A DNA stretch of 64,000 nucleotides from Deltaproteobacteria bacterium. Lineage in GTDB: Bacteria; UBA10199; JACPAL01; JACOUP01. This document shows positions 1-64,000 of this stretch, in pieces (positions within the stretch are counted from its first letter, which is position 1; each line of letters begins with the position of its first letter). The DNA is taken from NCBI GenBank assembly GCA_016177765.1, contig JACOUP010000003.1:1-64000 (forward strand), read 5' to 3'. Position numbers and translations under genes: made by a program. A model generated the notes under the pieces. The model had not been told where the DNA came from. It did not search any database and was given only the letters and a program-made list of their open reading frames with translations.

Positions 1-460
<460 letters not shown>

Positions 461-585
461 AAGGTGTATAACCTTAATTAGGTCAAACCATACGACTTGT
501 CTTGACTACCTGGTTTTGAAGGAGTGGGGGAAAAGTTCTTTGAGAGAATAAGGCTCGAATAACGATGAACGATCTGCGAAGAACG

Positions 586-647
586 AAATTTCCGGCAGAT
601 TCGTTCACGTTCTTCGTTTTTCGGGGAAAATTTCCTGCCGGAAATTT
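586..647 (+). repeat. Inverted repeat in the 16S-23S spacer
   Basis: AAATTTCCGGCAG at 586-598 is repeated as its reverse complement CTGCCGGAAATTT at 635-647, directly before tRNA-Ile. The long stem with a 36-nt loop would form in the precursor transcript, and a role in rRNA or tRNA processing is plausible. Nothing protein-coding is visible in the spacer (461-1014). Confidence 0.55.
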
Positions 648-649
648 TC

Positions 650-722
<73 letters not shown>

Positions 723-735
723 CACGATATCAAAC

Positions 736-808
736 GGGGCTGTAGCTCAGCTGGGAGAGCGCCGCATTTGCAATGCGGAGGTCACCGGTTCGATCCCGGT
801 CAGCTCCA
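736..808 (+). tRNA. tRNA-Ala (TGC)
   Basis: The cloverleaf has the acceptor stem GGGGCTG/CAGCTCC, the T-loop GGTTCGATCC and the anticodon TGC in the loop TTTGCAA. It lies 13 nt after tRNA-Ile in the rRNA spacer. CCA is not encoded. Confidence 0.97.
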
Positions 809-1014
809 CACAGGCGGCGCGAGAATGTTTTGTCCCCCAGATGGGGGTTTCAGGGGGAGAGTGGTATCTCCACCTGACTATAGCGAGCATCTGGCTTGGC
901 CAGTGCGAGCGAATCGATCTTTGAAAACTAAATAAGTAGTACATGGAGAATGCATCAAGTACGAGAACCAAAGCGTTTCAAACGCACGTAAATATCATGA
1001 CCTTATGAAAATAT

Positions 1015-4010
<2,996 letters not shown>

Positions 4011-4072
4011 ATTTTTATGATGTCATGATCGTTTTTAGTGCTTGATCATTCTCTACTACTTATTTTGAATCT

Positions 4073-4189
4073 TCTGGTGACCATACCGAGGGGGTCACAC
4101 CCGGTCCCATTCCGAACCCGGTAGTTAAGTCCCTCAGGGCCGATGGTACTTAAGGTCTTAACCTTAGGGAGAGTAGGACGTTGCCAGAT
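4073..4189 (+). rRNA. 5S rRNA
   Basis: About 117 nt long with the terminal stem TCTGG/CCAGA, the CCGAACCCGG loop-A/B region and the GTAGGACG-type 3' arm. It follows 23S by about 60 nt. Its last bases are part of a 17-bp sequence that recurs at 5047-5063, after the Doc toxin gene. Confidence 0.95.
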
Positions 4190-4196
4190 TAAAATT
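4180..4196 (+). repeat. 17-bp direct repeat, copy 1 (5S 3' end)
   Basis: GTTGCCAGATTAAAATT covers the 3' end of 5S rRNA and a few bases beyond it. An identical copy lies at 5047-5063. The two copies bracket the antitoxin/Doc pair, and each is followed by a hairpin terminator. This looks like a target-site or attachment-site duplication; no integrase is present. Confidence 0.8.
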
Positions 4197-4227
4197 CCCG
4201 CCAGAGGCGGGCCCGCCTTTGGCGGAA

Positions 4228-4264
4228 AACCCCGATCTTCGAAAGAAGGTCGGGGTTTTTTATT
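4228..4264 (+). terminator. Rho-independent terminator of the rRNA operon
   Basis: The stem ACCCCGATCTTC/GAAGGTCGGGGT closes a GAAA loop and is followed by a run of T. Two shorter GC-rich hairpins (CCCGCC...GGCGGG, about 4198-4225) lie between it and the 5S end. Confidence 0.9.
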
Positions 4265-4276
4265 TAATATCAAATA

Positions 4277-4352
4277 GTTACACGTAACACGGATAATTAT
4301 TAGGTTACAATTGTAACTTGATCTTGAATACTTGTTACAACTGTTCTATGAT
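4277..4352 (+). promoter_or_regulatory. Promoter and GTTAC operators of the toxin-antitoxin operon
   Basis: A good sigma-70 promoter is visible: TTGAAT (4324-4329), a 17-bp spacer, then TATGAT (4347-4352). Around it are repeated GTTAC elements: the inverted repeat GTTACACGTAAC (4277-4288), the perfect palindrome GTTACAATTGTAAC (4304-4317) just upstream of the -35, and a half-site GTTACAA (4334-4340) inside the spacer. This spacing is what autorepression by the HTH antitoxin would need. The predicted transcription start (about 4359) falls on the antitoxin ATG, so the message may be leaderless. Confidence 0.65.
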
Positions 4353-4358
4353 CCAATC

Positions 4359-4625
4359 ATGAATGACAATCCAATGAAAATGAAATGGATGAGCACCTCT
4401 CAGGTGGCCCAGAGGCTGGGGATTAGTCGTATGGAAGTGGTGCGCAAAATCAAGAGGGGAGAACTCTTGGCCCATAAAGTTGGGCGTTCTTACATGATCA
4501 AAGAGGGTTCACTTCCCGGGATTCATCGGCCTATTACCGAATCTGAGAAAAAGAATGTAGAGAAGGCGGTGGAAAGGGTGATTCGGCAATACGGCGATGT
4601 GATCCGTCGCCTGGGTCATGAGTGA
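4359..4625 (+). CDS. Excisionase-type HTH antitoxin of a Doc module
   Basis: A small basic protein of about 88 residues. Its N-terminal helix-turn-helix (STSQVAQRLGISRMEVVRKI, then RGELLAHKVGRSYMI) is the MerR/excisionase-like HTH_17 type; a charged helical tail (ESEKKNVEKAVERVIRQYG) would bind the toxin. It overlaps doc by 4 nt, the usual antitoxin-first layout. I chose ATG 4359 because the promoter's -10 ends at 4352; a TTG at 4332 would lie inside the promoter. There is no Shine-Dalgarno, which fits a leaderless transcript. Inferred roles are neutralising the Fic/Doc toxin and repressing the operon through the GTTAC sites. It replaces the Phd antitoxin of the classical phd-doc pair. Confidence 0.85.
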   Translation: MNDNPMKMKWMSTSQVAQRLGISRMEVVRKIKRGELLAHKVGRSYMIKEGSLPGIHRPITESEKKNVEKAVERVIRQYGDVIRRLGHE

Positions 4626-5059
4626 TGAGAGAATTGACTCTGGAGCATGTGGAACAGCTGGCTCATCGCTTGGCACGTCAGGTGATGAGCTGGGATGAAC
4701 CGATTCCTGATTTTACAACAAGGTTTCCCGGAAAACTCGAAAGTTCTCTGAAAGCGCCCCTCCAAACTTATGGGGGGAAGGATCTCTATCCCTTATTGGT
4801 GGACAAGGCCGCTATTCTTTTTTACCTGATGATCAAGAATCATCCGTTCCAGAATGGAAATAAAAGAATAGCCGTTACCTCACTCTTTGTATTTTTAGAT
4901 CTTAACAACCGCTGGCTGTCAATGCACCCGGATACCCTGTATCAAGTGGCGATGTTTGTGGCCCAGAGTCCCGCCGAGATGAAAGAGGCCGCTGTTCAAG
5001 GGATAAAACAGATAATCGCAAAATATCTGGTAGTTAAAGGTAAGAGGTTGCCAGATTAA
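4622..5059 (+). CDS. doc: Doc-type Fic toxin
   Basis: A 145-residue Fic-fold protein. The active-site motif reads HPFQNGNKR (about residues 76-84), matching the Doc form of the Fic motif HPFx(D/N)GNKR, preceded by the typical helix KAAILFYLMIKN. Characterised Doc proteins phosphorylate EF-Tu and block translation; that activity is assumed from the motif. The start overlaps the antitoxin stop. The stop codon and last four residues (RLPD) are encoded inside the second 17-bp copy of the 5S 3' end, so the C-terminus was set by, or co-evolved with, the insertion junction. Confidence 0.92.
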   Translation: MMRELTLEHVEQLAHRLARQVMSWDEPIPDFTTRFPGKLESSLKAPLQTYGGKDLYPLLVDKAAILFYLMIKNHPFQNGNKRIAVTSLFVFLDLNNRWLSMHPDTLYQVAMFVAQSPAEMKEAAVQGIKQIIAKYLVVKGKRLPD

Positions 5060-5063
5060 AATT
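5047..5063 (+). repeat. 17-bp direct repeat, copy 2 (after doc)
   Basis: An exact second copy of GTTGCCAGATTAAAATT from the 5S 3' end (4180-4196), 867 bp downstream and containing the doc stop codon. Similarity extends three bases upstream with one mismatch and stops immediately downstream. Confidence 0.8.
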
Positions 5064-5064
5064 G

Positions 5065-5098
5065 AAAAACCCCCGCCTGAGGTGAAGGGTTTTTTATT
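5065..5098 (+). terminator. Terminator after doc
   Basis: AAAAACCC pairs with GGGTTTTTT around a short GC-rich loop and ends in a T-tract. It mirrors the arrangement after 5S, where the same 17-mer is followed by a terminator. Confidence 0.75.
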
Positions 5099-5132
5099 TG
5101 CACCAAGGGCCGAATTACATTAGGTCTGATTT

Positions 5133-6422
5133 GTGACTGAACTCAAGCGGCATCTTAATCTTCCCAAGCTGACCTTTTACGGAGTGGGGGATATCCTGGG
5201 GGCCGGCATTTATGCCCTCGTGGGGAAGGTTGCTTGGGAGGCCGGGGGGCTAGCCTGGTTTGCCTTTCTCTTTGCCGGCCTCTCAATCCTGCCGACCGCC
5301 CTTTCTTATGCCGAGCTAACCAGTCGTTACCCTAAAAGCGGTGGGGTCTCTGTTTTTGCCGGCAGGGCCTTCCGTCGTCATTCGATTCCTTTTGTGGTTG
5401 GTTTTATCGTTTTGATGTCGGGTCTTGTTTCCTCGGCGGCCGTGGCGAACGCCTTTCACGGCTATCTTTCCACCTTGTGGGAGGTGCCACGGGGACTGGC
5501 GATTGTTTTTTTTCTTTCCTTTCTCACCTTCATCAATTGGCGCGGCATCGCGGAATCTTCCAATTTTAACATCCTTTGTGTCCTTGCGGAGGCGGGAGGG
5601 TTGCTTCTCATTATCGCCTTTGGCTGGGGGCATTGGGGGGAGGGAAATTTTCTCGTGGGCCGGGGAGGGGAGGGTTTTCTGAGCCGGGAGACCCTGGAGG
5701 GGATCGGCGCCGCCTCCATTTTGGCTTTTTATGCGGCGGTCGGTTTTGAGGATATCTGTAATGTTTCGGAAGAGGTGATCGATCCGGAGAAAACGGTTCC
5801 GAAGGCGATCCTTCTGGCGGTTTCTATTTCGTCGTTGATTTACATCGGGATCGCCTTGACCGTGGTTTCGGTTGTTTCCATCCCGGAACTGGGGGAATCG
5901 AAGGCCCCGCTCGCCCTGGTCGCCTCCAAGATTATCCCATTTTTTTCGCCCAAGGTCATAGCCACCCTGGCCCTTTTTTCCCTCACCAACACTGCCTTGG
6001 CCAACATGATCATGGCTTCCCGTCTCCTCTACGGGATGTCCCGTGAGGGCTGGATTTTCCGAAGCTTCTCTCTTGTTTCTTCCCGTCGTCAGACGCCGGT
6101 TGTTGCTGTCATCACCGTTTTTTTCCTGACCCTTGTTCTCGCCCTTTCCGGTTCGCTCAAAATCCTGGGGCAAACCACCAGTGTCATCATGCTCAGCATG
6201 TTTATTATCGTGCACCTTTCTTTGCTGGTGATCCGGATCCGTGGGGACAAACCGGATTCCGAGACCCGGCTTTTTCGAATCCCCCTGGTTGTTCCCTTTT
6301 TGGGGATACTGATTTCCGCCTTTATGATCACACAGGCCCCCCATGAAGCCTACCTCCGGGTGGGGATCCTCTTTGGGATCGGTTTTCTGTTGAGCCTCTC
6401 CATGCGCCGGTTCATGTTTTAA
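5133..6422 (+). CDS. APC-family amino-acid permease
   Basis: A 429-residue, very hydrophobic protein with about twelve predicted membrane segments. The N-terminal GVGDILGAGIYALVG is the TM1 glycine-rich motif of APC transporters (usual form GxGAIIGAGIF). YAELTSRYPKSGG in TM2/3 and an internal SEEVIDPEKTVPKAI loop are also family features. It should exchange or import amino acids or amines across the inner membrane; the substrate cannot be read from sequence. The start is GTG 5133 with weak ribosome binding (AGGT about 8 nt upstream). It appears monocistronic, with the doc terminator upstream and a palindromic repeat downstream. Confidence 0.88.
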   Translation: MTELKRHLNLPKLTFYGVGDILGAGIYALVGKVAWEAGGLAWFAFLFAGLSILPTALSYAELTSRYPKSGGVSVFAGRAFRRHSIPFVVGFIVLMSGLVSSAAVANAFHGYLSTLWEVPRGLAIVFFLSFLTFINWRGIAESSNFNILCVLAEAGGLLLIIAFGWGHWGEGNFLVGRGGEGFLSRETLEGIGAASILAFYAAVGFEDICNVSEEVIDPEKTVPKAILLAVSISSLIYIGIALTVVSVVSIPELGESKAPLALVASKIIPFFSPKVIATLALFSLTNTALANMIMASRLLYGMSREGWIFRSFSLVSSRRQTPVVAVITVFFLTLVLALSGSLKILGQTTSVIMLSMFIIVHLSLLVIRIRGDKPDSETRLFRIPLVVPFLGILISAFMITQAPHEAYLRVGILFGIGFLLSLSMRRFMF

Positions 6423-6446
6423 TTTATTTATCAATAGGTTCCATGC

Positions 6447-6483
6447 GTGCCTGGCACCAGCCCCCCCTTTGGTGCCAGGCACC
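6447..6483. repeat. REP-like palindrome, GTGCC variant
   Basis: Perfect 12-bp inverted repeat GTGCCTGGCACC/GGTGCCAGGCAC around a C-rich loop, between the permease and the giant gene. A close relative lies at 15434-15470, and the GGTACC family around the RAYT gene (20154-21762) is similar in design. There is no T-tract, so it is more likely a repeat than a simple terminator. Confidence 0.7.
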
Positions 6484-6545
6484 TTCCTAAACCCCTGATT
6501 CTCTAGCAACTTTCCCTATTCTCACCCGATAAAACAGGTAAGCCT

Positions 6546-9500
6546 ATGTCTTGCGATCCGATCAGCCAATCTTGCCCGCGTCGCCCCGGAGAAACCGACC
6601 CCTCTGATGAACCAAACGCCTCTTTTCCGGACAGGCCGGATACGGGAAAAAAGGCCGATTCCAGAATGAGTTTGAGTTCTGGCGGGGGCAGTTTTGAATT
6701 GCTCCCGAGAGCTGACCTGGCCCTGTTACAATTGCGATCGGGAGGTCATCCACAGGCCGGTGTTGTCAGGAGACCCACTTCGGAATCGGGCGGGAGCAGT
6801 TCTGGGGAACACCCGGTTCGCAATCTAAAGATTGATCCTTCCAAGCCGACCGTTGTCTTGCTCGATTTTAACGGGGTTCTCGATACCACGCGTCGCGCGG
6901 TTGATCTCTTGTCTCTCATGCAGGCGGACCCGAATGTTTCCGGGATTTACCTCTTTGGGGTTTATCCGGATGAATTGGTGGATCCAGAAGAGCTGGATGG
7001 ACGCTGGCCGACACGAGCGGCTGAGGTGCGTGAGGCACAAGCGAGTGCAAGAGCGGTAGGAAGACCGACCTATCAGAGTTTGAGAGGACTTTATCCCAAG
7101 TTAGCCGGTGATTTGAGTGTTGCCAAATTTATTCCCAATGGCGGGGAACAAGAACGTGAATTCAGGGCACACGGTGTTGATCCGAGCAGATTTAACGTTA
7201 TTGTCCTGGATGATATGGAGGATGACGTCCGGTTTGATCTTGATGATCCGGCTATTTCGGATGAATTTAGAGCTGCGGTTCAAGTTGTGACGCCACGGCA
7301 GGTCGGGAAGGCCCATGAAATCCCCCCTGTCGAATCCTCCGTGTTTGAAGATTGGGACGAACTCTCCCGCAAACTGGCCGCCAGCTATGAAGGTCACACA
7401 GCACCTTCCGCACCGCCAGTGACGCCTCCACCCGATCCTCCACCAGCCGGATCCGGGGGAGGGGGTGGTGACGAACTTTTGCCAAAACTCCTTCTGGTAC
7501 GCAACAATCCGGTAGCGCTTCGACAGCTTGTCCTTGCCGATCTGAGAATTCTGGACACCCCCGTGGTTGACGAATTCGTGCGTCTCACACGGGAGGATCC
7601 CGATTTTCATTCGGACACCGCTTTTGCCGTTATCGGGGGGATGCGGTTTGAAGAGAATTTCAGAAGCGGGGGGCAGATTGTCCTTTCCACCTATTTTTCA
7701 CGACTAGGCCTTGAAAGTACGGTCACCAACCTTTCTATGGTGGATCCTACTGAGGCGGCAACTTTTATGGACCCTGTCTGGAATCGCTGTCAGGATATTA
7801 TGTCCCGTGGTTCCAATCCGGACATGCGGTACTATGTCCTGGCCCTGACCCACGAGATCGTCCGTAAAGATCTCTTGAGACAACAATCCTTGGGAGACGA
7901 CCCGGTCCTGAGGATTGTGGCTCTCGGCATGAAAGACCCGGACCCGACTAACTCCTATCTGGCGTGGAAGATCCTCAAAATGTTGGATCCTGCGGCGGCC
8001 CGTGTTGTCGGCAGGGATTCCTTTACCGAAGGGGTCTCGACCGCCTCTGGGGAAAGTCCTGAATTTGGGATTTCCCCCTATGTTATCGACAATGACCATC
8101 AAAATCTTATGCGGTCCAATTTATTCATTCAGTTGCTTTCCGGTAGTGTCCCAGAGACAACGGTTGTTTCCATTGACGAGGTTGTTCCGATCCATTCCCT
8201 GGCCGATTACAATCCGGACCCTCGTCATCGAAAGGGGATTGTCGATGAGAAGTATGCGGCCTTGCGCAGAATTGTTGTGGAAGAGGGTGAGGGAGCTGAT
8301 CGTGAAAGGGTGATCGGTCGCTTTTTTGCCCTGCCGGATGTTGCGGGGCATGAACAATCGGTTAAGGTGTTGAGACTCCCCTCCGGCCGGCAGTTTGTCA
8401 TCGACGGCCAACACAGGATGGCTACGCTGATTCGTGCCGCGCGAGAAGGGTTGATCCCCTCCGACTGGCTCGACGCAGTCGGTCCGGTAGAACGGACCAC
8501 CTATCAAGGGGATATCCCTGAGGCGGTCATTGAACACACGCTTACCTTGGGGGTTGATCTCTCGTGGAAGGATCTTTTTCCGGAGTCAGAGGGTTCCCCT
8601 GCCAATCGGTTGACTCTTTCTTCCGGCGCCCGATATTCTTTCCAGCTGGATGATGGAAGAGACCTTCGTTTTCTTCCCCCCGATACGGAAGATAAAGGGC
8701 TCGCCGAATACCGTGGGCAAGAAGTGGGGCGAATTGTTGCCGCCTTTCGGGATAATACGGCCAATCTGGTGACGCTCACCGGTTACCCCGGTACGCGGAA
8801 GACGCGTACTTCTGTGACCGAGCTCGAGTCTGCCCTGGACGCGGCCGGATTTTCAAGTTTGCATTGGGAATTTAAGAATCTGGTTCGTCTTGTTGACCAT
8901 GAGGGGGTGCAGGCACAACATTGGTTGGTCCCTCCCCACGTGGTTGTTCTGGATGAGGCGGCAATCCCGAAAGAACAGTGGGGGCGAACAGGACCAGTAG
9001 CCAAGGTTATCGGACGGTATCTCGCGGCGGGGGGCCGTATCATTTTGATGGGGGCTGGTGGGAATACGACGCCCGAAACACAAGTCGAAGAGATGGGGTG
9101 GGTCCAGCAGGCAAAGGGGGTTCGGTTACTCAACGTCCCTTTTGATGTGAAGCCGCTCAATTCCCATCAGGCCCGGGACCTCCTGACCGAGGGTACTCTT
9201 CTCTCCGGTGCCGACAAGGAGGCCTATACCGATCTTGTCCTTCGGTATCTCCCGCCGTACCTGCGCCCCGTGAAACATTTTAGTTTGAGACCGCCCGATT
9301 TTAACAGGGCAACACCGATTCATAGTTTTTCGGAGGCGAGGGATTACTTTTATGGATTGATGAGAGATCCAAAAAACCGTTCCGGCTGGGCCCGTTCAGG
9401 GATCACCGTCACCACTCTTCCCGAAGATATCCCGGCGGCGGAGGCAATGGTGGCCCTTCGTGAGGGGGAGCGGCCACTCCTTGTCGGCAATCGCCTTATT

Positions 9501-12500
9501 GCAGAAAACTTTCAGACCTGGGGTGATTTCCGAAGACTGGTGGCAACGGCCAAGGAGGCCGGTGTTGAAAACGATCTTGTCGGTCGGGTTCTCGGGCAGA
9601 TTGAAATGGATCCATCAATGGCCGTTGTTGAAGGGGGCTCTCCACAGACGCCGCAACAGGTCCTTCATGCCTTGGCACATGCCGATAATCCGTCTGCCAG
9701 GGCCCAGGCTTATGGCAACGTTCATGGGCTTGTTGTTGCTGTCATGACCAGCCTTGCCGATGTTCCCAACCTTGGTGACAGTTTCACTACCCCGAAAGAT
9801 TTGGCCGACGGTATAGACGCTCCCTTGCCGGGAACGCTTGTTGTTGCTGAGCTTTTTGCCGGTGAGCCGGAAGCGGTCAAGTCGGCCTACAGGGCCCGGA
9901 CAACCACGAGACGACTTTGGGAAGAAGTTGAATCCTCCGTGGGGGCCCCCCTCCGAAGACTTTTTGAAGAGACGGAACAGGCGAGTGTTGACCTCCGGGA
10001 TGTTGATGGAGCGATGCTGGTCCGGGCCTTTACAGTGGTTCAGGGAAAAAACCGTGCACTGGCGGCGGCCAATCCCCCCCCGCCGCCGGAGGAATCGGCC
10101 GATGTCGTCGCGACACGGGCCCTTTTCCGGGATCTCCCGGTGGAGACGGGGGTTCGTTATCCGATCTTGTCCGCGACGGAACGGGAAGATCTGACGGCCC
10201 ACTTAGCCCAGTTGGATCGTCCCTTTCGGTCCGGTTCCAGCGAACACCACACCTCTTTTGGGCGTCATTGGAAGTCGTTTTTGGCGGCGGCGGCACAGTG
10301 GGGCCCGGAATCCCGGACCGGCAGGGTTCGGGCGCTGGTTGTTGGGGCCGGTCTTGATTTTCCGATTAACGAAGCGGTTCCCTTCATGAGTCATGTTGCC
10401 GGTTACCGTCCCTTGTTGCAGGAAAGGAAGGAGGCGATCAACGTCCTGGAACTGGCGGCGCTGATGGCGAACCATGGTTTAGACTACGCGATCGATGTCG
10501 TCGATCCGAACGGGGAGGTTGAGGCCTACTTCCGGGCCCTCGCGGCGGTCGAATCCCACCGCTTTCTGGTGGCGGATCATGCCGGCGTCTCGCGTGACTA
10601 TATTCAGACGGTTTTTGGTCCCCAGGCTCGTGATGTCACCGCCGAGCATCTGGGTAGACTCCCTCAGGGCGCAACAGTCGTCTACGAAGTGAGACTGCCG
10701 CGGGAGGTTTTGGATAGAATTCATTTCCACCGTCGGTCGGTGCTTGAGCCGTTACCCGGTACCGGGTACGATCTTGTCGACTTTAGTCTGGTCAAGCCGC
10801 ACCTGCGGCGTGAAATTCAGGCAGGGGAGGGGGGCCAAGTTCTGGGGGCGACCCTTTTGGACACGGCTGAAAGGAATCTTGTCTTGAATCTGAATCAGGG
10901 TGGAACCGTCGTGACGGATGCCTTTGAAGAAAAGAAGGCCGGCTCTCACGGTTTTTCCGTCCTGAGAGACTATGGGTCGGACGAGAGGGTTCTCCGCCTG
11001 ACGCACCCTCGTCAGAAGGTTTCCTGTCTGGTTCGCGATCGGTCGGGTCCTTTTCAGGCGGCAATCGTTTCCCCCCATCCCTCCCGTTCTTCCCCGGTCC
11101 CCGGGCCTCTCCTTCTTGGAAGCGATCCTGTTCCCTGGGCCCTTTCGGCGCTCGATGCGGCGCCAACAGAGGAGGCACGGGCCTTTCTCTATAGCCGTCT
11201 CGCCTTTGAGCTATTGACGGTCCAGTCCCGTTTGGACCATTTTTTTCTGGGGGGATTGGATCGGTTTCCTGAGACAGAGATCCTGGATGATCTGGAGAAA
11301 AGTTTGCCGATTGTCCGGGCGGTCGCTGAACGGTACGCGCGTGAACCGGCATCCCTGAAAAATCGAGTTACTTGGGAGGAGCCTGATTTTGAAAGAAGGA
11401 TCCAGCTTGTCTGGGACCCTGCCTATCTGGAGATGGCGCTTTTTCTCCCGATCGCCGTCCTCCTCGATCGTCCCATCTCGGACCCGCGCGATCTCGAGGG
11501 GCTGGATCGGGCGACATGGGTAAGGGTAATCCGGGAGGTCCGGGAGGCCCGTCGCCAGACCCACGAGGCATTGATGAGAGAAGGGTTTACGGTGGCACTC
11601 AATGGGCATTTTCAACTTCGCGCCGGGAGTCTGGAACGTTGGTCCGATCTCGGCCGGTTGGTGACCCTCGCCCGGGAACATGGGGCGGATCCCCTTTCGC
11701 GCCTACTCGCCCAGATTGATATCCCCAGACCTCCCTCTGTGGAGGGGACAGCCGGTCACCCGTGGCAGTTTATCTGGCGGCTCCAGCATGGTGGTGAGGT
11801 GAGATCTCTTTTTGCCAACCGCCTCGATGTTTACGATGATGTCCAGTCACACCCCGCCACCGTCAGACAACTTATCCAGGTGATTCAGAGAAGGGGTTCG
11901 TTGGATAACGAAGATATCGAAAGTATGGCCCCGATTATTGCGGATGGCGTGGAAAGGGGACTGGCGTTGGCGGTCATTTATGCGGCGGAGTCTCCCGCCT
12001 TTAGACAGGCCTATGTCGCGCATCGCGAGGGTGAACCAGTTTTTTTTGAAAGAGAGACATTGGAACGATATGTCTTGGCCCCTTTGCGAGAACTGTTGGG
12101 TTACGAAGAGGGTTCCGATCTTTCTGGCCTCACCGCAGAGGAGGTGGCGACAGGGCTCCGGCGTTATGCTGGACTGAGTTCGCTCCCCCCTGTTGTTGAT
12201 CGGAGGCCTGAAGAGAGGGATGCCGAAGTGGCCCGTCGTCTGAACCATTACCTTGATCAATGGAACAGAGGTCCAAGACGTGCGATGACTGTAAGGGCGT
12301 TGAAGGCCGCCCTCAGAGGGTCGCCGGCAGGTCTAGAAATTAAGATCAGGGCGATTGATGTTGACGAGGCCTGGGAGACTGTTGTCCTCCCAATCCTGGA
12401 GCAAAGGGCCCCGACCCTCTTGGGGGAACGAGCCCCCCGCTCTATGAAGCAAGAGGCGGTAAGAGTCGGCACAGAAGTGGTTGTTGCCCGTTGGCTCGAC

Positions 12501-13598
12501 GGTTTTCATCAACCGGTCCCCTCCGGAACCCTTTTTCAAGAGATTGATGTGGCCGTGATAGACCGGTTTGGGGGTCTCGTTTCTTCCAGGACAGAAAGAG
12601 AAGTGGTTGTTGCGGTCGTTCGCGAGCGGGCCCCTTCGATGGTCTTGGAAAAAGCCTTTACCGAAGGACCTCTTGATCCTTTGATCGTCCCTCCTTTGTG
12701 GGGCGAGAAGGATCGGACAGAACTGCATGATCTCCTCGCCTGGACCCTTCCGGACGATGAAAGGTCGGACCTGATGACCGCCTTGACGGAGGAGTTGTAC
12801 AATCCCTATTTCTTGAGGGCGGTCCGTGGTTTCTCGCGGGAACTTGTTGCCGGGACAGCGACAGAAAGGGAGAGGGCAATCCTCAGGGATAATCTCCGGC
12901 TCGCTTTTTGTTTTGCCAATCCGGAATGGGCGGTTGCCGATCTCTTTGACCGTCTCGCGCGTGGAGAAACACTGGAGCCGGTTCAGGAAATGACCCTTAA
13001 TGGACGAACGGTTCTTCGTTACCCGGCTGGATTGGAGGATTTGGAGGCCCTGGAACCGGTGGAAGAAATTCCTGAAGGACACAGGGATGATCCGAACCGC
13101 CAAAGATTGGTTTTTGACAAAAGATGGCGTCAAGGATGGCGTCGCCGGAGCCGGGTTCTGGCAGGGGAAAGTCTGCGTAAGCGTTATCCTGTTACTGATC
13201 TGGCCTCTTCGGTTAGCCTGTCGCCGGCCGATCCTGCCTTGATGATGGTGCTGGCCGAGCGGATGGGACCGGAGTACCGGGATGCGTTTGAGAGACGGCT
13301 CGTGTCACAAGCGCTTGGGACGGATCAATCTGTTGTTGGTGTCGATCTCGCCCCTCTCCCGCCATTGTTGGCCGGGGTTGATCCTTTAGCCATGGCGGCT
13401 CGTGAACTTTCCGCATTACTGGTGGATCGTTCGGCCATCCCCGGCGCCTCTTTTTCTCAAGACGTAGTTGTCGAACGGTTAACAGTGGGTGTTCGCCAGA
13501 TGACCTCTGTTGGTGAGGGTCGGCTCCTTCCGACGGAGGCTGTCAGGCGTGATGGTGAAAGAGGGAGAGATCTCCTTCGAGAAGTAAAAATCCGGTAG
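6546..13598 (+). CDS. Giant multidomain protein: HAD-like, DGQHR/ParB-like, P-loop ATPase, CheR-like methyltransferase
   Basis: A 2350-residue soluble protein with no signal peptide or membrane segment. Visible pieces in order: a Cys/Ser/Pro-rich N-terminus (MSCDPISQSCPRR); a HAD-like domain (VVLLDFNGVLD about 102, VIVLDDMEDD about 217); a Pro/Gly linker (about 285-312); a DGQHR/ParB-like motif (FVIDGQHRMATLIRA, about 617); a P-loop ATPase (GYPGTRKT about 745, where Arg replaces the usual third Gly; Walker B-like HVVVLDEAAI about 798); a class-I methyltransferase resembling CheR (ALVVGAGLDF about 1260, YDLVDFSLV about 1407); and two related segments (about 975-1150 and 1678-1860). The ATPase part and the last 100 residues resemble the next gene. 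Start ATG 6546 has AGGT 8 nt upstream. I cannot assign a function; domain calls are motif-level inference. Confidence 0.8.
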   Translation: MSCDPISQSCPRRPGETDPSDEPNASFPDRPDTGKKADSRMSLSSGGGSFELLPRADLALLQLRSGGHPQAGVVRRPTSESGGSSSGEHPVRNLKIDPSKPTVVLLDFNGVLDTTRRAVDLLSLMQADPNVSGIYLFGVYPDELVDPEELDGRWPTRAAEVREAQASARAVGRPTYQSLRGLYPKLAGDLSVAKFIPNGGEQEREFRAHGVDPSRFNVIVLDDMEDDVRFDLDDPAISDEFRAAVQVVTPRQVGKAHEIPPVESSVFEDWDELSRKLAASYEGHTAPSAPPVTPPPDPPPAGSGGGGGDELLPKLLLVRNNPVALRQLVLADLRILDTPVVDEFVRLTREDPDFHSDTAFAVIGGMRFEENFRSGGQIVLSTYFSRLGLESTVTNLSMVDPTEAATFMDPVWNRCQDIMSRGSNPDMRYYVLALTHEIVRKDLLRQQSLGDDPVLRIVALGMKDPDPTNSYLAWKILKMLDPAAARVVGRDSFTEGVSTASGESPEFGISPYVIDNDHQNLMRSNLFIQLLSGSVPETTVVSIDEVVPIHSLADYNPDPRHRKGIVDEKYAALRRIVVEEGEGADRERVIGRFFALPDVAGHEQSVKVLRLPSGRQFVIDGQHRMATLIRAAREGLIPSDWLDAVGPVERTTYQGDIPEAVIEHTLTLGVDLSWKDLFPESEGSPANRLTLSSGARYSFQLDDGRDLRFLPPDTEDKGLAEYRGQEVGRIVAAFRDNTANLVTLTGYPGTRKTRTSVTELESALDAAGFSSLHWEFKNLVRLVDHEGVQAQHWLVPPHVVVLDEAAIPKEQWGRTGPVAKVIGRYLAAGGRIILMGAGGNTTPETQVEEMGWVQQAKGVRLLNVPFDVKPLNSHQARDLLTEGTLLSGADKEAYTDLVLRYLPPYLRPVKHFSLRPPDFNRATPIHSFSEARDYFYGLMRDPKNRSGWARSGITVTTLPEDIPAAEAMVALREGERPLLVGNRLIAENFQTWGDFRRLVATAKEAGVENDLVGRVLGQIEMDPSMAVVEGGSPQTPQQVLHALAHADNPSARAQAYGNVHGLVVAVMTSLADVPNLGDSFTTPKDLADGIDAPLPGTLVVAELFAGEPEAVKSAYRARTTTRRLWEEVESSVGAPLRRLFEETEQASVDLRDVDGAMLVRAFTVVQGKNRALAAANPPPPPEESADVVATRALFRDLPVETGVRYPILSATEREDLTAHLAQLDRPFRSGSSEHHTSFGRHWKSFLAAAAQWGPESRTGRVRALVVGAGLDFPINEAVPFMSHVAGYRPLLQERKEAINVLELAALMANHGLDYAIDVVDPNGEVEAYFRALAAVESHRFLVADHAGVSRDYIQTVFGPQARDVTAEHLGRLPQGATVVYEVRLPREVLDRIHFHRRSVLEPLPGTGYDLVDFSLVKPHLRREIQAGEGGQVLGATLLDTAERNLVLNLNQGGTVVTDAFEEKKAGSHGFSVLRDYGSDERVLRLTHPRQKVSCLVRDRSGPFQAAIVSPHPSRSSPVPGPLLLGSDPVPWALSALDAAPTEEARAFLYSRLAFELLTVQSRLDHFFLGGLDRFPETEILDDLEKSLPIVRAVAERYAREPASLKNRVTWEEPDFERRIQLVWDPAYLEMALFLPIAVLLDRPISDPRDLEGLDRATWVRVIREVREARRQTHEALMREGFTVALNGHFQLRAGSLERWSDLGRLVTLAREHGADPLSRLLAQIDIPRPPSVEGTAGHPWQFIWRLQHGGEVRSLFANRLDVYDDVQSHPATVRQLIQVIQRRGSLDNEDIESMAPIIADGVERGLALAVIYAAESPAFRQAYVAHREGEPVFFERETLERYVLAPLRELLGYEEGSDLSGLTAEEVATGLRRYAGLSSLPPVVDRRPEERDAEVARRLNHYLDQWNRGPRRAMTVRALKAALRGSPAGLEIKIRAIDVDEAWETVVLPILEQRAPTLLGERAPRSMKQEAVRVGTEVVVARWLDGFHQPVPSGTLFQEIDVAVIDRFGGLVSSRTEREVVVAVVRERAPSMVLEKAFTEGPLDPLIVPPLWGEKDRTELHDLLAWTLPDDERSDLMTALTEELYNPYFLRAVRGFSRELVAGTATERERAILRDNLRLAFCFANPEWAVADLFDRLARGETLEPVQEMTLNGRTVLRYPAGLEDLEALEPVEEIPEGHRDDPNRQRLVFDKRWRQGWRRRSRVLAGESLRKRYPVTDLASSVSLSPADPALMMVLAERMGPEYRDAFERRLVSQALGTDQSVVGVDLAPLPPLLAGVDPLAMAARELSALLVDRSAIPGASFSQDVVVERLTVGVRQMTSVGEGRLLPTEAVRRDGERGRDLLREVKIR

Positions 13599-13606
13599 AA
13601 AGAGCA

Positions 13607-14935
13607 ATGTCCCAATGCAATCCAGTTAATTCCTGTTGTCCCAGAGTGGCCTTGCCTCCCAGCAGTTCCGACGATTCTTCTGCATCACCAGCTTCATCGG
13701 CTCCCGATTCATTCTCATCCGAACCGGCCCCTGATGCCCAACTTGTCAAGGTGATGGGTGGGGGAGGAAGCGGTGGTCCTGAAAATCCGAATCGTCTCTT
13801 CCGACTCGTCTCCGGTTTGGAGTACCGGTTCGTTTCTCAGGATGGAGGGGAGCTGGAGTCAATCCCTGCCGACCCGGAACCGGTCTCTTTGGACGATCAC
13901 CGTCAGGGTGAAAGAGAAGAAATTTTGCGTCTCCTGGATCAGGGTTCTTCGATTGTTGCCGCCCTCGGTTTTCCGGGGGTGGGGAAGACGGTTGTGGCGC
14001 GGTACCAGATTGCCCCGCGTTTGAAAGGACAGGGTCAGGCGATAGGCCTTATTGATCTTGATGAGTTGAGTGCAGAAGGTACGATTCCGGATCATTTCTC
14101 TGTTCCGCGGCACCGGGGAGTTCTGATTATCGACGAGGCGGTGATTGACCCGAAGGATTGGGAGGATTACGGCGATTTTGCCTCCGGCCTCAGGACATTT
14201 GTGGAGGATGGGGGAAAGATCATCCTGATGGGGGCGAACGGTTACTGGTCCCCGGCAAGACAACAGGAATGGCTCGGCTGGGTCGAAAGGGATGTCGGGA
14301 TCCGGCCGGCCTTCGTGACCTTCAAAATCAAACCATTGAATACCGGGCAGGCGGCCGAATGGCTGGTTCTACCTCATTCGCCGATGACCCCTTCCGATCG
14401 GCGTCGCTATGCGGAACTGGTTCTGCGGTGGGTCCCCCCGCATCGGCGTCTTTTGACCGATTTTATCCTTCCGATCAAGATTGCCTCTTATGAAGAAGCG
14501 TCCCGGTTTTTTCAAAAAACCTATACGGGAATGGATTTCAGGGAGTTTTTGGCGGAAAACGGGATTCATGCCGATTCGGTTCCTCCGTTTAACGAGCCGT
14601 CTGGCAACCCCTCCAGTCCGCCTCCTGTGGAGGGGACCTCCTCGGTACCGGGTACACCCTCAACTCCCTCAATAGCAACGCCTTTTGCCGATCCGTCGGT
14701 GGTGTTACCCCTCGCAGTGATGATGGGGCGGCCGGAGTATGAGGTCGCGGCCCGAGAGCTCTCCGTCTTGCTCACTGATCAAGGGGCAGGAGATCCTTTT
14801 TCTGTGGCGGTGGTGATCGACCGGTTGACTGCAGGGGCGGGCCGGCTTTCTTCTCCCAGGTTTGGCGAGAGACGACTGGTCGAGATCGACCGGGCCCCTG
14901 AAAGGGCAGAGACCCTTCGCCTCCTGGCCCCTTAA
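13607..14935 (+). CDS. P-loop ATPase, paralogue of the giant protein's ATPase module
   Basis: A 442-residue protein that begins 9 nt after the giant gene's stop, so the two are probably co-transcribed. Walker A is canonical (GFPGVGKT, about residue 120) and Walker B is GVLIIDEAV (about 170), followed by GGKIILMGANG, which matches GGRIILMGAGG in the giant. Similarity covers the region from SGLEYRF before the P-loop to KIKPLN after it, and a C-terminal segment (AARELSVLLTDQ; the giant has AARELSALLVDR). The N-terminus MSQCNPVNSCCPR resembles the giant's first residues, so they may share a targeting or binding tag. It looks like a compact version with the HAD, ParB-like and methyltransferase parts absent. 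Function unknown. Confidence 0.85.
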   Translation: MSQCNPVNSCCPRVALPPSSSDDSSASPASSAPDSFSSEPAPDAQLVKVMGGGGSGGPENPNRLFRLVSGLEYRFVSQDGGELESIPADPEPVSLDDHRQGEREEILRLLDQGSSIVAALGFPGVGKTVVARYQIAPRLKGQGQAIGLIDLDELSAEGTIPDHFSVPRHRGVLIIDEAVIDPKDWEDYGDFASGLRTFVEDGGKIILMGANGYWSPARQQEWLGWVERDVGIRPAFVTFKIKPLNTGQAAEWLVLPHSPMTPSDRRRYAELVLRWVPPHRRLLTDFILPIKIASYEEASRFFQKTYTGMDFREFLAENGIHADSVPPFNEPSGNPSSPPPVEGTSSVPGTPSTPSIATPFADPSVVLPLAVMMGRPEYEVAARELSVLLTDQGAGDPFSVAVVIDRLTAGAGRLSSPRFGERRLVEIDRAPERAETLRLLAP

Positions 14936-14940
14936 GAGTC

Positions 14941-15330
14941 CTAAACCAGCCCGGCCGCCTTCTTGTTATCTTTTGTATTAAAGATACCGTGGGCTGTCGA
15001 GGCTGTCTCTCCGGTGGAGCAGTAGCAATAATTCACATCGATGCCGGCCCCGGCCAGTCTTTGAGAGGCCTCGGCGAGCGACCCGACCCGGAAGGCGAGG
15101 TCCGCCATAACAACCTCATTTTCCTCCACCTGGAAGCCGGCCTTTTCCAGCGCCTCTTTCGCCCTGGTGTTGTTGGCGGTCACAATGTGGAAGACCGCAT
15201 CCTGTTTTTCACCCCAGGCACAGGCCGCCTCAATGTTGACGTTGGCCTCCTTGATCGCCCCACAGGCCTTGGCAAAGGTGCCGACCTTGTTGGGGCAATG
15301 GGCCGAGAGCTCCTTGACGATCTTGGCCAT
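14941..15330 (-). CDS. Two-ACT-domain protein
   Basis: About 129 residues made of two ACT folds: KELSAHCPNKVGTFAKACGAIKEANVNIEAACAW, then a second unit with MADLAFRVGSLAEASQRLAGAGIDVNYCY. ACT domains bind amino acids or other small ligands; stand-alone double-ACT proteins are usually regulators with unknown partners. ATG 15330 is preceded by AAGGAGGTG at ideal spacing; an upstream GTG at 15336 lies inside that ribosome-binding site and was rejected. It is convergent with the ATPase gene (5 bp apart) and is a housekeeping-like interruption of the giant-protein locus. Confidence 0.88.
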   Translation of the reverse strand: MAKIVKELSAHCPNKVGTFAKACGAIKEANVNIEAACAWGEKQDAVFHIVTANNTRAKEALEKAGFQVEENEVVMADLAFRVGSLAEASQRLAGAGIDVNYCYCSTGETASTAHGIFNTKDNKKAAGLV

Positions 15331-15433
15331 AAACACCTCCTTTATAGATAAGGCGGCTTCTACTCCTTTTTATCAGTTTGGCAATCCTTTTTTGTCAGCA
15401 GATAAAATACTTAAAAATCAATTGGTTATAAGC

Positions 15434-15470
15434 GTACCTGGCACAAAAGGGCCTGCTGGTGCCAGGCACC
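15434..15470. repeat. REP-like palindrome, GTGCC variant
   Basis: GTACCTGGCAC (15434-15444) pairs with GTGCCAGGCACC (about 15459-15470). It is the same family as 6447-6483 and lies upstream of the 1534-residue gene, so palindromes of this type mark both ends of the first giant-gene segment. Confidence 0.65.
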
Positions 15471-15548
15471 AAATTATCCACTTTATTCAATTATTACAGC
15501 AACTAGTTATATTAACTATCGATAATAGAAAGAGAATTTTATATTGCT

Positions 15549-18500
15549 ATGGGGGACCCCAGAGATCCAAAAATTGGTTTGGGAGGCAGACCGACTCCCT
15601 TCGTTCCTGCCGATTTCACACCCGATGTCGGTCAAGACGGGCCTGCCTCGCCTGAGGCGACGCAAGACGGGCCGGTTTGTTCTGATGGGGCGGAAGAGGC
15701 CACTGTTGCGACCACTTTTGGGCGCTCTCATTTTACACGGGAACCTCCACTCGCTCCGGTTATAGGACTCGTTACCCCCCGTTTTTCAGGAACCGTTCCG
15801 AGACAGGTGACAGCGATTGCCAATCCCTCCGGTGAAGCAGAATCACTCAACCGACGTCTTGCTGCGTCCCGCGAGGTGATGCTTCGTTTCCAGCTGGACA
15901 GTTTCCGCGGCGCCTTTAGCCCGGAAAATATCCGTCTGGTGGCGAACCTCCTTGTCCAGACCCGCTATTTTGACCAGGAGTCTACCACCGATCAAGCGAT
16001 GGCGGTCCATACTGAGGTGGAGAAGGGAGGGGCCGTCGGTTTTGCCCGGTTTATTGACGAAATCCTGGAAGACAACCGGGTGATCCACCGGATCGCCGCC
16101 GACAAGGATACCCGACTGTTTCTTTCCCTGGTTCCTTGGACCCCGTCAAACGGACTGATCCTCGCCTCTCCGTTCAACAGTTCCCCAGTTCCGGAAAAGG
16201 CCCAGGAGGGAGTCTTTGATTCCGTTGTTGGGAGATTCACCGCCGGACCGGGAGAGATAGAAACAGAAACGGATGGCAAGGTTCGGGAGAGGGTTCGTCG
16301 ATGGTTTGAATATAACCGGTTCCGTTTTGGGAGCGGGCTTGCGGTTTGGCTCCTCCGTCACCTCCCCGACTACTATGGAGCTCGCTACTTTGTCAGCGAC
16401 CCGGAGCTGGAGGAGAAACTCCTCCCGGCCCGGCGATTTCAGATGCTGGCGGTCAGCCTGGAGCTGATGGCCGGAGAGATCTATGCCACCAAATTTCCGG
16501 AGGCGGAAAGGGTGGCCCCCGTTGTCGGGATTGAAGCCCATCCTGCCTTCAAACCGGCCGACCCTTCCTTGGTAACCGTTACCGATGAAATAGATCCTGA
16601 AGAAGCCGGCATTGTGGATGGTTCCATTGATCCGGGGGATCAGGAAAGGGTCCATTTTGCCCGTGTCCTGATGCTCCGGGCGCATCTGATGGATATCCGT
16701 GATAACCCGACGCCGGGAAATATCGTGCTGGTGGCTGAACTGGTCGGGGCCCAGCGGCTGGTCGAAATGACCGGTGCGGGGGCGGTTTACCGGCCTCAAT
16801 TCATTTTTGAAAAATCAATAGAGGTGGAGGTGAGGCAGGCGGCGGAGAAGGGAAAATTTGGGGAGATTGTTGACGCCCTGGCGAAAGATCCGGCATTTCT
16901 GGCGGTGGCGGCGCAATCGGGGGATTATGCCCGTTTCGTGCCGTGGGCGCCGAGACGTCCCTTGGAACTGCTTGACTCTCCGTTCGGAATCCCACCGATT
17001 GATGATGCCGACGAGATTGATGAGATGCTCCGGAGTGTGAAACACGACCTGGTCGAAAGAACCGGGATGAGGGAATCGGTTGTCCAGGAGTGGCTCGACC
17101 GGTGGATTGCGGAAACGACTGCCAAGATCGGTATCAATGCCATGCTGGACGTGGTGATCAATCTGCCGGATGTTTATGCCTACCGGCAGGGGGATATCAC
17201 CCTTGCCGAAGAGGTACATGAGGCGGAAGGTGTGCTGAATTACCCTCCGGTCCTCCGGGTTCTGGATCAGGCGGTTTCTGATCTGAGGCAGATGAAGGAG
17301 CGGGGGCGTCTGGTTGGGGATCGTCACCGTGCCTTTTGGAAGAAACCAGTAGCACCGGTGGCTGTTTCCAAAGGGGTCGTCGGTTCAGTCTCGCGCGGTG
17401 TGAAAACCTATTATGCCGATCATCCTCCTTGGACCGAGGAAGTTCTCGGACGTCTGAAAGAGGCTCGGGAGGCGATGGTCCGCGCCCAGCTCTCTATTAA
17501 CGGTTCACCGGTTGATGAAGCGTTGGTGGCTCAAACCGCGGCCGATCAGAAAATGTTTACGACCCTCGTCCCTTGGGCCGAATCCGATAACATTATTCTG
17601 AATTCCCCTTTCGGTGTCGCTGTGGAAGCAGATATCGAAGCGGAAAGGTACAACGCCGCTTTGGAATCTTTGGCGGAGCCGGAAGGGGAAGTCTCCGTGT
17701 CGGTGCGCAACTGGTTTTCTGGCTGGTACCACGACGCCCGGGTCCGTTTGGGTCCCGGCGCCGCTCTGGCGGTGGCCGAGGTGGTCAGAGAGACCTACCG
17801 GGCCGCATTGGATCCTGAGACAGATCCATTCTGGATTGAATCCCTGAAAGAAGGGCTTGTTTATGCCGTCCTTTCCAGCGAGCTGAACAGGGCCGTCCGT
17901 CAGTATGCCCAAGCTGTGATGGGGGTAGGAGATGAGAAAGTTTCAGTTGTTGTCCCTCTTTCGCCGGGAAGGGCGAGAGAAATTCGTTCTCCCCTGGTTC
18001 GATCAGGGGTCAGTGCCGACCCACGAACCGGGTCATTGGGGCCTTCGCGCCGGGAGATAACCCCTCCACCGGATGACGGGGGCGATTTTACACCGGTCGC
18101 GCGCGGGGCTCTTCCAGCCTTGGCAGTTCCCTCTCAATGGCGTCCCGGTGGTTTGCATCGGTCAATGCCCCGCCTGGAGAGGGAAAGTTCTGGACCGAGA
18201 CCGGGGGTTGGCCGCAGTATCAGTCATCCGGCACGACGACCGGCCGGCCTTGCCGGCAACCGTCGGCGGCTTCCCCGTGCGGGAGGAATTTCCGGAGGCG
18301 GGGGGGACAGGCCGTCCTCACCGGGGGTTGTTGCGAGAGAGATCCTCCTGGTGATCCGTTCCACCCCGGAACCGACCGGTTCCATGCCGGGCGACAGGCA
18401 GGAAACCGTGAGACGCTCCTTTGATTCTTTCGACCGGGCCATCGCGACCAACCTGGGGACACCGTTGGACCGGACGGTGAGACAAGAAGCGGCCAGACTG

Positions 18501-20153
18501 ATTCTTAACAAGGTTGTTCGTATCGTCCGTCCTTACGTTTTGAGCCAAAGAGGTGTTATTGAAAACCTGGGTCGTTTGGTAGCGATCGAGATTGGGATCC
18601 TGGGGGGTCAAGACCTTGCGACTTTGGCCCATTGTGGCGTCTTGAGAAAGATTTCAGCGTCGGAGATACTGCGCTTGAGGGAGCAATACGGTTCCATTAT
18701 CCTGAACATTGCGATTCGGGAACCGGATCCCCATCAAATCAAGAAGAGGGCGGCGGAACTCAAAGGGGCCCGCGAAGCGGCAGAGGCCTACGTCAGGAGT
18801 ATTGAAGGGGGGCGGTACGGTTTTATTGCCAGGTCAATCGCCAGCGGCGCCTTCGGCTCGCCGGATCCTGTTACCCGTGCCGAACAACTCCTGAAAAATT
18901 ACCAGGCGGTCTTGACCTTTGTTCGTCGTCGCGGCGCCCAGTTTGTAGGATTCGAGGAAACCATGGCCCAGTCGTCTTTTATTGCTGAAGACGAAGAGGC
19001 AGCGGTGGCCAAGGCGGGGCGTTCACTCAACCGTTATCAGTATGCCGAGCGGTTTGTAGAAAGGTACCGTGGCGGTTCATATGCCCACCTCAAGGGGACA
19101 CTGGCCGGTCTTTGCATCATGGTTGCTGGCGAGAAAAAGGCAACGGCCAGACTGCAATGGAAGGAAGACAAGAGACGGATCCGTCAGGTGATCAAGGCGT
19201 ATCTGGAGGCGTATGACTCTGCTTTAAGGTTTGCCACGAACTATCGTTCCCGGCGTTATGAACATATCGCCCCGACGGCGGCAAAGGAGGCGATGACTGC
19301 GGGATCGGTCAAAAATCCGGCCGGTCTTAAAGAGGCGGCGGTCAGAAGGACTCATGCCTTCTTGAGGGGGTATGATCGGGTCTTGACCTTTGCCAAGAGG
19401 TATAAGGGGGGGCGGGATAGGCAAACGGCGCAGTCGGTGGCCGACAAGTCTTTTTCTTTCAGGGATCCGATTGGGGCGGCGCGGAAGATGTTGGATAATT
19501 ATGATGCCGTTTATCGGTGGGCCTGGGAGAATGGCTGGCAGACTTACGCCGGCACGATTGCGGGAAACTGCCTGACCGAACGGAATGAGGGGGCGGCAAT
19601 CACCAAGGCAGGACGGATCGCCTCCACTTTTGACAAGGGAGATTGGCCTGGTCCTGATGGCCCTCCCAATCGCCGGCGTCGGGGAGGGAGGGGCCGAAGA
19701 GCGGACCATGGTTTTGTTGGCGGGGGCCGGGGTTTGGGTCAGGATCGGAGGAGAGGGGAGGGGCCGCAGGCCTTGGGTGGTTCTTCCGGGGTTGTTTCTT
19801 ACCCCACATTTGGCGCCGTTTGTCTTGAACCAACCCCTTCGATCAGCACTGCCGAATTGGCTTTTCCTGATGAGCCGATTGCCGGGGTTATCGATCTTCT
19901 TCCCCCTGAAGATCGCGTCATTGTGGAGCAGGCTTCTGATCCTCGGGCGGCGGTGACCCGCTTTTTGGAGGAGAGGGGGATTCCGTTCGAGACGATCGGA
20001 CTTGAGGGGGCAAGAGTTTTACTTCTGGAACAGGTTCGTGGCGAACCGTTTCACCCCGGCCTTGGCTTGGAACGAGGGGCCCGCGAACTCCGCGGCGAAA
20101 CCACCCGGGGCGCCGAGCTGGGGCGTGTTCTGCAGTTCCCCCTCATTCCTTAG
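15549..20153 (+). CDS. 1534-residue repeat protein of unknown function
   Basis: A long soluble protein with no signal peptide. The N-terminal half holds three diverged copies of a roughly 200-280-residue unit, each with an (L/F)VPWxP/E...L.SPF signature (about residues 193, 462 and 673) preceded by a helical AR/SR.vM.R.qL segment. A low-complexity linker follows (about 835-935; GC-rich, Arg/Gly/Pro). The C-terminal half (about 1078-1335) has six copies of a roughly 50-60-residue helical unit of the form .F...Y.GG.Y..IA.t.A. A second Gly/Arg linker leads to a small terminal domain. I recognise no enzyme motif. The start (ATG 15549) has only a weak AGAGAA upstream. The unusual linkers could hide a frameshift, but the frame stays open on both sides. 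Confidence 0.72.
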   Translation: MGDPRDPKIGLGGRPTPFVPADFTPDVGQDGPASPEATQDGPVCSDGAEEATVATTFGRSHFTREPPLAPVIGLVTPRFSGTVPRQVTAIANPSGEAESLNRRLAASREVMLRFQLDSFRGAFSPENIRLVANLLVQTRYFDQESTTDQAMAVHTEVEKGGAVGFARFIDEILEDNRVIHRIAADKDTRLFLSLVPWTPSNGLILASPFNSSPVPEKAQEGVFDSVVGRFTAGPGEIETETDGKVRERVRRWFEYNRFRFGSGLAVWLLRHLPDYYGARYFVSDPELEEKLLPARRFQMLAVSLELMAGEIYATKFPEAERVAPVVGIEAHPAFKPADPSLVTVTDEIDPEEAGIVDGSIDPGDQERVHFARVLMLRAHLMDIRDNPTPGNIVLVAELVGAQRLVEMTGAGAVYRPQFIFEKSIEVEVRQAAEKGKFGEIVDALAKDPAFLAVAAQSGDYARFVPWAPRRPLELLDSPFGIPPIDDADEIDEMLRSVKHDLVERTGMRESVVQEWLDRWIAETTAKIGINAMLDVVINLPDVYAYRQGDITLAEEVHEAEGVLNYPPVLRVLDQAVSDLRQMKERGRLVGDRHRAFWKKPVAPVAVSKGVVGSVSRGVKTYYADHPPWTEEVLGRLKEAREAMVRAQLSINGSPVDEALVAQTAADQKMFTTLVPWAESDNIILNSPFGVAVEADIEAERYNAALESLAEPEGEVSVSVRNWFSGWYHDARVRLGPGAALAVAEVVRETYRAALDPETDPFWIESLKEGLVYAVLSSELNRAVRQYAQAVMGVGDEKVSVVVPLSPGRAREIRSPLVRSGVSADPRTGSLGPSRREITPPPDDGGDFTPVARGALPALAVPSQWRPGGLHRSMPRLERESSGPRPGVGRSISHPARRPAGLAGNRRRLPRAGGISGGGGDRPSSPGVVAREILLVIRSTPEPTGSMPGDRQETVRRSFDSFDRAIATNLGTPLDRTVRQEAARLILNKVVRIVRPYVLSQRGVIENLGRLVAIEIGILGGQDLATLAHCGVLRKISASEILRLREQYGSIILNIAIREPDPHQIKKRAAELKGAREAAEAYVRSIEGGRYGFIARSIASGAFGSPDPVTRAEQLLKNYQAVLTFVRRRGAQFVGFEETMAQSSFIAEDEEAAVAKAGRSLNRYQYAERFVERYRGGSYAHLKGTLAGLCIMVAGEKKATARLQWKEDKRRIRQVIKAYLEAYDSALRFATNYRSRRYEHIAPTAAKEAMTAGSVKNPAGLKEAAVRRTHAFLRGYDRVLTFAKRYKGGRDRQTAQSVADKSFSFRDPIGAARKMLDNYDAVYRWAWENGWQTYAGTIAGNCLTERNEGAAITKAGRIASTFDKGDWPGPDGPPNRRRRGGRGRRADHGFVGGGRGLGQDRRRGEGPQALGGSSGVVSYPTFGAVCLEPTPSISTAELAFPDEPIAGVIDLLPPEDRVIVEQASDPRAAVTRFLEERGIPFETIGLEGARVLLLEQVRGEPFHPGLGLERGARELRGETTRGAELGRVLQFPLIP

Positions 20154-20195
20154 AAAAGGTACCGGGTACCTTTTGGCCGAAAGGTGCCAGGTACC
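20154..20195. repeat. REP pair upstream of the RAYT gene
   Basis: The palindrome AAAAGGTACCGGGTACCTTTT (20154-20174) is followed in inverted orientation by AAGGTGCCAGGTACC. The element begins at the stop codon of the 1534-residue gene. A shorter GGTACGAAATTCGTACC palindrome (about 20200-20216) follows. The same GGTACC units flank the RAYT gene on its other side. Confidence 0.8.
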
Positions 20196-20302
20196 GAATG
20201 GTACGAAATTCGTACCCACAGTTTCAAAATCGAACGGTTCAGTCAGCCTATTAGAAATTATGGGGTCCTGTATGTGGCACGTTATTTGCTTTGATATGGG
20301 GC

Positions 20303-20986
20303 ATGCCGAGACCTCATCGGGTTATAGGAACTGACATTAGTTATCACGTTATAGCGAGATGCAATAACGAAGAGTTCCTTTTTAAGGAAAAAGAGGATTT
20401 TAGAGGGTACCTTCAATCGTTATCTGACGCTATGGAGCAGCATAAATTTGAATTAAACAGTTACGTTCTTATGAGTAATCATGTTCATCTTATTGTGACG
20501 ACGAGGAACGGTTGTGGTATTGATAAGATCATTCATGCGGCACATCTTCCCTTTGCTAAGAAATATAACAAAAGGAGGAATCGTAAGGGTCATTTTTGGA
20601 GAGATCGGTTCAAAAGTATTGTTATCGATGATGATCTTTATGCCTTAACTTGCATGAGATATATAGATAGGAACCCTCTCAGGGCAGGGATTGTAAAAGG
20701 AATGGGGGATTGGTTGTGGAGTTCGTATAGGTTTTATGCCTTTGGAGAACCAAATAATCTTATAACACCGCTTCCTTCATATCTCGGATTGGGTTCTCAT
20801 CAGCGAAAAAGAGAGGTAATCTATAAGATGCTTGGTTGTTTAGAGGCTGGTCTTAGGCTTGATGAAGAAAAAAAGTTCTTTTCTGGCCCGTTAAAACCAG
20901 GATCTCGTCAATTTAAAGGTTTGAAGGAAAAAATTGTGACAGATCTTATCTTTGAGGTTCTTAGAAAGGTACCCGGTACCTTTTAG
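20303..20986 (+). CDS. REP-associated tyrosine transposase (RAYT, Y1/IS200-like)
   Basis: About 227 residues. Typical features are the start MPRPHRVIG, YHVIARCNN, the HUH metal motif HVHL in MSNHVHLIV, KGHFWRDRFKS, and the candidate catalytic Tyr in CMRYIDRNPLRAG. RAYT proteins cut and move REP palindromes, and here REPs of matching sequence lie on both sides (20154-20195, 20965-21005, 21722-21762). ATG 20303 gives the usual RAYT N-terminus; a TTG at 20291 is possible but less likely. The last residues (KVPGTF) and the stop codon are encoded inside the downstream REP. AT-richer codon use than its neighbours suggests acquisition. Confidence 0.93.
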   Translation: MPRPHRVIGTDISYHVIARCNNEEFLFKEKEDFRGYLQSLSDAMEQHKFELNSYVLMSNHVHLIVTTRNGCGIDKIIHAAHLPFAKKYNKRRNRKGHFWRDRFKSIVIDDDLYALTCMRYIDRNPLRAGIVKGMGDWLWSSYRFYAFGEPNNLITPLPSYLGLGSHQRKREVIYKMLGCLEAGLRLDEEKKFFSGPLKPGSRQFKGLKEKIVTDLIFEVLRKVPGTF

Positions 20987-21005
20987 CTAAAAGGTACCGG
21001 GTACC
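20965..21005. repeat. REP palindrome holding two convergent stop codons
   Basis: A perfect inverted repeat: GGTACCCGGTACC (20968-20980) and GGTACCGGGTACC (20993-21005) around TTTTAGCTAAAA. The RAYT stop (TAG 20984-20986) and the stop of the opposite-strand methyltransferase (20983-20985) overlap at its centre. It can also act as a bidirectional hairpin between convergent genes. Confidence 0.85.
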
Positions 21006-21714
21006 GATGGAGTCGAAGCAAGAAGTAGAAAGAAACTGGTAGGTCTTTATAAGGTTTGTAACAAGGATTCTCTCTCACCACCCGAAAGGGAGTTTGTGGT
21101 TCGATAGTCTTCTCGATAATGAATCCAGCCTCTAATAAGGCATTGATATAAGCCGATAACGGCCTAGAAAAGTTCTCTAGCCGGATTGATTCTCTACTAT
21201 TTCTATAAATTTCAGTGATTTTTTTCTCTGAAAAGTACCTCTCAAAATCTTTGACGGTTTTGTTCCCAGCCCTTAAATATTGACCAAGACTGTAAAAGGG
21301 GTGAAGGACCCCAACAATCAGGGTAGAATTCTTGTGGAACTGTCTCGCAATATTTTTACAGGCTACAAACAGATTTTCGATTTCATTGAGGACAAAATTG
21401 CAGATGGCAACATCAAAAGGAGTCTCGTCCAGAACAAATTTTTTGGTGATATCTCCCTGAATGAGCCTAACGTTTTGGGGTAATCTTGTTTTGGCGATGC
21501 TCAACAACTCACTTGATTTGTCAATCCCAACGACTATTCGCGGTTTCTTTCTCAAAAGATGCGGGATGAGAAAACCATTGCCTGTCCCAATATCGAGGAC
21601 TTTCTTGCCGCGGATACTGGGTAGGAGGCCAAGAATGGTAGGGAGCATTACAAGGCGGCGGTAGGGATCGCCTTTGTATTGGCCGATGATTCTGTCCCAC
21701 AAAGAGGCATCCAT
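20983..21714 (-). CDS. Class-I SAM-dependent methyltransferase
   Basis: About 243 residues. Motif I is KVLDIGTGNGFLIPHLL, followed by VVGIDKSSELL (acidic ribose-binding loop), RLIQGDITKK and FDVAICNFVLNEI, the classic Rossmann methyltransferase order. The substrate is unknown. I chose ATG 21714 (MDASLWDRIIG); the longer reading to 21810 passes through the REP at 21722-21762 and overlaps the thiolase gene. The C-terminal residues are encoded in the REP shared with RAYT, so repeat movement has probably altered this gene's end. Its AT-rich composition resembles that of the RAYT gene. Confidence 0.85.
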   Translation of the reverse strand: MDASLWDRIIGQYKGDPYRRLVMLPTILGLLPSIRGKKVLDIGTGNGFLIPHLLRKKPRIVVGIDKSSELLSIAKTRLPQNVRLIQGDITKKFVLDETPFDVAICNFVLNEIENLFVACKNIARQFHKNSTLIVGVLHPFYSLGQYLRAGNKTVKDFERYFSEKKITEIYRNSRESIRLENFSRPLSAYINALLEAGFIIEKTIEPQTPFRVVRENPCYKPYKDLPVSFYFLLRLHRYPVPFS

Positions 21715-21721
21715 AAACTTG

Positions 21722-21762
21722 GGTACCTGGTACCATTTGGCCAAAAGGTACCCGGTACCTTT
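21722..21762. repeat. REP palindrome between thiolase and methyltransferase genes
   Basis: GGTACCTGGTACC (21722-21734) and GGTACCCGGTACC (21747-21759) are arranged as an imperfect inverted pair around TTTGGCCAAAA. It touches the thiolase stop (21762-21764) on one side and supplies the leader of the methyltransferase gene on the other. Confidence 0.8.
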
Positions 21763-22919
21763 TACAGCCTTTCGATGAGGGTCGCGACGGCCATCCCGAG
21801 ACCGGTACACAAAGTAACAAGGCCGTATCGTTTGTCGGTCCGTTCGAGTTCATCCAAAACTGTTCCGACCAGCATCGCCCCGGTCGCCCCGATCGGGTGA
21901 CCCAAGGCAATCGCGCCACCATTTACGTTTAACTTTTTCCAATCGGCCCCTTCGGTTTTCAAATCATGGAGCCAGGCCATCGGGACCGGGGCAAACGCCT
22001 CATTGACCTCGTAGAGATCAACCTGTTTTAGGGAAAGCCCCGCTTTTTGCAAAACCTTGCGGGTGCAAGGGATCGGTCCCAAGAGCATCAGGATCGGGTC
22101 ATCCCCGACCTGGGCGGTAGCGAGAACCCGGCCGCGCGATTTGAGCCCGTTCTTTTTGACCGCTTTTTCAGAAGCGAGGAGAATAGCCCCGGCCCCGTCA
22201 ACAATCCCTGAAGAGTTACCGGCATGGATCACTCCATCCGGCTTGAAGACCGGTTTGAGGTTGGCGAGGGAGTCCGCTGTGGTCTGCGGCCGCATATGTT
22301 CATCCTTTTCAAACAGGAACTCTTTCCCATCTTGGGTCTTGGCCTTGATCGGAATGATTCCCTTGGCAAAATGCCTCTCTTCCCAGGCCTGACCGGCCCG
22401 CCTTTGGGATTCAGCGGAATATTCATCCAGGGCCCGACGGGAAAAATGATAGCGGTCCGCGATCATCTCGGCCGAGATCCCCTGCGAGACCATGTTGGGA
22501 AATCTCTTGTCCAGTTCCGACCCTTCCATCTTGAACTCAATCACCATCGGGACACGGGTCATATGTTCCACCCCACCGGCAATCACCAAATCCTCCTGCC
22601 CCGCCATGACGGCATGAGAGGCCGCCATCACGGCATTCAGGCCGGAACCGCAAAAACGGTTTACCGTGTAACCGGGGACCTCAATCGGGAGCCCCGCCGC
22701 AAGGACCGCTTCGCGTCCGATCACGTTATCCTGCTCTCCCCGCTGGGAGACACAGCCGTAAATCACGTCATCAATCGTCTTAGGATCTATTCTTGTCCTT
22801 TCAACCAGCGCCCGAATCGGAGCGGCGGCCAAATCAATCGGGTGGACGAGAGAAAGCGAACCGTTTCTTTTCCCCCTCGGGGTACGAACGGCATCGATAA
22901 TGTAGGCTTCTTCACTCAT
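21762..22919 (-). CDS. Acetyl-CoA acyltransferase (thiolase)
   Basis: A 385-residue thiolase that cleaves or forms 3-ketoacyl-CoA in beta-oxidation or acetoacetyl-CoA metabolism. The nucleophile is Cys90 in NRFCGSGLNAV. The second active-site block NVNGGAIALGHPIGATG carries the catalytic His, and the C-terminal cysteine motif reads CTGLGM instead of the common CGGxG. Length matches the family. The start ATG 22919 follows a purine-rich GGAGGGGAT leader. It stands alone in its direction; the acyltransferase upstream on the same strand has its own terminator. Confidence 0.93.
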   Translation of the reverse strand: MSEEAYIIDAVRTPRGKRNGSLSLVHPIDLAAAPIRALVERTRIDPKTIDDVIYGCVSQRGEQDNVIGREAVLAAGLPIEVPGYTVNRFCGSGLNAVMAASHAVMAGQEDLVIAGGVEHMTRVPMVIEFKMEGSELDKRFPNMVSQGISAEMIADRYHFSRRALDEYSAESQRRAGQAWEERHFAKGIIPIKAKTQDGKEFLFEKDEHMRPQTTADSLANLKPVFKPDGVIHAGNSSGIVDGAGAILLASEKAVKKNGLKSRGRVLATAQVGDDPILMLLGPIPCTRKVLQKAGLSLKQVDLYEVNEAFAPVPMAWLHDLKTEGADWKKLNVNGGAIALGHPIGATGAMLVGTVLDELERTDKRYGLVTLCTGLGMAVATLIERL

Positions 22920-23057
22920 ATCCCCTCCTAACCTCCCCTTACCTTAAGGGGAGGGAATTTTCCCCGGATTCTGTGGACAACTTCATCTCTAAACCATAAC
23001 TCCCTCTTTGAGAAACCGACTTCACAGGTGCGAGAGCGAAATGCACAAAAAGAAGGC

Positions 23058-23084
23058 AAAAAAATTATCCACAACTGTGGATAA
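23058..23084 (-). terminator. Terminator after the acyltransferase gene (also two DnaA-box-like sequences)
   Basis: Read on the minus strand, the inverted repeat TTATCCACA/TGTGGATAA with a 2-nt loop is followed by seven T, 12 nt past the stop codon. This is best read as an intrinsic terminator. The two arms also match the DnaA-box consensus exactly, and TGTGGACAA (22972-22980) is a one-mismatch match, so a regulatory role cannot be excluded. Confidence 0.6.
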
Positions 23085-23095
23085 CCCTGTGAATA

Positions 23096-25075
23096 TTAAT
23101 GTATGGTAATGTATTTTGATAATCGCACCCCAAGCGTCTCATACCGCTTCTCTTCCTTTTTAATATGCAGAAAATGCTGAAACTTCTTTTTAAATGGCGG
23201 GTGGATCTCCTCGATAATCCCCAGATCCTTGAAAAATGACAGGGCGTTTCTAAGATTGAAGGCAGAGAGCGATTCACGGTATTTTACCTTCTCCTTGAGA
23301 AGGAGAAGAAGCCCTTTGCCCCTCAAATAGTTGACCAGTTCCTTTTCCTCCACCGTTTTCCCAAAAAAACCGTTCAACCCCTTCCAGGCAATGAAGTACG
23401 ATTCAAAATAATTTTGCAGGATCCGGCTCATCGGTTCGATCGCCCTGGAACCGGTTTCCGTGAGTGTTACCTGATTATCGGCAACCTTGAGCCACTCTTC
23501 CTTTTCAAAGAAAACCAGAACTTTTTCCAGATGGTCCTTGATCGGGTGGCGGCGGCTGAAGGTAAATTCGTGGCGGAACATCTCCTGCAGGGAACGGAAC
23601 TCCTTTTCCACATCACTCAAGAGAAGCTGGTTTTTCCCGATCGTGCAGAGGATGGTGGAAAGACAGGAAAGGGAGATGAAAAAATGGATGGAGCTGTTTT
23701 TGTAGTAATCAAGGAGCGGTCGCCGCAGTTCCTCCACCACGTAAAAGGTCCCTTCTTCGTCGTGGTACTGACGGATCATGCCGGCATTGAGGTATTTGTT
23801 CAACGCCTCACGAACGGCCCCTTTTCTATTTTTTAGCAACGGTTCGGAGAGCCGGCATCCCGTGGGTGAAGCAACCTTGGGTGAATCACCCTTGGGTGGA
23901 TCACCCTTGGTGGCGAGGTACCGGATATAAAAATCGATCTTCTCTTCGATAGAGGAGGCCGGGACCGCCTTTTGGTGGTGGCTCAAGAGGGCCATCGCCG
24001 TCAGGGCGGTAGCGGTGGCGACGGTCACCTTGTTGATGCCGTAAGTGACCTGCAGGGCGACCTGTTCCGTCAGGTTCTTCCTGTCCTCGGTGCCGATCTC
24101 TTCGGCCAGTTCTTTCAGCGAGAGCGGCTCGGAAAACTGGATGTAGACCTTACCGGTTCTTCTCTTCAAGTATTGGCGGAGAGAAAAAAGACTGCTGACA
24201 TTTTCATCCTTTTTGCTCCCCCCTTCCTGTTCGCGGATGTAACTCTTTTCTTCGAGGACCGATTCATAGGTGAAAGAGGTGGGGACCAGAATAACGTCCG
24301 GTGCCGCCCCTTCCAAATAGGCCTGAATCACATAGGAGAGGATTCCCATCCGGGGGCGCAGCAATTTTCCGGTCCGGCTCCGGGTCCCTTCGATAAATAA
24401 TTCGATCAGGGCGTTTTCAGAGATGATATACTTGATGTAGGCCTTGAGGGCGGCGGAGTAGAGTTTGTATCCTTCGAAAGACCTCCGGATGAAAAAAGCG
24501 CCGCCCCGCCTGAAAATCGGTCCGATCGGCCAGAAGTTAAGGTTGATGCCGCCGCAGACAAGCGGCATCGGGAGCCTCCGGTAGTAAAAGATGTAGGAAA
24601 GGAGGAGATAGTCGGTATGGCTCCGATGGTTCGGGATGAAAAGGATCGGGGCCTTTCCCACCTTGTTCCGCAGTCGCTCGATCCCTTCTTCATCCACATT
24701 CAGTCCTTCATAGATCTTGTTGAAGACCCAGCTGAGGAGGATGTCCCAGAGGGGAAAGGAAAGGTAGTTGAGCTCAGAGGCGATCTCTCTTAAATGATCC
24801 GCCACCTTCTTTTCCATTTCCACCGGAGAAAAGCCGGTTTCCTGGGAATATTGTTGCAGTGTTGTTTGGAGAGAGGGGTCTTGGAGCAGTTTTTCAACGA
24901 CTTTATGCCGGGACTCCGGTGGAGGGCCGGGGATCTCCCTCATCCGGCTCCTGAGGTAGTTTTCAATGCCAAACAGGAACTTGCCGGGGAGATGCGCCAG
25001 GAAGGATAAGGTCTGGCGGGCTGACTGATAGATCTTTACCCCCACCTTTTCCCAGAAAGAGCGGCTTTCGTCCAT
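23096..25075 (-). CDS. plsB: Glycerol-3-phosphate acyltransferase, PlsB type
   Basis: About 659 residues, shorter than E. coli PlsB (about 807). All four acyltransferase blocks are present: NHRSHTDYL (H-x4-D, about residue 150), GPIFRRGGAFFIRRSF, FIEGTRSRTGK (about 225) and VPTSFTYESVLEE. It would acylate glycerol-3-phosphate at sn-1 at the inner membrane, the first step of phospholipid synthesis. I chose ATG 25075 (MDESRSFWEKV), since upstream codons run antisense through mutL. A 15-bp tandem repeat (23861-23912) encodes a KGDSPK-like insert about 390-405 residues in, a region where family length is variable. It is divergent from mutL with 54 bp between starts. Confidence 0.88.
   Translation of the reverse strand: MDESRSFWEKVGVKIYQSARQTLSFLAHLPGKFLFGIENYLRSRMREIPGPPPESRHKVVEKLLQDPSLQTTLQQYSQETGFSPVEMEKKVADHLREIASELNYLSFPLWDILLSWVFNKIYEGLNVDEEGIERLRNKVGKAPILFIPNHRSHTDYLLLSYIFYYRRLPMPLVCGGINLNFWPIGPIFRRGGAFFIRRSFEGYKLYSAALKAYIKYIISENALIELFIEGTRSRTGKLLRPRMGILSYVIQAYLEGAAPDVILVPTSFTYESVLEEKSYIREQEGGSKKDENVSSLFSLRQYLKRRTGKVYIQFSEPLSLKELAEEIGTEDRKNLTEQVALQVTYGINKVTVATATALTAMALLSHHQKAVPASSIEEKIDFYIRYLATKGDPPKGDSPKVASPTGCRLSEPLLKNRKGAVREALNKYLNAGMIRQYHDEEGTFYVVEELRRPLLDYYKNSSIHFFISLSCLSTILCTIGKNQLLLSDVEKEFRSLQEMFRHEFTFSRRHPIKDHLEKVLVFFEKEEWLKVADNQVTLTETGSRAIEPMSRILQNYFESYFIAWKGLNGFFGKTVEEKELVNYLRGKGLLLLLKEKVKYRESLSAFNLRNALSFFKDLGIIEEIHPPFKKKFQHFLHIKKEEKRYETLGVRLSKYITIH
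23861..23912 (-). repeat. 15-bp tandem repeat inside plsB
   Basis: Three imperfect units of AAGGGTGATTCACCC (minus strand) encode a KGD(S/P)PK pattern. The same unit occurs in mutL at 26404-26452, on the opposite strand and about 2.5 kb away. The unit contains the palindrome GGGTGATTCACCC. Confidence 0.75.
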
Positions 25076-25129
25076 GGTGGTGAACCGTATCTTATTGACG
25101 ATACCGTGGCAATAAAATATCGCTTCACC

Positions 25130-26890
25130 ATGCCCTCCGCAATCCAGCTTCTTTCGGATTCCCTCATTTCCAAAATCGCCGCCGGTGAGGTTGTGGAGAG
25201 GCCTTCTTCTGTCGTGAAGGAACTGGTGGAAAATGCCCTCGATGCCGGGGCGACGGAGATTTCGGTGGAGGTGGAAAAAGGGGGGCGATCCCTCATTTTT
25301 GTAGGGGATAATGGCGGCGGAATGTCGGCGGAAGATCTGGGGTTGGCGGTTCAACGCCATGCCACAAGCAAGATCCATGACGAAAAAGACCTCTTTGCCA
25401 TCCGGTCTCTCGGATTTCGGGGAGAGGCCCTCGCCGCGATTGCGGCTATTTCTTTCTTGAGGATTGAAAGCCGCAAGGAGGGAGAAGAGGTCGGAAATTT
25501 TATCGAGCTGGAAGGGGGACAAACCACCAGGGAGGGAAAAGCCTCTTTGCCTGCCGGAACAAGGATCCAGGTTCGACAACTTTTTTACAATACGCCGGCC
25601 CGCCTGAAATTTTTAAAATCGCCGGAGACGGAGGCGCTTCATATCAAGAATGTTCTGGAGGCGTATGCCCTTTCGTACCCGGAGACTGCCTTTGTTTTTC
25701 GTCGTGACGGCCGCGAGGAACTCACCTTGAAACGGGGGGAATCTCTGGAGGAGAGGATCCGTTCGTTGCTGGGTGAGGAAATTGCCGGATCTCTTTTTCC
25801 ATTCCAGGGGACCGTCTCCTCCCTGGAGATTTCAGGGTACTGTTCCTCGCCGGAATTAAATTCCTCGACGACCCGTTCCCTCTTCTTTTTCGTGAACGGC
25901 CGCTATGTGAAGGACAGGACCCTCCAGCATGCAGTCCTCTCTTCCTATGAAAACCTTTTGATGAAGGGGCGTTTCCCCTGGGCGGTTCTCTATCTTCAGA
26001 TCCCTCCAGGACAGGTGGACGTGAATGTCCACCCGACCAAGGCAGAGGTCCGGTTTGCCAATGGCTCGGTGGTGCATGACGGAGTGCGGGAGGTGATTCG
26101 GAAAAAATTGAGCGAGAGGCCGTGGCAGACCTCACCCCTGACCCCTCTCCTTAGTAAGGAGAGGGGTGCCGAAGGCGGGGAGAGGTCTGACCCCGCGGTC
26201 ACCCTCCCCTTAATCCCCTCCCATCAAGGGAGGGGGACTCAATTTCACTTCACCCAAACCGCTTACGGTTCCCTTCAGGTGATTGGGCAGGTTCATGGGA
26301 CCTATCTTGTCTGTGAATCGGCCGACAATCTTGTCTTGATCGACCAGCATGCCGCACACGAACGGATCGGTTTTGAAAAACTCAAAAAACAGTACGAGGG
26401 CCAGGGTGGTTCACCCAAGGGTGATTCACCCAAGGGTGGTTCACCCAAGGGGATCGAAAGCCAAAGACTCCTGATCCCGGAGAATATCGACCTGGCACCA
26501 TCCGAAACCGCCCTCCTGAAAAAATATTCGGACGAGCTTCACACCTTCGGGTTGGATGTCGATTTTTTTGGTGGCAACACCTTTGTGATCCGTGCCATTC
26601 CGGCGCTTCTGAACGGGGCTGATTACCCGGCACTGATCCAGGATCTGGTCGCTGAGATTGCGACCTTTGAAAAACTGACCCCGCTTCAAGAGAAGTTCCA
26701 CGAAGTACTGGAGAGGATCGCCTGCCACCGTCAGGTGAGGGCAGGGGATCGTTTGTCGTCTCTCGAGATTCAGGCCCTCCTTCGGGACCTGGAAGGGATC
26801 CCCTTTTCTTCCAACTGCCCGCATGGCCGACCGGTCGGGATTGAGATTTCGTGGAAAGAGCTTGAAAAAGGGTTTCGGAGGAGACTCTGA
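25130..26890 (+). CDS. mutL: DNA mismatch repair protein MutL (with endonuclease motif)
   Basis: 586 residues. The GHKL ATPase motifs are complete: ELVENALDAGATEI, DNGGGM, HATSKI and GFRGEAL. The C-terminal domain has DQHAAHERIGFE (about residue 404), matching the DQHA-x2-E-x4-E endonuclease motif, and CPHGRP near the end, so this is a nicking MutL as in bacteria lacking MutH. ATG 25130 gives the standard N-terminus (MPSAIQLLSDSLISKIAAGEVVERP); GTG 25106 is a longer alternative. The linker between the domains carries two in-frame repeat insertions (26130-26245 and 26404-26452). miaA follows 36 bp later. Confidence 0.95.
   Translation: MPSAIQLLSDSLISKIAAGEVVERPSSVVKELVENALDAGATEISVEVEKGGRSLIFVGDNGGGMSAEDLGLAVQRHATSKIHDEKDLFAIRSLGFRGEALAAIAAISFLRIESRKEGEEVGNFIELEGGQTTREGKASLPAGTRIQVRQLFYNTPARLKFLKSPETEALHIKNVLEAYALSYPETAFVFRRDGREELTLKRGESLEERIRSLLGEEIAGSLFPFQGTVSSLEISGYCSSPELNSSTTRSLFFFVNGRYVKDRTLQHAVLSSYENLLMKGRFPWAVLYLQIPPGQVDVNVHPTKAEVRFANGSVVHDGVREVIRKKLSERPWQTSPLTPLLSKERGAEGGERSDPAVTLPLIPSHQGRGTQFHFTQTAYGSLQVIGQVHGTYLVCESADNLVLIDQHAAHERIGFEKLKKQYEGQGGSPKGDSPKGGSPKGIESQRLLIPENIDLAPSETALLKKYSDELHTFGLDVDFFGGNTFVIRAIPALLNGADYPALIQDLVAEIATFEKLTPLQEKFHEVLERIACHRQVRAGDRLSSLEIQALLRDLEGIPFSSNCPHGRPVGIEISWKELEKGFRRRL
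26130..26245 (+). repeat. Palindrome-rich insertion in the mutL linker
   Basis: About 115 bp containing CCCCTCTCCTTAGTAAGGAGAGGGG and CCTCCCTTGATGGGAGGGG-like hairpins. It is translated in frame as low-complexity PLTPLLSKERG...PLIPSHQGRG. Similar CCTCCCCTTAAGGGGAGG hairpin sequence occurs between genes near 22930-22957. It lies between the ATPase and dimerisation domains, where inserted residues are tolerated. Confidence 0.6.
26404..26452 (+). repeat. 15-bp tandem repeat inside mutL
   Basis: Three units of GGTTCACCCAAGGGT-type sequence encode GGSPKGDSPKGGSPKG in the inter-domain linker. The same unit is found in plsB (23861-23912). Confidence 0.75.
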
Positions 26891-26926
26891 TTCATGGTTC
26901 GACTTGGCTCACCATGTTCGAGTCTG

Positions 26927-27832
26927 ATGTCACTTATCGTCCTTTGTGGCCCGACCGCCACCGGCAAAACCAAACTGGCGCTTGAACTGGCAGAACGTCT
27001 GGGCGCCGAGATCATCAGCGCCGATTCCGGGCAGGTTTATCGGGGACTGGATATCGGCACCGCCAAACCGACCCCGGAAGAGAGAAAAAAGATCCCGCAT
27101 CATCTGATTGATCTGATCGAACCGCCTGAATCCTTTTCCGCACCCCTCTTTGCTAAAAAGGCAGATGCGGCTCTTCAGGAGATCTCTTCCCGCGGAAAGA
27201 GATCTCTTCTCGTTGGGGGTACCGGTCTTTACATCCGGGTCTTTCTCGAAGGGATTTTTGAGGGACCGGCACGAAATGAAGAATACCGGAAAAAACTGGA
27301 GCTTTTGAAAAAGGAGAAAGGGAATGGTTTTCTCCATCAGGAATTAAAACGAGTGGATCCCAAGGCGGCCGAGAAAATTCATCCGAATGACCCGCAACGG
27401 ATCGTCCGGGCGCTGGAGGTTTTTCACCTGACGGGGAAGCCGATTTCAGAGTGGTGGGAGGCGAGTAGGGGCGCTACTCGCCGCGCCCCTACACTAAAAA
27501 TCGGCCTGACGTTAGAGAGAGAAGAGTTGTACCGCCGGATCAACGAACGGGTTCTGAAGATGATCAATGCCGGTTGGATCGGGGAGGTGGAGGGGATTAT
27601 CCAAAAATGGGGGAGTAATATTCCACCCCTCAAACTGGTTGGGTATCGGGAGATTGCCGAATATCTGAAAGGGAAAAGGGGAAAGGAGGAAACGATTTCC
27701 CGGATCCAACAGAAAACCAGGAATTATGCCAAACGCCAGTTGACCTGGTTCCGGGCGGACAAAGAAATTCGCTGGATGAATCTCTCTGAAATAACGGAGG
27801 GTTTTATCCGCAACAGTTTCTTGACAAGATGA
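26927..27832 (+). CDS. miaA: tRNA dimethylallyltransferase MiaA
   Basis: About 301 residues. It transfers dimethylallyl from DMAPP to A37 of tRNAs reading UNN codons. Visible motifs are the P-loop GPTATGKT, DSGQVYRGLDIGTAKP (most MiaA have DSMQVYR), GGTGLYI, and the C-terminal KTRNYAKRQLTWFR. ATG 26927 gives the standard start MSLIVLCGPTATGKT. The longer reading from 26894 runs through a dispersed repeat (ATGGTTCGACTTGGCTCACC) also seen at 32690 and 33523. A palindromic insert (27465-27491, GTAGGGGCG/CGCGCCCCTAC) encodes SRGATRRAP in frame. Confidence 0.95.
   Translation: MSLIVLCGPTATGKTKLALELAERLGAEIISADSGQVYRGLDIGTAKPTPEERKKIPHHLIDLIEPPESFSAPLFAKKADAALQEISSRGKRSLLVGGTGLYIRVFLEGIFEGPARNEEYRKKLELLKKEKGNGFLHQELKRVDPKAAEKIHPNDPQRIVRALEVFHLTGKPISEWWEASRGATRRAPTLKIGLTLEREELYRRINERVLKMINAGWIGEVEGIIQKWGSNIPPLKLVGYREIAEYLKGKRGKEETISRIQQKTRNYAKRQLTWFRADKEIRWMNLSEITEGFIRNSFLTR
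27465..27491 (+). repeat. Palindromic insert inside miaA
   Basis: GTAGGGGCG and CGCGCCCCTAC form an inverted repeat within the coding frame and add a basic loop (about eight residues) to MiaA. It resembles the dispersed GTAGGGGCG palindromes seen in many bacterial genomes. Confidence 0.5.
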
Positions 27833-27875
27833 GCAACTTGGTTAATATTCGGCGACCCAATTTTTGGAAAATTCT

Positions 27876-28424
27876 ATGCCCGCAGAGAGCACCATCCCGG
27901 AGAGTCAGACACTGGCCAAGGTCAAGCCGGAGGATCGGGCCAATCTTTGGACGCGCCGCGAGTTTTTTGGTTTTGCCGGCTGGGGGGCGTTCCTTTCCGC
28001 CATCGGTATCGGACTCCTTTCCTTTTTAAGGATGCTCTACCCCAGGGTTCTTTTTGAGCCGGACCCCACCTTTAAGGCGGGAAAAATCGAGGATTTTGTT
28101 GTGGGGGAGGTAAGCGAGAAGTATAAGGAGGAGCAACGGGTCTGGATCGTCCGGGAAGAAGAAAAGATCTACGCCATTCAGGCGATCTGCACCCACCTTG
28201 GTTGCACCCCGCGATGGCTTCCGTTGGAAAACAAATTCAAATGTCCCTGTCATGGGAGTGGCTTTGATAAAGGGGGGGTCAATTTTGAAGGGCCGGCGCC
28301 GCGCCCTCTGGAAAGACTGAAAGTGACTCTGGACGAAGAACAGAATCTGGTGGTGGACAAGAGCCAGAAATTCCTTTGGGAAAAGGGGGAGTGGGAAGAC
28401 CCCGATTCCTTTGTAAAGGTTTAA
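27876..28424 (+). CDS. Rieske iron-sulfur protein of a bc-type complex
   Basis: About 182 residues. The 2Fe-2S ligands are in CTHLGC and CPCHGSGF. The N-terminal [26 protein letters not shown] is a Tat-like twin arginine followed by the single membrane anchor. It would accept electrons from quinol and pass them to cytochrome c at the periplasmic face. ATG 27876 is preceded by GGAA at 6 nt; a TTG at 27864 is the longer alternative. It opens an operon of Rieske, cytochrome b, subunit IV and multihaem c with gaps of only 1-3 bp. Confidence 0.95.
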
Positions 28425-28425
28425 T

Positions 28426-29238
28426 ATGACACTTAAAGAAAAACTCCTTCATCAGTACGAACAGGTCAGGCTGGTGGTGATCAACTCCACCGTTTGGAAG
28501 TCTGTCTTCCGTCACGGTTATAAGGATACTCCTCGCAATCGGGTTCTGATGACCGCCTCCAACGTCTTTTTACACCTCCATCCCTCCAAGGTCCGGCGGC
28601 ACGGGATCAAAATCTCCTATACCTGGTGTGCTGGCGGGCTCACTTTTCTGATATTTTTGGTGACGGTCGTGACCGGTGTCATCCTGATGTTCTACTACCG
28701 GCCGGTGGCCGAATATGCCTACATCGATATGAAGTATCTGGAATTTGACATCCCATTCGGGATGGTCATGCGGAATATGCACCGGTGGGCGGCCCATGCG
28801 ATGGTGATCCTGGTGATGCTCCATATGTTCCGCGTCTTTCTAACCGGTTCCTACAAGCCGCCGCGCGAGTTTAACTGGGTCGTTGGTGTGGTCCTGCTCG
28901 TCCTGACCTTTCTTCTCTCCTTCACCGGGTATTTGCTCCCGTGGGACCAGCTCTCGGTTTGGGCGGTCACCGTCGGGACCAACATGGCCAGGGCGACGCC
29001 GCTCCTTGGCCACGAAGGACCGATGGCCGAACAGGTTCGGGCCCTGACAGGCGACCTGGTAGCGACGCCCCGCTACGATGCCCGTTCCCTGTTAACGGCT
29101 GGCACAGTTGTGGGGGCCCCGACCCTTTTGCGGTTTTATGTCTTGCACTGCATTTTCATCCCGATTGCGGCCGCCGTCCTGATGATTGTTCATTTTTGGA
29201 GGGTGCGAAAAGATGGTGGCATTTCAGGGCCCCTATAA
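28426..29238 (+). CDS. Cytochrome b, N-terminal part (b6-like)
   Basis: 270 residues with four membrane helices. The bis-His haem ligands are in [18 protein letters not shown] (helix B) and in [10 protein letters not shown]...VHFWRVR (helix D). The order and spacing match cytochrome b6 or the N-terminal half of cytochrome b. It forms the core of the quinol:cytochrome c reductase in the inner membrane with the downstream subunit IV. It starts 1 bp after the Rieske stop. Confidence 0.94.
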
Positions 29239-29241
29239 ATT

Positions 29242-30045
29242 ATGGCCGATTTAAGGAAAAAAGAAGGAAAAATTGTCCCTGCCTCGTCGCTCACCTCGGA
29301 CAAGATCCATTGTTGGCCTTTCCTTGTTCGTGTCGAGTTTATTGTCGGCTTGGCCACCCTGATCTTTCTGACAGCCTGGTCACTCCTCCTGGATGCCCCG
29401 CTGGAGGAACCGGCCAATACCTCACGGACCCCCAACCCTTCCAAGGCCCCCTGGTATTTTCTGGGTCTGCAGGAGATGTTGGTCTATTTTGATCCCTGGA
29501 TCGCCGGTGTGGTTTTGCCAAGCCTCATCATTGTCGGTCTCATGGTGATCCCTTACGTCGATATCAATCCAAAGGGGAACGGCTACTACACTATTCGAGA
29601 ACGCCCCTTTGCCGTCGGGATGTACGCCTTCGGGTTTCTCATCCTCTGGATCTTTCTGATCTTTGTCGGTGTTTTCTTGCGTGGGCCCGGCTGGAACTTT
29701 TTCATGCCTTGGGAACATTGGGACCCTCATAAAGTCGTGGCACTCACCAACATTGATCTGAACATCTGGGTGGCCCAGACCTTCGGCCTCGATTTCCTGA
29801 GGGGTCCCGTTTGGGGGATGCTCCTCGGCCTGGGCCTGATTGGTGGCTACTATTCAACGGCGGCGCTTGTTTATAAATTAAAAGCGAAGACAAACAAGGT
29901 GATTGGCGAGCTGGGGCCAGTTCGTTACGGGATTGTCGCCTTCCTCTTTTTAACAATGATGGCGTTGCCGATCAAGATGGTTCTCCGCTGGACCCTGAAC
30001 ATCAAATATGTCTGTGTCATCCCCTGGTTAGGAATTAACATCTGA
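29242..30045 (+). CDS. Cytochrome b, C-terminal part (subunit IV-like)
   Basis: 267 residues with several membrane helices. The quinol-site motif normally reading PEWY appears as APWY in NPSKAPWYFLGLQEML (about residue 75). The protein is longer than plant-type subunit IV and adds helices after NIDLNIW. Together with the preceding gene it makes a split cytochrome b, typical of b6f-like and many deltaproteobacterial or actinobacterial bc complexes. The Glu-to-Ala change removes a residue used for proton exit in mitochondrial-type complexes. Confidence 0.9.
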   Translation: MADLRKKEGKIVPASSLTSDKIHCWPFLVRVEFIVGLATLIFLTAWSLLLDAPLEEPANTSRTPNPSKAPWYFLGLQEMLVYFDPWIAGVVLPSLIIVGLMVIPYVDINPKGNGYYTIRERPFAVGMYAFGFLILWIFLIFVGVFLRGPGWNFFMPWEHWDPHKVVALTNIDLNIWVAQTFGLDFLRGPVWGMLLGLGLIGGYYSTAALVYKLKAKTNKVIGELGPVRYGIVAFLFLTMMALPIKMVLRWTLNIKYVCVIPWLGINI

Positions 30046-30047
30046 TT

Positions 30048-32690
30048 ATGGCTGACGGCAAAGAGAAAGAGATCGACCGGGTCGAAAAAATATCTTATTC
30101 AAAATACCTTTTTGTCTTGGGGACCCTTTTTTTTCTCGCCTCTGTTTGGGCGGTTTTTAACGAGGTAGTCACCCGTCGGAGCTGGAAATCGTACCAGAGC
30201 GAATTCAACCGGATCGAATTCAAAAGGGTTGAAACCGAATATCAGGAAAAGAAGAGACAGATTTTGGAAGAGGACAAGGCTTTGGAGGCCCAGTCCGTGA
30301 GTTACGAGTCCTTGCCTGATGACCCCGTCTTGCTCTCGCTCCGACAGATTCGTTTAAAGAAGGAAGCGGCCACCAACCGGATGGAGTCTGGTGAATACAA
30401 ACAGGCTGTGACCGGGACGGCCCGTCAGAAGATCCGGATGGATGATTTGAAACAGAGGTATCAATTCCTCAAGGCGGATCAGGAGGAAATTTATTACGAA
30501 TGGAAGCATGCCAAGGAGAACAAGAAGCCTTTTGAAAAACTGATGGCCTCTTATTATGAGAGTGACGGCAAGCTGATCGCCCTCAAACTGGAGATGGAAG
30601 ATCAGGAAAAAAACCTCGCCAAGGCCTCTTCCTTTGTAGAAGAAATCCGGGCGGAGATCAAAAAATGGGAGAGGGCGGAGGAAGAACGCCTGAAACCGCT
30701 TAAACTTCTCGAAAAAAAGAAGGATGCGATCCTGTCGCGCAGGCTGGATTTGAAGCAGGTGGTCGTTGATGATTTGGGCAAAGGAGGGGTTGTCCAGTGG
30801 GGGGCGGTTGATCGGTGTGAATCCTGCCATGTGACGATCAACCGTGCCGGGTTTGAGGAAGAAAAAAATCCATTCAAGACCCACCCGAATCGGGAACTCA
30901 TTTTTGCCAAACATCCTGTGGAAAAATTCGGTTGCGTCACCTGTCACGGCGGTCAGGGGCGGGCGACCGAGATTGAGAAGAAACCTCTGGAAGAGGGGGA
31001 TCATGCCCATGGGGTTGTTCCTCATTGGGATGACCCGCTTCGTCGGGGGCTCGATCTCCAAACAAGTTGTAACAAATGCCATCAGGATCAGTGGAAGCTC
31101 GATTGGGCCCCCAATTACATCCAGGGAAAGCGATTCTTTGTCGAACGTGGCTGTATCGGTTGCCACAATGTTCAGGGTCTCGAAGGGATGCCGAAGGCAG
31201 GTTCTCCGCTCCTGAAGGTGGCGAGCAAGGTTGATCCCCAATGGCTGGTGGGCTGGCTCCGGAATCCGCGGGATTATCTGCCCCATTCCAAGATGCCGAA
31301 GATTCCGCTGGATATTGACGAACCGGGACAGGTGGAGAAAGTTGCTTCTTATCTTTTACAAAATTCCAAGCCCTTTGATTTTCCAAAAGGGAACTATCCG
31401 GGTGGTTTGGCAGAAAAAGGGAAACAGGTCTTTGAAACGGTCGGTTGCTACGCCTGTCACAGCTTGGATGGAAAGGGAGGGACCCATGGCCCTGCCCTGG
31501 ACAAAATCGCTTCCAAGACGAGTGCCCGCTGGATCTATAACTGGATTCAGGAGCCAAGGGCCTACAGCCCGATGGCCAAGATGCCTTCTCTACGCCTGAC
31601 TCCCCAGGAGGCGGCCGATGTCACGGCCTTTCTGATGCAACAAGGGGATTTGATCCCAGCCGAAGAGGGGCTGGCCGAGAAACTGAAGGATCCGGACAAT
31701 GCGAAGGCTGGATTCCTGCTCATTTCACAGTACGGTTGCTACGGTTGCCACGAAATCCGGGGGTTTGAAAACGCCGCAAAGCTCTCTGTCGATCTGACCA
31801 CCTTTGGAAGGAAGGATGTTGTCGAGTTCGATTTTGGAGATACGGAAATTTCCAGAACCTGGAAGGAGTGGACCCGGGGAAAACTTCACAACCCGAGGAT
31901 GTACCTGACCGAAAAGACAAGTTCGCGGATGCCGAATTTTGAAATGACCGACGCGGAGATTGATGATCTCCTGGTTTTCCTGGGGAGTCTCAAGAAGGAG
32001 GAGGTGCCGGAGCGGGCGGTGCCGGTCAAGAGACATCCTGAAATTGCCGCTGTCAGTGTGGGTCAGCTACTGGTGAATCGATACAATTGTAAAGGGTGTC
32101 ACCTGATTGAGGGGGAGGGGAGGGAGGCCATTTCACAGGTTGTTAGCGATCCCGGTTTCCTCCCGCCAAATCTGATGGGGATCGGTGCCAGGGTCCGGCC
32201 GGAGTGGATGTTCCATTTCCTCAAGGATCCTTCAAGCACGAAGATCCGGAACTGGCTCACACTCCGGATGCCGACCTTTCAATTCAGCGATCAGGAGACG
32301 ATGGCGTTTGTCCGTTACTTCTCCGGTTTGAACCATGTCGATGCCGGCATTATGACCGGTGATTCCTTCAAGCCGGACCCTGCCTTGGTGGCCGTCGGTG
32401 CCAAGTTGGCCTCACCGGATTATTTCAGCTGTTTCTCTTGTCACGTTCAGGGGGGCAAAAACCCCTCCGGAATGCCCCAGCAGTGGGCCCCCGATCTGTC
32501 GATCTCTCGCCCACGGATCCGCCCCGGTTTCATACAGAAATGGGTTCGGGATCCCCAGAAATTCACGCCGGGGGTGAATATGCCCGGTTTCTTACCGGAC
32601 GATTCAGCGGCGCCGCCGGATTTCCTGAATGGGAGTGCCCAAAAACAGGCTGAGGCGATTGAGCAGTATATTTTTAGCATCGGAAAATGA
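30048..32690 (+). CDS. Octahaem c-type cytochrome subunit with coiled-coil N-terminus
   Basis: 880 residues. One N-terminal membrane anchor (YLFVLGTLFFLASVWAVFNEV, about 15-35) is followed by a long charged coiled-coil region (about 40-250). Eight CXXCH haem motifs follow: CESCH, CVTCH, CNKCH, CIGCH, CYACH, CYGCH, CKGCH and CFSCH. The last five sit in class-I-like units with candidate distal methionines (SKMP, AKMP, SRMP, LRMP, VNMP). It directly follows the cytochrome b genes (2-bp gap) and probably replaces cytochrome c1 or f, passing electrons to periplasmic carriers. The cupredoxin start overlaps its stop. Confidence 0.93.
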   Translation: MADGKEKEIDRVEKISYSKYLFVLGTLFFLASVWAVFNEVVTRRSWKSYQSEFNRIEFKRVETEYQEKKRQILEEDKALEAQSVSYESLPDDPVLLSLRQIRLKKEAATNRMESGEYKQAVTGTARQKIRMDDLKQRYQFLKADQEEIYYEWKHAKENKKPFEKLMASYYESDGKLIALKLEMEDQEKNLAKASSFVEEIRAEIKKWERAEEERLKPLKLLEKKKDAILSRRLDLKQVVVDDLGKGGVVQWGAVDRCESCHVTINRAGFEEEKNPFKTHPNRELIFAKHPVEKFGCVTCHGGQGRATEIEKKPLEEGDHAHGVVPHWDDPLRRGLDLQTSCNKCHQDQWKLDWAPNYIQGKRFFVERGCIGCHNVQGLEGMPKAGSPLLKVASKVDPQWLVGWLRNPRDYLPHSKMPKIPLDIDEPGQVEKVASYLLQNSKPFDFPKGNYPGGLAEKGKQVFETVGCYACHSLDGKGGTHGPALDKIASKTSARWIYNWIQEPRAYSPMAKMPSLRLTPQEAADVTAFLMQQGDLIPAEEGLAEKLKDPDNAKAGFLLISQYGCYGCHEIRGFENAAKLSVDLTTFGRKDVVEFDFGDTEISRTWKEWTRGKLHNPRMYLTEKTSSRMPNFEMTDAEIDDLLVFLGSLKKEEVPERAVPVKRHPEIAAVSVGQLLVNRYNCKGCHLIEGEGREAISQVVSDPGFLPPNLMGIGARVRPEWMFHFLKDPSSTKIRNWLTLRMPTFQFSDQETMAFVRYFSGLNHVDAGIMTGDSFKPDPALVAVGAKLASPDYFSCFSCHVQGGKNPSGMPQQWAPDLSISRPRIRPGFIQKWVRDPQKFTPGVNMPGFLPDDSAAPPDFLNGSAQKQAEAIEQYIFSIGK

Positions 32691-33433
32691 TGGTTCGACT
32701 GGCTCACCATGTCCGAGTAGGTTTTCAAAAAACAAGTGGACACCCTGAGCTTGTCGAAGGGTCTCTTTGGGTTTTGTTTTTTTTCCTCCTTCCCTCTTTC
32801 TGCTGGGCCGGCGGTGCCATTTCGGGCCACGTTCGGTTTCAGGGGGTTTTGCCAAAACCGAAAACGATTTATGTGACCAATGATCAGTCTGTTTGTGGTT
32901 CCAAAAAGGTTTTGGAGACAGGGATTGGCAAAGAAAAGGGGGTGGGTGGGGCCGTTGTTTTTATTCAAGGCCCTGTTCCCGGGGGGAAGAGACTTTCTCT
33001 TCCTTCGCTGGTGATCGATCAGAGGGGGTGTGAGTTTGTCCCGCACACCCTTCTTGTGCCGGTGGGTATTCCGGTGACCGTGCAGAACAGCGATGCCACC
33101 CTTCACAATTTTCATACCGCAGGCAAGGTCAATCCCCCGACCAACCGGGCCCAATCCGGGGGGAGTGCCCCGATTCCTTTTGTTTTCCAGAAACCGGAGA
33201 TTTTTTCCGTGGGGTGTGATGTCCATCCCTGGATGCAGGCCTGGATTGTTGTCGCCGAACATGCCTATTATGCCCTCTCCAATGAGGAGGGAAATTTTTC
33301 CATGGCGGATATCCCCGCAGGGGCCTACACCTTAAAACTCTGGCATGAATTTCTTGGAGAACAGCAAAAGAAGGTGACGGTGAGGGAAGGGGAGACAACT
33401 TCTGTGGAGTATATTTTGGAGTTAAAAAACTGA
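32687..33433 (+). CDS. Exported cupredoxin-like protein
   Basis: 248 residues. The mature part has type-1 copper candidates: His in LHNFH, then Cys, His and Met in CDVHPWM, matching CxxHPWM cupredoxins of the methylamine-utilisation/plastocyanin type. A C-terminal beta domain ends GAYTLKLWHE. The signal peptide core is LWVLFFFLLPSFCWA. The start ATG 32687 overlaps the cytochrome stop (ATGA), but the first 28 residues are encoded by dispersed repeats (MVRLAHHV; HPELVEGS). The n-region is therefore unusually long, and a TTG nearer the signal core is possible. Probably a periplasmic electron carrier for the complex. Confidence 0.82.
   Translation: MMVRLAHHVRVGFQKTSGHPELVEGSLWVLFFFLLPSFCWAGGAISGHVRFQGVLPKPKTIYVTNDQSVCGSKKVLETGIGKEKGVGGAVVFIQGPVPGGKRLSLPSLVIDQRGCEFVPHTLLVPVGIPVTVQNSDATLHNFHTAGKVNPPTNRAQSGGSAPIPFVFQKPEIFSVGCDVHPWMQAWIVVAEHAYYALSNEEGNFSMADIPAGAYTLKLWHEFLGEQQKKVTVREGETTSVEYILELKN
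32690..32770. repeat. Dispersed repeats: TGGTTCGACTGGCTCACCATG and CCTGAGCTTGTCGAAGG
   Basis: Two short repeat sequences of a kind common in bacterial genomes lie at the start of the cupredoxin gene. Related copies are at 26894-26925 (before miaA) and, inverted, at about 33483-33553 (CATCCTTCGACTGAGC and GGTGAGCTTGTCGAACCATG). Here they form the first codons of a signal peptide. Confidence 0.6.
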
Positions 33434-33571
33434 CTGGAAAAATAAAGGTTGAAAAATAGAAAGTTTTTGTTGATAAAAGTGCCCATCCTTCGACTGAGCT
33501 TAAGGATGTCCATTGTTGCGTTCATGGGCATGGTGAGCTTGTCGAACCATGACACAAAAAAAGGAGGCAGT

Positions 33572-34261
33572 ATGAAAAAGACGATTGTTGTTGTTACCCT
33601 CGCCCTTGGGTTGGTTCTTGCCGGAGCTGTCACCGTTCAGGCGGCAGGGACTATCAAAGGGAGGGCCAGTTTTACAGGGGTAGCGCCGGCGATGCCGATG
33701 CTGACCAAGCAGGCCGATCCGTTTTGTGCCAAGAGCCCGACCAAGGATGAAGAGGTGGTGGTGAACGCCAATGGCACATTAAAGAACGTAGTCGTCCGTG
33801 TGGTAAAGGGGGCCCCGAAAGGGGCTGTTCCGGCCCAGGCGGTGGTTTTGGACCAGAACGGCTGTTCCTACAAGCCGCGTGTCCTGGCGGTTGTTGCCGG
33901 CCAGAAGGTCCTGATTCGCAACAGTGATCCTGTCCTGCACAATGTTCATAGTTACCAGGGGGCGGCAACCGGTTTTAACCAGGCGATGTTCAAGGGGATG
34001 AAGGACCTGGAAAAAACCTTTCCGTTGGGGGCCACCAAGTTCAAGTGCGATGTGCATCCCTGGATGACCGCCTGGGTTGTTGGGAATGAGAACCCTTTCT
34101 TTGCCGCCACGGGAGAGACAGGTGAGTTTACCATCGGGAATCTTCCCGCCGGCACCTACACCCTCGAGGCCTGGCATGAGAAGTACGGGATCCAGACCAA
34201 GGATTTGACCGTTGCCGAGGGGCAGACGGTCGACGCCAGTTTTACGTTTGGCGCTAAGTGA
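33572..34261 (+). CDS. Second exported cupredoxin-like protein
   Basis: 229 residues and a paralogue of the preceding gene. It has a clear signal peptide (MKKTIVVVTLALGLVLAGAVTVQA) and the copper-site pattern LHNVH plus CDVHPWM, and ends with a GTYTLEAWHEKYG beta domain. ATG 33572 has AGGAGG 7 nt upstream. It probably shuttles electrons in the periplasm, or binds copper, near the bc complex. It is convergent with the GMC oxidoreductase gene with only 3 bp between stops. Confidence 0.88.
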   Translation: MKKTIVVVTLALGLVLAGAVTVQAAGTIKGRASFTGVAPAMPMLTKQADPFCAKSPTKDEEVVVNANGTLKNVVVRVVKGAPKGAVPAQAVVLDQNGCSYKPRVLAVVAGQKVLIRNSDPVLHNVHSYQGAATGFNQAMFKGMKDLEKTFPLGATKFKCDVHPWMTAWVVGNENPFFAATGETGEFTIGNLPAGTYTLEAWHEKYGIQTKDLTVAEGQTVDASFTFGAK

Positions 34262-34264
34262 TCC

Positions 34265-36085
34265 CTATCTTATTTCTTGAGCCAGCCGCTCGGCCAGTCG
34301 CAGTGACAACCCCATGATCGTTACCATCGGGTTCACCCCCGGTGAATCTGGAAAAACAGAGGCGTCACAGACCGAGATACGGTCTGAACCAAACAACCGG
34401 AGATCCCCATCGACAACCCGGCTGATGCCTGCCGTTCCCTGGGGGTGGAAGCCGCTGGTGATCAGCCGGCGGGGGATAAAATCTTCGGGGCGGAGTTTTT
34501 TGAGCTCATGAAGAGTGGCTGGTTCATTGGGAAGATCCACGGCCGGAAGCAAAACCCTTTCCGCCCCTGCCGCAAAGAACGCCTCGGCGATCATCAAGAG
34601 ACCGGCGCCGATCTCTTTGGCATCATCGGGGTGGAGACGGTAATGGATCCAGGGGGGAGAGTCGCCGAACTGTTGAACCCTGCCTGTCTGGCGATCCCGG
34701 ACAAACAGACCGAAACTGACCAGATGTTCACTTTGGCTGATCCACCAGGCAAAACGCTTTCCCGCCTTTGAAAGCATCGGACCGATCACACTCTTGGGGA
34801 GATGGATCCCTTCCAGGGTCACACGGGGGAGTTCCGGGGGGCGGTAACCCAACCCTTGCGGCACCCCATGCCCGTTGTTGGAGAGAGAGGGGAAATAGGC
34901 CAAGACCTTGGTTGCGGGGTGGATCTTGAGATTTTGCCCAGCCAGGGACCCGTGAGACCCGAGCCTGTTTCTACGGATCAGACCGGGGGTTGCGAGGGCC
35001 CCGGCCGATAAAACAAGCTGTTTCGAGCGGATCAATTTTTTTCCGTCAACAGTTTCAATCTCCACAATGACGCCATTTTCTTTTTCCGAAATTTGTATGG
35101 CACGACTCCTGTCAAAGAGGCTCATCCCTTTTTCGACCGCTTCGACGAGAAAGGCCCGGTCTGTTCCCAGTTTGGCTCCGGTGGGGCAGAGGAAACAACA
35201 ACGTCCAGAACCTTGGCAATCGGGGGCATTGCGGGGCAGGGGATAGACCTCATTTCTTCCGATGGCGGACAACCCCTTCTGAAAGATCTTCGAGGAAAGA
35301 CTCGTGATGGCGGCAGAGGGTTTTGAAACACCAATCCGTTTCTCGGCAAGATCCATCCAGGGATCGAGGAGCCCGGAGGAAAAAGGGATGCCGGTTAGTT
35401 CCTCCCACCTCTCCAGGCATTCCGGGAGAGGCCTGAGGCAGGTTCCGGAATTCACGACTGTTGTCCCACCCACGGCGGAACCGGCCATCACGAGGGTAAT
35501 CCCGCCGTAGAGGGAGGCGCTCATCCCCTGGAGGAGGTAATGTTTTTCCAGAATCCGCGGGGCCGACTCCATCTCCGCAAATCCCCCCTTTTCCACGATG
35601 GCGATACGGAACCCCCTCCGGGTCAGATCCCAAGCGACCGGGGCCCCTCCGGCCCCTGAACCGATCACCACAACATCAAATTCATTGTTCGGAATTTCTT
35701 TCGGGTGAACCACCCTTGGACGAACCCTCTTTAAAGGATGGGGAGGATTGGGCGGGACGTTTTTTTCTTCCGTCAACATTTCCATGAGGGGGCCCAGGAG
35801 AAGGGCCAGGATCGCCCGGAAAAGGGTAAACCGGTGGTTCATCATCCGGTCGAAAAACCGGTCGAAGTCTCCTGCCGAAAGGTGGCTCACCCGGTTTAGT
35901 CTTCCCAGAATAAAAAAAGGACCCGCAAAATCCAGAAGGAGGGCGAGGAGGGGGTAGAGGGTTCGGAAGGGATTGTCAAACCGGGAGCCCCTTTGCCAGG
36001 CACGCTGTGCGGCATCGGTCACCTGAGACGCCGGCATCCCCATTTCCAGGAGCCATCGTTCACCAAGGGGCCATCGGGATTTCAT
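34265..36085 (-). CDS. GMC-family FAD oxidoreductase
   Basis: About 606 residues. FAD binding is shown by VVVIGSGAGGAPVAWDLTRRGFRIAIVEKG (about residue 140). GGTTVVNSGTCLRP and the C-terminal HPQGTAGISR...DASVFPDSPGVNPMVTIMGL are GMC signatures with the active-site His and Asn. The extra N-terminal 130 residues hold a hydrophobic segment, as in long-chain alcohol or sterol oxidases. A Cys cluster (CQGSGRCCFLCPTGAK) is also typical of that subgroup. ATG 36085 starts 4 bp after the stop of the upstream gene, so the two form an operon. The substrate is probably a hydrophobic alcohol (inference). Confidence 0.9.
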   Translation of the reverse strand: MKSRWPLGERWLLEMGMPASQVTDAAQRAWQRGSRFDNPFRTLYPLLALLLDFAGPFFILGRLNRVSHLSAGDFDRFFDRMMNHRFTLFRAILALLLGPLMEMLTEEKNVPPNPPHPLKRVRPRVVHPKEIPNNEFDVVVIGSGAGGAPVAWDLTRRGFRIAIVEKGGFAEMESAPRILEKHYLLQGMSASLYGGITLVMAGSAVGGTTVVNSGTCLRPLPECLERWEELTGIPFSSGLLDPWMDLAEKRIGVSKPSAAITSLSSKIFQKGLSAIGRNEVYPLPRNAPDCQGSGRCCFLCPTGAKLGTDRAFLVEAVEKGMSLFDRSRAIQISEKENGVIVEIETVDGKKLIRSKQLVLSAGALATPGLIRRNRLGSHGSLAGQNLKIHPATKVLAYFPSLSNNGHGVPQGLGYRPPELPRVTLEGIHLPKSVIGPMLSKAGKRFAWWISQSEHLVSFGLFVRDRQTGRVQQFGDSPPWIHYRLHPDDAKEIGAGLLMIAEAFFAAGAERVLLPAVDLPNEPATLHELKKLRPEDFIPRRLITSGFHPQGTAGISRVVDGDLRLFGSDRISVCDASVFPDSPGVNPMVTIMGLSLRLAERLAQEIR

Positions 36086-36089
36086 AGAG

Positions 36090-37436
36090 TTATCGGGGTC
36101 TCGTCCGGTCCACCCATTCAAAGGCGGCGGTTCCCTTGGCCACAAGGGTGCGGTCAACCCCTTTGGAAAGATCCACAAGCCGGAGTTTCAGGGAGGCCAG
36201 ATTGCTATTGTGACACCAAAGGAGGGAATCATCGGTATCGGTGTATTCGACCACCGCCACCGGTGATGGGGCGATGATTTCACCGGAAAGGGTAACCTCC
36301 CCCTTTTTTGTTGAAAAGAGCCACCGACCTTCCGAGACTTCCGATTCTGCCTGAAAAATAGTCGACAGAGAGGAAAAGGAATATTGTTGCCTGCCGATAA
36401 AAAGGACAAAGGAGGAGAGGGGGCCAAGGGTCCACTTGGCCAGGTCGATCCTGGCGGACAACCCTTCAAAGACAACATCGGTTTCTCCCTCAAACTGGTT
36501 GCAATGGGCCCAGGCCCAGGACCGGGCCTGTCGGATTCCGCCAATATGCCCGATCATCGCGGGGGCCCTGTCCAAAAGGAGTGTTTCTGTTTTTTCATCC
36601 TTGGAGGAACTCCCCTTTCTTTTGACCTGCAGGGAGCCGGAGATTCGGATATCGAGCAGGCAGGCGGAATAACGGTTCCGGATCAGGCCGGTTCTTCGGA
36701 TCAACCAGGGGCCATGGTCAAAATGGGGGCCGCTCATGGTCCAGTGAAGATCCCAGAAGAGAGGGCCGGCCTGCCCCCGGGCGCTGGTTTCATTGAGATG
36801 CGCAAACCCCAGGTGAAAGGCGGCGTGGGAGATCGCCAGATCCTCAAGGGGGTGGATCTCCTTGCCCGCCTCAATTTTTTCCCTGTCGAAGAAGACCCCC
36901 CAGATTGCCGCCTTCCTTTTTTTGCCGTCGAGCAGGCTGTAACGAAACCAGAAGGCCTTACCGGGGGCGATGTTGACCTTGCCGAACCAGACCTCATAAA
37001 AAGGACCCCTCCCCTTGTGGCGGCGTGGGAATCCCGGGACCAGGGGTCTTGTTGAATAACGATGGGCCAGTCCCAGGGAAAGGGCGACAAAACCGTCTGC
37101 CCCGGCGCAGAGAAGCCATGCCGTTCCGTCGCTCCAAGACAGAAACAGAAAACCCAAGGTGCTGATCAGTTTGGCAATCAGCAGACTTTTGTAGAGGGCT
37201 ATTTCCCGGGGGTGGCGGGCCGAGCCGATCGCTATCCCGGTGATCCCCCCCATCAGCGAAAGAGAAAGGATGTAGGTCAGATTGCCGGTTGGGATCGTGA
37301 TGGCACCGGAAAGACCAAGTGTTGTCGCCAATTGTGTGAGTTGTGCCGAAAGGGCGGTCGGGGCAAAGAGCAGGATCAGACCGACGGCGGCAAAAACGAG
37401 TCCCCAGAGGAAAACGGTTTTCTGGTAGGGAATCAT
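36090..37436 (-). CDS. Membrane protein with lipocalin/CrtC-like C-terminal domain
   Basis: 448 residues. The N-terminal 130 residues contain about four membrane helices (VFLWGLVFAAVGLILLF, and others). The rest is soluble and beta-rich, with YEVWFGKVN, AFWFRYSLLDG, FWDLHWTMSGP and HIGGIRQARSWAWAHCNQF. This pattern of Trp/His motifs reminds me of AttH/CrtC-like lipocalin-fold enzymes that handle carotenoids or other lipids, but I cannot assign it firmly. It is translationally linked to the GMC oxidoreductase, so both likely act on the same lipophilic substrate. Confidence 0.7.
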   Translation of the reverse strand: MIPYQKTVFLWGLVFAAVGLILLFAPTALSAQLTQLATTLGLSGAITIPTGNLTYILSLSLMGGITGIAIGSARHPREIALYKSLLIAKLISTLGFLFLSWSDGTAWLLCAGADGFVALSLGLAHRYSTRPLVPGFPRRHKGRGPFYEVWFGKVNIAPGKAFWFRYSLLDGKKRKAAIWGVFFDREKIEAGKEIHPLEDLAISHAAFHLGFAHLNETSARGQAGPLFWDLHWTMSGPHFDHGPWLIRRTGLIRNRYSACLLDIRISGSLQVKRKGSSSKDEKTETLLLDRAPAMIGHIGGIRQARSWAWAHCNQFEGETDVVFEGLSARIDLAKWTLGPLSSFVLFIGRQQYSFSSLSTIFQAESEVSEGRWLFSTKKGEVTLSGEIIAPSPVAVVEYTDTDDSLLWCHNSNLASLKLRLVDLSKGVDRTLVAKGTAAFEWVDRTRPR

Positions 37437-37537
37437 CCCTCCCTTCCCTAATACAAATAGCCTTGAAAAGGCAATGCCTTAAGAGGCCTGCCTCAAGAGG
37501 TTTTGACATCATCGGGGCAAAAGGCTAAACCGGGCTT

Positions 37538-38581
37538 ATGTCTCAGGTACCGCTATCGGCCCTTAATTTCCGGCAGGCCAGTTTTTCCCTTCAAAGATTG
37601 CTGGCGCAATTGGAGCGCGATTTTTCTTCGCTCGGTCTCGGGACGGCCGAGGCCTTCCAGAAGTTCCGGCAGGAATGGTCTCTTACACTGATTCGTTACA
37701 GGGCGACCATCCGGGAGATGCCGAAGGCCTTTCGGCATCACCCCCTGGTTAAAAAATCGCTCTACGAGATCAAATTATTTGAGAAAGAACTCCAGCGGTT
37801 TAAAAACAGGATGAGCGAAAATTCCTTTCCGGAATTTCGCGACTGGTCTGATCGGCTTCGTGCCAAGATTTCACGGGTGGCACTGCAGGTGGCGGAATTG
37901 GAGGCGAGTCCCCTCGTCCAGAAATTCATCAGGGGAGAGACCGTTCTCCCCGACAAAAGAATCCTCCAGTGGCGGCGCAAGCTGGTTCATATCACCCTCG
38001 GGCTTTCATTTCTCTGGCTTTTTGTCTATTCCGGCTGGCCCCGAAGCGTGATTTGGGGGATCACCGGCCCCTTTATTCTTTGGGCCTTTTCACTTGAGTT
38101 GATCCGTCATCTAAACCCCCGCGTGAACCGGTGGGTTTTCAGGGTTTTTGGTTCCATCATGAGAGAAGGGGAGAATGAAAAGGTCAACGCCGCTGTCTTT
38201 TATATTCTCTCGATGGGGATTGTTTATTTTGTTTTTCCGGTTGAAGTGGCGATGTTGGCCCTCCTTTTTATTGCGGTGGGGGACCCGATCGCCGGGATTG
38301 TCGGGATCCATTGGGGGAGGCACAAGATCTCTTCTTCAGTCAGTTGGGAAGGCTCCGCCGCTTGCTTTCTGGTTTGCGCGGGACTCGCGGCCCTTTGTGC
38401 CGGGAGGGTTTTTCACCACACCCTCTCCGGAGCGCCGCTTGTTCTTTTTTCGTTACTGGCCGGACTCACCGGCGCTGTCTCCGAGGCGTCGTTCAAAAAA
38501 CTGGATGATAATCTCGTCATGCCGCTCCTCTCAGCCCCGATCCTCTGGGGGTTGATGAAGGTTTTTGAGATCTTAGTTTGA
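37538..38581 (+). CDS. CTP-dependent lipid kinase-like protein (DGK1/phytol-kinase family)
   Basis: 347 residues. A helical N-terminal extension (about 1-150) precedes the conserved membrane part: RRKLVHITLGL, then GDPIAGIVGIHWGRHKISSSVSWEGSAACF, then NLVMPLLSAPIL. This arrangement (RK..H, GDP.A...G...G, K.S.EG) matches the dolichol kinase/phytol kinase/DGK1 family, which phosphorylate polyprenols or diacylglycerol using CTP. It is divergent from the lipocalin-like gene with a 101-bp gap. The exact substrate is unknown; the extension is unusual for the family. Confidence 0.8.
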   Translation: MSQVPLSALNFRQASFSLQRLLAQLERDFSSLGLGTAEAFQKFRQEWSLTLIRYRATIREMPKAFRHHPLVKKSLYEIKLFEKELQRFKNRMSENSFPEFRDWSDRLRAKISRVALQVAELEASPLVQKFIRGETVLPDKRILQWRRKLVHITLGLSFLWLFVYSGWPRSVIWGITGPFILWAFSLELIRHLNPRVNRWVFRVFGSIMREGENEKVNAAVFYILSMGIVYFVFPVEVAMLALLFIAVGDPIAGIVGIHWGRHKISSSVSWEGSAACFLVCAGLAALCAGRVFHHTLSGAPLVLFSLLAGLTGAVSEASFKKLDDNLVMPLLSAPILWGLMKVFEILV

Positions 38582-38591
38582 ATAAAACGTG

Positions 38592-39749
38592 TCATTTGAA
38601 TATATCCAGTATCTCTACCAGGGATAACACTTCCACCCCTTCTCCCAGGGAATAGCGGGATTCCCCTTCGGGGCGGACAATGAAACCTTTTTTAAGTTTT
38701 AAATCCTTCATGCAAAAAAACAGCCCCCCTACGTCCTCTTTTTTTGGGGCCGTATGGCGTTTGATTTCAATGGGGATTATTTTTTCTCCCTCTTTGATCA
38801 ATAGATCCACCTCCTGTTTTGTCGCCGTCTGCCAAAAATAAAATTCTGTATCTGGTTTTTTTATCCGGATGGCGTCCATCAACTGCTCCATGACAAACCC
38901 CTCCCAGCTGGCGCCGCATTTGGGAGAAACCAGAATCTCTTCTTTCGTATTTAGATGCAGAAAATAATGCAACAGGCCGGTGTCTCTCAAATAAATTTTT
39001 GGGCTCTTGACCAGCCGCTTGCCGATGTTGACAAAATAAGGGGACAGACGCCGGATCAAGAAAGTCTGTTCCAGAATGTCGATATAGTGGTTGATCGTGT
39101 GGTAATTCATTCCCAGTGCATTGCCCAGTTCACTGGCATTCAAGATTCCTCCGTGAACGTGGGCCAGCATGGTCCACAGACGGCGCATCATGACGGGCCG
39201 CACTTCAATGCCGTAGAGTTTCAGATCCCGCTCGATGAAAGTGCGCGTGTAGCCCTCAAACCAGTCGAACCGCTGTGCGGTCGTCTTGGCCAGATAGGGT
39301 GTGGGAAAACCGCCGCAAAGCCAGAGCCGGTTTTCGTCTTCGACCTCCTCCATTTGAAAAGGAGTCATGTCGAGAAAACCGACCCGTCCGGCGAGGCTTT
39401 CGGAAACATTGCGAATCAGATTCGGTGAGGCAGAGCCCAGGAGCAAAATTTTGCTGGTCTTTCCCTTATGTTCATCCACAAAACTGCGCAGAAGCGGAAA
39501 CAAGGGTGGAAATTGCTGCGCTTCATCAAAAATAATCTGATGCGGGTGGCGGTTCATGAATCCTTCCGGATCGCTTTCAACCGCCGTCCTGTGAGAAGGT
39601 TTTTCCAGATCAAAATAGGCCCATTCGGGAAATTGTTCTTTCACAAAAGTGGTCTTGCCGCATTGACGAGGCCCCAGCAGACAGACGATAGGGAATTCGC
39701 GCAGGAGTCTTTGCAAGGGAGAGGTGAAGAGCCTTGGGGTCAAGGACAT
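38592..39749 (-). CDS. AAA ATPase with DUF4143 domain
   Basis: 385 residues. The N-terminal AAA_14 domain has Walker A GPRQCGKTT (about residue 26), Walker B HQIIFDEAQ and a LLLGSASPNL sensor. The C-terminal DUF4143 region contains a winged-helix-like part and a PD-(D/E)xK-like core (TATKQEVDLLIKEGEKIIPIEIKRH). Members are widespread, often variable between strains, and of uncertain function. It is convergent with the kinase-like gene. Confidence 0.92.
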   Translation of the reverse strand: MSLTPRLFTSPLQRLLREFPIVCLLGPRQCGKTTFVKEQFPEWAYFDLEKPSHRTAVESDPEGFMNRHPHQIIFDEAQQFPPLFPLLRSFVDEHKGKTSKILLLGSASPNLIRNVSESLAGRVGFLDMTPFQMEEVEDENRLWLCGGFPTPYLAKTTAQRFDWFEGYTRTFIERDLKLYGIEVRPVMMRRLWTMLAHVHGGILNASELGNALGMNYHTINHYIDILEQTFLIRRLSPYFVNIGKRLVKSPKIYLRDTGLLHYFLHLNTKEEILVSPKCGASWEGFVMEQLMDAIRIKKPDTEFYFWQTATKQEVDLLIKEGEKIIPIEIKRHTAPKKEDVGGLFFCMKDLKLKKGFIVRPEGESRYSLGEGVEVLSLVEILDIFK

Positions 39750-39818
39750 ATGTGCAATTTAGAATATATATTTCTATTTTGCAAGTCTTATTTTCGCCCC
39801 GATAAAATCTTTGTCCCC

Positions 39819-41066
39819 TTAGCGGGTCCTCGGGCCTTGTTTTCTGAAGAAACGTCTTCCAAAACGTCTCTTAAAGGGAGTGTACGGTTTATTGAAAGCG
39901 GCGACCACGTTCGAGGCCCCGGGTGTGGAGGCTGGCAGTCGGGAACTGATCTTCAAGGTTTTTCGGATCAGTTTTTCAATATCACGGATATCCCTTCTTT
40001 GATCCGGGGTCGCAAAAGAGATTGCTCTCCCCTCGCGGCCGGCGCGACCGGTCCTTCCGATGCGATGGACATAGTCTTCCGAATTATCCGGAAGATCAAA
40101 GTTGATCACGATCCCGATATGGCTGACATCAATCCCGCGTGCCGCAATGTCGGTGGCGACAAGAATCCGGTATTTGCCCCTCCGAAACCCATCCATCGCC
40201 TCTTTGCGCTGGCCCTGCGAACGGTTGGAATGGATCTCAGCCGCTCCGTACCCTTTTTGGTTCAGATGCTGACAAACTTTTCTGGCCCCATGCTTGGTGC
40301 GTGAAAAGACAAGCGCCGTTCCTGGTGTCTCTTGAAGGACCGTTTCCAGGAGCGCCTGTTTCCCATCCTTATTAACAATGATGATCTCTTGCTCCACGTT
40401 TTCTGCCGCCGTTCCGGAGGGGGCGACCTCTACCCGGACCGGCAACTTCATATGGGCCGTCGCTATCCTTACAATCCCGGTAGGCATGGTGGCCGAGTAG
40501 AGAAGGGTTTGTTTCTCGGTCGGGAGGTTTTTCATAATCTGATTAATCTGCGGGGCAAACCCCATATCGAGCATCCGGTCGGCTTCATCCAGGACCAGGA
40601 TTTTGACATCCCTCAGCGTGACAGTCCTTCGTTGCAGGTGATCGAGCAGACGCCCCGGGGTGGCTACCAGCACACGGGGGTGACGTTGCAGGTCCCGGAT
40701 CTGTCGGGTCATTGATTCACCGCCGATCAACACCGCGGCTGAAAGACCGAGCGGCCTTCCGATCTTTTGAAGCATTTCCTCTGCCTGGATTGCCAGTTCA
40801 CGGGTCGGGATCAGGATCAGCGCCCGGCCGCCTTGCATCGCCTGCAGACGCTGGATAAGAGGGATGCCAAAGGCCAATGTCTTGCCGGTCCCGGTTTGGG
40901 CAATACCGATAATATCTTTGCCGGCAAGCCCCGCCGGGATTGATTGGTGTTGAATAGGGGTCGGCTTTGTAAAATGCAGATGCTCTAGAACAGCTAAAAT
41001 GGGGGCAGAAATTCCGAGACCCAAAAAACTGTGGGCCGGGTTATGAGGGGAATAGGTCGTTGGCAC
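39819..41066 (-). CDS. DEAD-box RNA helicase (RhlE-like)
   Basis: 415 residues with all helicase motifs: Q-motif TPIQHQSIP, AQTGTGKT, PTRELA, TPGRLLDHL, DEAD in VLDEADRMLDMGF, SAT, FSRTKHGARK, ATDIAARGID and HRIGRTGRAGREG. The basic tail (FKRRFGRRFFRKQGPRTR) is RhlE-like and would bind RNA. It probably unwinds structured RNA in ribosome assembly or mRNA decay. The start is GTG 41066; no ATG precedes the Q motif. Confidence 0.95.
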   Translation of the reverse strand: MPTTYSPHNPAHSFLGLGISAPILAVLEHLHFTKPTPIQHQSIPAGLAGKDIIGIAQTGTGKTLAFGIPLIQRLQAMQGGRALILIPTRELAIQAEEMLQKIGRPLGLSAAVLIGGESMTRQIRDLQRHPRVLVATPGRLLDHLQRRTVTLRDVKILVLDEADRMLDMGFAPQINQIMKNLPTEKQTLLYSATMPTGIVRIATAHMKLPVRVEVAPSGTAAENVEQEIIIVNKDGKQALLETVLQETPGTALVFSRTKHGARKVCQHLNQKGYGAAEIHSNRSQGQRKEAMDGFRRGKYRILVATDIAARGIDVSHIGIVINFDLPDNSEDYVHRIGRTGRAGREGRAISFATPDQRRDIRDIEKLIRKTLKISSRLPASTPGASNVVAAFNKPYTPFKRRFGRRFFRKQGPRTR

Positions 41067-41157
41067 CGGGCAGGGATAGACGATTTAGGATTGTTTGTCC
41101 AGGGATTCAAATATTTTCGCCACAGGGCGTTGACGAGGACCTTTTCGATTTAATCGC

Positions 41158-41697
41158 TCATTTTTTGTAGACGAGATACTCATTGAGCGAGGAAATACGG
41201 CCCGCTTCCGTTGCACCACCGCTTTCGGCCCCGGCATAACTGAAGGTGTTCCGAAAGCCGTGACCGAAGAGCAAGGTCGTCGCCGTCACTTGATAAATGT
41301 CATAGATAGTCGAACCGGAGGTCGTACCGCTGGCTGCAGTCAGATTGATAGGGAGGCTTGCCGTAGCCGTCTCGTCAACCGTTCCCTTGATCTCCAGGAC
41401 AAAATTCGTGGCTTGGTTGAGGCTCACGCTTCCCGTGCAATTCACGGCATCGTAAGTGATATCGGTCTTTACCGCCGTCTCGCCGTCTTCCATGATGACA
41501 AAGGTGTGTTTTTCCGAATAGGGGGAATTGGCATCCGGGGTGAGACAACCGGTATCCCATGTTCCGATCAGCCGGCTATCTTTATTGGTTTTGGTTGCCG
41601 TTCCCCCATCATCCGTACTCTCAGCCGAACCGCACGACATCGCCATCACGAGAAATGACCCGCATAGAAACCAAATCGCCACCATCATTTTTCTCAT
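41158..41697 (-). CDS. Lipoprotein of unknown function
   Basis: About 179 residues. The signal peptide MRKMMVAIWFLCGSFLVMAMSC ends in a lipobox-like MAMSC. The mature part is Ser/Thr-rich, begins with a flexible TDDGGTATKTNKD stretch and then LIGTWDTGCLTPDAN, a LIGTW start seen in small beta-barrel lipoproteins. ATG 41697 has GGGAGGAGAAC just upstream, which decides the start. No partner is evident. Confidence 0.82.
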   Translation of the reverse strand: MRKMMVAIWFLCGSFLVMAMSCGSAESTDDGGTATKTNKDSRLIGTWDTGCLTPDANSPYSEKHTFVIMEDGETAVKTDITYDAVNCTGSVSLNQATNFVLEIKGTVDETATASLPINLTAASGTTSGSTIYDIYQVTATTLLFGHGFRNTFSYAGAESGGATEAGRISSLNEYLVYKK

Positions 41698-41812
41698 GTT
41701 CTCCTCCCATGCCTTGTGAGTATCAGAAACGGAGAAAGGAGTCAAAATGCAAATCCGTGGCAGATTCGGCATTTCTTAAAATGCTGGCCTCAATCCGGTA
41801 TTGGTGATATAA

Positions 41813-42049
41813 AATCCCGCTATAGAGCCGAGATTTTTTTCCATCACCGTCCGGCCTCGCGCGAAGCGTTCCGAGGTTGAAAAAAGGCCTGACGGTTCCT
41901 ACCGCGTTTCGGTAACCGCGCCTCCCATTGAGGGGAGGGCTAACGAGGCGGTGACCCGAGCCTTGGCCGATTATTTCAATATTCCCCAATCATCCGTTCG
42001 GATTACGAGGGGCCTCAGCGGCAAGAAAAAGTGGGTTGAGATTAGATGA
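41813..42049 (+). pseudogene. DUF167 (YggU-like) gene without a recognisable start
   Basis: The open frame encodes FFSITVRPRAKRSEVEKRPDGSY followed by VSVTAPPIEGRANEAVTRAL and ends RITRGLSGKKKWVEIR. This is a near-complete DUF167 domain (APP.eG.ANeaV plus the S.V.I.rG...K.k.v.I tail). The frame has a TAA at 41810-41812 and no ATG, GTG or TTG before the conserved core. It may be 5'-degraded, frameshifted at the seven-T run (41834-41840), or started at a rare codon (ATA 41822). It ends 15 bp before the AbiE island. Confidence 0.7.
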
Positions 42050-42063
42050 GCGGCTTTTTTATG

Positions 42064-42252
42064 TGCGTCCCCAACGGGATTATTCGCACGCCCCGTTATA
42101 AAAACCGTGGTGCTCAAGCGCCGTAGAGATAAAACTCCTATCGGAGTTTTGTCATCACAATTCAGCGTCGAACCCTACGGGTTCTAATCCGTCAGACAAC
42201 AACTGTGAAAGAGCAAGGGACCAGAAGATCCCTTGCTCTTTCAATCGTCCCC
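42064..42252. repeat. 189-bp direct repeat, left end of the AbiE island
   Basis: Matches 44589-44777 at all but about six positions, all transitions, with no gaps (offset 2525). It starts with a 16-bp piece of the tRNA-Glu 3' end (CGTCCCCAACGGGATT, 42066-42081) and ends with CGTCCCC, the tRNA-Glu acceptor end. It carries two hairpins: AAAACTCC/GGAGTTTT (42131-42150) and GAAAGAGCAAGGGA/TCCCTTGCTCTTTC (42207-42242). This is the left boundary of the inserted segment. Confidence 0.88.
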
Positions 42253-42501
42253 CAAGTGCAGGAAGAAGTACTGCTTTGTGAGCCGCTCTGCAAGCGGATA
42301 ATCCCCCCACCTGCCCAGAAAAGAACCAAAAAACAGATCGGGAAACCCAATGGGCAACTCTTTCACGATCCCTTCAGGGAAGGATTGCGCGAACAGTTTC
42401 CGAAACCCTTTCGTGAATCCTTCAATGCGGGAAAGCGACCGGATTGGGTATCCGGCCAAAAGCCTTGAATTCATGATAGCCTTAATTATTACGGTAATCA
42501 T
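42241..42501 (-). CDS. Small hypothetical protein at the island edge
   Basis: An open frame of 86 residues that reads naturally (RSLSRIEGFTKGFRKLF, then PIGFPDLFFGSFLGRWGDYP). I recognise no domain. Its last codons and stop lie inside the tRNA-Glu-derived sequence of the repeat, so it may be truncated by the insertion. It is divergent from abiEi. Coding status is uncertain. Confidence 0.3.
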   Translation of the reverse strand: MITVIIKAIMNSRLLAGYPIRSLSRIEGFTKGFRKLFAQSFPEGIVKELPIGFPDLFFGSFLGRWGDYPLAERLTKQYFFLHLGDD

Positions 42502-42523
42502 GTTGACTTATTATTAATCATAT

Positions 42524-42556
42524 GCACAATATCCTTATAATTTAAGAGTATTGTGC
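42524..42556 (+). promoter_or_regulatory. AbiE promoter with operator inverted repeat
   Basis: A -10 box TATAAT (42536-42541) is enclosed by a perfect 8-bp inverted repeat, GCACAATA (42524-42531) and TATTGTGC (42549-42556). No good -35 lies at 17 bp, though TTGACT is at 42503. AbiEi antitoxins repress their own operons by binding inverted repeats, so this is the likely operator. The ATG follows two bases after the repeat, giving a very short leader. Confidence 0.6.
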
Positions 42557-42557
42557 T

Positions 42558-43169
42558 ATGGAACCAACGGCGGGAAAAAAACTCTATCAGGTCGCGGAGG
42601 GCCAGCTTGGCTATTTCACCGCCAAACAGGCCATTGACGCCGGCTATTTGGCAAAAAACCATGCCTACCACATCCAGCGGGGTCACTGGATTCGCGAACA
42701 CCGGAGCATTTATCGCCTCGCGCATTTTCCCCATACCCATGAGGGCGAAATGGTGTTGTGGTCCTTGTGGTCCAGAAACAGGGATGAAGTGCCCGAAGGT
42801 GTGTATTCTCATGAAACGGCTTTGAGTATCTACGACGTGAGCGATGCCATGCCGGCTAAATTGCACATGACCGTACCCGTCAAATTCCGAAAATCGGCTG
42901 CCGTACCGTCAGTGATCGTTTTGCATCGTGGCGAGTTGCGACCCAAAGACATTCAGAAAAGAAACGGTTACGCCGTCACCACGCCTTTCCGAACTATTCT
43001 TGACCTTGTTGTCGGCCAATCGACCCCTGACGATATCGTGGACCAAGCCATCAGGGAATTCCGCGGACGGGGGCTTTTGATTGAAAAGGAGCTGTTACGG
43101 CTTGTAGAGGCGCATCCGTTCCTCGCGAAGCATTTGCTCCAAACCCGGGTTGCCGGAAGGAAACAATGA
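42558..43169 (+). CDS. abiEi: AbiEi-type antitoxin (type IV TA)
   Basis: 203 residues. An N-terminal winged-helix region (GYFTAKQAIDAGYLAKNHAYHIQRGHWIREHRSIYRL) is the AbiEi_4-like DNA-binding domain. The C-terminal part (YSHETALSIYDVSD, then YAVTTPFRTILDLVVG) is the conserved antitoxin domain. It should repress the operon and counter the toxin encoded next, with which it overlaps by 4 nt (ATGA). There is no Shine-Dalgarno; a short or leaderless transcript is likely. The whole pair sits in a repeat-bounded island next to tRNA-Glu. Confidence 0.88.
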   Translation: MEPTAGKKLYQVAEGQLGYFTAKQAIDAGYLAKNHAYHIQRGHWIREHRSIYRLAHFPHTHEGEMVLWSLWSRNRDEVPEGVYSHETALSIYDVSDAMPAKLHMTVPVKFRKSAAVPSVIVLHRGELRPKDIQKRNGYAVTTPFRTILDLVVGQSTPDDIVDQAIREFRGRGLLIEKELLRLVEAHPFLAKHLLQTRVAGRKQ

Positions 43170-43933
43170 TCAAAAAATTCGCCACACCGAAAGCGTTCAG
43201 AACATCGTTGGAGGAACGTCTCAAAACTCATTCGCGAAAGACGGGGATCGAACTGCAGAGATTACGCAGACAGGTCGCCTTCGATCGACTGCTCTTCCGG
43301 CTTTTTCAATTCTTTCCGAAGGACCTGCTCCTCAAGGGCGGTTATGCCATGGAACTCAGACTTGAAGGGGCACGCGCCACGAAAGACATCGACCTCGTGC
43401 TAAAGGCCACACGGGTCGGGTCAACCGGCAACAGCGACCATGTCATCCGACGGATGCTGCAAGACGCCGTGCAGAAAGATTCAGGCGACTTCTTTGAATT
43501 TCTCGTCGGAGAGCCGACCCTCGATCTGGAGGCGGTTCCCTACGGAGGATCCCGTTATCCCATTGAACAAATCGAGAGCGAGGATTGGCTCGGGTTCGCG
43601 GGCATTGAAACACTGCCGTTCCCCGCCATTTCCAGAGAGCAGCAATTCGCGGAAAAGCTCCACGCCTACACGTCGCCAAGAGAGGAATCCGAAAATTCGC
43701 GGGTAAAGGATCTGATCGACTTGGTACTGCTGATCGTCTCGGGCGGATTGAAAACGGCGATCGGAAAGGTTTTTGAATATCGGGCAACCCATGAAGCGCC
43801 CAAGACCATCAGTCACCCTCCCGCAAACTGGAAACCGAAATTCGACAGATTGGCAAAGGAATGCGGGCTTGATTGCGATCTCGCCAAGGCGTTTGAACAA
43901 GTCGAGGCGTTTATCGGCGGGATTTTTCGATGA
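43166..43933 (+). CDS. abiEii: AbiEii-type nucleotidyltransferase toxin
   Basis: 255 residues. The nucleotidyltransferase fold is marked by LLLKGGYAMELRLEGARATKDIDLVL (GG plus DxD), FPAISREQQFAEKLHAYTSPR (the conserved E/K helix) and SRVKDLIDLVLL. AbiEii/MenA-type toxins add nucleotides to tRNA or otherwise block growth and give phage resistance by abortive infection; that role is carried over from the family. Its start overlaps the antitoxin stop. Confidence 0.9.
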   Translation: MIKKFATPKAFRTSLEERLKTHSRKTGIELQRLRRQVAFDRLLFRLFQFFPKDLLLKGGYAMELRLEGARATKDIDLVLKATRVGSTGNSDHVIRRMLQDAVQKDSGDFFEFLVGEPTLDLEAVPYGGSRYPIEQIESEDWLGFAGIETLPFPAISREQQFAEKLHAYTSPREESENSRVKDLIDLVLLIVSGGLKTAIGKVFEYRATHEAPKTISHPPANWKPKFDRLAKECGLDCDLAKAFEQVEAFIGGIFR

Positions 43934-43995
43934 ACTGCGCCGCTGCTTTATCGAGTTTGATCCAGCGCCGTTATTCTTGATGCAACAAAGAAATA

Positions 43996-44259
43996 CTATT
44001 TCCGAGTTGTGGATGTCGTCGTAAGAATCTTACCTCGGACTCCTGTAGCTTCCGGTGTAGGAGATGGAAATCTAGTCCCTAGAAAATCTACATGCTCTAT
44101 CTGAAGAATGTAATGCCTAAACTCCATTGGAGGAAAATTTATCGGCCCGTCAAACGGTTTAGCATAATTTATTCGTTCAATTGTGAATGTTGCAGTTTCC
44201 TCGGAAAGAATCGGATTGATAACAGTCCCGATTTTTTGATTACCAACATACAGTCCCAT
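43996..44259 (-). CDS. Hypothetical island protein
   Basis: 87 residues with no recognised domain; a plausible beta-rich sequence (ATFTIERINYAKPFDGPINFPP). Its ATG overlaps the end of the upstream gene by 20 nt and is preceded by GTGAGGG. AT-rich codon use differs from the chromosome around it and matches an acquired segment. Confidence 0.45.
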   Translation of the reverse strand: MGLYVGNQKIGTVINPILSEETATFTIERINYAKPFDGPINFPPMEFRHYILQIEHVDFLGTRFPSPTPEATGVRGKILTTTSTTRK

Positions 44260-44530
44260 CCCTCACCCCAGTGACTCGTTCCATTACTTCCTGAGGATCT
44301 TGTTTAGTTAGGATTAGATTAGTCGTCCGATAGTCAACTTGGGCACCGGGAGAGTCCACAAGCACAGGGCTCTTATCGAGCTGGGAGTTTTCAATTATTG
44401 CTTTTGTCATTGGAACATCATTTTTTCCTGAAAGAAGGTGTGGCCCATACCAAAACCCCCAAGCACTATATGCAGCCGCAATTGTGGCAGTTACGATATA
44501 AAACCACCCATTTGAAAACATAGACAACAT
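44240..44530 (-). CDS. Small membrane-anchored hypothetical protein
   Basis: 96 residues. One N-terminal membrane helix (GWFYIVTATIAAAYSAWGFWYG) is followed by a polar tail (DVPMTKAIIENSQLDKSPVL). I recognise no family. It overlaps the next gene on the same strand, so they are likely co-expressed cargo of the island. Confidence 0.5.
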   Translation of the reverse strand: MLSMFSNGWFYIVTATIAAAYSAWGFWYGPHLLSGKNDVPMTKAIIENSQLDKSPVLVDSPGAQVDYRTTNLILTKQDPQEVMERVTGVRDGTVCW

Positions 44531-44551
44531 TGGTATCTCGTATTAAATTTA

Positions 44552-44583
44552 GTCACCGATGCCGCAAACGCGGCACCGGTGAC
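44552..44583. repeat. Hairpin next to the right repeat
   Basis: GTCACCG-A-TGCCGC pairs with GCGGCA-C-CGGTGAC around AAAC, giving a 14-bp stem with one mismatch, 5 bp before the right 189-bp repeat. No similar hairpin adjoins the left repeat, so it belongs to the inserted segment. Confidence 0.6.
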
Positions 44584-44588
44584 TCATT

Positions 44589-44777
44589 TGCGTCCCCAAC
44601 GGGATTATTCGCACGCCCCATTGTAAAAACCGCGGTGCTCAAGCGCCGCAGAGATAAAACTCCTATCGGAGTTTTGTCATCATAATTCAGCGTCGAACTC
44701 TACGGGTTCTAATCCGTCAGACAACAACTGTGAAAGAGCAAGGGACCAGAAGATCCCTTGCTCTTTCAATCGTCCCC
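44589..44777. repeat. 189-bp direct repeat, right end of the AbiE island
   Basis: Second copy of 42064-42252. Its start again carries the tRNA-Glu-like 16-mer (44591-44606), and its end runs into the true tRNA-Glu 3' end (44771-44777). The native region downstream of the tRNA operon is therefore this copy, and the stretch 42253-44777 is the added 2525 bp. Confidence 0.88.
44656..44675 (-). terminator. Likely terminator of the tRNA-Lys/Glu operon
   Basis: AAAACTCC/GGAGTTTT hairpin with a T-rich 3' side on the minus strand. It lies about 95 bp past tRNA-Glu. A longer 14-bp hairpin (44732-44767) stands directly downstream of the tRNA and may help 3' processing or termination. Confidence 0.55.
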
Positions 44778-44843
44778 AACGGGATTCGAACCCGTGTTCC
44801 CACCGTGAAAGGGTGATGTCCTAGGCCACTAGACGATGGGGAC
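44771..44843 (-). tRNA. tRNA-Glu (TTC)
   Basis: A full cloverleaf on the minus strand: acceptor GTCCCC/GGGGAC, T-arm GGGTTCGAATCCC and anticodon TTC in the loop CTTTCAC. CCA is not encoded. Its 3' end is the integration target of the AbiE island. Confidence 0.97.
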
Positions 44844-44851
44844 TCCTTCTG

Positions 44852-44924
44852 TGAGTCGGCCGGGGCTCGAACCCGGGACCCTCGCCTTAAAAGGGCGATG
44901 CTCTACCAGCTGAGCTACCGACTC
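44852..44924 (-). tRNA. tRNA-Lys (TTT)
   Basis: Cloverleaf on the minus strand: acceptor GAGTCGG/CCGACTC, T-arm GGGTTCGAGCCC and anticodon TTT in the loop CTTTTAA. CCA is not encoded. It is 8 nt upstream of tRNA-Glu and shares a promoter with it. Confidence 0.97.
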
Positions 44925-44946
44925 TCCTTAATAAAGAAGGCGAGAA

Positions 44947-44975
44947 TCTGTAACAGAGCCTTAAGAAGCTGTCAA
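44947..44975 (-). promoter_or_regulatory. Promoter of the tRNA-Lys/Glu operon
   Basis: On the minus strand a perfect TTGACA (44970-44975) and TACAGA (44947-44952) are separated by 17 bp, about 22 bp before tRNA-Lys. The -35 abuts the metF stop codon. Confidence 0.6.
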
Positions 44976-45839
44976 TTATAAGGAAAGTGATTCCAGGATC
45001 CGCCGGGTGCTGTAAGATCTGTTCAGCGTGTAAAAATGGATGCCGGGGACACCGGCTTCAAGGAGTTGCCGGCACTGCGCTGACGCATGTTCAATACCGA
45101 TTTCCCGGACCTTGTCATGGTCTTCCTGTACGGCGGATAACCGTTGGTAGAGATCTTTGGGAATGGAGGCCCCGCACATCCGGGTGATTTTCTCGATCTG
45201 ACCCACGCTCAAGATCGGCATAATCCCGGGGACAATCGGAACCGTGATGCCAATCTTTCGAGCCCGTTCGACAAAATCAAAATAAAACCGGTTGTCGAAA
45301 AAGAGCTGGGTCAAGACAACATCGGCCCCGGCCGCAACCTTTCGTTTCAGATTTTGAAGGTCCGTTTCGAGGTCGGGCGCCTCGATATGCCCCTCGGGGT
45401 AACCGGCCACCGCAATGCTGAAGCCGTTGATGCTTTTTAAAAAGGCAACCAGTTCATTGGCGTAGGAGAAACCATCGGCCGGTTTGACAAACTGTGCGCT
45501 CCCCTGGGGGGGATCACCCCGCAGGGCGACTACCAGATTGATTCCCTTCTCTTTTAAGTATTCCACATATTCTTTGATGGCAATCCGGTTCGACCCGACA
45601 CAGGTAAAATGAAAGGCGGTTGTCAGATCCAGTTCCTTCCGGATCTGGATGACAAGGTCACGGGTCACGTCGCGCGTTGTCCCCATCGCCCCGTAAGTAC
45701 AGGAGACAAACGCCGGCTTGAATGGTGACAGATCTTTCAGGCTTTGAAGAAGAGAGCCCATCCCTTCCTCATCTTTTGGGGGGAAGACCTCAAAGGAGAT
45801 GCGGCAGGAACCGGGCTGGTAGTAATCTCTAAAATCCAT
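44976..45839 (-). CDS. metF: Methylenetetrahydrofolate reductase MetF
   Basis: 287 residues, close to the usual length. It reduces 5,10-methylene-THF to 5-methyl-THF for methionine synthesis, using FAD. Family landmarks are the FEVFPPK start (catalytic Glu), ALRGDPP, VAGYPEGH, LTQLFFDN and PGIMPI. It stands alone on the minus strand upstream of the tRNA pair. I see no riboswitch in the 180 bp upstream. Confidence 0.96.
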   Translation of the reverse strand: MDFRDYYQPGSCRISFEVFPPKDEEGMGSLLQSLKDLSPFKPAFVSCTYGAMGTTRDVTRDLVIQIRKELDLTTAFHFTCVGSNRIAIKEYVEYLKEKGINLVVALRGDPPQGSAQFVKPADGFSYANELVAFLKSINGFSIAVAGYPEGHIEAPDLETDLQNLKRKVAAGADVVLTQLFFDNRFYFDFVERARKIGITVPIVPGIMPILSVGQIEKITRMCGASIPKDLYQRLSAVQEDHDKVREIGIEHASAQCRQLLEAGVPGIHFYTLNRSYSTRRILESLSL

Positions 45840-46010
45840 AAGAAGGGGTGATACTTTCCGTTTTTACGAATAAGGCAATAAGAAATTTCCCGGATCGGAT
45901 TTCACCTGAGGCAGGCCCCTTGTTTGGGTCTCCAGACCCCAAAAATTGGGCCCTGCAATCCTTTAATAAGTAAAAAACAGATTATTTAACAAGTAGTTAT
46001 AGATTATGCC

Positions 46011-46016
46011 TATAAT
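46011..46016 (+). promoter_or_regulatory. -10 box upstream of the 46044 gene
   Basis: A perfect TATAAT, with a TTAACA 19 bp upstream (45986-45991), which is longer than optimal spacing. It places the transcript start near 46023 and therefore argues for the ATG at 46044 rather than that at 46020. Confidence 0.45.
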
Positions 46017-46043
46017 GGCATGCCCTTTGCATTTATAAAGGGT

Positions 46044-47351
46044 ATGAAAAATATAATCCTTTTATTGGCTCTCTTCTTGATCCCGCTCCAGGCTGAAGCA
46101 GGTGGGGTCATTCACTCAAAGAGGCTTGAAAAAGTTGTTTATAGGATAGGAGAAGAGAGGGTCTCCCCCGAAAAATTTACAGCCTACGTTAAAAAATTGC
46201 TTTCCGTTCGCGCAAGGATTGAAATCTCTATCCCTCTGCAGGATTTGGCCGAGTCGTGGGGGACCCTTGTCGGTTTGATGGGGATGGAGGGGGTTGAAGA
46301 GTTTGAGCATATCAAAGATATATTGGGCAGAGAAGGTCCCTCAGACGATCCTCTCAAGGAGTACCTTGTAGACCTGAATGACTCCTCCGATTGCGGGAAT
46401 AATCTGACCTCTTCGGTCAACATCTCAGACAGGGTCTTTGGTGCCGGCGGCGAAGAGGAGGCGGAAGGTGAGGAGGCACAGGAGGATCGCCAGGGGAGCC
46501 TTCTTGTTAATACGGAGATTGATCAACACCTCGAAGAGGCGAGGAAACAGAAAGAGGAACGAGACAATCCTCGAGACACGGCGCTGGGAGAATTACCGGT
46601 TGGATTTGAAAAGCACTGTCCCAGCAAACAGGAGATGGCCGGATTCGATTTTTCCGGATTAGATTTTTTTGGTGGGCTCAGTATTGTAGTAAATGACCGT
46701 GGAGGGATCACCATTGCCGGAAGGGGTAATCTGGATGGCCACGCCGATGCGAGGTCCGGGAGTGTTGAGTATGATACCTCTCGCAATACGGGGGCGGTAA
46801 AAAATGGTGATGGTGACACGATTGTTAGGGTTGGAGGCAGTGATGGTGGGAGCGCTCCGTCAGATGGAGGTGGAACCCCATCAGGTAGAGGTGAGACTTC
46901 CGATGCGGGTGGTACGGAGTGGGCCGGCCCTGACGAAACGGGAGACAGCGATGGTACAGCGGTCAGTATGCCAAGTCCCGAAGGGGGCGGCGGTTCTTGC
47001 CAGCCGGGCAGTTCGAATCCTTTTTGTGTCAAGCTCTCAGGAGGAGGTCAGACCGGTGGGTCAATAAAAGAAGGTAAAGAGAAGGTTATCATGCCAAACC
47101 CGGAAGGGACAGAGGGGGATCTCCCCGGGGCGACTATTGGTGGAGTCCATTCGTGGCGACAGTTATTCAAAAAGAACTGCAAAGAGAAGGTGGAAAAGGC
47201 GGGACAACCGACTCCTGGATCAGACAACGGCAGTTGCTCCCTTCTTAAGGGTCCGGTTCAAATGGCCGGCGGTGGCAACCCTTGCGCCATGGTTCAATGC
47301 GGGGATGACGAAACACCGACTGTCGTCGGCAACCTGTGTGAGTGTCGATAA
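46044..47351 (+). CDS. Exported Gly/Asp-rich protein of unknown function
   Basis: 435 residues. It has a signal peptide (MKNIILLLALFLIPLQAEAGG), an acidic helical region (GGEEEAEGEEAQEDRQ) and a long Gly/Ser/Asp-rich low-complexity stretch (about 250-340). The C-terminus is Cys-rich (CKEKVEK, CSLLKG, CAMVQCGDDETP, CEC), so disulfides are likely outside the cytoplasm. I recognise no domain. A frame from 46020 adds eight residues but would begin upstream of the predicted transcript start. It is convergent with the next lipoprotein gene. Confidence 0.75.
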   Translation: MKNIILLLALFLIPLQAEAGGVIHSKRLEKVVYRIGEERVSPEKFTAYVKKLLSVRARIEISIPLQDLAESWGTLVGLMGMEGVEEFEHIKDILGREGPSDDPLKEYLVDLNDSSDCGNNLTSSVNISDRVFGAGGEEEAEGEEAQEDRQGSLLVNTEIDQHLEEARKQKEERDNPRDTALGELPVGFEKHCPSKQEMAGFDFSGLDFFGGLSIVVNDRGGITIAGRGNLDGHADARSGSVEYDTSRNTGAVKNGDGDTIVRVGGSDGGSAPSDGGGTPSGRGETSDAGGTEWAGPDETGDSDGTAVSMPSPEGGGGSCQPGSSNPFCVKLSGGGQTGGSIKEGKEKVIMPNPEGTEGDLPGATIGGVHSWRQLFKKNCKEKVEKAGQPTPGSDNGSCSLLKGPVQMAGGGNPCAMVQCGDDETPTVVGNLCECR

Positions 47352-47362
47352 ACGGGCCTTCC

Positions 47363-48616
47363 TTATTTCTTCGCTGTAGCACAAGAAGTCGCACTCGCCG
47401 CCGTCAATGGGGTGGCAAAATCGATCGAGCCGGCCGTTTGGCCATCCACAATCTTTAGGGTAAAACCGCTATCCTGGTTCAGTTCAGCGACCGAGGCGGC
47501 TCCAAAAGAGGCCACGCAAGTGGCGAGCGGGACATATTTGGAGGTAGAGATGCTTGTCCCAATCTGGACGCAACGGGTCTCCGTAGGGCTGTTTTTAACG
47601 GTTTCCGCCGCTGTGGGGGTTGCCGGGAAATCAGTCCCCTGCCAATATTGGGCCCACAGATAACTCCCATTGGATTTCAATCGGTTGATGTAGCTATTAG
47701 GGGCCTGGTCACGAATCTGAATCGCCTCAAACAACTGTGTACTGGCGCTTAAGCTTCCTGCATAGCCGGCGACGTTGATCCCTGAACCCTCCCCGCGACC
47801 GGCGTAGTAGGCCGGCGATCCGGTCGCAAAAAAGAGAAACCGGTCTTCGGCCTTGTTTCGGATCCCCCCATAGAGCCAGTTGGAATTAAGGGAGACAAAG
47901 TATTGGTCTTCCGCCGAGCCCTGATTGACCGTCCACCAGAAACCGTCTGTGGCGTCTGAACCTTTTTGGAAACCGGAGAAGGCGATGGTCTGGGGGATCC
48001 CCCACGAGGCGTACCAGGGGATGGCGCTGACAATGCTCACCTCCTCCCCCCTGATGGCGACACAACTCTTGACGTTCTCAATCTTGGCGATCATGGAATC
48101 AAAGAAACAGGGATCGACCCCGAAATTAACGTAGTGCCCTGCTGTTGTTGAGATGGTTGCGCAAGATTTGGGATCGGCCAGCACGGTCGGCTTGATATAC
48201 TTCGAGCCGACACTGCCGTTGGAACAGTCGGTACAGTTAAAACAGGTGCCGTCAGCCAGGAAGGCGTCCGTACACTCGTTATTGTAATCGAGCCCCCAGA
48301 GCCGGGAAAGGATTTCTCCGGCCATGGAATCCGCCCCGCCGGAGGCGGTCAGACTGGGGCAGTCGGTGTAACTGGAACTGCAGGTTCCGGAAAGGGCATT
48401 TTTAGGGTGATTCACGCGGAAGGCATTGAGACTTGAGGAGACGGTGCCGATTTTGAGACCGGCAGGGACCTGGTTGTTCAATGCTTCTCCAAAAACGGCA
48501 TAGGTGGCGGCCTCTGTGGCTTCTTCTGTTGTTGTGGTATCATCGGAAGAACTCGAACTACAACTGCTGAAGCCCACAAAACCGAGCAGAATAGCGAGCG
48601 AAATAATTTTTTTCAT
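47363..48616 (-). CDS. Large Cys-containing lipoprotein
   Basis: 417 residues. The signal peptide MKKIISLAILLGFVGFSSC ends in a lipobox-like FSSC, followed by a Ser/Thr linker. The mature part has many paired cysteines (CSSSYTDCPS, CFNCTDCSNG, CATIS, CFFD) and motifs such as GFWWTVNQGS and NWLYGGIRNKAEDRF. I cannot assign a family. The gene is preceded by GGGAGGGACCT. It is divergent from the next lipoprotein, with a 16-bp palindrome between. Confidence 0.8.
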   Translation of the reverse strand: MKKIISLAILLGFVGFSSCSSSSSDDTTTTEEATEAATYAVFGEALNNQVPAGLKIGTVSSSLNAFRVNHPKNALSGTCSSSYTDCPSLTASGGADSMAGEILSRLWGLDYNNECTDAFLADGTCFNCTDCSNGSVGSKYIKPTVLADPKSCATISTTAGHYVNFGVDPCFFDSMIAKIENVKSCVAIRGEEVSIVSAIPWYASWGIPQTIAFSGFQKGSDATDGFWWTVNQGSAEDQYFVSLNSNWLYGGIRNKAEDRFLFFATGSPAYYAGRGEGSGINVAGYAGSLSASTQLFEAIQIRDQAPNSYINRLKSNGSYLWAQYWQGTDFPATPTAAETVKNSPTETRCVQIGTSISTSKYVPLATCVASFGAASVAELNQDSGFTLKIVDGQTAGSIDFATPLTAASATSCATAKK

Positions 48617-48679
48617 AGGTCCCTCCCATTGTCAGAATTCAGAAAAGTAGACTATAACTCAGCCGGGATTATCTTTCAG

Positions 48680-48695
48680 CATGATCTAGATCATG
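48680..48695. promoter_or_regulatory. 16-bp palindrome, FNR/CRP-like
   Basis: CATGATCTAGATCATG is a perfect palindrome in the divergent promoter region between two lipoprotein genes. Its core TGAT-N4-ATCA resembles the FNR-family consensus TTGAT-N4-ATCAA. A regulator-binding site is inferred. Confidence 0.5.
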
Positions 48696-48745
48696 TCCCT
48701 TTTAGTAGATTTTTTCTGGGATTTCTATATAACAAGGAGGTGATT

Positions 48746-49897
48746 TTGCGCCGGGGATCATGGCTAATCTTTTTAGTGGTGGTGATCTTTCTGACCTCTT
48801 GCGGTTCCTCGTCCCAAACGGCCGACAATGGGGAGGGAAATTCCGGCACCGATGAGGGAACCGGTGACGATCTCCCCGCTTGTGGCAGCCAAAACACCTT
48901 TTTTACCGCCTCACCCTTGGAGGCTTCCGCTTTCAGCTCGATTACCCCTCTGGGAAACCTTAACCCTTCGGCGCACACCTTTCCGACAGACCACACCTAT
49001 CTGATGCTAACCGACAAGACCCAGTCGGTTTCTGTTTATGCCCCTGGGGATCTCACGATTACGAAGGTTATTGATTACTCCAATAATTATTCGGTCACCT
49101 TTTACTCCTGTGCCGAAATTTATGGGTATTATGACCATATGACGACCTTGGTAGAGAGTATTACCTCACAATTCAATTCTGCCAATGCCTGTCCTTCTTT
49201 GGGTCCTTCCACGGCGACCACCTATTGCCCGAGTATCCAGGTCAAGGCGGGGGATCAGATAGGGTCCATTGGAGGACCCAACGCCGACGGCTCTGCGGCC
49301 CTTGATTTTGGCGCTCGGGATACCCGTCTGGCCAAGACCTCATTTATCAATATGGATGGGGCGGTTAACAGCCAGTATGTTGTTTGCCCTTATGATTATT
49401 ACGTTTCGGGGAGCGTCAAAGACGGTCTTGTTGACAAACTCAAGAGCGTAAGGACTACCGAGCCGTTCTGTGGCACTGTAGCCTTGGATGTTACGAACAC
49501 GGCGCAGGGGAGATGGTACCTGGCCGGTTCCAGCGCCTCCAGCTCGGATGAGAGTCAGCACCTGGCCCTGGTCCCCTCCAATTTTGATCCTAACGTCAAG
49601 GTCCTTTCGGTGGGAAATTCGACCGTCGGTACGGGGGCTTCTCATTTTGATCCCCTCTCGAGCGGGCTCATCCGCCGGAGTTTTGCGGATATCACCAATG
49701 ACGGGAACACCGCCTGTTTTGACAGTTTGCGAAATACAGCCAGTGCCGTTACCGGGACGGCGTTGTCAGGCCGCTTTTTTCTGAAGATGACCAGTAATAC
49801 GGCCCTCAAATTGGAGAAGGATGCTTCCAGTAGCAGCTGTCCCAGTGACCCCAATACCTGGAGTTTCACCTCGTCAGCCGTTAACTTTGAGCGGTAA
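48746..49897 (+). CDS. Lipoprotein with degenerate M23-like region
   Basis: About 383 residues. Start TTG 48746 is supported by AAGGAGGTG ending 5 nt before it and gives the signal MRRGSWLIFLVVVIFLTSC with an LTSC lipobox. Longer readings lack a ribosome-binding site. The segment AEIYGYYDHM...IQVKAGDQIGSIGGPNADGSAALDFGARD resembles the LytM/M23 peptidase core (y.HL, V.aGq.IG..G, lh.e.r), but the zinc ligands are incomplete, so it may be a non-catalytic relative. The C-terminus contains GRWYLAGSSAS and a Cys pair. Confidence 0.75.
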   Translation: MRRGSWLIFLVVVIFLTSCGSSSQTADNGEGNSGTDEGTGDDLPACGSQNTFFTASPLEASAFSSITPLGNLNPSAHTFPTDHTYLMLTDKTQSVSVYAPGDLTITKVIDYSNNYSVTFYSCAEIYGYYDHMTTLVESITSQFNSANACPSLGPSTATTYCPSIQVKAGDQIGSIGGPNADGSAALDFGARDTRLAKTSFINMDGAVNSQYVVCPYDYYVSGSVKDGLVDKLKSVRTTEPFCGTVALDVTNTAQGRWYLAGSSASSSDESQHLALVPSNFDPNVKVLSVGNSTVGTGASHFDPLSSGLIRRSFADITNDGNTACFDSLRNTASAVTGTALSGRFFLKMTSNTALKLEKDASSSSCPSDPNTWSFTSSAVNFER

Positions 49898-49917
49898 GGC
49901 AAGAACCGGTGGTTCGC

Positions 49918-51216
49918 CTACTTCAAGGCCTCCACGCTTTGCAGGGTAAACGTGACTTCCTGAGTTGTGTTCGAGCAACCATCAAATGTAAAACCACCCT
50001 GGGAAGAATCAGTGCAGTGAAGGGTTGCCGTAAAAGAGGTTCCCACCTCTGTCTGGCGTTGAAACTTGGTGAGGAGAGGACCGGTGGTGCCCCGGTAGTC
50101 TTGGAGTTCCAGATTCCCGTCACTCCCGGTTTTGACGAAAGACACTTTTGAAAACGGAGAAACGGCGGTTGTTGTTTTTGAATTGATCAGCGTCGCGGTA
50201 TCAACGCCATAAATGGTTTTGGTCAAATCCCCCTGAACAGAATAGAATTCCAACCGGATATCAAAGTTATCGGCACCGCTGGAAACGGTAGCCATGTAGG
50301 TTTCCTTGGTGACGCTCTCAGAGGTCTTGTGAGGAACCGGTGTGAGACTAATCATCGGGACGAGCAACTGGTTCCCGACGGTATCCTTGAGGATGCAACT
50401 GCCACAACCCCCAAGACCGGGGGAATAAGCTTTGATCAAACCTTCAGGATTGAAGGTGAGATCGAGGGCAAATTGGACGTTGTTATCAATGTCCGCTTGA
50501 GTGATGACAAACGGGTTCTGAAACCGGAACCAGGATCCACCGTTACCCAGGACAACAACCGCTTCTTTGGCCGAAGAGATCATTGAAAAATCATCGGTGG
50601 CTGTGGTCATTGGCCCCTGGTTAGAATCAACAGTCGCCGTTGTCCCGTCTGCGGTTCTGTAAGTAGTGCCATCCGCCATCGTTACTTCAGCCTTCAGTTT
50701 AACCGGAAGGTACCAGTTGATGTAACCGTAATTATAGGAGCGGACGTCCGCCGTTGTAAGAGTTTTATCGGTTTTGAGGGTCGCTCGAGAGGTATCGTCA
50801 ATCAGATCGACAAAACCGTCATCGGACCCACGGGCGACATCACCAAAGGGGGCAAAGTCCTGGTCTAGGGTATAAGTGTAACGCGAATCCGACTGATTAC
50901 CTTTGTATAATTCCAAACAGCCGGTCGGGTTGTTGTAGGCGGACCCTGAGGTGTCTATCTTTTCGCAGATGGTGATAGAGGTGATGTAATATTTCATACT
51001 TTGAAGTCCTGTAGCCGTGGCCTGTCCCACAAGTGCCTGAGTGGCCTCAGAAGTGGAGGCTTGGGGTGATGTCTGTGTGGCCAGTTTCAAGGCCGAGGAG
51101 ATTTTTGGCTCGGTGGCGGTGCTTCCTGTATCTGTACCGCCGGAAGAACCACTGCCACCGCAAGAGGCCAGAAAGATTACTGCGACTATCAAGAATCCGA
51201 GCATCTTCCGTTTCAT
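49918..51216 (-). CDS. Lipoprotein of unknown function
   Basis: 432 residues. Signal MKRKMLGFLIVAVIFLASC with an LASC lipobox, then a Gly/Ser/Thr linker. The mature part contains MKYYITSITICEKIDTSGSAYNNPTGCLELYKGN and LTFNPEGLIKAYSPGLGGCGSC. The first segment resembles the start of MbnP-like copper lipoproteins, but this is weak. AGGAGA precedes the ATG at 51216 (AAAGGAGACTCTCT). It is convergent with the 48746 gene. Confidence 0.8.
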   Translation of the reverse strand: MKRKMLGFLIVAVIFLASCGGSGSSGGTDTGSTATEPKISSALKLATQTSPQASTSEATQALVGQATATGLQSMKYYITSITICEKIDTSGSAYNNPTGCLELYKGNQSDSRYTYTLDQDFAPFGDVARGSDDGFVDLIDDTSRATLKTDKTLTTADVRSYNYGYINWYLPVKLKAEVTMADGTTYRTADGTTATVDSNQGPMTTATDDFSMISSAKEAVVVLGNGGSWFRFQNPFVITQADIDNNVQFALDLTFNPEGLIKAYSPGLGGCGSCILKDTVGNQLLVPMISLTPVPHKTSESVTKETYMATVSSGADNFDIRLEFYSVQGDLTKTIYGVDTATLINSKTTTAVSPFSKVSFVKTGSDGNLELQDYRGTTGPLLTKFQRQTEVGTSFTATLHCTDSSQGGFTFDGCSNTTQEVTFTLQSVEALK

Positions 51217-51310
51217 AGAGAGTCTCCTTTACGTTAGTATTGAAAGTATACTTTATCATTGTAAGGGTTAGTCCGAAGCATTTCAAGATAATATTTTAAA
51301 ATACGTATTC

Positions 51311-51383
51311 TTTTGAACACAGTATTTATTATAATATATTGTTATATATAGATATTTTTTTGTATAAAGTTGTTTTGAACACA
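51311..51383 (+). promoter_or_regulatory. Two 11-bp direct repeats upstream of the TIGR02147 gene
   Basis: TTTTGAACACA occurs at 51311-51321 and 51373-51383, exactly 62 bp (about six helical turns) apart, in the very AT-rich divergent region. This spacing would put both on the same face of the helix and suggests paired operator sites, perhaps for the TIGR02147 regulator. Confidence 0.5.
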
Positions 51384-51436
51384 AAATTGATATAAATTTC
51401 TTGTTTAATGGTTGGGAGATCGGTAGAATTCAAATC

Positions 51437-52291
51437 ATGGGCAGGACCGGCTCCAAAATCGACTTGTTTCAATACCGCGACTACCGGTCCTTTTTAAAAG
51501 ACTGGTACAAGGCGGCCAAGGCGGAAAGGAGTTCCTATTCCTTCCGTCTCTTTGCCAAAAAGGCCGGGTTTGTTTCGAGCAACTTCCTGATGCTGGTGAT
51601 GCAGGGCAAACGGAACTTAACCGAGGAGAGCCTGAAGAAGTGCCTCGTGGGGTTGGGCCTGAACAAGCAGGAGCAGGATTTTTTCAGGAGCCTGGTTTTC
51701 TTCAATCAGGCGAAGACCCATGAGGACAAGCATTTCTATTACCAACAGCTTCTTCGCTCCAGAAAGTTCCGTCAGCTCAAGCCGATTGAAAAACAGCAGT
51801 ATCAATACTATTCGGCCTGGTATCACCCCGTTGTTCGTGAACTTGTTGTTTCACCGGAGTTCGACGGCACGCCGGAATGGATCGCCAGGCATCTGTTCCC
51901 GGCAATCGCACCAGCCCAGGCGGCCAAATCGATAGAACTTCTCGAAGGGCTCGGCTTTATAGAGAAGGATAAAAATGGGCGATGGCAACAGACCAGCACG
52001 ATTATCTCGACAGGGCCGGAACTGATCTCAGTGGTGGTCCATAATTATCACAAACTTCTCCTGGATCTCTCCAAACAGGTGATGGATCAGTTGTCTCTCA
52101 AGGACCGCGAGGTCAGTGCCTTGACGTTGGGGGTTAAGAAGGAGAGGCTGGAAGAACTCCGGAATAAAATCCGTGAATTCCGCCAGGAGATCCTCAAACT
52201 GGTTTCCGAAGATACCGAGCCTGAAGAGGTGGTTCAGTTGAACATCCAGTTTTTCCCAGTGACGAAGGATTTGAAAGGGGTAAAAATATGA
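51437..52291 (+). CDS. TIGR02147-family putative transcriptional regulator
   Basis: About 284 residues. The N-terminal HTH reads YSFRLFAKKAGFVSSNFLMLVMQGKRNLTEES, and a conserved YYSAWYHPVVREL segment follows, typical of TIGR02147/DUF4423 proteins known mainly from Fibrobacter and Bdellovibrio-like bacteria. It is coupled by a 4-nt overlap to a lipoprotein gene, an arrangement that suggests joint regulation of a surface protein. ATG 51437 is chosen; a TTG at 51401 would extend it. Regulatory role is inferred. Confidence 0.88.
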   Translation: MGRTGSKIDLFQYRDYRSFLKDWYKAAKAERSSYSFRLFAKKAGFVSSNFLMLVMQGKRNLTEESLKKCLVGLGLNKQEQDFFRSLVFFNQAKTHEDKHFYYQQLLRSRKFRQLKPIEKQQYQYYSAWYHPVVRELVVSPEFDGTPEWIARHLFPAIAPAQAAKSIELLEGLGFIEKDKNGRWQQTSTIISTGPELISVVVHNYHKLLLDLSKQVMDQLSLKDREVSALTLGVKKERLEELRNKIREFRQEILKLVSEDTEPEEVVQLNIQFFPVTKDLKGVKI

Positions 52292-53499
52292 AGACCGTTA
52301 CAAGAATAGCCCTGTTTTTTTCCTGTTTGTTACTGACAGCCTGTGGGGGTGCGGGGGGGACGGAGACAGGGACGACGGATACCGGCAATGAGATAGATAC
52401 GTCGGTCTTGGGATCACGGGTGGAGGCGGTCGCTTCGGCTCTGCTTCCCAATATCCCCAAATCTTCCACCAGCGGTTTTACCTCGATCGAGGCGTTGACC
52501 TACGGGACGAACGATCACTGGGCAACCTATCGGAACAGTGACAACGTGACGGTCCTGACCGATATCTTCGGGGGCGCCAATGAAGAGCCTCGTGTGGTGA
52601 CCAGGGTTCGTGTCTTGTTGGATCACTTGAAGGGGAAATTTCAGGATATCTTTTCGAAGGACTCAAAGATTGATTGCACAGGGGCGGTTCCTCTCACTGC
52701 GGATGATTCAATAACAATCTCCTTTTATGGAGCGATTGCCAACGGGACCCAGGACAATCGTTATTTTGACTGTGTTAAGGAAACCGTTGTCAGTGAGCTG
52801 GATCAGGAGACGACGATTTACGGCAAAGACAAAGACGGGGTTGTTCGTCTTGTCGATATGTCGGATAAGACGAGCACCAATTCCGAGAGCACGGCGATCC
52901 GCGGTGATCAGGTCCGTATTCGTGCCGTCCGGTATGCCACTTATGCCGAGGTTCAGGAAAACGGCAGCAAGGTGAGTTATATTGACCTCCATTTTGCCCA
53001 TGGGAGCTCCTACAATGGAGCGGACAAGGCTTTTTCAACCTCTGATGATGTTATCTTCAAAAGCCGGAGCCGGATTACGGGGCGTGCCGTCCTGGACAAC
53101 GACGGAAACCCGACGATCGGTCTCGGCGATTTTACGGTTACCAAGTACGATGTAGCCGAAAACGGGGCTTCTCCGGCAGTGACCCAGACCATCGGGCGCG
53201 GCAATTATGGGGGAAACCAATATTCTCTCTTCAGGATCAATTCTAACATGAGCAGTCTGAGAGACCTGGGGACCAAGACCTTCTGCCTCCAGACGCCGGC
53301 GGGCGGTTCGGGACTCCCTTCTGATGCCGACTCGCTCAACTGCGGTAGTCTGGAGAGCGCCACTGCATGGGAGGGGGTTTTCCCTTTTAGTCTTACCCCG
53401 GAGATCAGTCAGGGCTTCGATGCGGCAGAATTCTTCGAAGGGGATGACACCGATATGATCGCCAACGACGGGGGCAACTTTACGATCCCGGATTTTTAG
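52288..53499 (+). CDS. Lipoprotein coupled to the TIGR02147 regulator
   Basis: 403 residues. Signal MKTVTRIALFFSCLLLTAC with an LTAC lipobox and a GGAGGTETGTTDTG linker. The mature domain (LTYGTNDHWATYRNSDN, RYFDCVKETVVSELDQETTIYGKDKDG, FAHGSSYNGAD) is not recognised. The start overlaps the regulator stop (ATGA), so translation is coupled. Similar Gly/Thr linkers occur in the other three lipoproteins of this cluster. Confidence 0.85.
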   Translation: MKTVTRIALFFSCLLLTACGGAGGTETGTTDTGNEIDTSVLGSRVEAVASALLPNIPKSSTSGFTSIEALTYGTNDHWATYRNSDNVTVLTDIFGGANEEPRVVTRVRVLLDHLKGKFQDIFSKDSKIDCTGAVPLTADDSITISFYGAIANGTQDNRYFDCVKETVVSELDQETTIYGKDKDGVVRLVDMSDKTSTNSESTAIRGDQVRIRAVRYATYAEVQENGSKVSYIDLHFAHGSSYNGADKAFSTSDDVIFKSRSRITGRAVLDNDGNPTIGLGDFTVTKYDVAENGASPAVTQTIGRGNYGGNQYSLFRINSNMSSLRDLGTKTFCLQTPAGGSGLPSDADSLNCGSLESATAWEGVFPFSLTPEISQGFDAAEFFEGDDTDMIANDGGNFTIPDF

Positions 53500-53519
53500 G
53501 AGTTTATTCGCTTGTAGGA

Positions 53520-53858
53520 CTAGTAACGACTCTCGCCGCCGCCGTGACGGCGATTACCGCCAAAACCGCCACGTCTTGGCCCGCCGCCGCCACCACCGGG
53601 GCGGTCTCTGCTTTCGGGACGGGCCTCATTGACAACGATTTTTCTGTCACCGAGAGGGGTATCATTGAGTTTCTCAACCGCCTGCTTGGCGGCCTCCTCA
53701 GAAGTCATCTCGACAAAACCAAAGCCGCGGGACCGGCCTGAAAACTTGTCTGTGATGATTCGGGCACTGGTGACCTCGCCGTAAGCGGCGAAGGTCTGGC
53801 TCAATTCTTCTTCGGTTGTGCTAAACGGCAGATTCCCTACATACAGTTTGGTCCCCAT
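53520..53858 (-). CDS. RRM RNA-binding protein
   Basis: 112 residues. One RNA recognition motif with RNP2 KLYVGNLPF and RNP1 RGFGFVEM, then a Gly/Arg-rich tail (RPGGGGGGPRRGGFGGNRRHGGG). Such small bacterial RRM proteins are thought to act as cold-responsive RNA chaperones. ATG 53858 is preceded by TAAGGAGGGG at good spacing. Confidence 0.95.
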   Translation of the reverse strand: MGTKLYVGNLPFSTTEEELSQTFAAYGEVTSARIITDKFSGRSRGFGFVEMTSEEAAKQAVEKLNDTPLGDRKIVVNEARPESRDRPGGGGGGPRRGGFGGNRRHGGGESRY

Positions 53859-53925
53859 ATCCCCTCCTTAAATAGAGGCTTGGGACGTCCCACGATTAGG
53901 TCGTTTTGTCAAATAAAATAGCCGG

Positions 53926-55248
53926 TTAGGAGGAACTCTTCTCCAGGTCTCCCTTCCAGAGGTATTCACGGGTCAGATGGACGGCGACACCGCTCAAGGC
54001 GATCAGCGAAATCAGATTGGGGATTGCCATCAGCCCATTGGCGATGTCGGCAAAGGCCCAGACCATCGGGAGCGTTGCCACCGAACCGACCATCACCGCG
54101 GCAACCCACAGATAGCGATACGGTTTGATCGCCCTCGTTCCCAAAAGGTACTCCGCCGCTTTTTCGCCGTAGTACGACCAACCGAGGATGGTGGAAAAGA
54201 CAAAGGTGAGGAGTCCGACGGTCAGGATCAAAGGGCCTACATAGGGGATATGGCTGAAGGCCGATTTTGTCAGGGCCGCCCCTTTCAGCCCGGCCGCCCA
54301 ATCGCCCGAGCCGACGACCACAAGACCGGTTATCGCGCAGACGACAACAGTGTCCCAGAAGGTGCCGGTGGAGGAGACCAGCGCCTGACGGACCGGATTT
54401 TTCGTTTGTGCCGCCGCCGCAACGATCGGGGCGCTTCCCAAGCCTGATTCGTTGGAAAAAAGCCCCCGGGCGACGCCGTAACGGATCGCCTCTTTCATTC
54501 CTGCCCCCATGAATCCGCCGATGGCGGCCTGGCCGGTCAAGGCGGAGGAAAAAATCAGGCGAAAGGTTTCCGGAATTTTATCGGCATGGAGGATCAAGAT
54601 CCAGAGACAGCCCAGAACGTAGAAGATCGCCATGAAGGGGACAAGCCGTTCGCAAACACGGGCAATGGAACGGATCCCTCCCAAAATAACGAGGGCGGTG
54701 AACACCGTCATCAGCGAACCGCTGATCCAGGGCGAAATATGAAACGTTTCGCCGACCATTTGTGCGATGGAATTGGCCTGGACCATATTGCCGATTCCAA
54801 AAGCGGCGATTGCGGTAAAAAAGGCGAACAGAATTCCCAGCCACCGACAGTTCATCCCCTTCTCCAGGACGTACATCGGTCCGCCGGCCATTTCCCCCTT
54901 TGGGGTCTTGATCCGATAATGGACGGAAAGAACCGCCTCCGCATATTTGGTGGCGATCCCGAAGACGCCGGTCAGCCACATCCAGAGAACTGCCCCCGGC
55001 CCGCCGGCGGCAACTGCTGTGGCCACCCCGACGATATTTCCCGTCCCGATCGTGGCGGCCAGGGCGGTGGTCAACGCCCCGAAATGGCTGATGTCCCCGG
55101 TTCCTTCGGTGGTGCGTTGGAGGGAAAGACGGATCGCCTTCCCCAGATAACGCTGGATGAAACGGAGCCGGAAGGTGAGAAACAGGTGCGTTCCGACCAG
55201 CAAAATCAACAGGGGAGGGCCCCAGATCCAGTCGCTGGTCTTGTTCAA
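53926..55248 (-). CDS. Sodium:alanine symporter (AGCS family)
   Basis: 440 residues with about ten membrane helices. Family motifs are WGPPLLILLVGTHLFLTFRL at the start, GGPGAVLWMWLTGVFGIATKYAEAVLSVHYR, and GLGSAPIVAAAAQTKNPVRQALVS. It would import alanine or glycine with sodium. The start is TTG 55248; no ATG or GTG exists before it after the upstream stop. Confidence 0.93.
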   Translation of the reverse strand: MNKTSDWIWGPPLLILLVGTHLFLTFRLRFIQRYLGKAIRLSLQRTTEGTGDISHFGALTTALAATIGTGNIVGVATAVAAGGPGAVLWMWLTGVFGIATKYAEAVLSVHYRIKTPKGEMAGGPMYVLEKGMNCRWLGILFAFFTAIAAFGIGNMVQANSIAQMVGETFHISPWISGSLMTVFTALVILGGIRSIARVCERLVPFMAIFYVLGCLWILILHADKIPETFRLIFSSALTGQAAIGGFMGAGMKEAIRYGVARGLFSNESGLGSAPIVAAAAQTKNPVRQALVSSTGTFWDTVVVCAITGLVVVGSGDWAAGLKGAALTKSAFSHIPYVGPLILTVGLLTFVFSTILGWSYYGEKAAEYLLGTRAIKPYRYLWVAAVMVGSVATLPMVWAFADIANGLMAIPNLISLIALSGVAVHLTREYLWKGDLEKSSS

Positions 55249-55385
55249 AAAGACTTCCAGAGATTGAAGAAAAGGGGCGATGAAAACTTTCTATAATAAT
55301 GGGGGACCGAAATCAAGAAAGTTTATGATTATACTTGTAAATTTTATGGGTTATTTTTTACCCGTAATGTTTATTAAATATATAT

Positions 55386-55412
55386 TTGTACAGGGGTAAT
55401 TTATGATACAAT
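55386..55412 (+). promoter_or_regulatory. Candidate promoter of the repeat-protein gene
   Basis: TTGTAC (55386-55391) and TACAAT (55407-55412, preceded by TGA) are 15 bp apart in an AT-rich region. The start of transcription would be only about 7 nt before the ATG at 55426, again a near-leaderless layout. Spacing is short, so this is tentative. Confidence 0.35.
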
Positions 55413-55425
55413 TTTCGACAGATCC

Positions 55426-58400
55426 ATGAGGAGGTTTATCAACAGGGGATTGATTGTTTTCTTCATTCTGCTCCTAGGCCGGTTTGTATTCGCCTCACCT
55501 CCGCTCCGCATTGGGTATCAGGGGTTTATCACCGATAACAAAGGCGTTCCGATCAATGGTCCTTCCTCGTTTAAGTTTTGCGTCGCCAATGCCTCCGGGG
55601 TCACAAACGGTAAAAATCTCTGGTGCCACAACGGAAACACCGACACCTCCGGTGAACCGTCCAACAGCATCAATGTCGATGTCGATGAGGGTTATTTCAG
55701 CGTTATTATGGGGGATGCCAGCACCCACCCCAATATGGGAGATCTGCCCTCTTCGATCTTTAACACCTCCGATGAGCTGTACCTCTGCATCTGGTTCCAG
55801 ACCGGTAACAGGATCCATGAAAAACTGGAGCCGTGCCAAAGGTTTACCTATAATGCCTTTGCCGTCAGTGCCCTTAACGGAGGCAGTTCCGGTTACTCCG
55901 GTGGCGATTTGACCATTGACGAAGATCTTATCGTTTTAAAAGGGACCTCTTATCTTGGAGACCTCTTTTTGGGGCAGGGGGTTTCCGGAACCGAGGCAGG
56001 GCATCTCTATTATGATTCACAGGCAGACACCTTCAAGGCCTGCACCAAGACTGATTGTAAAACGATCTCCCGTGGAGATACCGACACCTCAAACCTCCTG
56101 AGAAAAGATACCAGTGACACCAGCACCGGGACAATCACCGCCGCCGGTTTTACAACCACCGGGGCGACCACAACCGGGACACTCACGGCGAGCGGTGCCG
56201 CCACCTTGGGATCCCTGACAACGACGGGGGATGCCGTCTTTGACACAAGCACCCTGAAGGTGGATTCCACCAATAACCGTGTTGGCGTTGGCACCGCCAG
56301 TCCCTCGTACCCGTTGCATGTCACCAGTTCCAACACCACCTCTTCAACGGCTTATATCGATGGGACCTCCGTGACCACAGGCAACGCCCTGCTCATTCAG
56401 ACGGATAACAGCCTCAGCACAGGGACCGCGTTGAAGGTCATCTATGATGACGCAAACATGTCGTCGGGAGAAAACGTCTTTGAGATTATTAATCAAGATA
56501 GCGTTGGGACCCAAACCAACCGGTTTGCCATCCGTCTGGATGGACAGGTTACGGTTGGCGGAACGGTGTTGGGATCCACCTATTCCGGTTCTTCGGCGGT
56601 GACTGTCTCTTCAGCCTCAGGGAGTGATTTAACTCTGGATGGTGGTAATGGAAGTGTCCTGATTGCCTCCGGAGACACCCTTGGTAATGGGACTTGGTCG
56701 GTTGCCAGCACCGGGAATACCACCTTCGCGACCGGCAATTTTACCGGCAGTGTCCAAACAGGGGGCACAACCCGCTTGACCAATTCCGGTGGCCTCCAAA
56801 ACATTGCCTCCATCGCCGGTACCGGGGCCTTAACAGTGGCCTCAGGTTCCGGGGATCTCACACTGGATGGCGCCGGTGGGACTGTCGCTATTGCCTCCGG
56901 GGACACCTTGTCGGCAGGGGCGATTACCGGTAGTGGGAACCTGACCATTAATACAAGTGACCTTGCGGTCAATACCTCCAACCGGATGGTTGGTATCGCC
57001 ACCGCCAGTCCTGTTGAAAAACTGGAAGTGAGCGGCGGTCTTCGGGCCGGTCTGGCCCCCACCAGTTTGACGACCTTGTCGGCCGGTGCCGGATCGACAG
57101 ACACGAGCCTTAGCGTTACCTCAACGTCAGGGTACGCTTCTGCCGGGACACTCCTCATTGATTCCGAGGCGATTAATTATACCGGTACCGCCGCGACCTC
57201 ATTCACCGGCTTGACCCGTGGCGCCTTGGGGACCACGGCCGCGACACACAACTCGGGGGCCACCGTTGACAACTATTCCCTGACACTCATCGCGACGACA
57301 TCAGCCCCCAGACTGGTCGTCACCGGGGCTGGTAACCTCGGTTTGGGAACGACCGCTCCTGACGAACAGATCCAGATGACAGGCCGGGTCCACTTGGGGC
57401 AGGCATCAGCCCCCTCTACCACTACCGACAAACTTTATAATGTCAGCGGTGATCTCTACTGGAATGGGACCGCCTTGAGCACAAACGGGGCGAACTGTGA
57501 CGCGGGCAGTTATGCTCGAGGAGTGGATGCCTCCGGTGCCGCGGAAGGGTGCACGGCGGTCGGGGCAGGGACGGTGACCTCGGTAGCGACCGGTTCGGGA
57601 CTCACCGGGGGGACAATTACCACCACAGGGACCCTTTCTCTTGGCGCCCTGACGGCGGACTGGAACCAGACCGGGGCGTATGACATTGTTTTGGCCAACG
57701 CCAGTTCCGAGCTGAAGATTTTGGAGAGTGCCGGGGGGACCTACTACGGGATCATCGATGCCGGGGATCTCTCTGCGGACCGGACTTATACCTTCCCGGA
57801 TGCGACCGGGACGGTGGCGTTGACGACGAGTAATGTAGCGACGGCGACCGCCCTGGCGGCGAATGGGGCGAACTGTTCAGCGGGGAGTTATCCTTTGGGG
57901 GTGGATGCCAGTGGAGCGGTGGAGACTTGTACAGCGGCGGGGACGGTTACTTCGGTTGATTCTGGAGATGGTCTTACCGGGGGTGCCATTACGGGATCCG
58001 GGACTTTGGCGGTTGGTGCCGGTTCAGGGATCAGTGTTACATCAGACGCAGTTGCTGTTGGGCCCCTGACGGCGGATTGGAACCAGACGGGGGCGTTTGA
58101 CATCACCCTTAATAATGCGAGCTCCGAGCTCAAGATTCTGGAGAGTGCCGGGGCGACTTACTACGGGATCGTTGATGCCGGGGATCTCTCTGCGGATAGA
58201 ACTTATACCTTCCCGGATGCGACCGGGACGGTGGCGTTGACGACGAGTAATGTAGCGACGGCGACAGCCCTGGCGGCGAACGGGGCGAACTGTTCAGCGG
58301 GGAGTTATCCGTTGGGAGTGGACGCCTCGGGTGCGGTGGAAAGTTGTACAGTGGCGGGGACGGGGACAGTTACTTCGGTGGCGACCGGTTCCGGGTTGAG

Positions 58401-61002
58401 TGGAGGAACGATCACCTCAACCGGGACCCTGACCTTGGGGGCCTTGACCGACAACTGGAACCAGACCGGGGCGTATGACATTGTTTTGAATAACGCCAGT
58501 TCGGAGATTGTTATACTCGAAAGTACTGGCGGAACTTGGGGTGGGACGATCGACGTTGGTGATCTCTCTGCCAACCGGACCTATACCTTTCCGGATGAGA
58601 CAGGGACTGTTTGTACCACCGGTAGTGTTTGCACCGGGTATCAGGCCTCCTCAACCGCCTTGACCACCTCGACCTCATGGGGTGGGGACCTGACCGGGAC
58701 CGGTTCTTCCCCGACGGTTGCTGACAATAGCGTTGATGGGACCGATATCGCCCTTGGTTCCGATGCCCAGGGAGATGTCATGTATTACAGTGGAACCGAT
58801 TGGGTTCGACTTGCGGCTGGGACCTCAGGCCAGTACCTTAAGACACAAGGGGCAGGGGCTAATCCAACTTGGGCGGATTCTGCCGCAGGGACTATGGGGG
58901 CCTTGACCGCCGACTGGGGCCAGACCGGGGCGTATGACATTGTTTTGGCCAACGCCAGTTCCGAGCTGAAGATTTTGGAGAGTGCCGGGGCGACTTACTA
59001 CGGGATTATTGATGCCGGTGATCTTTCTGCCGACCGGACCTATACCTTTCCGGATGCGACCGGGACGGTGGCCTTAACGACATCGAACGTGGCAACGGCG
59101 ACGGCGTTGGCGGCCAACGGGGCGAACTGTTCTGCCGGGAGTTATCCTTTGGGGGTGGATGCCAGTGGAGCGGTGGAGACTTGTACAGCGGCGACGACGG
59201 GGACGGTAACGTCGGTGGCGACTGGTTCGGGACTCACCGGGGGGACAATTACCACCACAGGAACCCTTTCTCTTGGCGCCCTGACCGCCGACTGGAACCA
59301 GACGGGGGCGTTTGACATCACCCTTAATAATGCGAGCTCCGAGCTCAAGATTTTGGAGAGCGCCGGAGGGACCTACTACGGGATCATTGATGCCGGGGAT
59401 CTCTCTGCGGATAGAACTTATACCTTTCCGGATGCAACGGGGACGGTGGCCTTAACGACGTCGAACGTGGCAACAGCGACCGCCCTGGCGGCGAACGGGG
59501 CGAACTGCGATGCTGGCAGTTATCCTTTAGGAGTGGATGCCAGTGGAGCGGTGGAGAGTTGCACGGTCGCTTCTGGGAGTGGGACAGTGACTTCGGTGGC
59601 GACCGGTTCGGGACTCACCGGGGGGACAATTACCACTACAGGGACCCTTTCTCTTGGTGCCCTGACGGCGGACTGGAACCAGACCGGGGCGTTTGACATC
59701 GTCCTTAATAATGCGAGTTCCGAACTCAAGATTTTGGAGAGTTCCGGGGCGACTTACTACGGGATCATTGATGCGGGAGATCTTTCTGCCGACCGGACCT
59801 ATACCTTTCCGGACGTAACGGGAACGGTGGCGTTGACGACGAGTAATGTAGCGACGGCGACAGCCCTGGCGGCGAATGGGGCGAACTGTTCAGCGGGGAG
59901 TTATCCGTTGGGAGTGGACGCCTCCGGTGCGGTGGAGAGTTGTACAGCTGTTGGAGGAGGAGCAACCGCCTGGGATGATATTGGTGATCCAGATGCTGGT
60001 GCCGCTGTTGCGATGGCCGAATATGCCCAGACCCTTGATTGGGACACCGCCTCGACGGCCGCCGCTTTTGACGGCCTTACGATTACCATGACTAATGATG
60101 CGGGTACCGATTCAAATACCCAAAGGGTCCTGGTCATTACCAACAAGAACGACGGAGGAAGCACCGGGACCACTGAGCGTCTCCTCGTTCTTGACAATGC
60201 CGATAGTAATGAAGCAGTGACCACGGGCCTCGAAATTGATGTTTCCGGCGGGGGCACCGGTTCAATTACCACCGGTATTGACCTGTCGGATACCTTGATC
60301 GGGGATGCCATTAATATCGGTAACAACGCCATTGTCACCGGAAACGTGGCCGGTACCATCGGTGATTCAACGACTGATTCTTGGACATTTACGACAGACG
60401 GGACCGGTACGGCAGAAATTGTCTTACCTGCCGGTTCTATCGACAGCACCGAAATTCTGGATGCCACAATTGCCGGAGGGGATCTGGCCTCAACTATCGC
60501 CATTACGTCTACGGGGGCCCAGGATTTCGGGGGAGCGAGTGATTTCGAAATCCCCAATGGGGGGTCCCCCACCGTTAATGTGACCGGAGAGATTGCAATC
60601 GATACGACGGACGACCAACTCATTTACTATGGTGCAAGCGCCAAGAGAGTTCTGCCTTTCGAATACACCCGATGCGCGGTGATTGAGGACCTGGTAGCCG
60701 CTGATGACAATAAATCGCTCGGTTCATTTGCGGATGCCGTTACCATTACCAGTATCTGGTGCAGTTATACGGGCACCGGTTCAACAGTGGCGACTATCAC
60801 CCTCGAAGATGGTTCCTCAAACGCCATGACCCATAATGCGCCTACTTGCACGGCGGTAGGAACGGTTCCGACGGCACAAAGCGTGACTGCGGCAGGTTCG
60901 CTTACGGCTCGTGAAACAGTCCGGTTTGACGTTACCAATACCCCTAACCCAACGACCGACGATTATGAGATCTGTATCTCTTATACCATTGATGCACAAT
61001 AG
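55426..61002 (+). CDS. Giant exported repeat protein (fibre/adhesin-like)
   Basis: 1858 residues. Signal peptide MRRFINRGLIVFFILLLGRFVFA is followed by an N-terminal domain IGYQGFITDNKGVPINGPSSFKF...LYLCIWFQTG. Then come Thr/Gly-rich beta stretches with tail-fibre-like signatures (NNRVGVGTASPSYPLHV, NLGLGTTAPDEQIQM). Six tandem units (57640-59960) carry LTADWNQTGAYDIVL, ELKILESAG, YYGIIDAGDLSADRTYTFP, TGTVALTTSN and GANCSAGSYPLGVDASGAV; unit 3 is interrupted by a different segment. The C-terminal domain is unrelated to the repeats. It is probably a surface fibre or adhesin. No known export partner is encoded here except the beta-barrel downstream. Confidence 0.88.
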   Translation: MRRFINRGLIVFFILLLGRFVFASPPLRIGYQGFITDNKGVPINGPSSFKFCVANASGVTNGKNLWCHNGNTDTSGEPSNSINVDVDEGYFSVIMGDASTHPNMGDLPSSIFNTSDELYLCIWFQTGNRIHEKLEPCQRFTYNAFAVSALNGGSSGYSGGDLTIDEDLIVLKGTSYLGDLFLGQGVSGTEAGHLYYDSQADTFKACTKTDCKTISRGDTDTSNLLRKDTSDTSTGTITAAGFTTTGATTTGTLTASGAATLGSLTTTGDAVFDTSTLKVDSTNNRVGVGTASPSYPLHVTSSNTTSSTAYIDGTSVTTGNALLIQTDNSLSTGTALKVIYDDANMSSGENVFEIINQDSVGTQTNRFAIRLDGQVTVGGTVLGSTYSGSSAVTVSSASGSDLTLDGGNGSVLIASGDTLGNGTWSVASTGNTTFATGNFTGSVQTGGTTRLTNSGGLQNIASIAGTGALTVASGSGDLTLDGAGGTVAIASGDTLSAGAITGSGNLTINTSDLAVNTSNRMVGIATASPVEKLEVSGGLRAGLAPTSLTTLSAGAGSTDTSLSVTSTSGYASAGTLLIDSEAINYTGTAATSFTGLTRGALGTTAATHNSGATVDNYSLTLIATTSAPRLVVTGAGNLGLGTTAPDEQIQMTGRVHLGQASAPSTTTDKLYNVSGDLYWNGTALSTNGANCDAGSYARGVDASGAAEGCTAVGAGTVTSVATGSGLTGGTITTTGTLSLGALTADWNQTGAYDIVLANASSELKILESAGGTYYGIIDAGDLSADRTYTFPDATGTVALTTSNVATATALAANGANCSAGSYPLGVDASGAVETCTAAGTVTSVDSGDGLTGGAITGSGTLAVGAGSGISVTSDAVAVGPLTADWNQTGAFDITLNNASSELKILESAGATYYGIVDAGDLSADRTYTFPDATGTVALTTSNVATATALAANGANCSAGSYPLGVDASGAVESCTVAGTGTVTSVATGSGLSGGTITSTGTLTLGALTDNWNQTGAYDIVLNNASSEIVILESTGGTWGGTIDVGDLSANRTYTFPDETGTVCTTGSVCTGYQASSTALTTSTSWGGDLTGTGSSPTVADNSVDGTDIALGSDAQGDVMYYSGTDWVRLAAGTSGQYLKTQGAGANPTWADSAAGTMGALTADWGQTGAYDIVLANASSELKILESAGATYYGIIDAGDLSADRTYTFPDATGTVALTTSNVATATALAANGANCSAGSYPLGVDASGAVETCTAATTGTVTSVATGSGLTGGTITTTGTLSLGALTADWNQTGAFDITLNNASSELKILESAGGTYYGIIDAGDLSADRTYTFPDATGTVALTTSNVATATALAANGANCDAGSYPLGVDASGAVESCTVASGSGTVTSVATGSGLTGGTITTTGTLSLGALTADWNQTGAFDIVLNNASSELKILESSGATYYGIIDAGDLSADRTYTFPDVTGTVALTTSNVATATALAANGANCSAGSYPLGVDASGAVESCTAVGGGATAWDDIGDPDAGAAVAMAEYAQTLDWDTASTAAAFDGLTITMTNDAGTDSNTQRVLVITNKNDGGSTGTTERLLVLDNADSNEAVTTGLEIDVSGGGTGSITTGIDLSDTLIGDAINIGNNAIVTGNVAGTIGDSTTDSWTFTTDGTGTAEIVLPAGSIDSTEILDATIAGGDLASTIAITSTGAQDFGGASDFEIPNGGSPTVNVTGEIAIDTTDDQLIYYGASAKRVLPFEYTRCAVIEDLVAADDNKSLGSFADAVTITSIWCSYTGTGSTVATITLEDGSSNAMTHNAPTCTAVGTVPTAQSVTAAGSLTARETVRFDVTNTPNPTTDDYEICISYTIDAQ
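57640..59960 (+). repeat. Six tandem repeats of about 380-460 bp
   Basis: In-frame coding repeats within the fibre gene, starting near 57642, 58062, 58440, 58900, 59278 and 59660. Units 1, 2, 4, 5 and 6 are strongly conserved at the DNA level, with long identical blocks. Unit 3 is more diverged. Such arrays change copy number by recombination. Confidence 0.88.
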
Positions 61003-61594
61003 TAGGATAGGGCGGGGTATTCGCCTCTCTTGCGGATTCCTTTGTCTGCTGACAGCTGTTCTTCTGTGGTCGCCCGCTTATGCCGATACGGAAGAAGATG
61101 TCCCTTCGGCCGATGGGAGTCCCAATAACTGGAGCGGTGCTTATTCTACCGTCGACGAAACCGTTAGCGGGGCTGACGATAACGATTCAATTACTACCTC
61201 ATCGACAAGCTCGGTGGAAATTTATACCTTTAGTCATACGGTCCCTTCGGATGCCACTGTCGACAGCGTCCAGGTCAATTTTCGATGCAAGAGGGCTTCA
61301 GCGGGGTCAAAAACAGTGGCGGCCCAGATAGAGCGTTCCAATACATCGGCAACGGGGGGGTTTGAGACCCAGACAGCCTCTTACGCCAACTATAGCAAGA
61401 GCTGGAGCTTATGCCCTGTCAGCTCCTGCAGTAACTCGACCGACGGGGCCTGGACGGTCACCGATCTGGACAACCTGGAAATAGGGGTCAAGAGCAGCTC
61501 TTCCGGATCTGGCTCCCTGAATTGCAGTCAGGTCTCCGTGACCATCAGTTATACCCCGGCCACATCATCGAGACGGATCTGGATTGTTGATTAA
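60992..61594 (+). CDS. Exported Ser/Thr-rich protein
   Basis: About 200 residues. The start ATG 60992 overlaps the end of the fibre gene. Signal LSCGFLCLLTAVLLWSPAYA precedes a beta-type domain (NNWSGAYSTVDETVSGADDNDSI, VDSVQVNFRCKRASAGS, NCSQVSVTISYTPA). It resembles small carbohydrate- or surface-associated beta-sandwich domains, but I cannot name the family. Probably co-expressed with the fibre protein. Confidence 0.72.
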   Translation: MHNSRIGRGIRLSCGFLCLLTAVLLWSPAYADTEEDVPSADGSPNNWSGAYSTVDETVSGADDNDSITTSSTSSVEIYTFSHTVPSDATVDSVQVNFRCKRASAGSKTVAAQIERSNTSATGGFETQTASYANYSKSWSLCPVSSCSNSTDGAWTVTDLDNLEIGVKSSSSGSGSLNCSQVSVTISYTPATSSRRIWIVD

Positions 61595-61661
61595 GGAGGA
61601 GTGAAAATAGGAGATTGTGAGAAAATATCGGGTGAACGAAACAATTGCCAAAGGGTAGAAT

Positions 61662-61964
61662 ATGAAATATAGTGCAAAAAAACTGGTGGTCTTGGTGCTC
61701 TCTTTCTCGGCCTTGATGGCCGGTTGCAGTAGCGGGAGCGAATGGGACGATCAGGATAACGGCTTGGGTGACGGCTTTGGCCCTTTAGGGGGAGGTAACC
61801 CCCGTCCGAAGAGTGGCAGTTATACCGTGCAGGATTCGGCCCTTCAAGGGGGGCGTTCCACGATGGGGTCGCTCAGTTACAAGGCCTTGGGGCAGATTGG
61901 CGATGTTAATGGCGAAAACAGATCGGTTAGCTACAAGTCGACTCCTATCAAGCCTCCTCAGTAG
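61662..61964 (+). CDS. Small lipoprotein
   Basis: 100 residues. Signal MKYSAKKLVVLVLSFSALMAGC with an LMAGC lipobox, then a Gly/Asp-rich acidic stretch and SGSYTVQDSALQGGRSTMGSLSYKALG. No known domain. It overlaps the beta-barrel gene by about 60 nt in a different frame, suggesting coupled translation. Confidence 0.75.
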   Translation: MKYSAKKLVVLVLSFSALMAGCSSGSEWDDQDNGLGDGFGPLGGGNPRPKSGSYTVQDSALQGGRSTMGSLSYKALGQIGDVNGENRSVSYKSTPIKPPQ

Positions 61965-63219
61965 TTTTGTCTTCCTCTCTTGGTCGAGTGTTGCCGTCGC
62001 AGGGCCTCAAAAATCAAGTCAGATCAAGGAGCTTGCTGAAAAACTGGAACAGGCCCAGTCTGATCTGAAAAAAGGGTCAGAGCAGAATGAGGCCTTGACG
62101 AAGCGGTTGGAACAGACGGAATCCCGTCTGGATGAGCTTCAGAAAGACTTTGAAGAGGAGAGAGAAGCCAGGCAAAATAGCCTTCGGTTGAGCGGGAATA
62201 TCACCACATTGACCGGTTGGCAAAGGTCGGACAGTCAAGCCTTGGATTCCGGCACAGGGCCACGAGGGATCTTTGGAGACGGTCTGGCCAATATTAATTA
62301 TGGGACCAACGGAAGTACTGTTGGTCTGTTTGTGGATCAACTCGAGTTGGCTATTGATAAAAGATTCTCAGAACTCTTAAGCCTCCGGGCCGACCTCGAT
62401 ATCTCCCCTTACAGAGATTATAACCGGGATAACAAAAATACCGATGTTCAGGACGTCGTTCAGCTCGAACAGGCGACTACCGGTATCCACCCCGCAGACT
62501 GGCTGACCCTTGATGTCGGTCGTTTCAACTCGGGTTTCGGTCTGGAACCGATTGATCGAAACGAGCTTGCCGGTGTTTCTTTCTCTTCCGTCCACCGATT
62601 TCTGGTTCCTCTGAACGTTACCGGGGTCCGGATGACAGTGACAACAGGGGCATGGCTTTGGGATCTTTATGCCGTCAATGACCTCGCGGACAATGGCATC
62701 AACGTGACTTCGGATGCCCCCTCGGGGGGGACGAACGTCCGGTTCAGTTGGGGAGAAGAGGCCAAAAACTGGGTCAAACTTTCATTTGCCGGGGGACCGG
62801 AATCAACGAAGGTAAGGCCGCTCACGTTTATGGGGGATCTGTCTCTGAAAATCAGACCCTTTGAAAGGCTGGAGCTATCGGCGGAAGGGGCCTACCGGCA
62901 GGAAAATGGGAATAATTGTGGTGATGGGAGACCCAATTGCAGGTATCTGGGGGGAGACTTGCAGGTTCGAGCCATCCCCTGGGAACAGTGGAATACCTAC
63001 CTCCGCGCTGGTTACCTGCGTGACTATAACCATGGCGGGAGGAGTGGGGCGGCCCAGTACATTATTGACGGTTCCCTTGGGGTCTCTTATCTCTTTAACG
63101 ACATGGCGAAGGTTGTTTTGGAATACCGGATCGATTATCAGGACCCGAAGGGGAGCGACCCTTTGACAGACCCCACCTTTACCCACGGGATCGCCGTTGA
63201 AACCGCCTATTCTTTTTGA
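61903..63219 (+). CDS. Outer-membrane beta-barrel with periplasmic coiled coil
   Basis: About 438 residues. A signal peptide (SRLLSSLLSSFVFLSWSSVAVA) is followed by a coiled coil (SSQIKELAEKLEQAQSDLKKGSEQNEALTKRLEQTESRLDELQ, about 38-95). A barrel with alternating amphipathic strands ends in ETAYSF, the terminal Phe expected by the Bam machinery. This porin-like plan (periplasmic coiled coil plus barrel) resembles deltaproteobacterial porins. Start 61903 or 61909 is likely; longer frames overlap the lipoprotein gene further. A transport or surface-anchoring role is inferred. Confidence 0.8.
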   Translation: MLMAKTDRLATSRLLSSLLSSFVFLSWSSVAVAGPQKSSQIKELAEKLEQAQSDLKKGSEQNEALTKRLEQTESRLDELQKDFEEEREARQNSLRLSGNITTLTGWQRSDSQALDSGTGPRGIFGDGLANINYGTNGSTVGLFVDQLELAIDKRFSELLSLRADLDISPYRDYNRDNKNTDVQDVVQLEQATTGIHPADWLTLDVGRFNSGFGLEPIDRNELAGVSFSSVHRFLVPLNVTGVRMTVTTGAWLWDLYAVNDLADNGINVTSDAPSGGTNVRFSWGEEAKNWVKLSFAGGPESTKVRPLTFMGDLSLKIRPFERLELSAEGAYRQENGNNCGDGRPNCRYLGGDLQVRAIPWEQWNTYLRAGYLRDYNHGGRSGAAQYIIDGSLGVSYLFNDMAKVVLEYRIDYQDPKGSDPLTDPTFTHGIAVETAYSF

Positions 63220-63263
63220 TCATGAATAACGACAATAAAGTCTTTTGTGAAACAGGAGGTTTT

Positions 63264-64000
63264 TTGGCCGATACTTATCGTCAGTCCGGTCTGAAGGGGT
63301 GTCTGCGAAAAATTTCTGCCGCGATCAGCATGAATCTTCCGCTCCTTTTCTTGGGGAGGAGGACAAACAAAAGTGTCGGCGCCTACTTTGACCTGATCAC
63401 GGATGACGCCCGGATGTTCTACGGAGACAATTTTCACTTCGGTTATTTCCCGACCGGAAGTGAAACCTTTGAAGAGGCGTTGAACGCCCATACTGACCTT
63501 GTCTGCCAGATGGCCCGCCTTGATGAGGCGCGGAACGTCCTGGATATCGGTTGCGGCATTGGCAGTCCGGCTGTGCGGGTTGCCAAGCGGCACAGCTGTT
63601 CCCTGACAGGGATCAATATCAGCCGCGAACAGGTGAGGCAGGGGAGAGAGCTTGTCGCCAAAAATGGTTTGACCGACCGGATTTCGCTTCGGGAGGGGAA
63701 TGCCCTTGACCTTCCCTTTGACCAGGATTCCTTTGACGCCATTCTCTGTCTGGAGGTGGCCGGTGATATCTGTGTGACGCCCGAACAGAAGACGCAACTC
63801 ATCGCTGAGATGCACCGGGTCCTGAAACCGGGCGGTTGGCTTGGGTTCTCGGACCTTGTCTTTACCGGCCTCCCCAGCCGTGAAGAGGAAAAGGCGATGA
63901 GGATGGTCCTTTATCACAAGGGGGAAGAGCTGGTGACCGACTGGCCAGCCCTTTTTGAAAAACAGGGTTTCACCATTCGTCAGAAGATGGATATCCTCCC
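63264..64000 (+). CDS. SAM-dependent methyltransferase (partial)
   Basis: A 3'-truncated gene running off the window. Motif I is NVLDIGCGIGSPAVRVAKR, followed by GINISREQVRQGREL, EGNALDLPFDQDSFDAILCLEVAGDI and MHRVLKPGGWLGFSD, as in sterol/cyclopropane/small-molecule C- or N-methyltransferases. TTG 63264 is chosen because AGGAGG lies 4-5 nt upstream (63254-63259); an in-frame ATG at 63222 has no ribosome-binding site. The substrate is unknown. Confidence 0.85.
   Translation, partial: MADTYRQSGLKGCLRKISAAISMNLPLLFLGRRTNKSVGAYFDLITDDARMFYGDNFHFGYFPTGSETFEEALNAHTDLVCQMARLDEARNVLDIGCGIGSPAVRVAKRHSCSLTGINISREQVRQGRELVAKNGLTDRISLREGNALDLPFDQDSFDAILCLEVAGDICVTPEQKTQLIAEMHRVLKPGGWLGFSDLVFTGLPSREEEKAMRMVLYHKGEELVTDWPALFEKQGFTIRQKMDIL

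What the first reader, a model, noticed from the sequence alone, without database searches (positions are those of the whole stretch)
6546..13598. 2350-residue protein joining HAD, DGQHR/ParB-like, P-loop ATPase and CheR-like methyltransferase parts
I know of no family with this order of domains. The protein is cytoplasmic by sequence and has a Cys-rich N-terminal tag. The combination of nucleotide handling (HAD, ATPase), a DGQHR motif as seen in ParB-like and DNA-modification proteins, and a methyltransferase could mean a defence, conflict or effector system. Large size and domain mosaicism resemble polymorphic effectors.
Basis: partly seen in the sequence, partly recalled or inferred. Interest (0 to 1): 0.72.

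Follow-up and report, generated by a model that had tools for sequence, protein, structure and literature searches.

The report
Tagged giant protein, likely secretion-linked effector
A 2,350-residue patchwork protein from an uncultured deltaproteobacterium-like microbe belongs to a family with a shared cysteine tag; it has the same switch-on signal as many other large orphan proteins, and the switch factor is probably encoded inside a needle-type secretion gene cluster, so it is a good candidate for a protein delivered into other cells.

Summary
The ORF (6546-13598, 2350 aa) is real and has no Pfam, NCBIfam, PHROG, PADLOC or PDB-sequence relative. The CheR-like methyltransferase is supported by a predicted fold (PDB top hit CheR, E 4e-7). 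The DGQHR part looks ParB/sulfiredoxin-like (weak fold match) and follows a HEAT-like helical part. The P-loop ATPase is real, but its Walker A is degenerate here. HAD rests on motifs only.

New findings: (i) P0001, the next gene and a third protein in this genome share an N-terminal tag C-[DN]-P-x2-3-[SC]-C, seen otherwise only in the sister-family genome, which carries at least seven tagged proteins in which the same modules are shuffled. (ii) A sigma28/FliA-type promoter, CAACT[TC]T-N12-CCGA[TC]AA, lies just upstream of P0001 (6507-6532) and of its relatives across the phylum (25 sites versus 2 in the reversed control). (iii) No flagellin was found; a FliA/WhiG-family sigma factor is encoded inside a non-flagellar type III secretion cluster.

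Best reading: P0001 is a late-regulon, polymorphic candidate type III substrate acting on another cell. Regulation and tag are well supported; secretion is inferred. A defence role has no support.

The parts
6507..6532 (+). sigma28/FliA-type promoter CAACTTT-N12-CCGATAA, 13 nt before the start codon (predicted near-leaderless mRNA)
   Evidence: 0 mismatches; 25 genome sites vs 2 for the reversed control
6546..13598 (+). P0001, 2350-aa modular giant protein
   Evidence: no family match
6546..6578 (+). N-terminal Cys tag MSCDPISQSCP
   Evidence: shared by relatives at N-termini only
6813..7415 (+). HAD-motif segment (DFNGVLD, K194, LDD); fold not confirmed, motif I is DxN
   Evidence: 39% identity to G032 protein P0013; searches give no support
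7641..8020 (+). HEAT-like alpha-helical repeats
   Evidence: predicted structure; weak CRM1/importin/TOG matches
8021..8560 (+). ParB/sulfiredoxin-like domain with DGQHR motif (8403-8417)
   Evidence: ParB, Noc, SbnI, PadC at E 0.1-0.3
8595..9479 (+). P-loop ATPase module; Walker A GYPGTRKT (8781-8804, degenerate), Walker B VVVLDEA (8940-8960)
10092..11105 (+). CheR-like SAM methyltransferase module; VVGAG (10338-10352) and IDVVDPNG (10491-10514)
11103..13325 (+). C-terminal region, parts homologous to a separate tagged gene of sister genome G001 (L031:1-2169); fold unknown
13392..13529 (+). C-terminal tail shared with P0002 (48-column alignment, 50% identity, E 5e-4)
13607..14935 (+). P0002, 442 aa: Cys tag (MSQCNPVNSCC) + intact P-loop module + shared tail, likely co-transcribed with P0001 (8 nt gap)
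15549..20153 (+). P0003, 1534-aa orphan; its homolog L027:5771-8524 also sits next to a P-loop/HEAT/DGHHR gene in G001 (conserved neighbourhood)

Best explanation
P0001 is a modular 'late' protein of a sigma28-type regulon and most likely a substrate (effector) of the genome's non-flagellar type III secretion system, acting in or on a prey or host cell. Shown: intact ORF; N-terminal Cys tag shared by family members; modules (HEAT + ParB/Srx-like, P-loop, CheR-like methyltransferase, large C-terminal region) recombined among tagged paralogs; a sigma28/FliA-type promoter in front of P0001, P0004, P0005, the operon-heading tagged genes of G001 and module relatives elsewhere in the phylum; many other regulon members are large orphan proteins without signal peptides, some sharing an N-terminal domain with divergent C-termini; no flagellin; a FliA/WhiG-family sigma factor encoded within a type III secretion cluster. 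Inferred: that this sigma factor reads these promoters; that the T3SS exports the proteins; that the tag or adjacent low-complexity region takes part in sorting or anchoring; that the methyltransferase modifies target-cell proteins, with the P-loop and ParB/Srx-like parts as nucleotide-binding (possibly regulatory) units.
For: Tag: 46 genomes of the phylum searched, full matches only in G000 and G001, reversed-pattern control 0 everywhere; among 242 held ORFs of 250 aa or more of this genome only P0001, P0002 and P0004 carry it near the start. Promoter: 25 sites vs 2 control in G000 and 29 vs 3 in G001; within 2 mismatches upstream of 11/14 family genes vs 6/233 control genes (Fisher 1e-12); in the 7 relatives not used to derive it, 4/7 vs 6/233 (P 5e-5); exact in G033. 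It matches the sigma28 -10 element, and the Bdellovibrio attack-phase FliA consensus is TTAAG-N16-CCGATA (PMC3627812). Sigma factor: FliA_WhiG is its best family, 147.6 bits, below the curated cut-off 189.6. T3SS: SctR and SctN equivalogs above cut-off, plus FHIPEP, YscJ, FliH/SctL, FliM/FliN-type and Bac_export_1 proteins; no flagellin. Regulon: SNase-like and transglutaminase-like proteins and an N-terminal domain shared by four tandem proteins with different C-termini. CheR fold. Module shuffling.
Against: No secretion, expression or binding data. The regulon also holds proteins with signal peptides or lipoprotein-like starts (porin-like, multihaem cytochrome, lipoprotein) and a PilZ protein, so promoter membership alone does not mean export. 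No site with one mismatch or fewer lies in front of the T3SS structural genes. The sigma factor-promoter link is by family resemblance. 2350 aa is very large for a type III substrate. The T3SS cluster proteins scanned include no secretin, so the exit path is unclear. Walker A and HAD motif I are degenerate.
Confidence: 0.5

Rival explanations
1. P0001 is a cytoplasmic signalling or scaffold protein of a sigma28-controlled life-cycle phase (as in Bdellovibrio attack phase), not secreted; CheR-like methylation and nucleotide switching act on the cell's own proteins.
For: FliA in Bdellovibrio has become a global attack-phase regulator of many genes beyond flagella (PMC3627812); the regulon here includes a PilZ (c-di-GMP) protein; relatives carry HATPase_c domains (P0012, P0013), which are typical of signalling.
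Against: Gene-to-gene module shuffling with shared terminal tags is unusual for core signalling; the modules are orphan and lineage-restricted; the sigma factor sits in a T3SS locus.
Confidence: 0.33
2. P0001 is part of an anti-phage or inter-genomic conflict system.
For: P-loop, ParB/Srx-like and methyltransferase modules are all seen in defence proteins (general knowledge); large orphan multidomain protein.
Against: No PADLOC match; no defence genes next to it; promoter shared with a large dispersed regulon; persistence of module and promoter across families of the phylum.
Confidence: 0.05
3. The proteins are exported by another route (Tad-like pilus or another secretion system) or sit on the outer surface, with the Cys tag as an anchoring or lipidation site.
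For: The tag starts at residue 3-6 with no hydrophobic segment, so it is not a classical lipobox and needs another explanation; in the Myxococcus needleless T3SS* delivery is linked to a Tad-like pilus (PMC12075869).
Against: Genes for other systems were not searched for; the sigma28-T3SS link points to type III.
Confidence: 0.1

Closest known systems
Bdellovibrio bacteriovorus FliA attack-phase regulon (PMC3627812)
   Same: sigma28-type promoter with CCGATA -10 element; a global regulon that reaches well beyond flagella
   Different: -35 here is CAACTTT with different spacing instead of TTAAG-N16; no flagellin; the sigma gene lies in a non-flagellar T3SS locus
Myxococcus xanthus needleless T3SS* (PMC12075869)
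   Same: T3SS basal-body-like cluster, here with no secretin found among the proteins scanned, in a deltaproteobacterial-type organism; effectors not known
   Different: Prey killing and lysis shown in Myxococcus only; absence of needle, secretin and translocon was not tested exhaustively here; a FliA-family sigma factor is embedded in this cluster
Chlamydia trachomatis sigma28/sigma54 late control (PMC10597470, PMC7482065)
   Same: sigma28 retained without a flagellum alongside a T3SS; late expression
   Different: Chlamydial sigma28 regulon is two genes (hctB, tsp); here about 20 or more sites including giant orphan proteins
Polymorphic toxins / effectors
   Same: Common N-terminal part with variable further modules, many paralogs
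   Different: No known trafficking domain, no immunity genes identified, no toxin domain proven
CheR chemotaxis methyltransferase
   Same: Predicted fold; VVGAG and acidic D-V-x-D motifs; PLP...YD region
   Different: 12-16% identity, no chemotaxis genes seen adjacent, embedded in giant proteins

Membership tests
CheR-type methyltransferase | CheR-like SAM methyltransferase fold with SAM motif I | tested here: met
   (1bc5_A, E 4.4e-7); invariant G-A-G and D-V-x-D
CheR-type methyltransferase | Sequence match to CheR family profiles or link to chemotaxis genes | tested here: not met
   no Pfam/NCBIfam hit for P0001; profile hit to CheR 5ftw only at E=1; no chemotaxis genes seen adjacent
ParB/sulfiredoxin-like (DGQHR) proteins | ParB/Srx fold | tested here: inconclusive
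   ParB, Noc, SbnI and PadC lead the list, but E 0.1-0.3
HAD phosphatases | HAD Rossmannoid fold with DxD motif I | tested here: inconclusive
   motifs I (as DxN), III (K) and IV (DD) present; no profile support; fold not predicted
P-loop NTPases | Walker A GxxxxGK[ST] and Walker B hhhhDE | tested here: inconclusive
   Walker B intact; Walker A degenerate in P0001 (GYPGTRKT), intact in P0002, P0005, P0006 and P0014
Type III secretion effectors | Genome encodes a T3SS | tested here: met
Type III secretion effectors | Co-regulation with the T3SS or its dedicated regulator | tested here: inconclusive
   shared sigma28-type promoter; sigma gene in the T3SS locus; binding not shown
Type III secretion effectors | T3SS-dependent export directed by the N-terminus | not testable with these tools
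   needs experiment
Polymorphic toxins | Common N-terminus with variable further domains in paralogs | tested here: met
   tag family; L179 family
Polymorphic toxins | Downstream immunity genes | not tested
   no systematic search for immunity genes was made
Anti-phage defence systems | PADLOC profile match or defence neighbourhood | tested here: not met
   neighbours

The most novel reading that the evidence does not exclude
An uncultured, deltaproteobacterial-type phylum carries a T3SS whose dedicated sigma28-type factor drives a regulon of giant, tag-bearing, module-swapping effectors, with P0001 the largest member seen here. This would be the first candidate effector repertoire for a secretin-less ('needleless') deltaproteobacterial T3SS, and a flagellum-style late-gene hierarchy rewired to effectors.
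Probability: 0.35. Interest if true: 0.82.

Novelty: new variant of a known kind. Interest (0 to 1): 0.62.

Why it matters
Effectors of the deltaproteobacterial non-flagellar T3SS, such as the Myxococcus needleless T3SS*, are not known. A promoter signature that picks out giant orphan proteins genome by genome gives a direct, testable list of candidate substrates, and a new example of a flagellar-type sigma factor apparently serving a secretion system with no flagellin in the genome. It also gives a regulatory context to proteins that otherwise look like annotation noise: very large, signal-less and without any recognised domain.

Tried and rejected
Defence-system reading: PADLOC negative. Phage origin: PHROGs negative. 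Single conserved architecture: rejected, because the modules are permuted in G001. HAD fold: not supported beyond motifs. Weak P-loop hits in G004 and G015 turned out to be 2-oxoglutarate dehydrogenase-like proteins. The other tag-pattern hits in C2 and C8 are not at gene starts and are taken as chance. A first promoter pattern with the wrong gap (11 bases after CAACTNTAG) gave more control than real hits; with the correct spacing it separates cleanly. Cysteine depletion of regulon proteins was tested and is not significant (P 0.07). Multi-segment alignments A6, A7 and A8 misplaced fragments, so only two single modules were folded. The genome-collection scan found the HEAT-DGHHR module only in this phylum's genomes (one peptide pattern, so not exhaustive).

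Full report
OBSERVATION. The ORF at 6546-13598 is a single open frame of 2350 codons. No Pfam, NCBIfam, PHROG, PADLOC or PDB-sequence match exists for the whole protein. Its highest 19-residue mean hydropathy is 1.56 and the first 50 residues are hydrophilic, so neither a membrane segment nor a Sec signal is evident. The genome is 1.92 Mb in 19 contigs and belongs to a phylum with 46 held genomes. GenBank titles of relatives read 'Deltaproteobacteria bacterium' and 'Bdellovibrio sp.'. I could not fix the phylum name; UBA10199 is only a guess from memory.

MODULES. Relatives in the same genome and phylum let the protein be cut into modules. (a) Residues 90-290 have HAD-type motifs DFNGVLD, a conserved Lys and LDD, shared at 39% identity with a G032 protein that continues into a histidine-kinase-type ATPase; neither profile nor Pfam search supports HAD, and motif I has Asn for the second Asp. 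(b) Residues 366-700 are a HEAT-like helical part plus a DG(Q/H)H(R/T) domain found in several families of the phylum; an AlphaFold2 model (pTM 0.75) matches ParB, Noc, SbnI and PadC at probability 0.57-0.96 but only E 0.1-0.3. (c) Residues 684-978 are a P-loop module with intact Walker motifs in several paralogs, three of which give weak AAA_16 hits, and a broken Walker A in P0001. (d) Residues 1183-1520 model as a SAM methyltransferase (pTM 0.80) whose best PDB matches are CheR proteins (E 4.4e-7); this module has nine matches in G001 and was found in no other genome of the phylum. (e) Residues 1520-2260 are partly homologous to a stand-alone tagged gene in G001; fold unknown.

SHUFFLED, TAGGED FAMILY. 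In the sister-family genome G001 the same modules occur in other orders and combinations: P-loop then HEAT-DGHHR (L027:8625-11057, untagged), P-loop then CheR (L030:2470-4794), CheR alone (several), region 1664-2230 alone (L031:1-2169). Many of these proteins, like P0001, P0002 and P0004, start with a Cys tag, consensus C-[DN]-P-x(2,3)-[SC]-C, in G001 mostly MAC[DN]PVxQSCP. A DNA pattern for it was searched in all 46 genomes: full matches occur only in G000 and G001, at start codons, and the reversed control pattern gave none. In G001 the family also shares a C-terminal motif GGxxSYRG...DGELL. P0001 and P0002 share a C-terminal tail (50% over a 48-column alignment).

PROMOTER. Comparing upstream DNA of tagged genes revealed a conserved block immediately before the start codon. 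Written as CAACT[TC]T-N12-CCGA[TC]AA with at most one mismatch it occurs 25 times in G000 and 29 times in G001, against 2 and 3 for the reversed control. In the window it is exact at 6507-6532, 13 nt before the P0001 start. It precedes P0004 and P0005 (1 mismatch each; for P0005 the site points to an internal Met as the true start) and all operon-heading tagged genes of G001. It also stands before module relatives elsewhere in the phylum: exact in G033, one mismatch in G025 and (farther upstream) G009, two in G018, G032 and G002. At two mismatches or fewer, 11/14 family genes versus 6/233 control genes have it (Fisher 1e-12); restricted to seven relatives not used to define it, 4/7 versus 6/233 (P 5e-5). 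The -10 half is the sigma28 element; the FliA consensus of Bdellovibrio attack-phase promoters is TTAAG-N16-CCGATA (PMC3627812).

REGULON. Other sites lie roughly 8-45 nt before genes for many large, signal-less orphan proteins (803, 879, 1075, 1085, 728 aa and others), including a staphylococcal-nuclease-like and a transglutaminase-like protein, and a tandem group of four proteins with a common N-terminal domain of about 170 residues and different C-termini. The regulon is not exclusively of this kind: a porin-like protein, a multihaem cytochrome, thrombospondin-repeat and lipoprotein-like proteins and a PilZ protein are also downstream of sites.

SIGMA FACTOR AND T3SS. No flagellin was found in G000 or G001. 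The best FliA_WhiG-family protein (147.6 bits, below the curated 189.6) lies at C8:1216095-1216940 within a cluster encoding SctV (FHIPEP 780 bits), SctJ, SctL, SctN, a FliM/FliN-type C-ring pair, SctR, SctT, a FliK/HpaP-like protein, an FHA-YscD-like protein and an FHA-sigma54 activator. SctR and SctN exceed their NCBIfam equivalog cut-offs (the ATPase also exceeds one FliI model). No secretin was seen among the cluster proteins scanned. This resembles the secretin-, needle- and translocon-lacking T3SS* of Myxococcus xanthus, which is needed for prey lysis (PMC12075869). Chlamydia gives a precedent for sigma28 kept without a flagellum next to a T3SS (PMC10597470).

MECHANISM. The most economical model: the T3SS is assembled first; the FliA-family factor then switches on late genes, among them P0001-P0002; the proteins, recognised through their N-termini, are exported to a prey or host cell, where the CheR-like domain modifies proteins and other modules bind nucleotides. 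Steps shown: the gene family, tag, promoter motif, sigma gene and T3SS. Steps inferred: sigma-promoter pairing, export, target. Confidence in 'T3SS substrate' is about 0.5; confidence in 'member of a sigma28-type regulon with tag and shuffled modules' is about 0.9.

NOVELTY. The tag, the modules and their link to a sigma28-type promoter were not found in the databases or papers searched. As a kind of system it is a new variant of polymorphic, co-regulated effectors rather than something categorically new.

Noticed in passing
G000 C8:1198001-1236000 (L193, L194): Non-flagellar type III secretion cluster with embedded FliA/WhiG-family sigma factor and an FHA-sigma54 activator; a possible sigma54-like site (TGGCATAGATCCTGCA) lies 71 nt before the sigma28-like gene.
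   Followed up: partly
L179:9616-15812 (G000 C8:1052615-1058811): Four tandem genes sharing a roughly 170-aa N-terminal domain (49-72% identity) with different C-termini, headed by the sigma28-type promoter: a second polymorphic family.
   Followed up: partly
window 15549-20153: 1534-aa orphan P0003; a G001 homolog also lies beside a P-loop/DGHHR gene and shows internal repeats of the shared domain; both have a divergent promoter-like site (3 mismatches).
   Followed up: partly
L170:772-2142 and L175:4815-5774: Signal-less SNase-like and transglutaminase-like proteins under the same promoter: further effector candidates.
   Followed up: no
G000 C1:5501, C2:132113, C10:3397 and G001 C118:4530: Nearly identical sequence CAACATTGACAAATGG..ACCGATAA repeated in several places of both genomes; may be a repeat element or a special promoter subset.
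   Followed up: no
L045:8610-14690: Another 2026-aa orphan giant (MGTFNSPWPVCHTDSLRQISVCEAP...) with no Pfam domain beyond weak TPR.
   Followed up: no
L035:1932-4061 and L037:8139-10649: Relatives of P0001 modules fused to histidine-kinase-type HATPase_c domains in other phylum members.
   Followed up: partly
window 30048-32690: 880-aa protein with several cytochrome c domains, in a run of same-strand genes (26894-34261).
   Followed up: no
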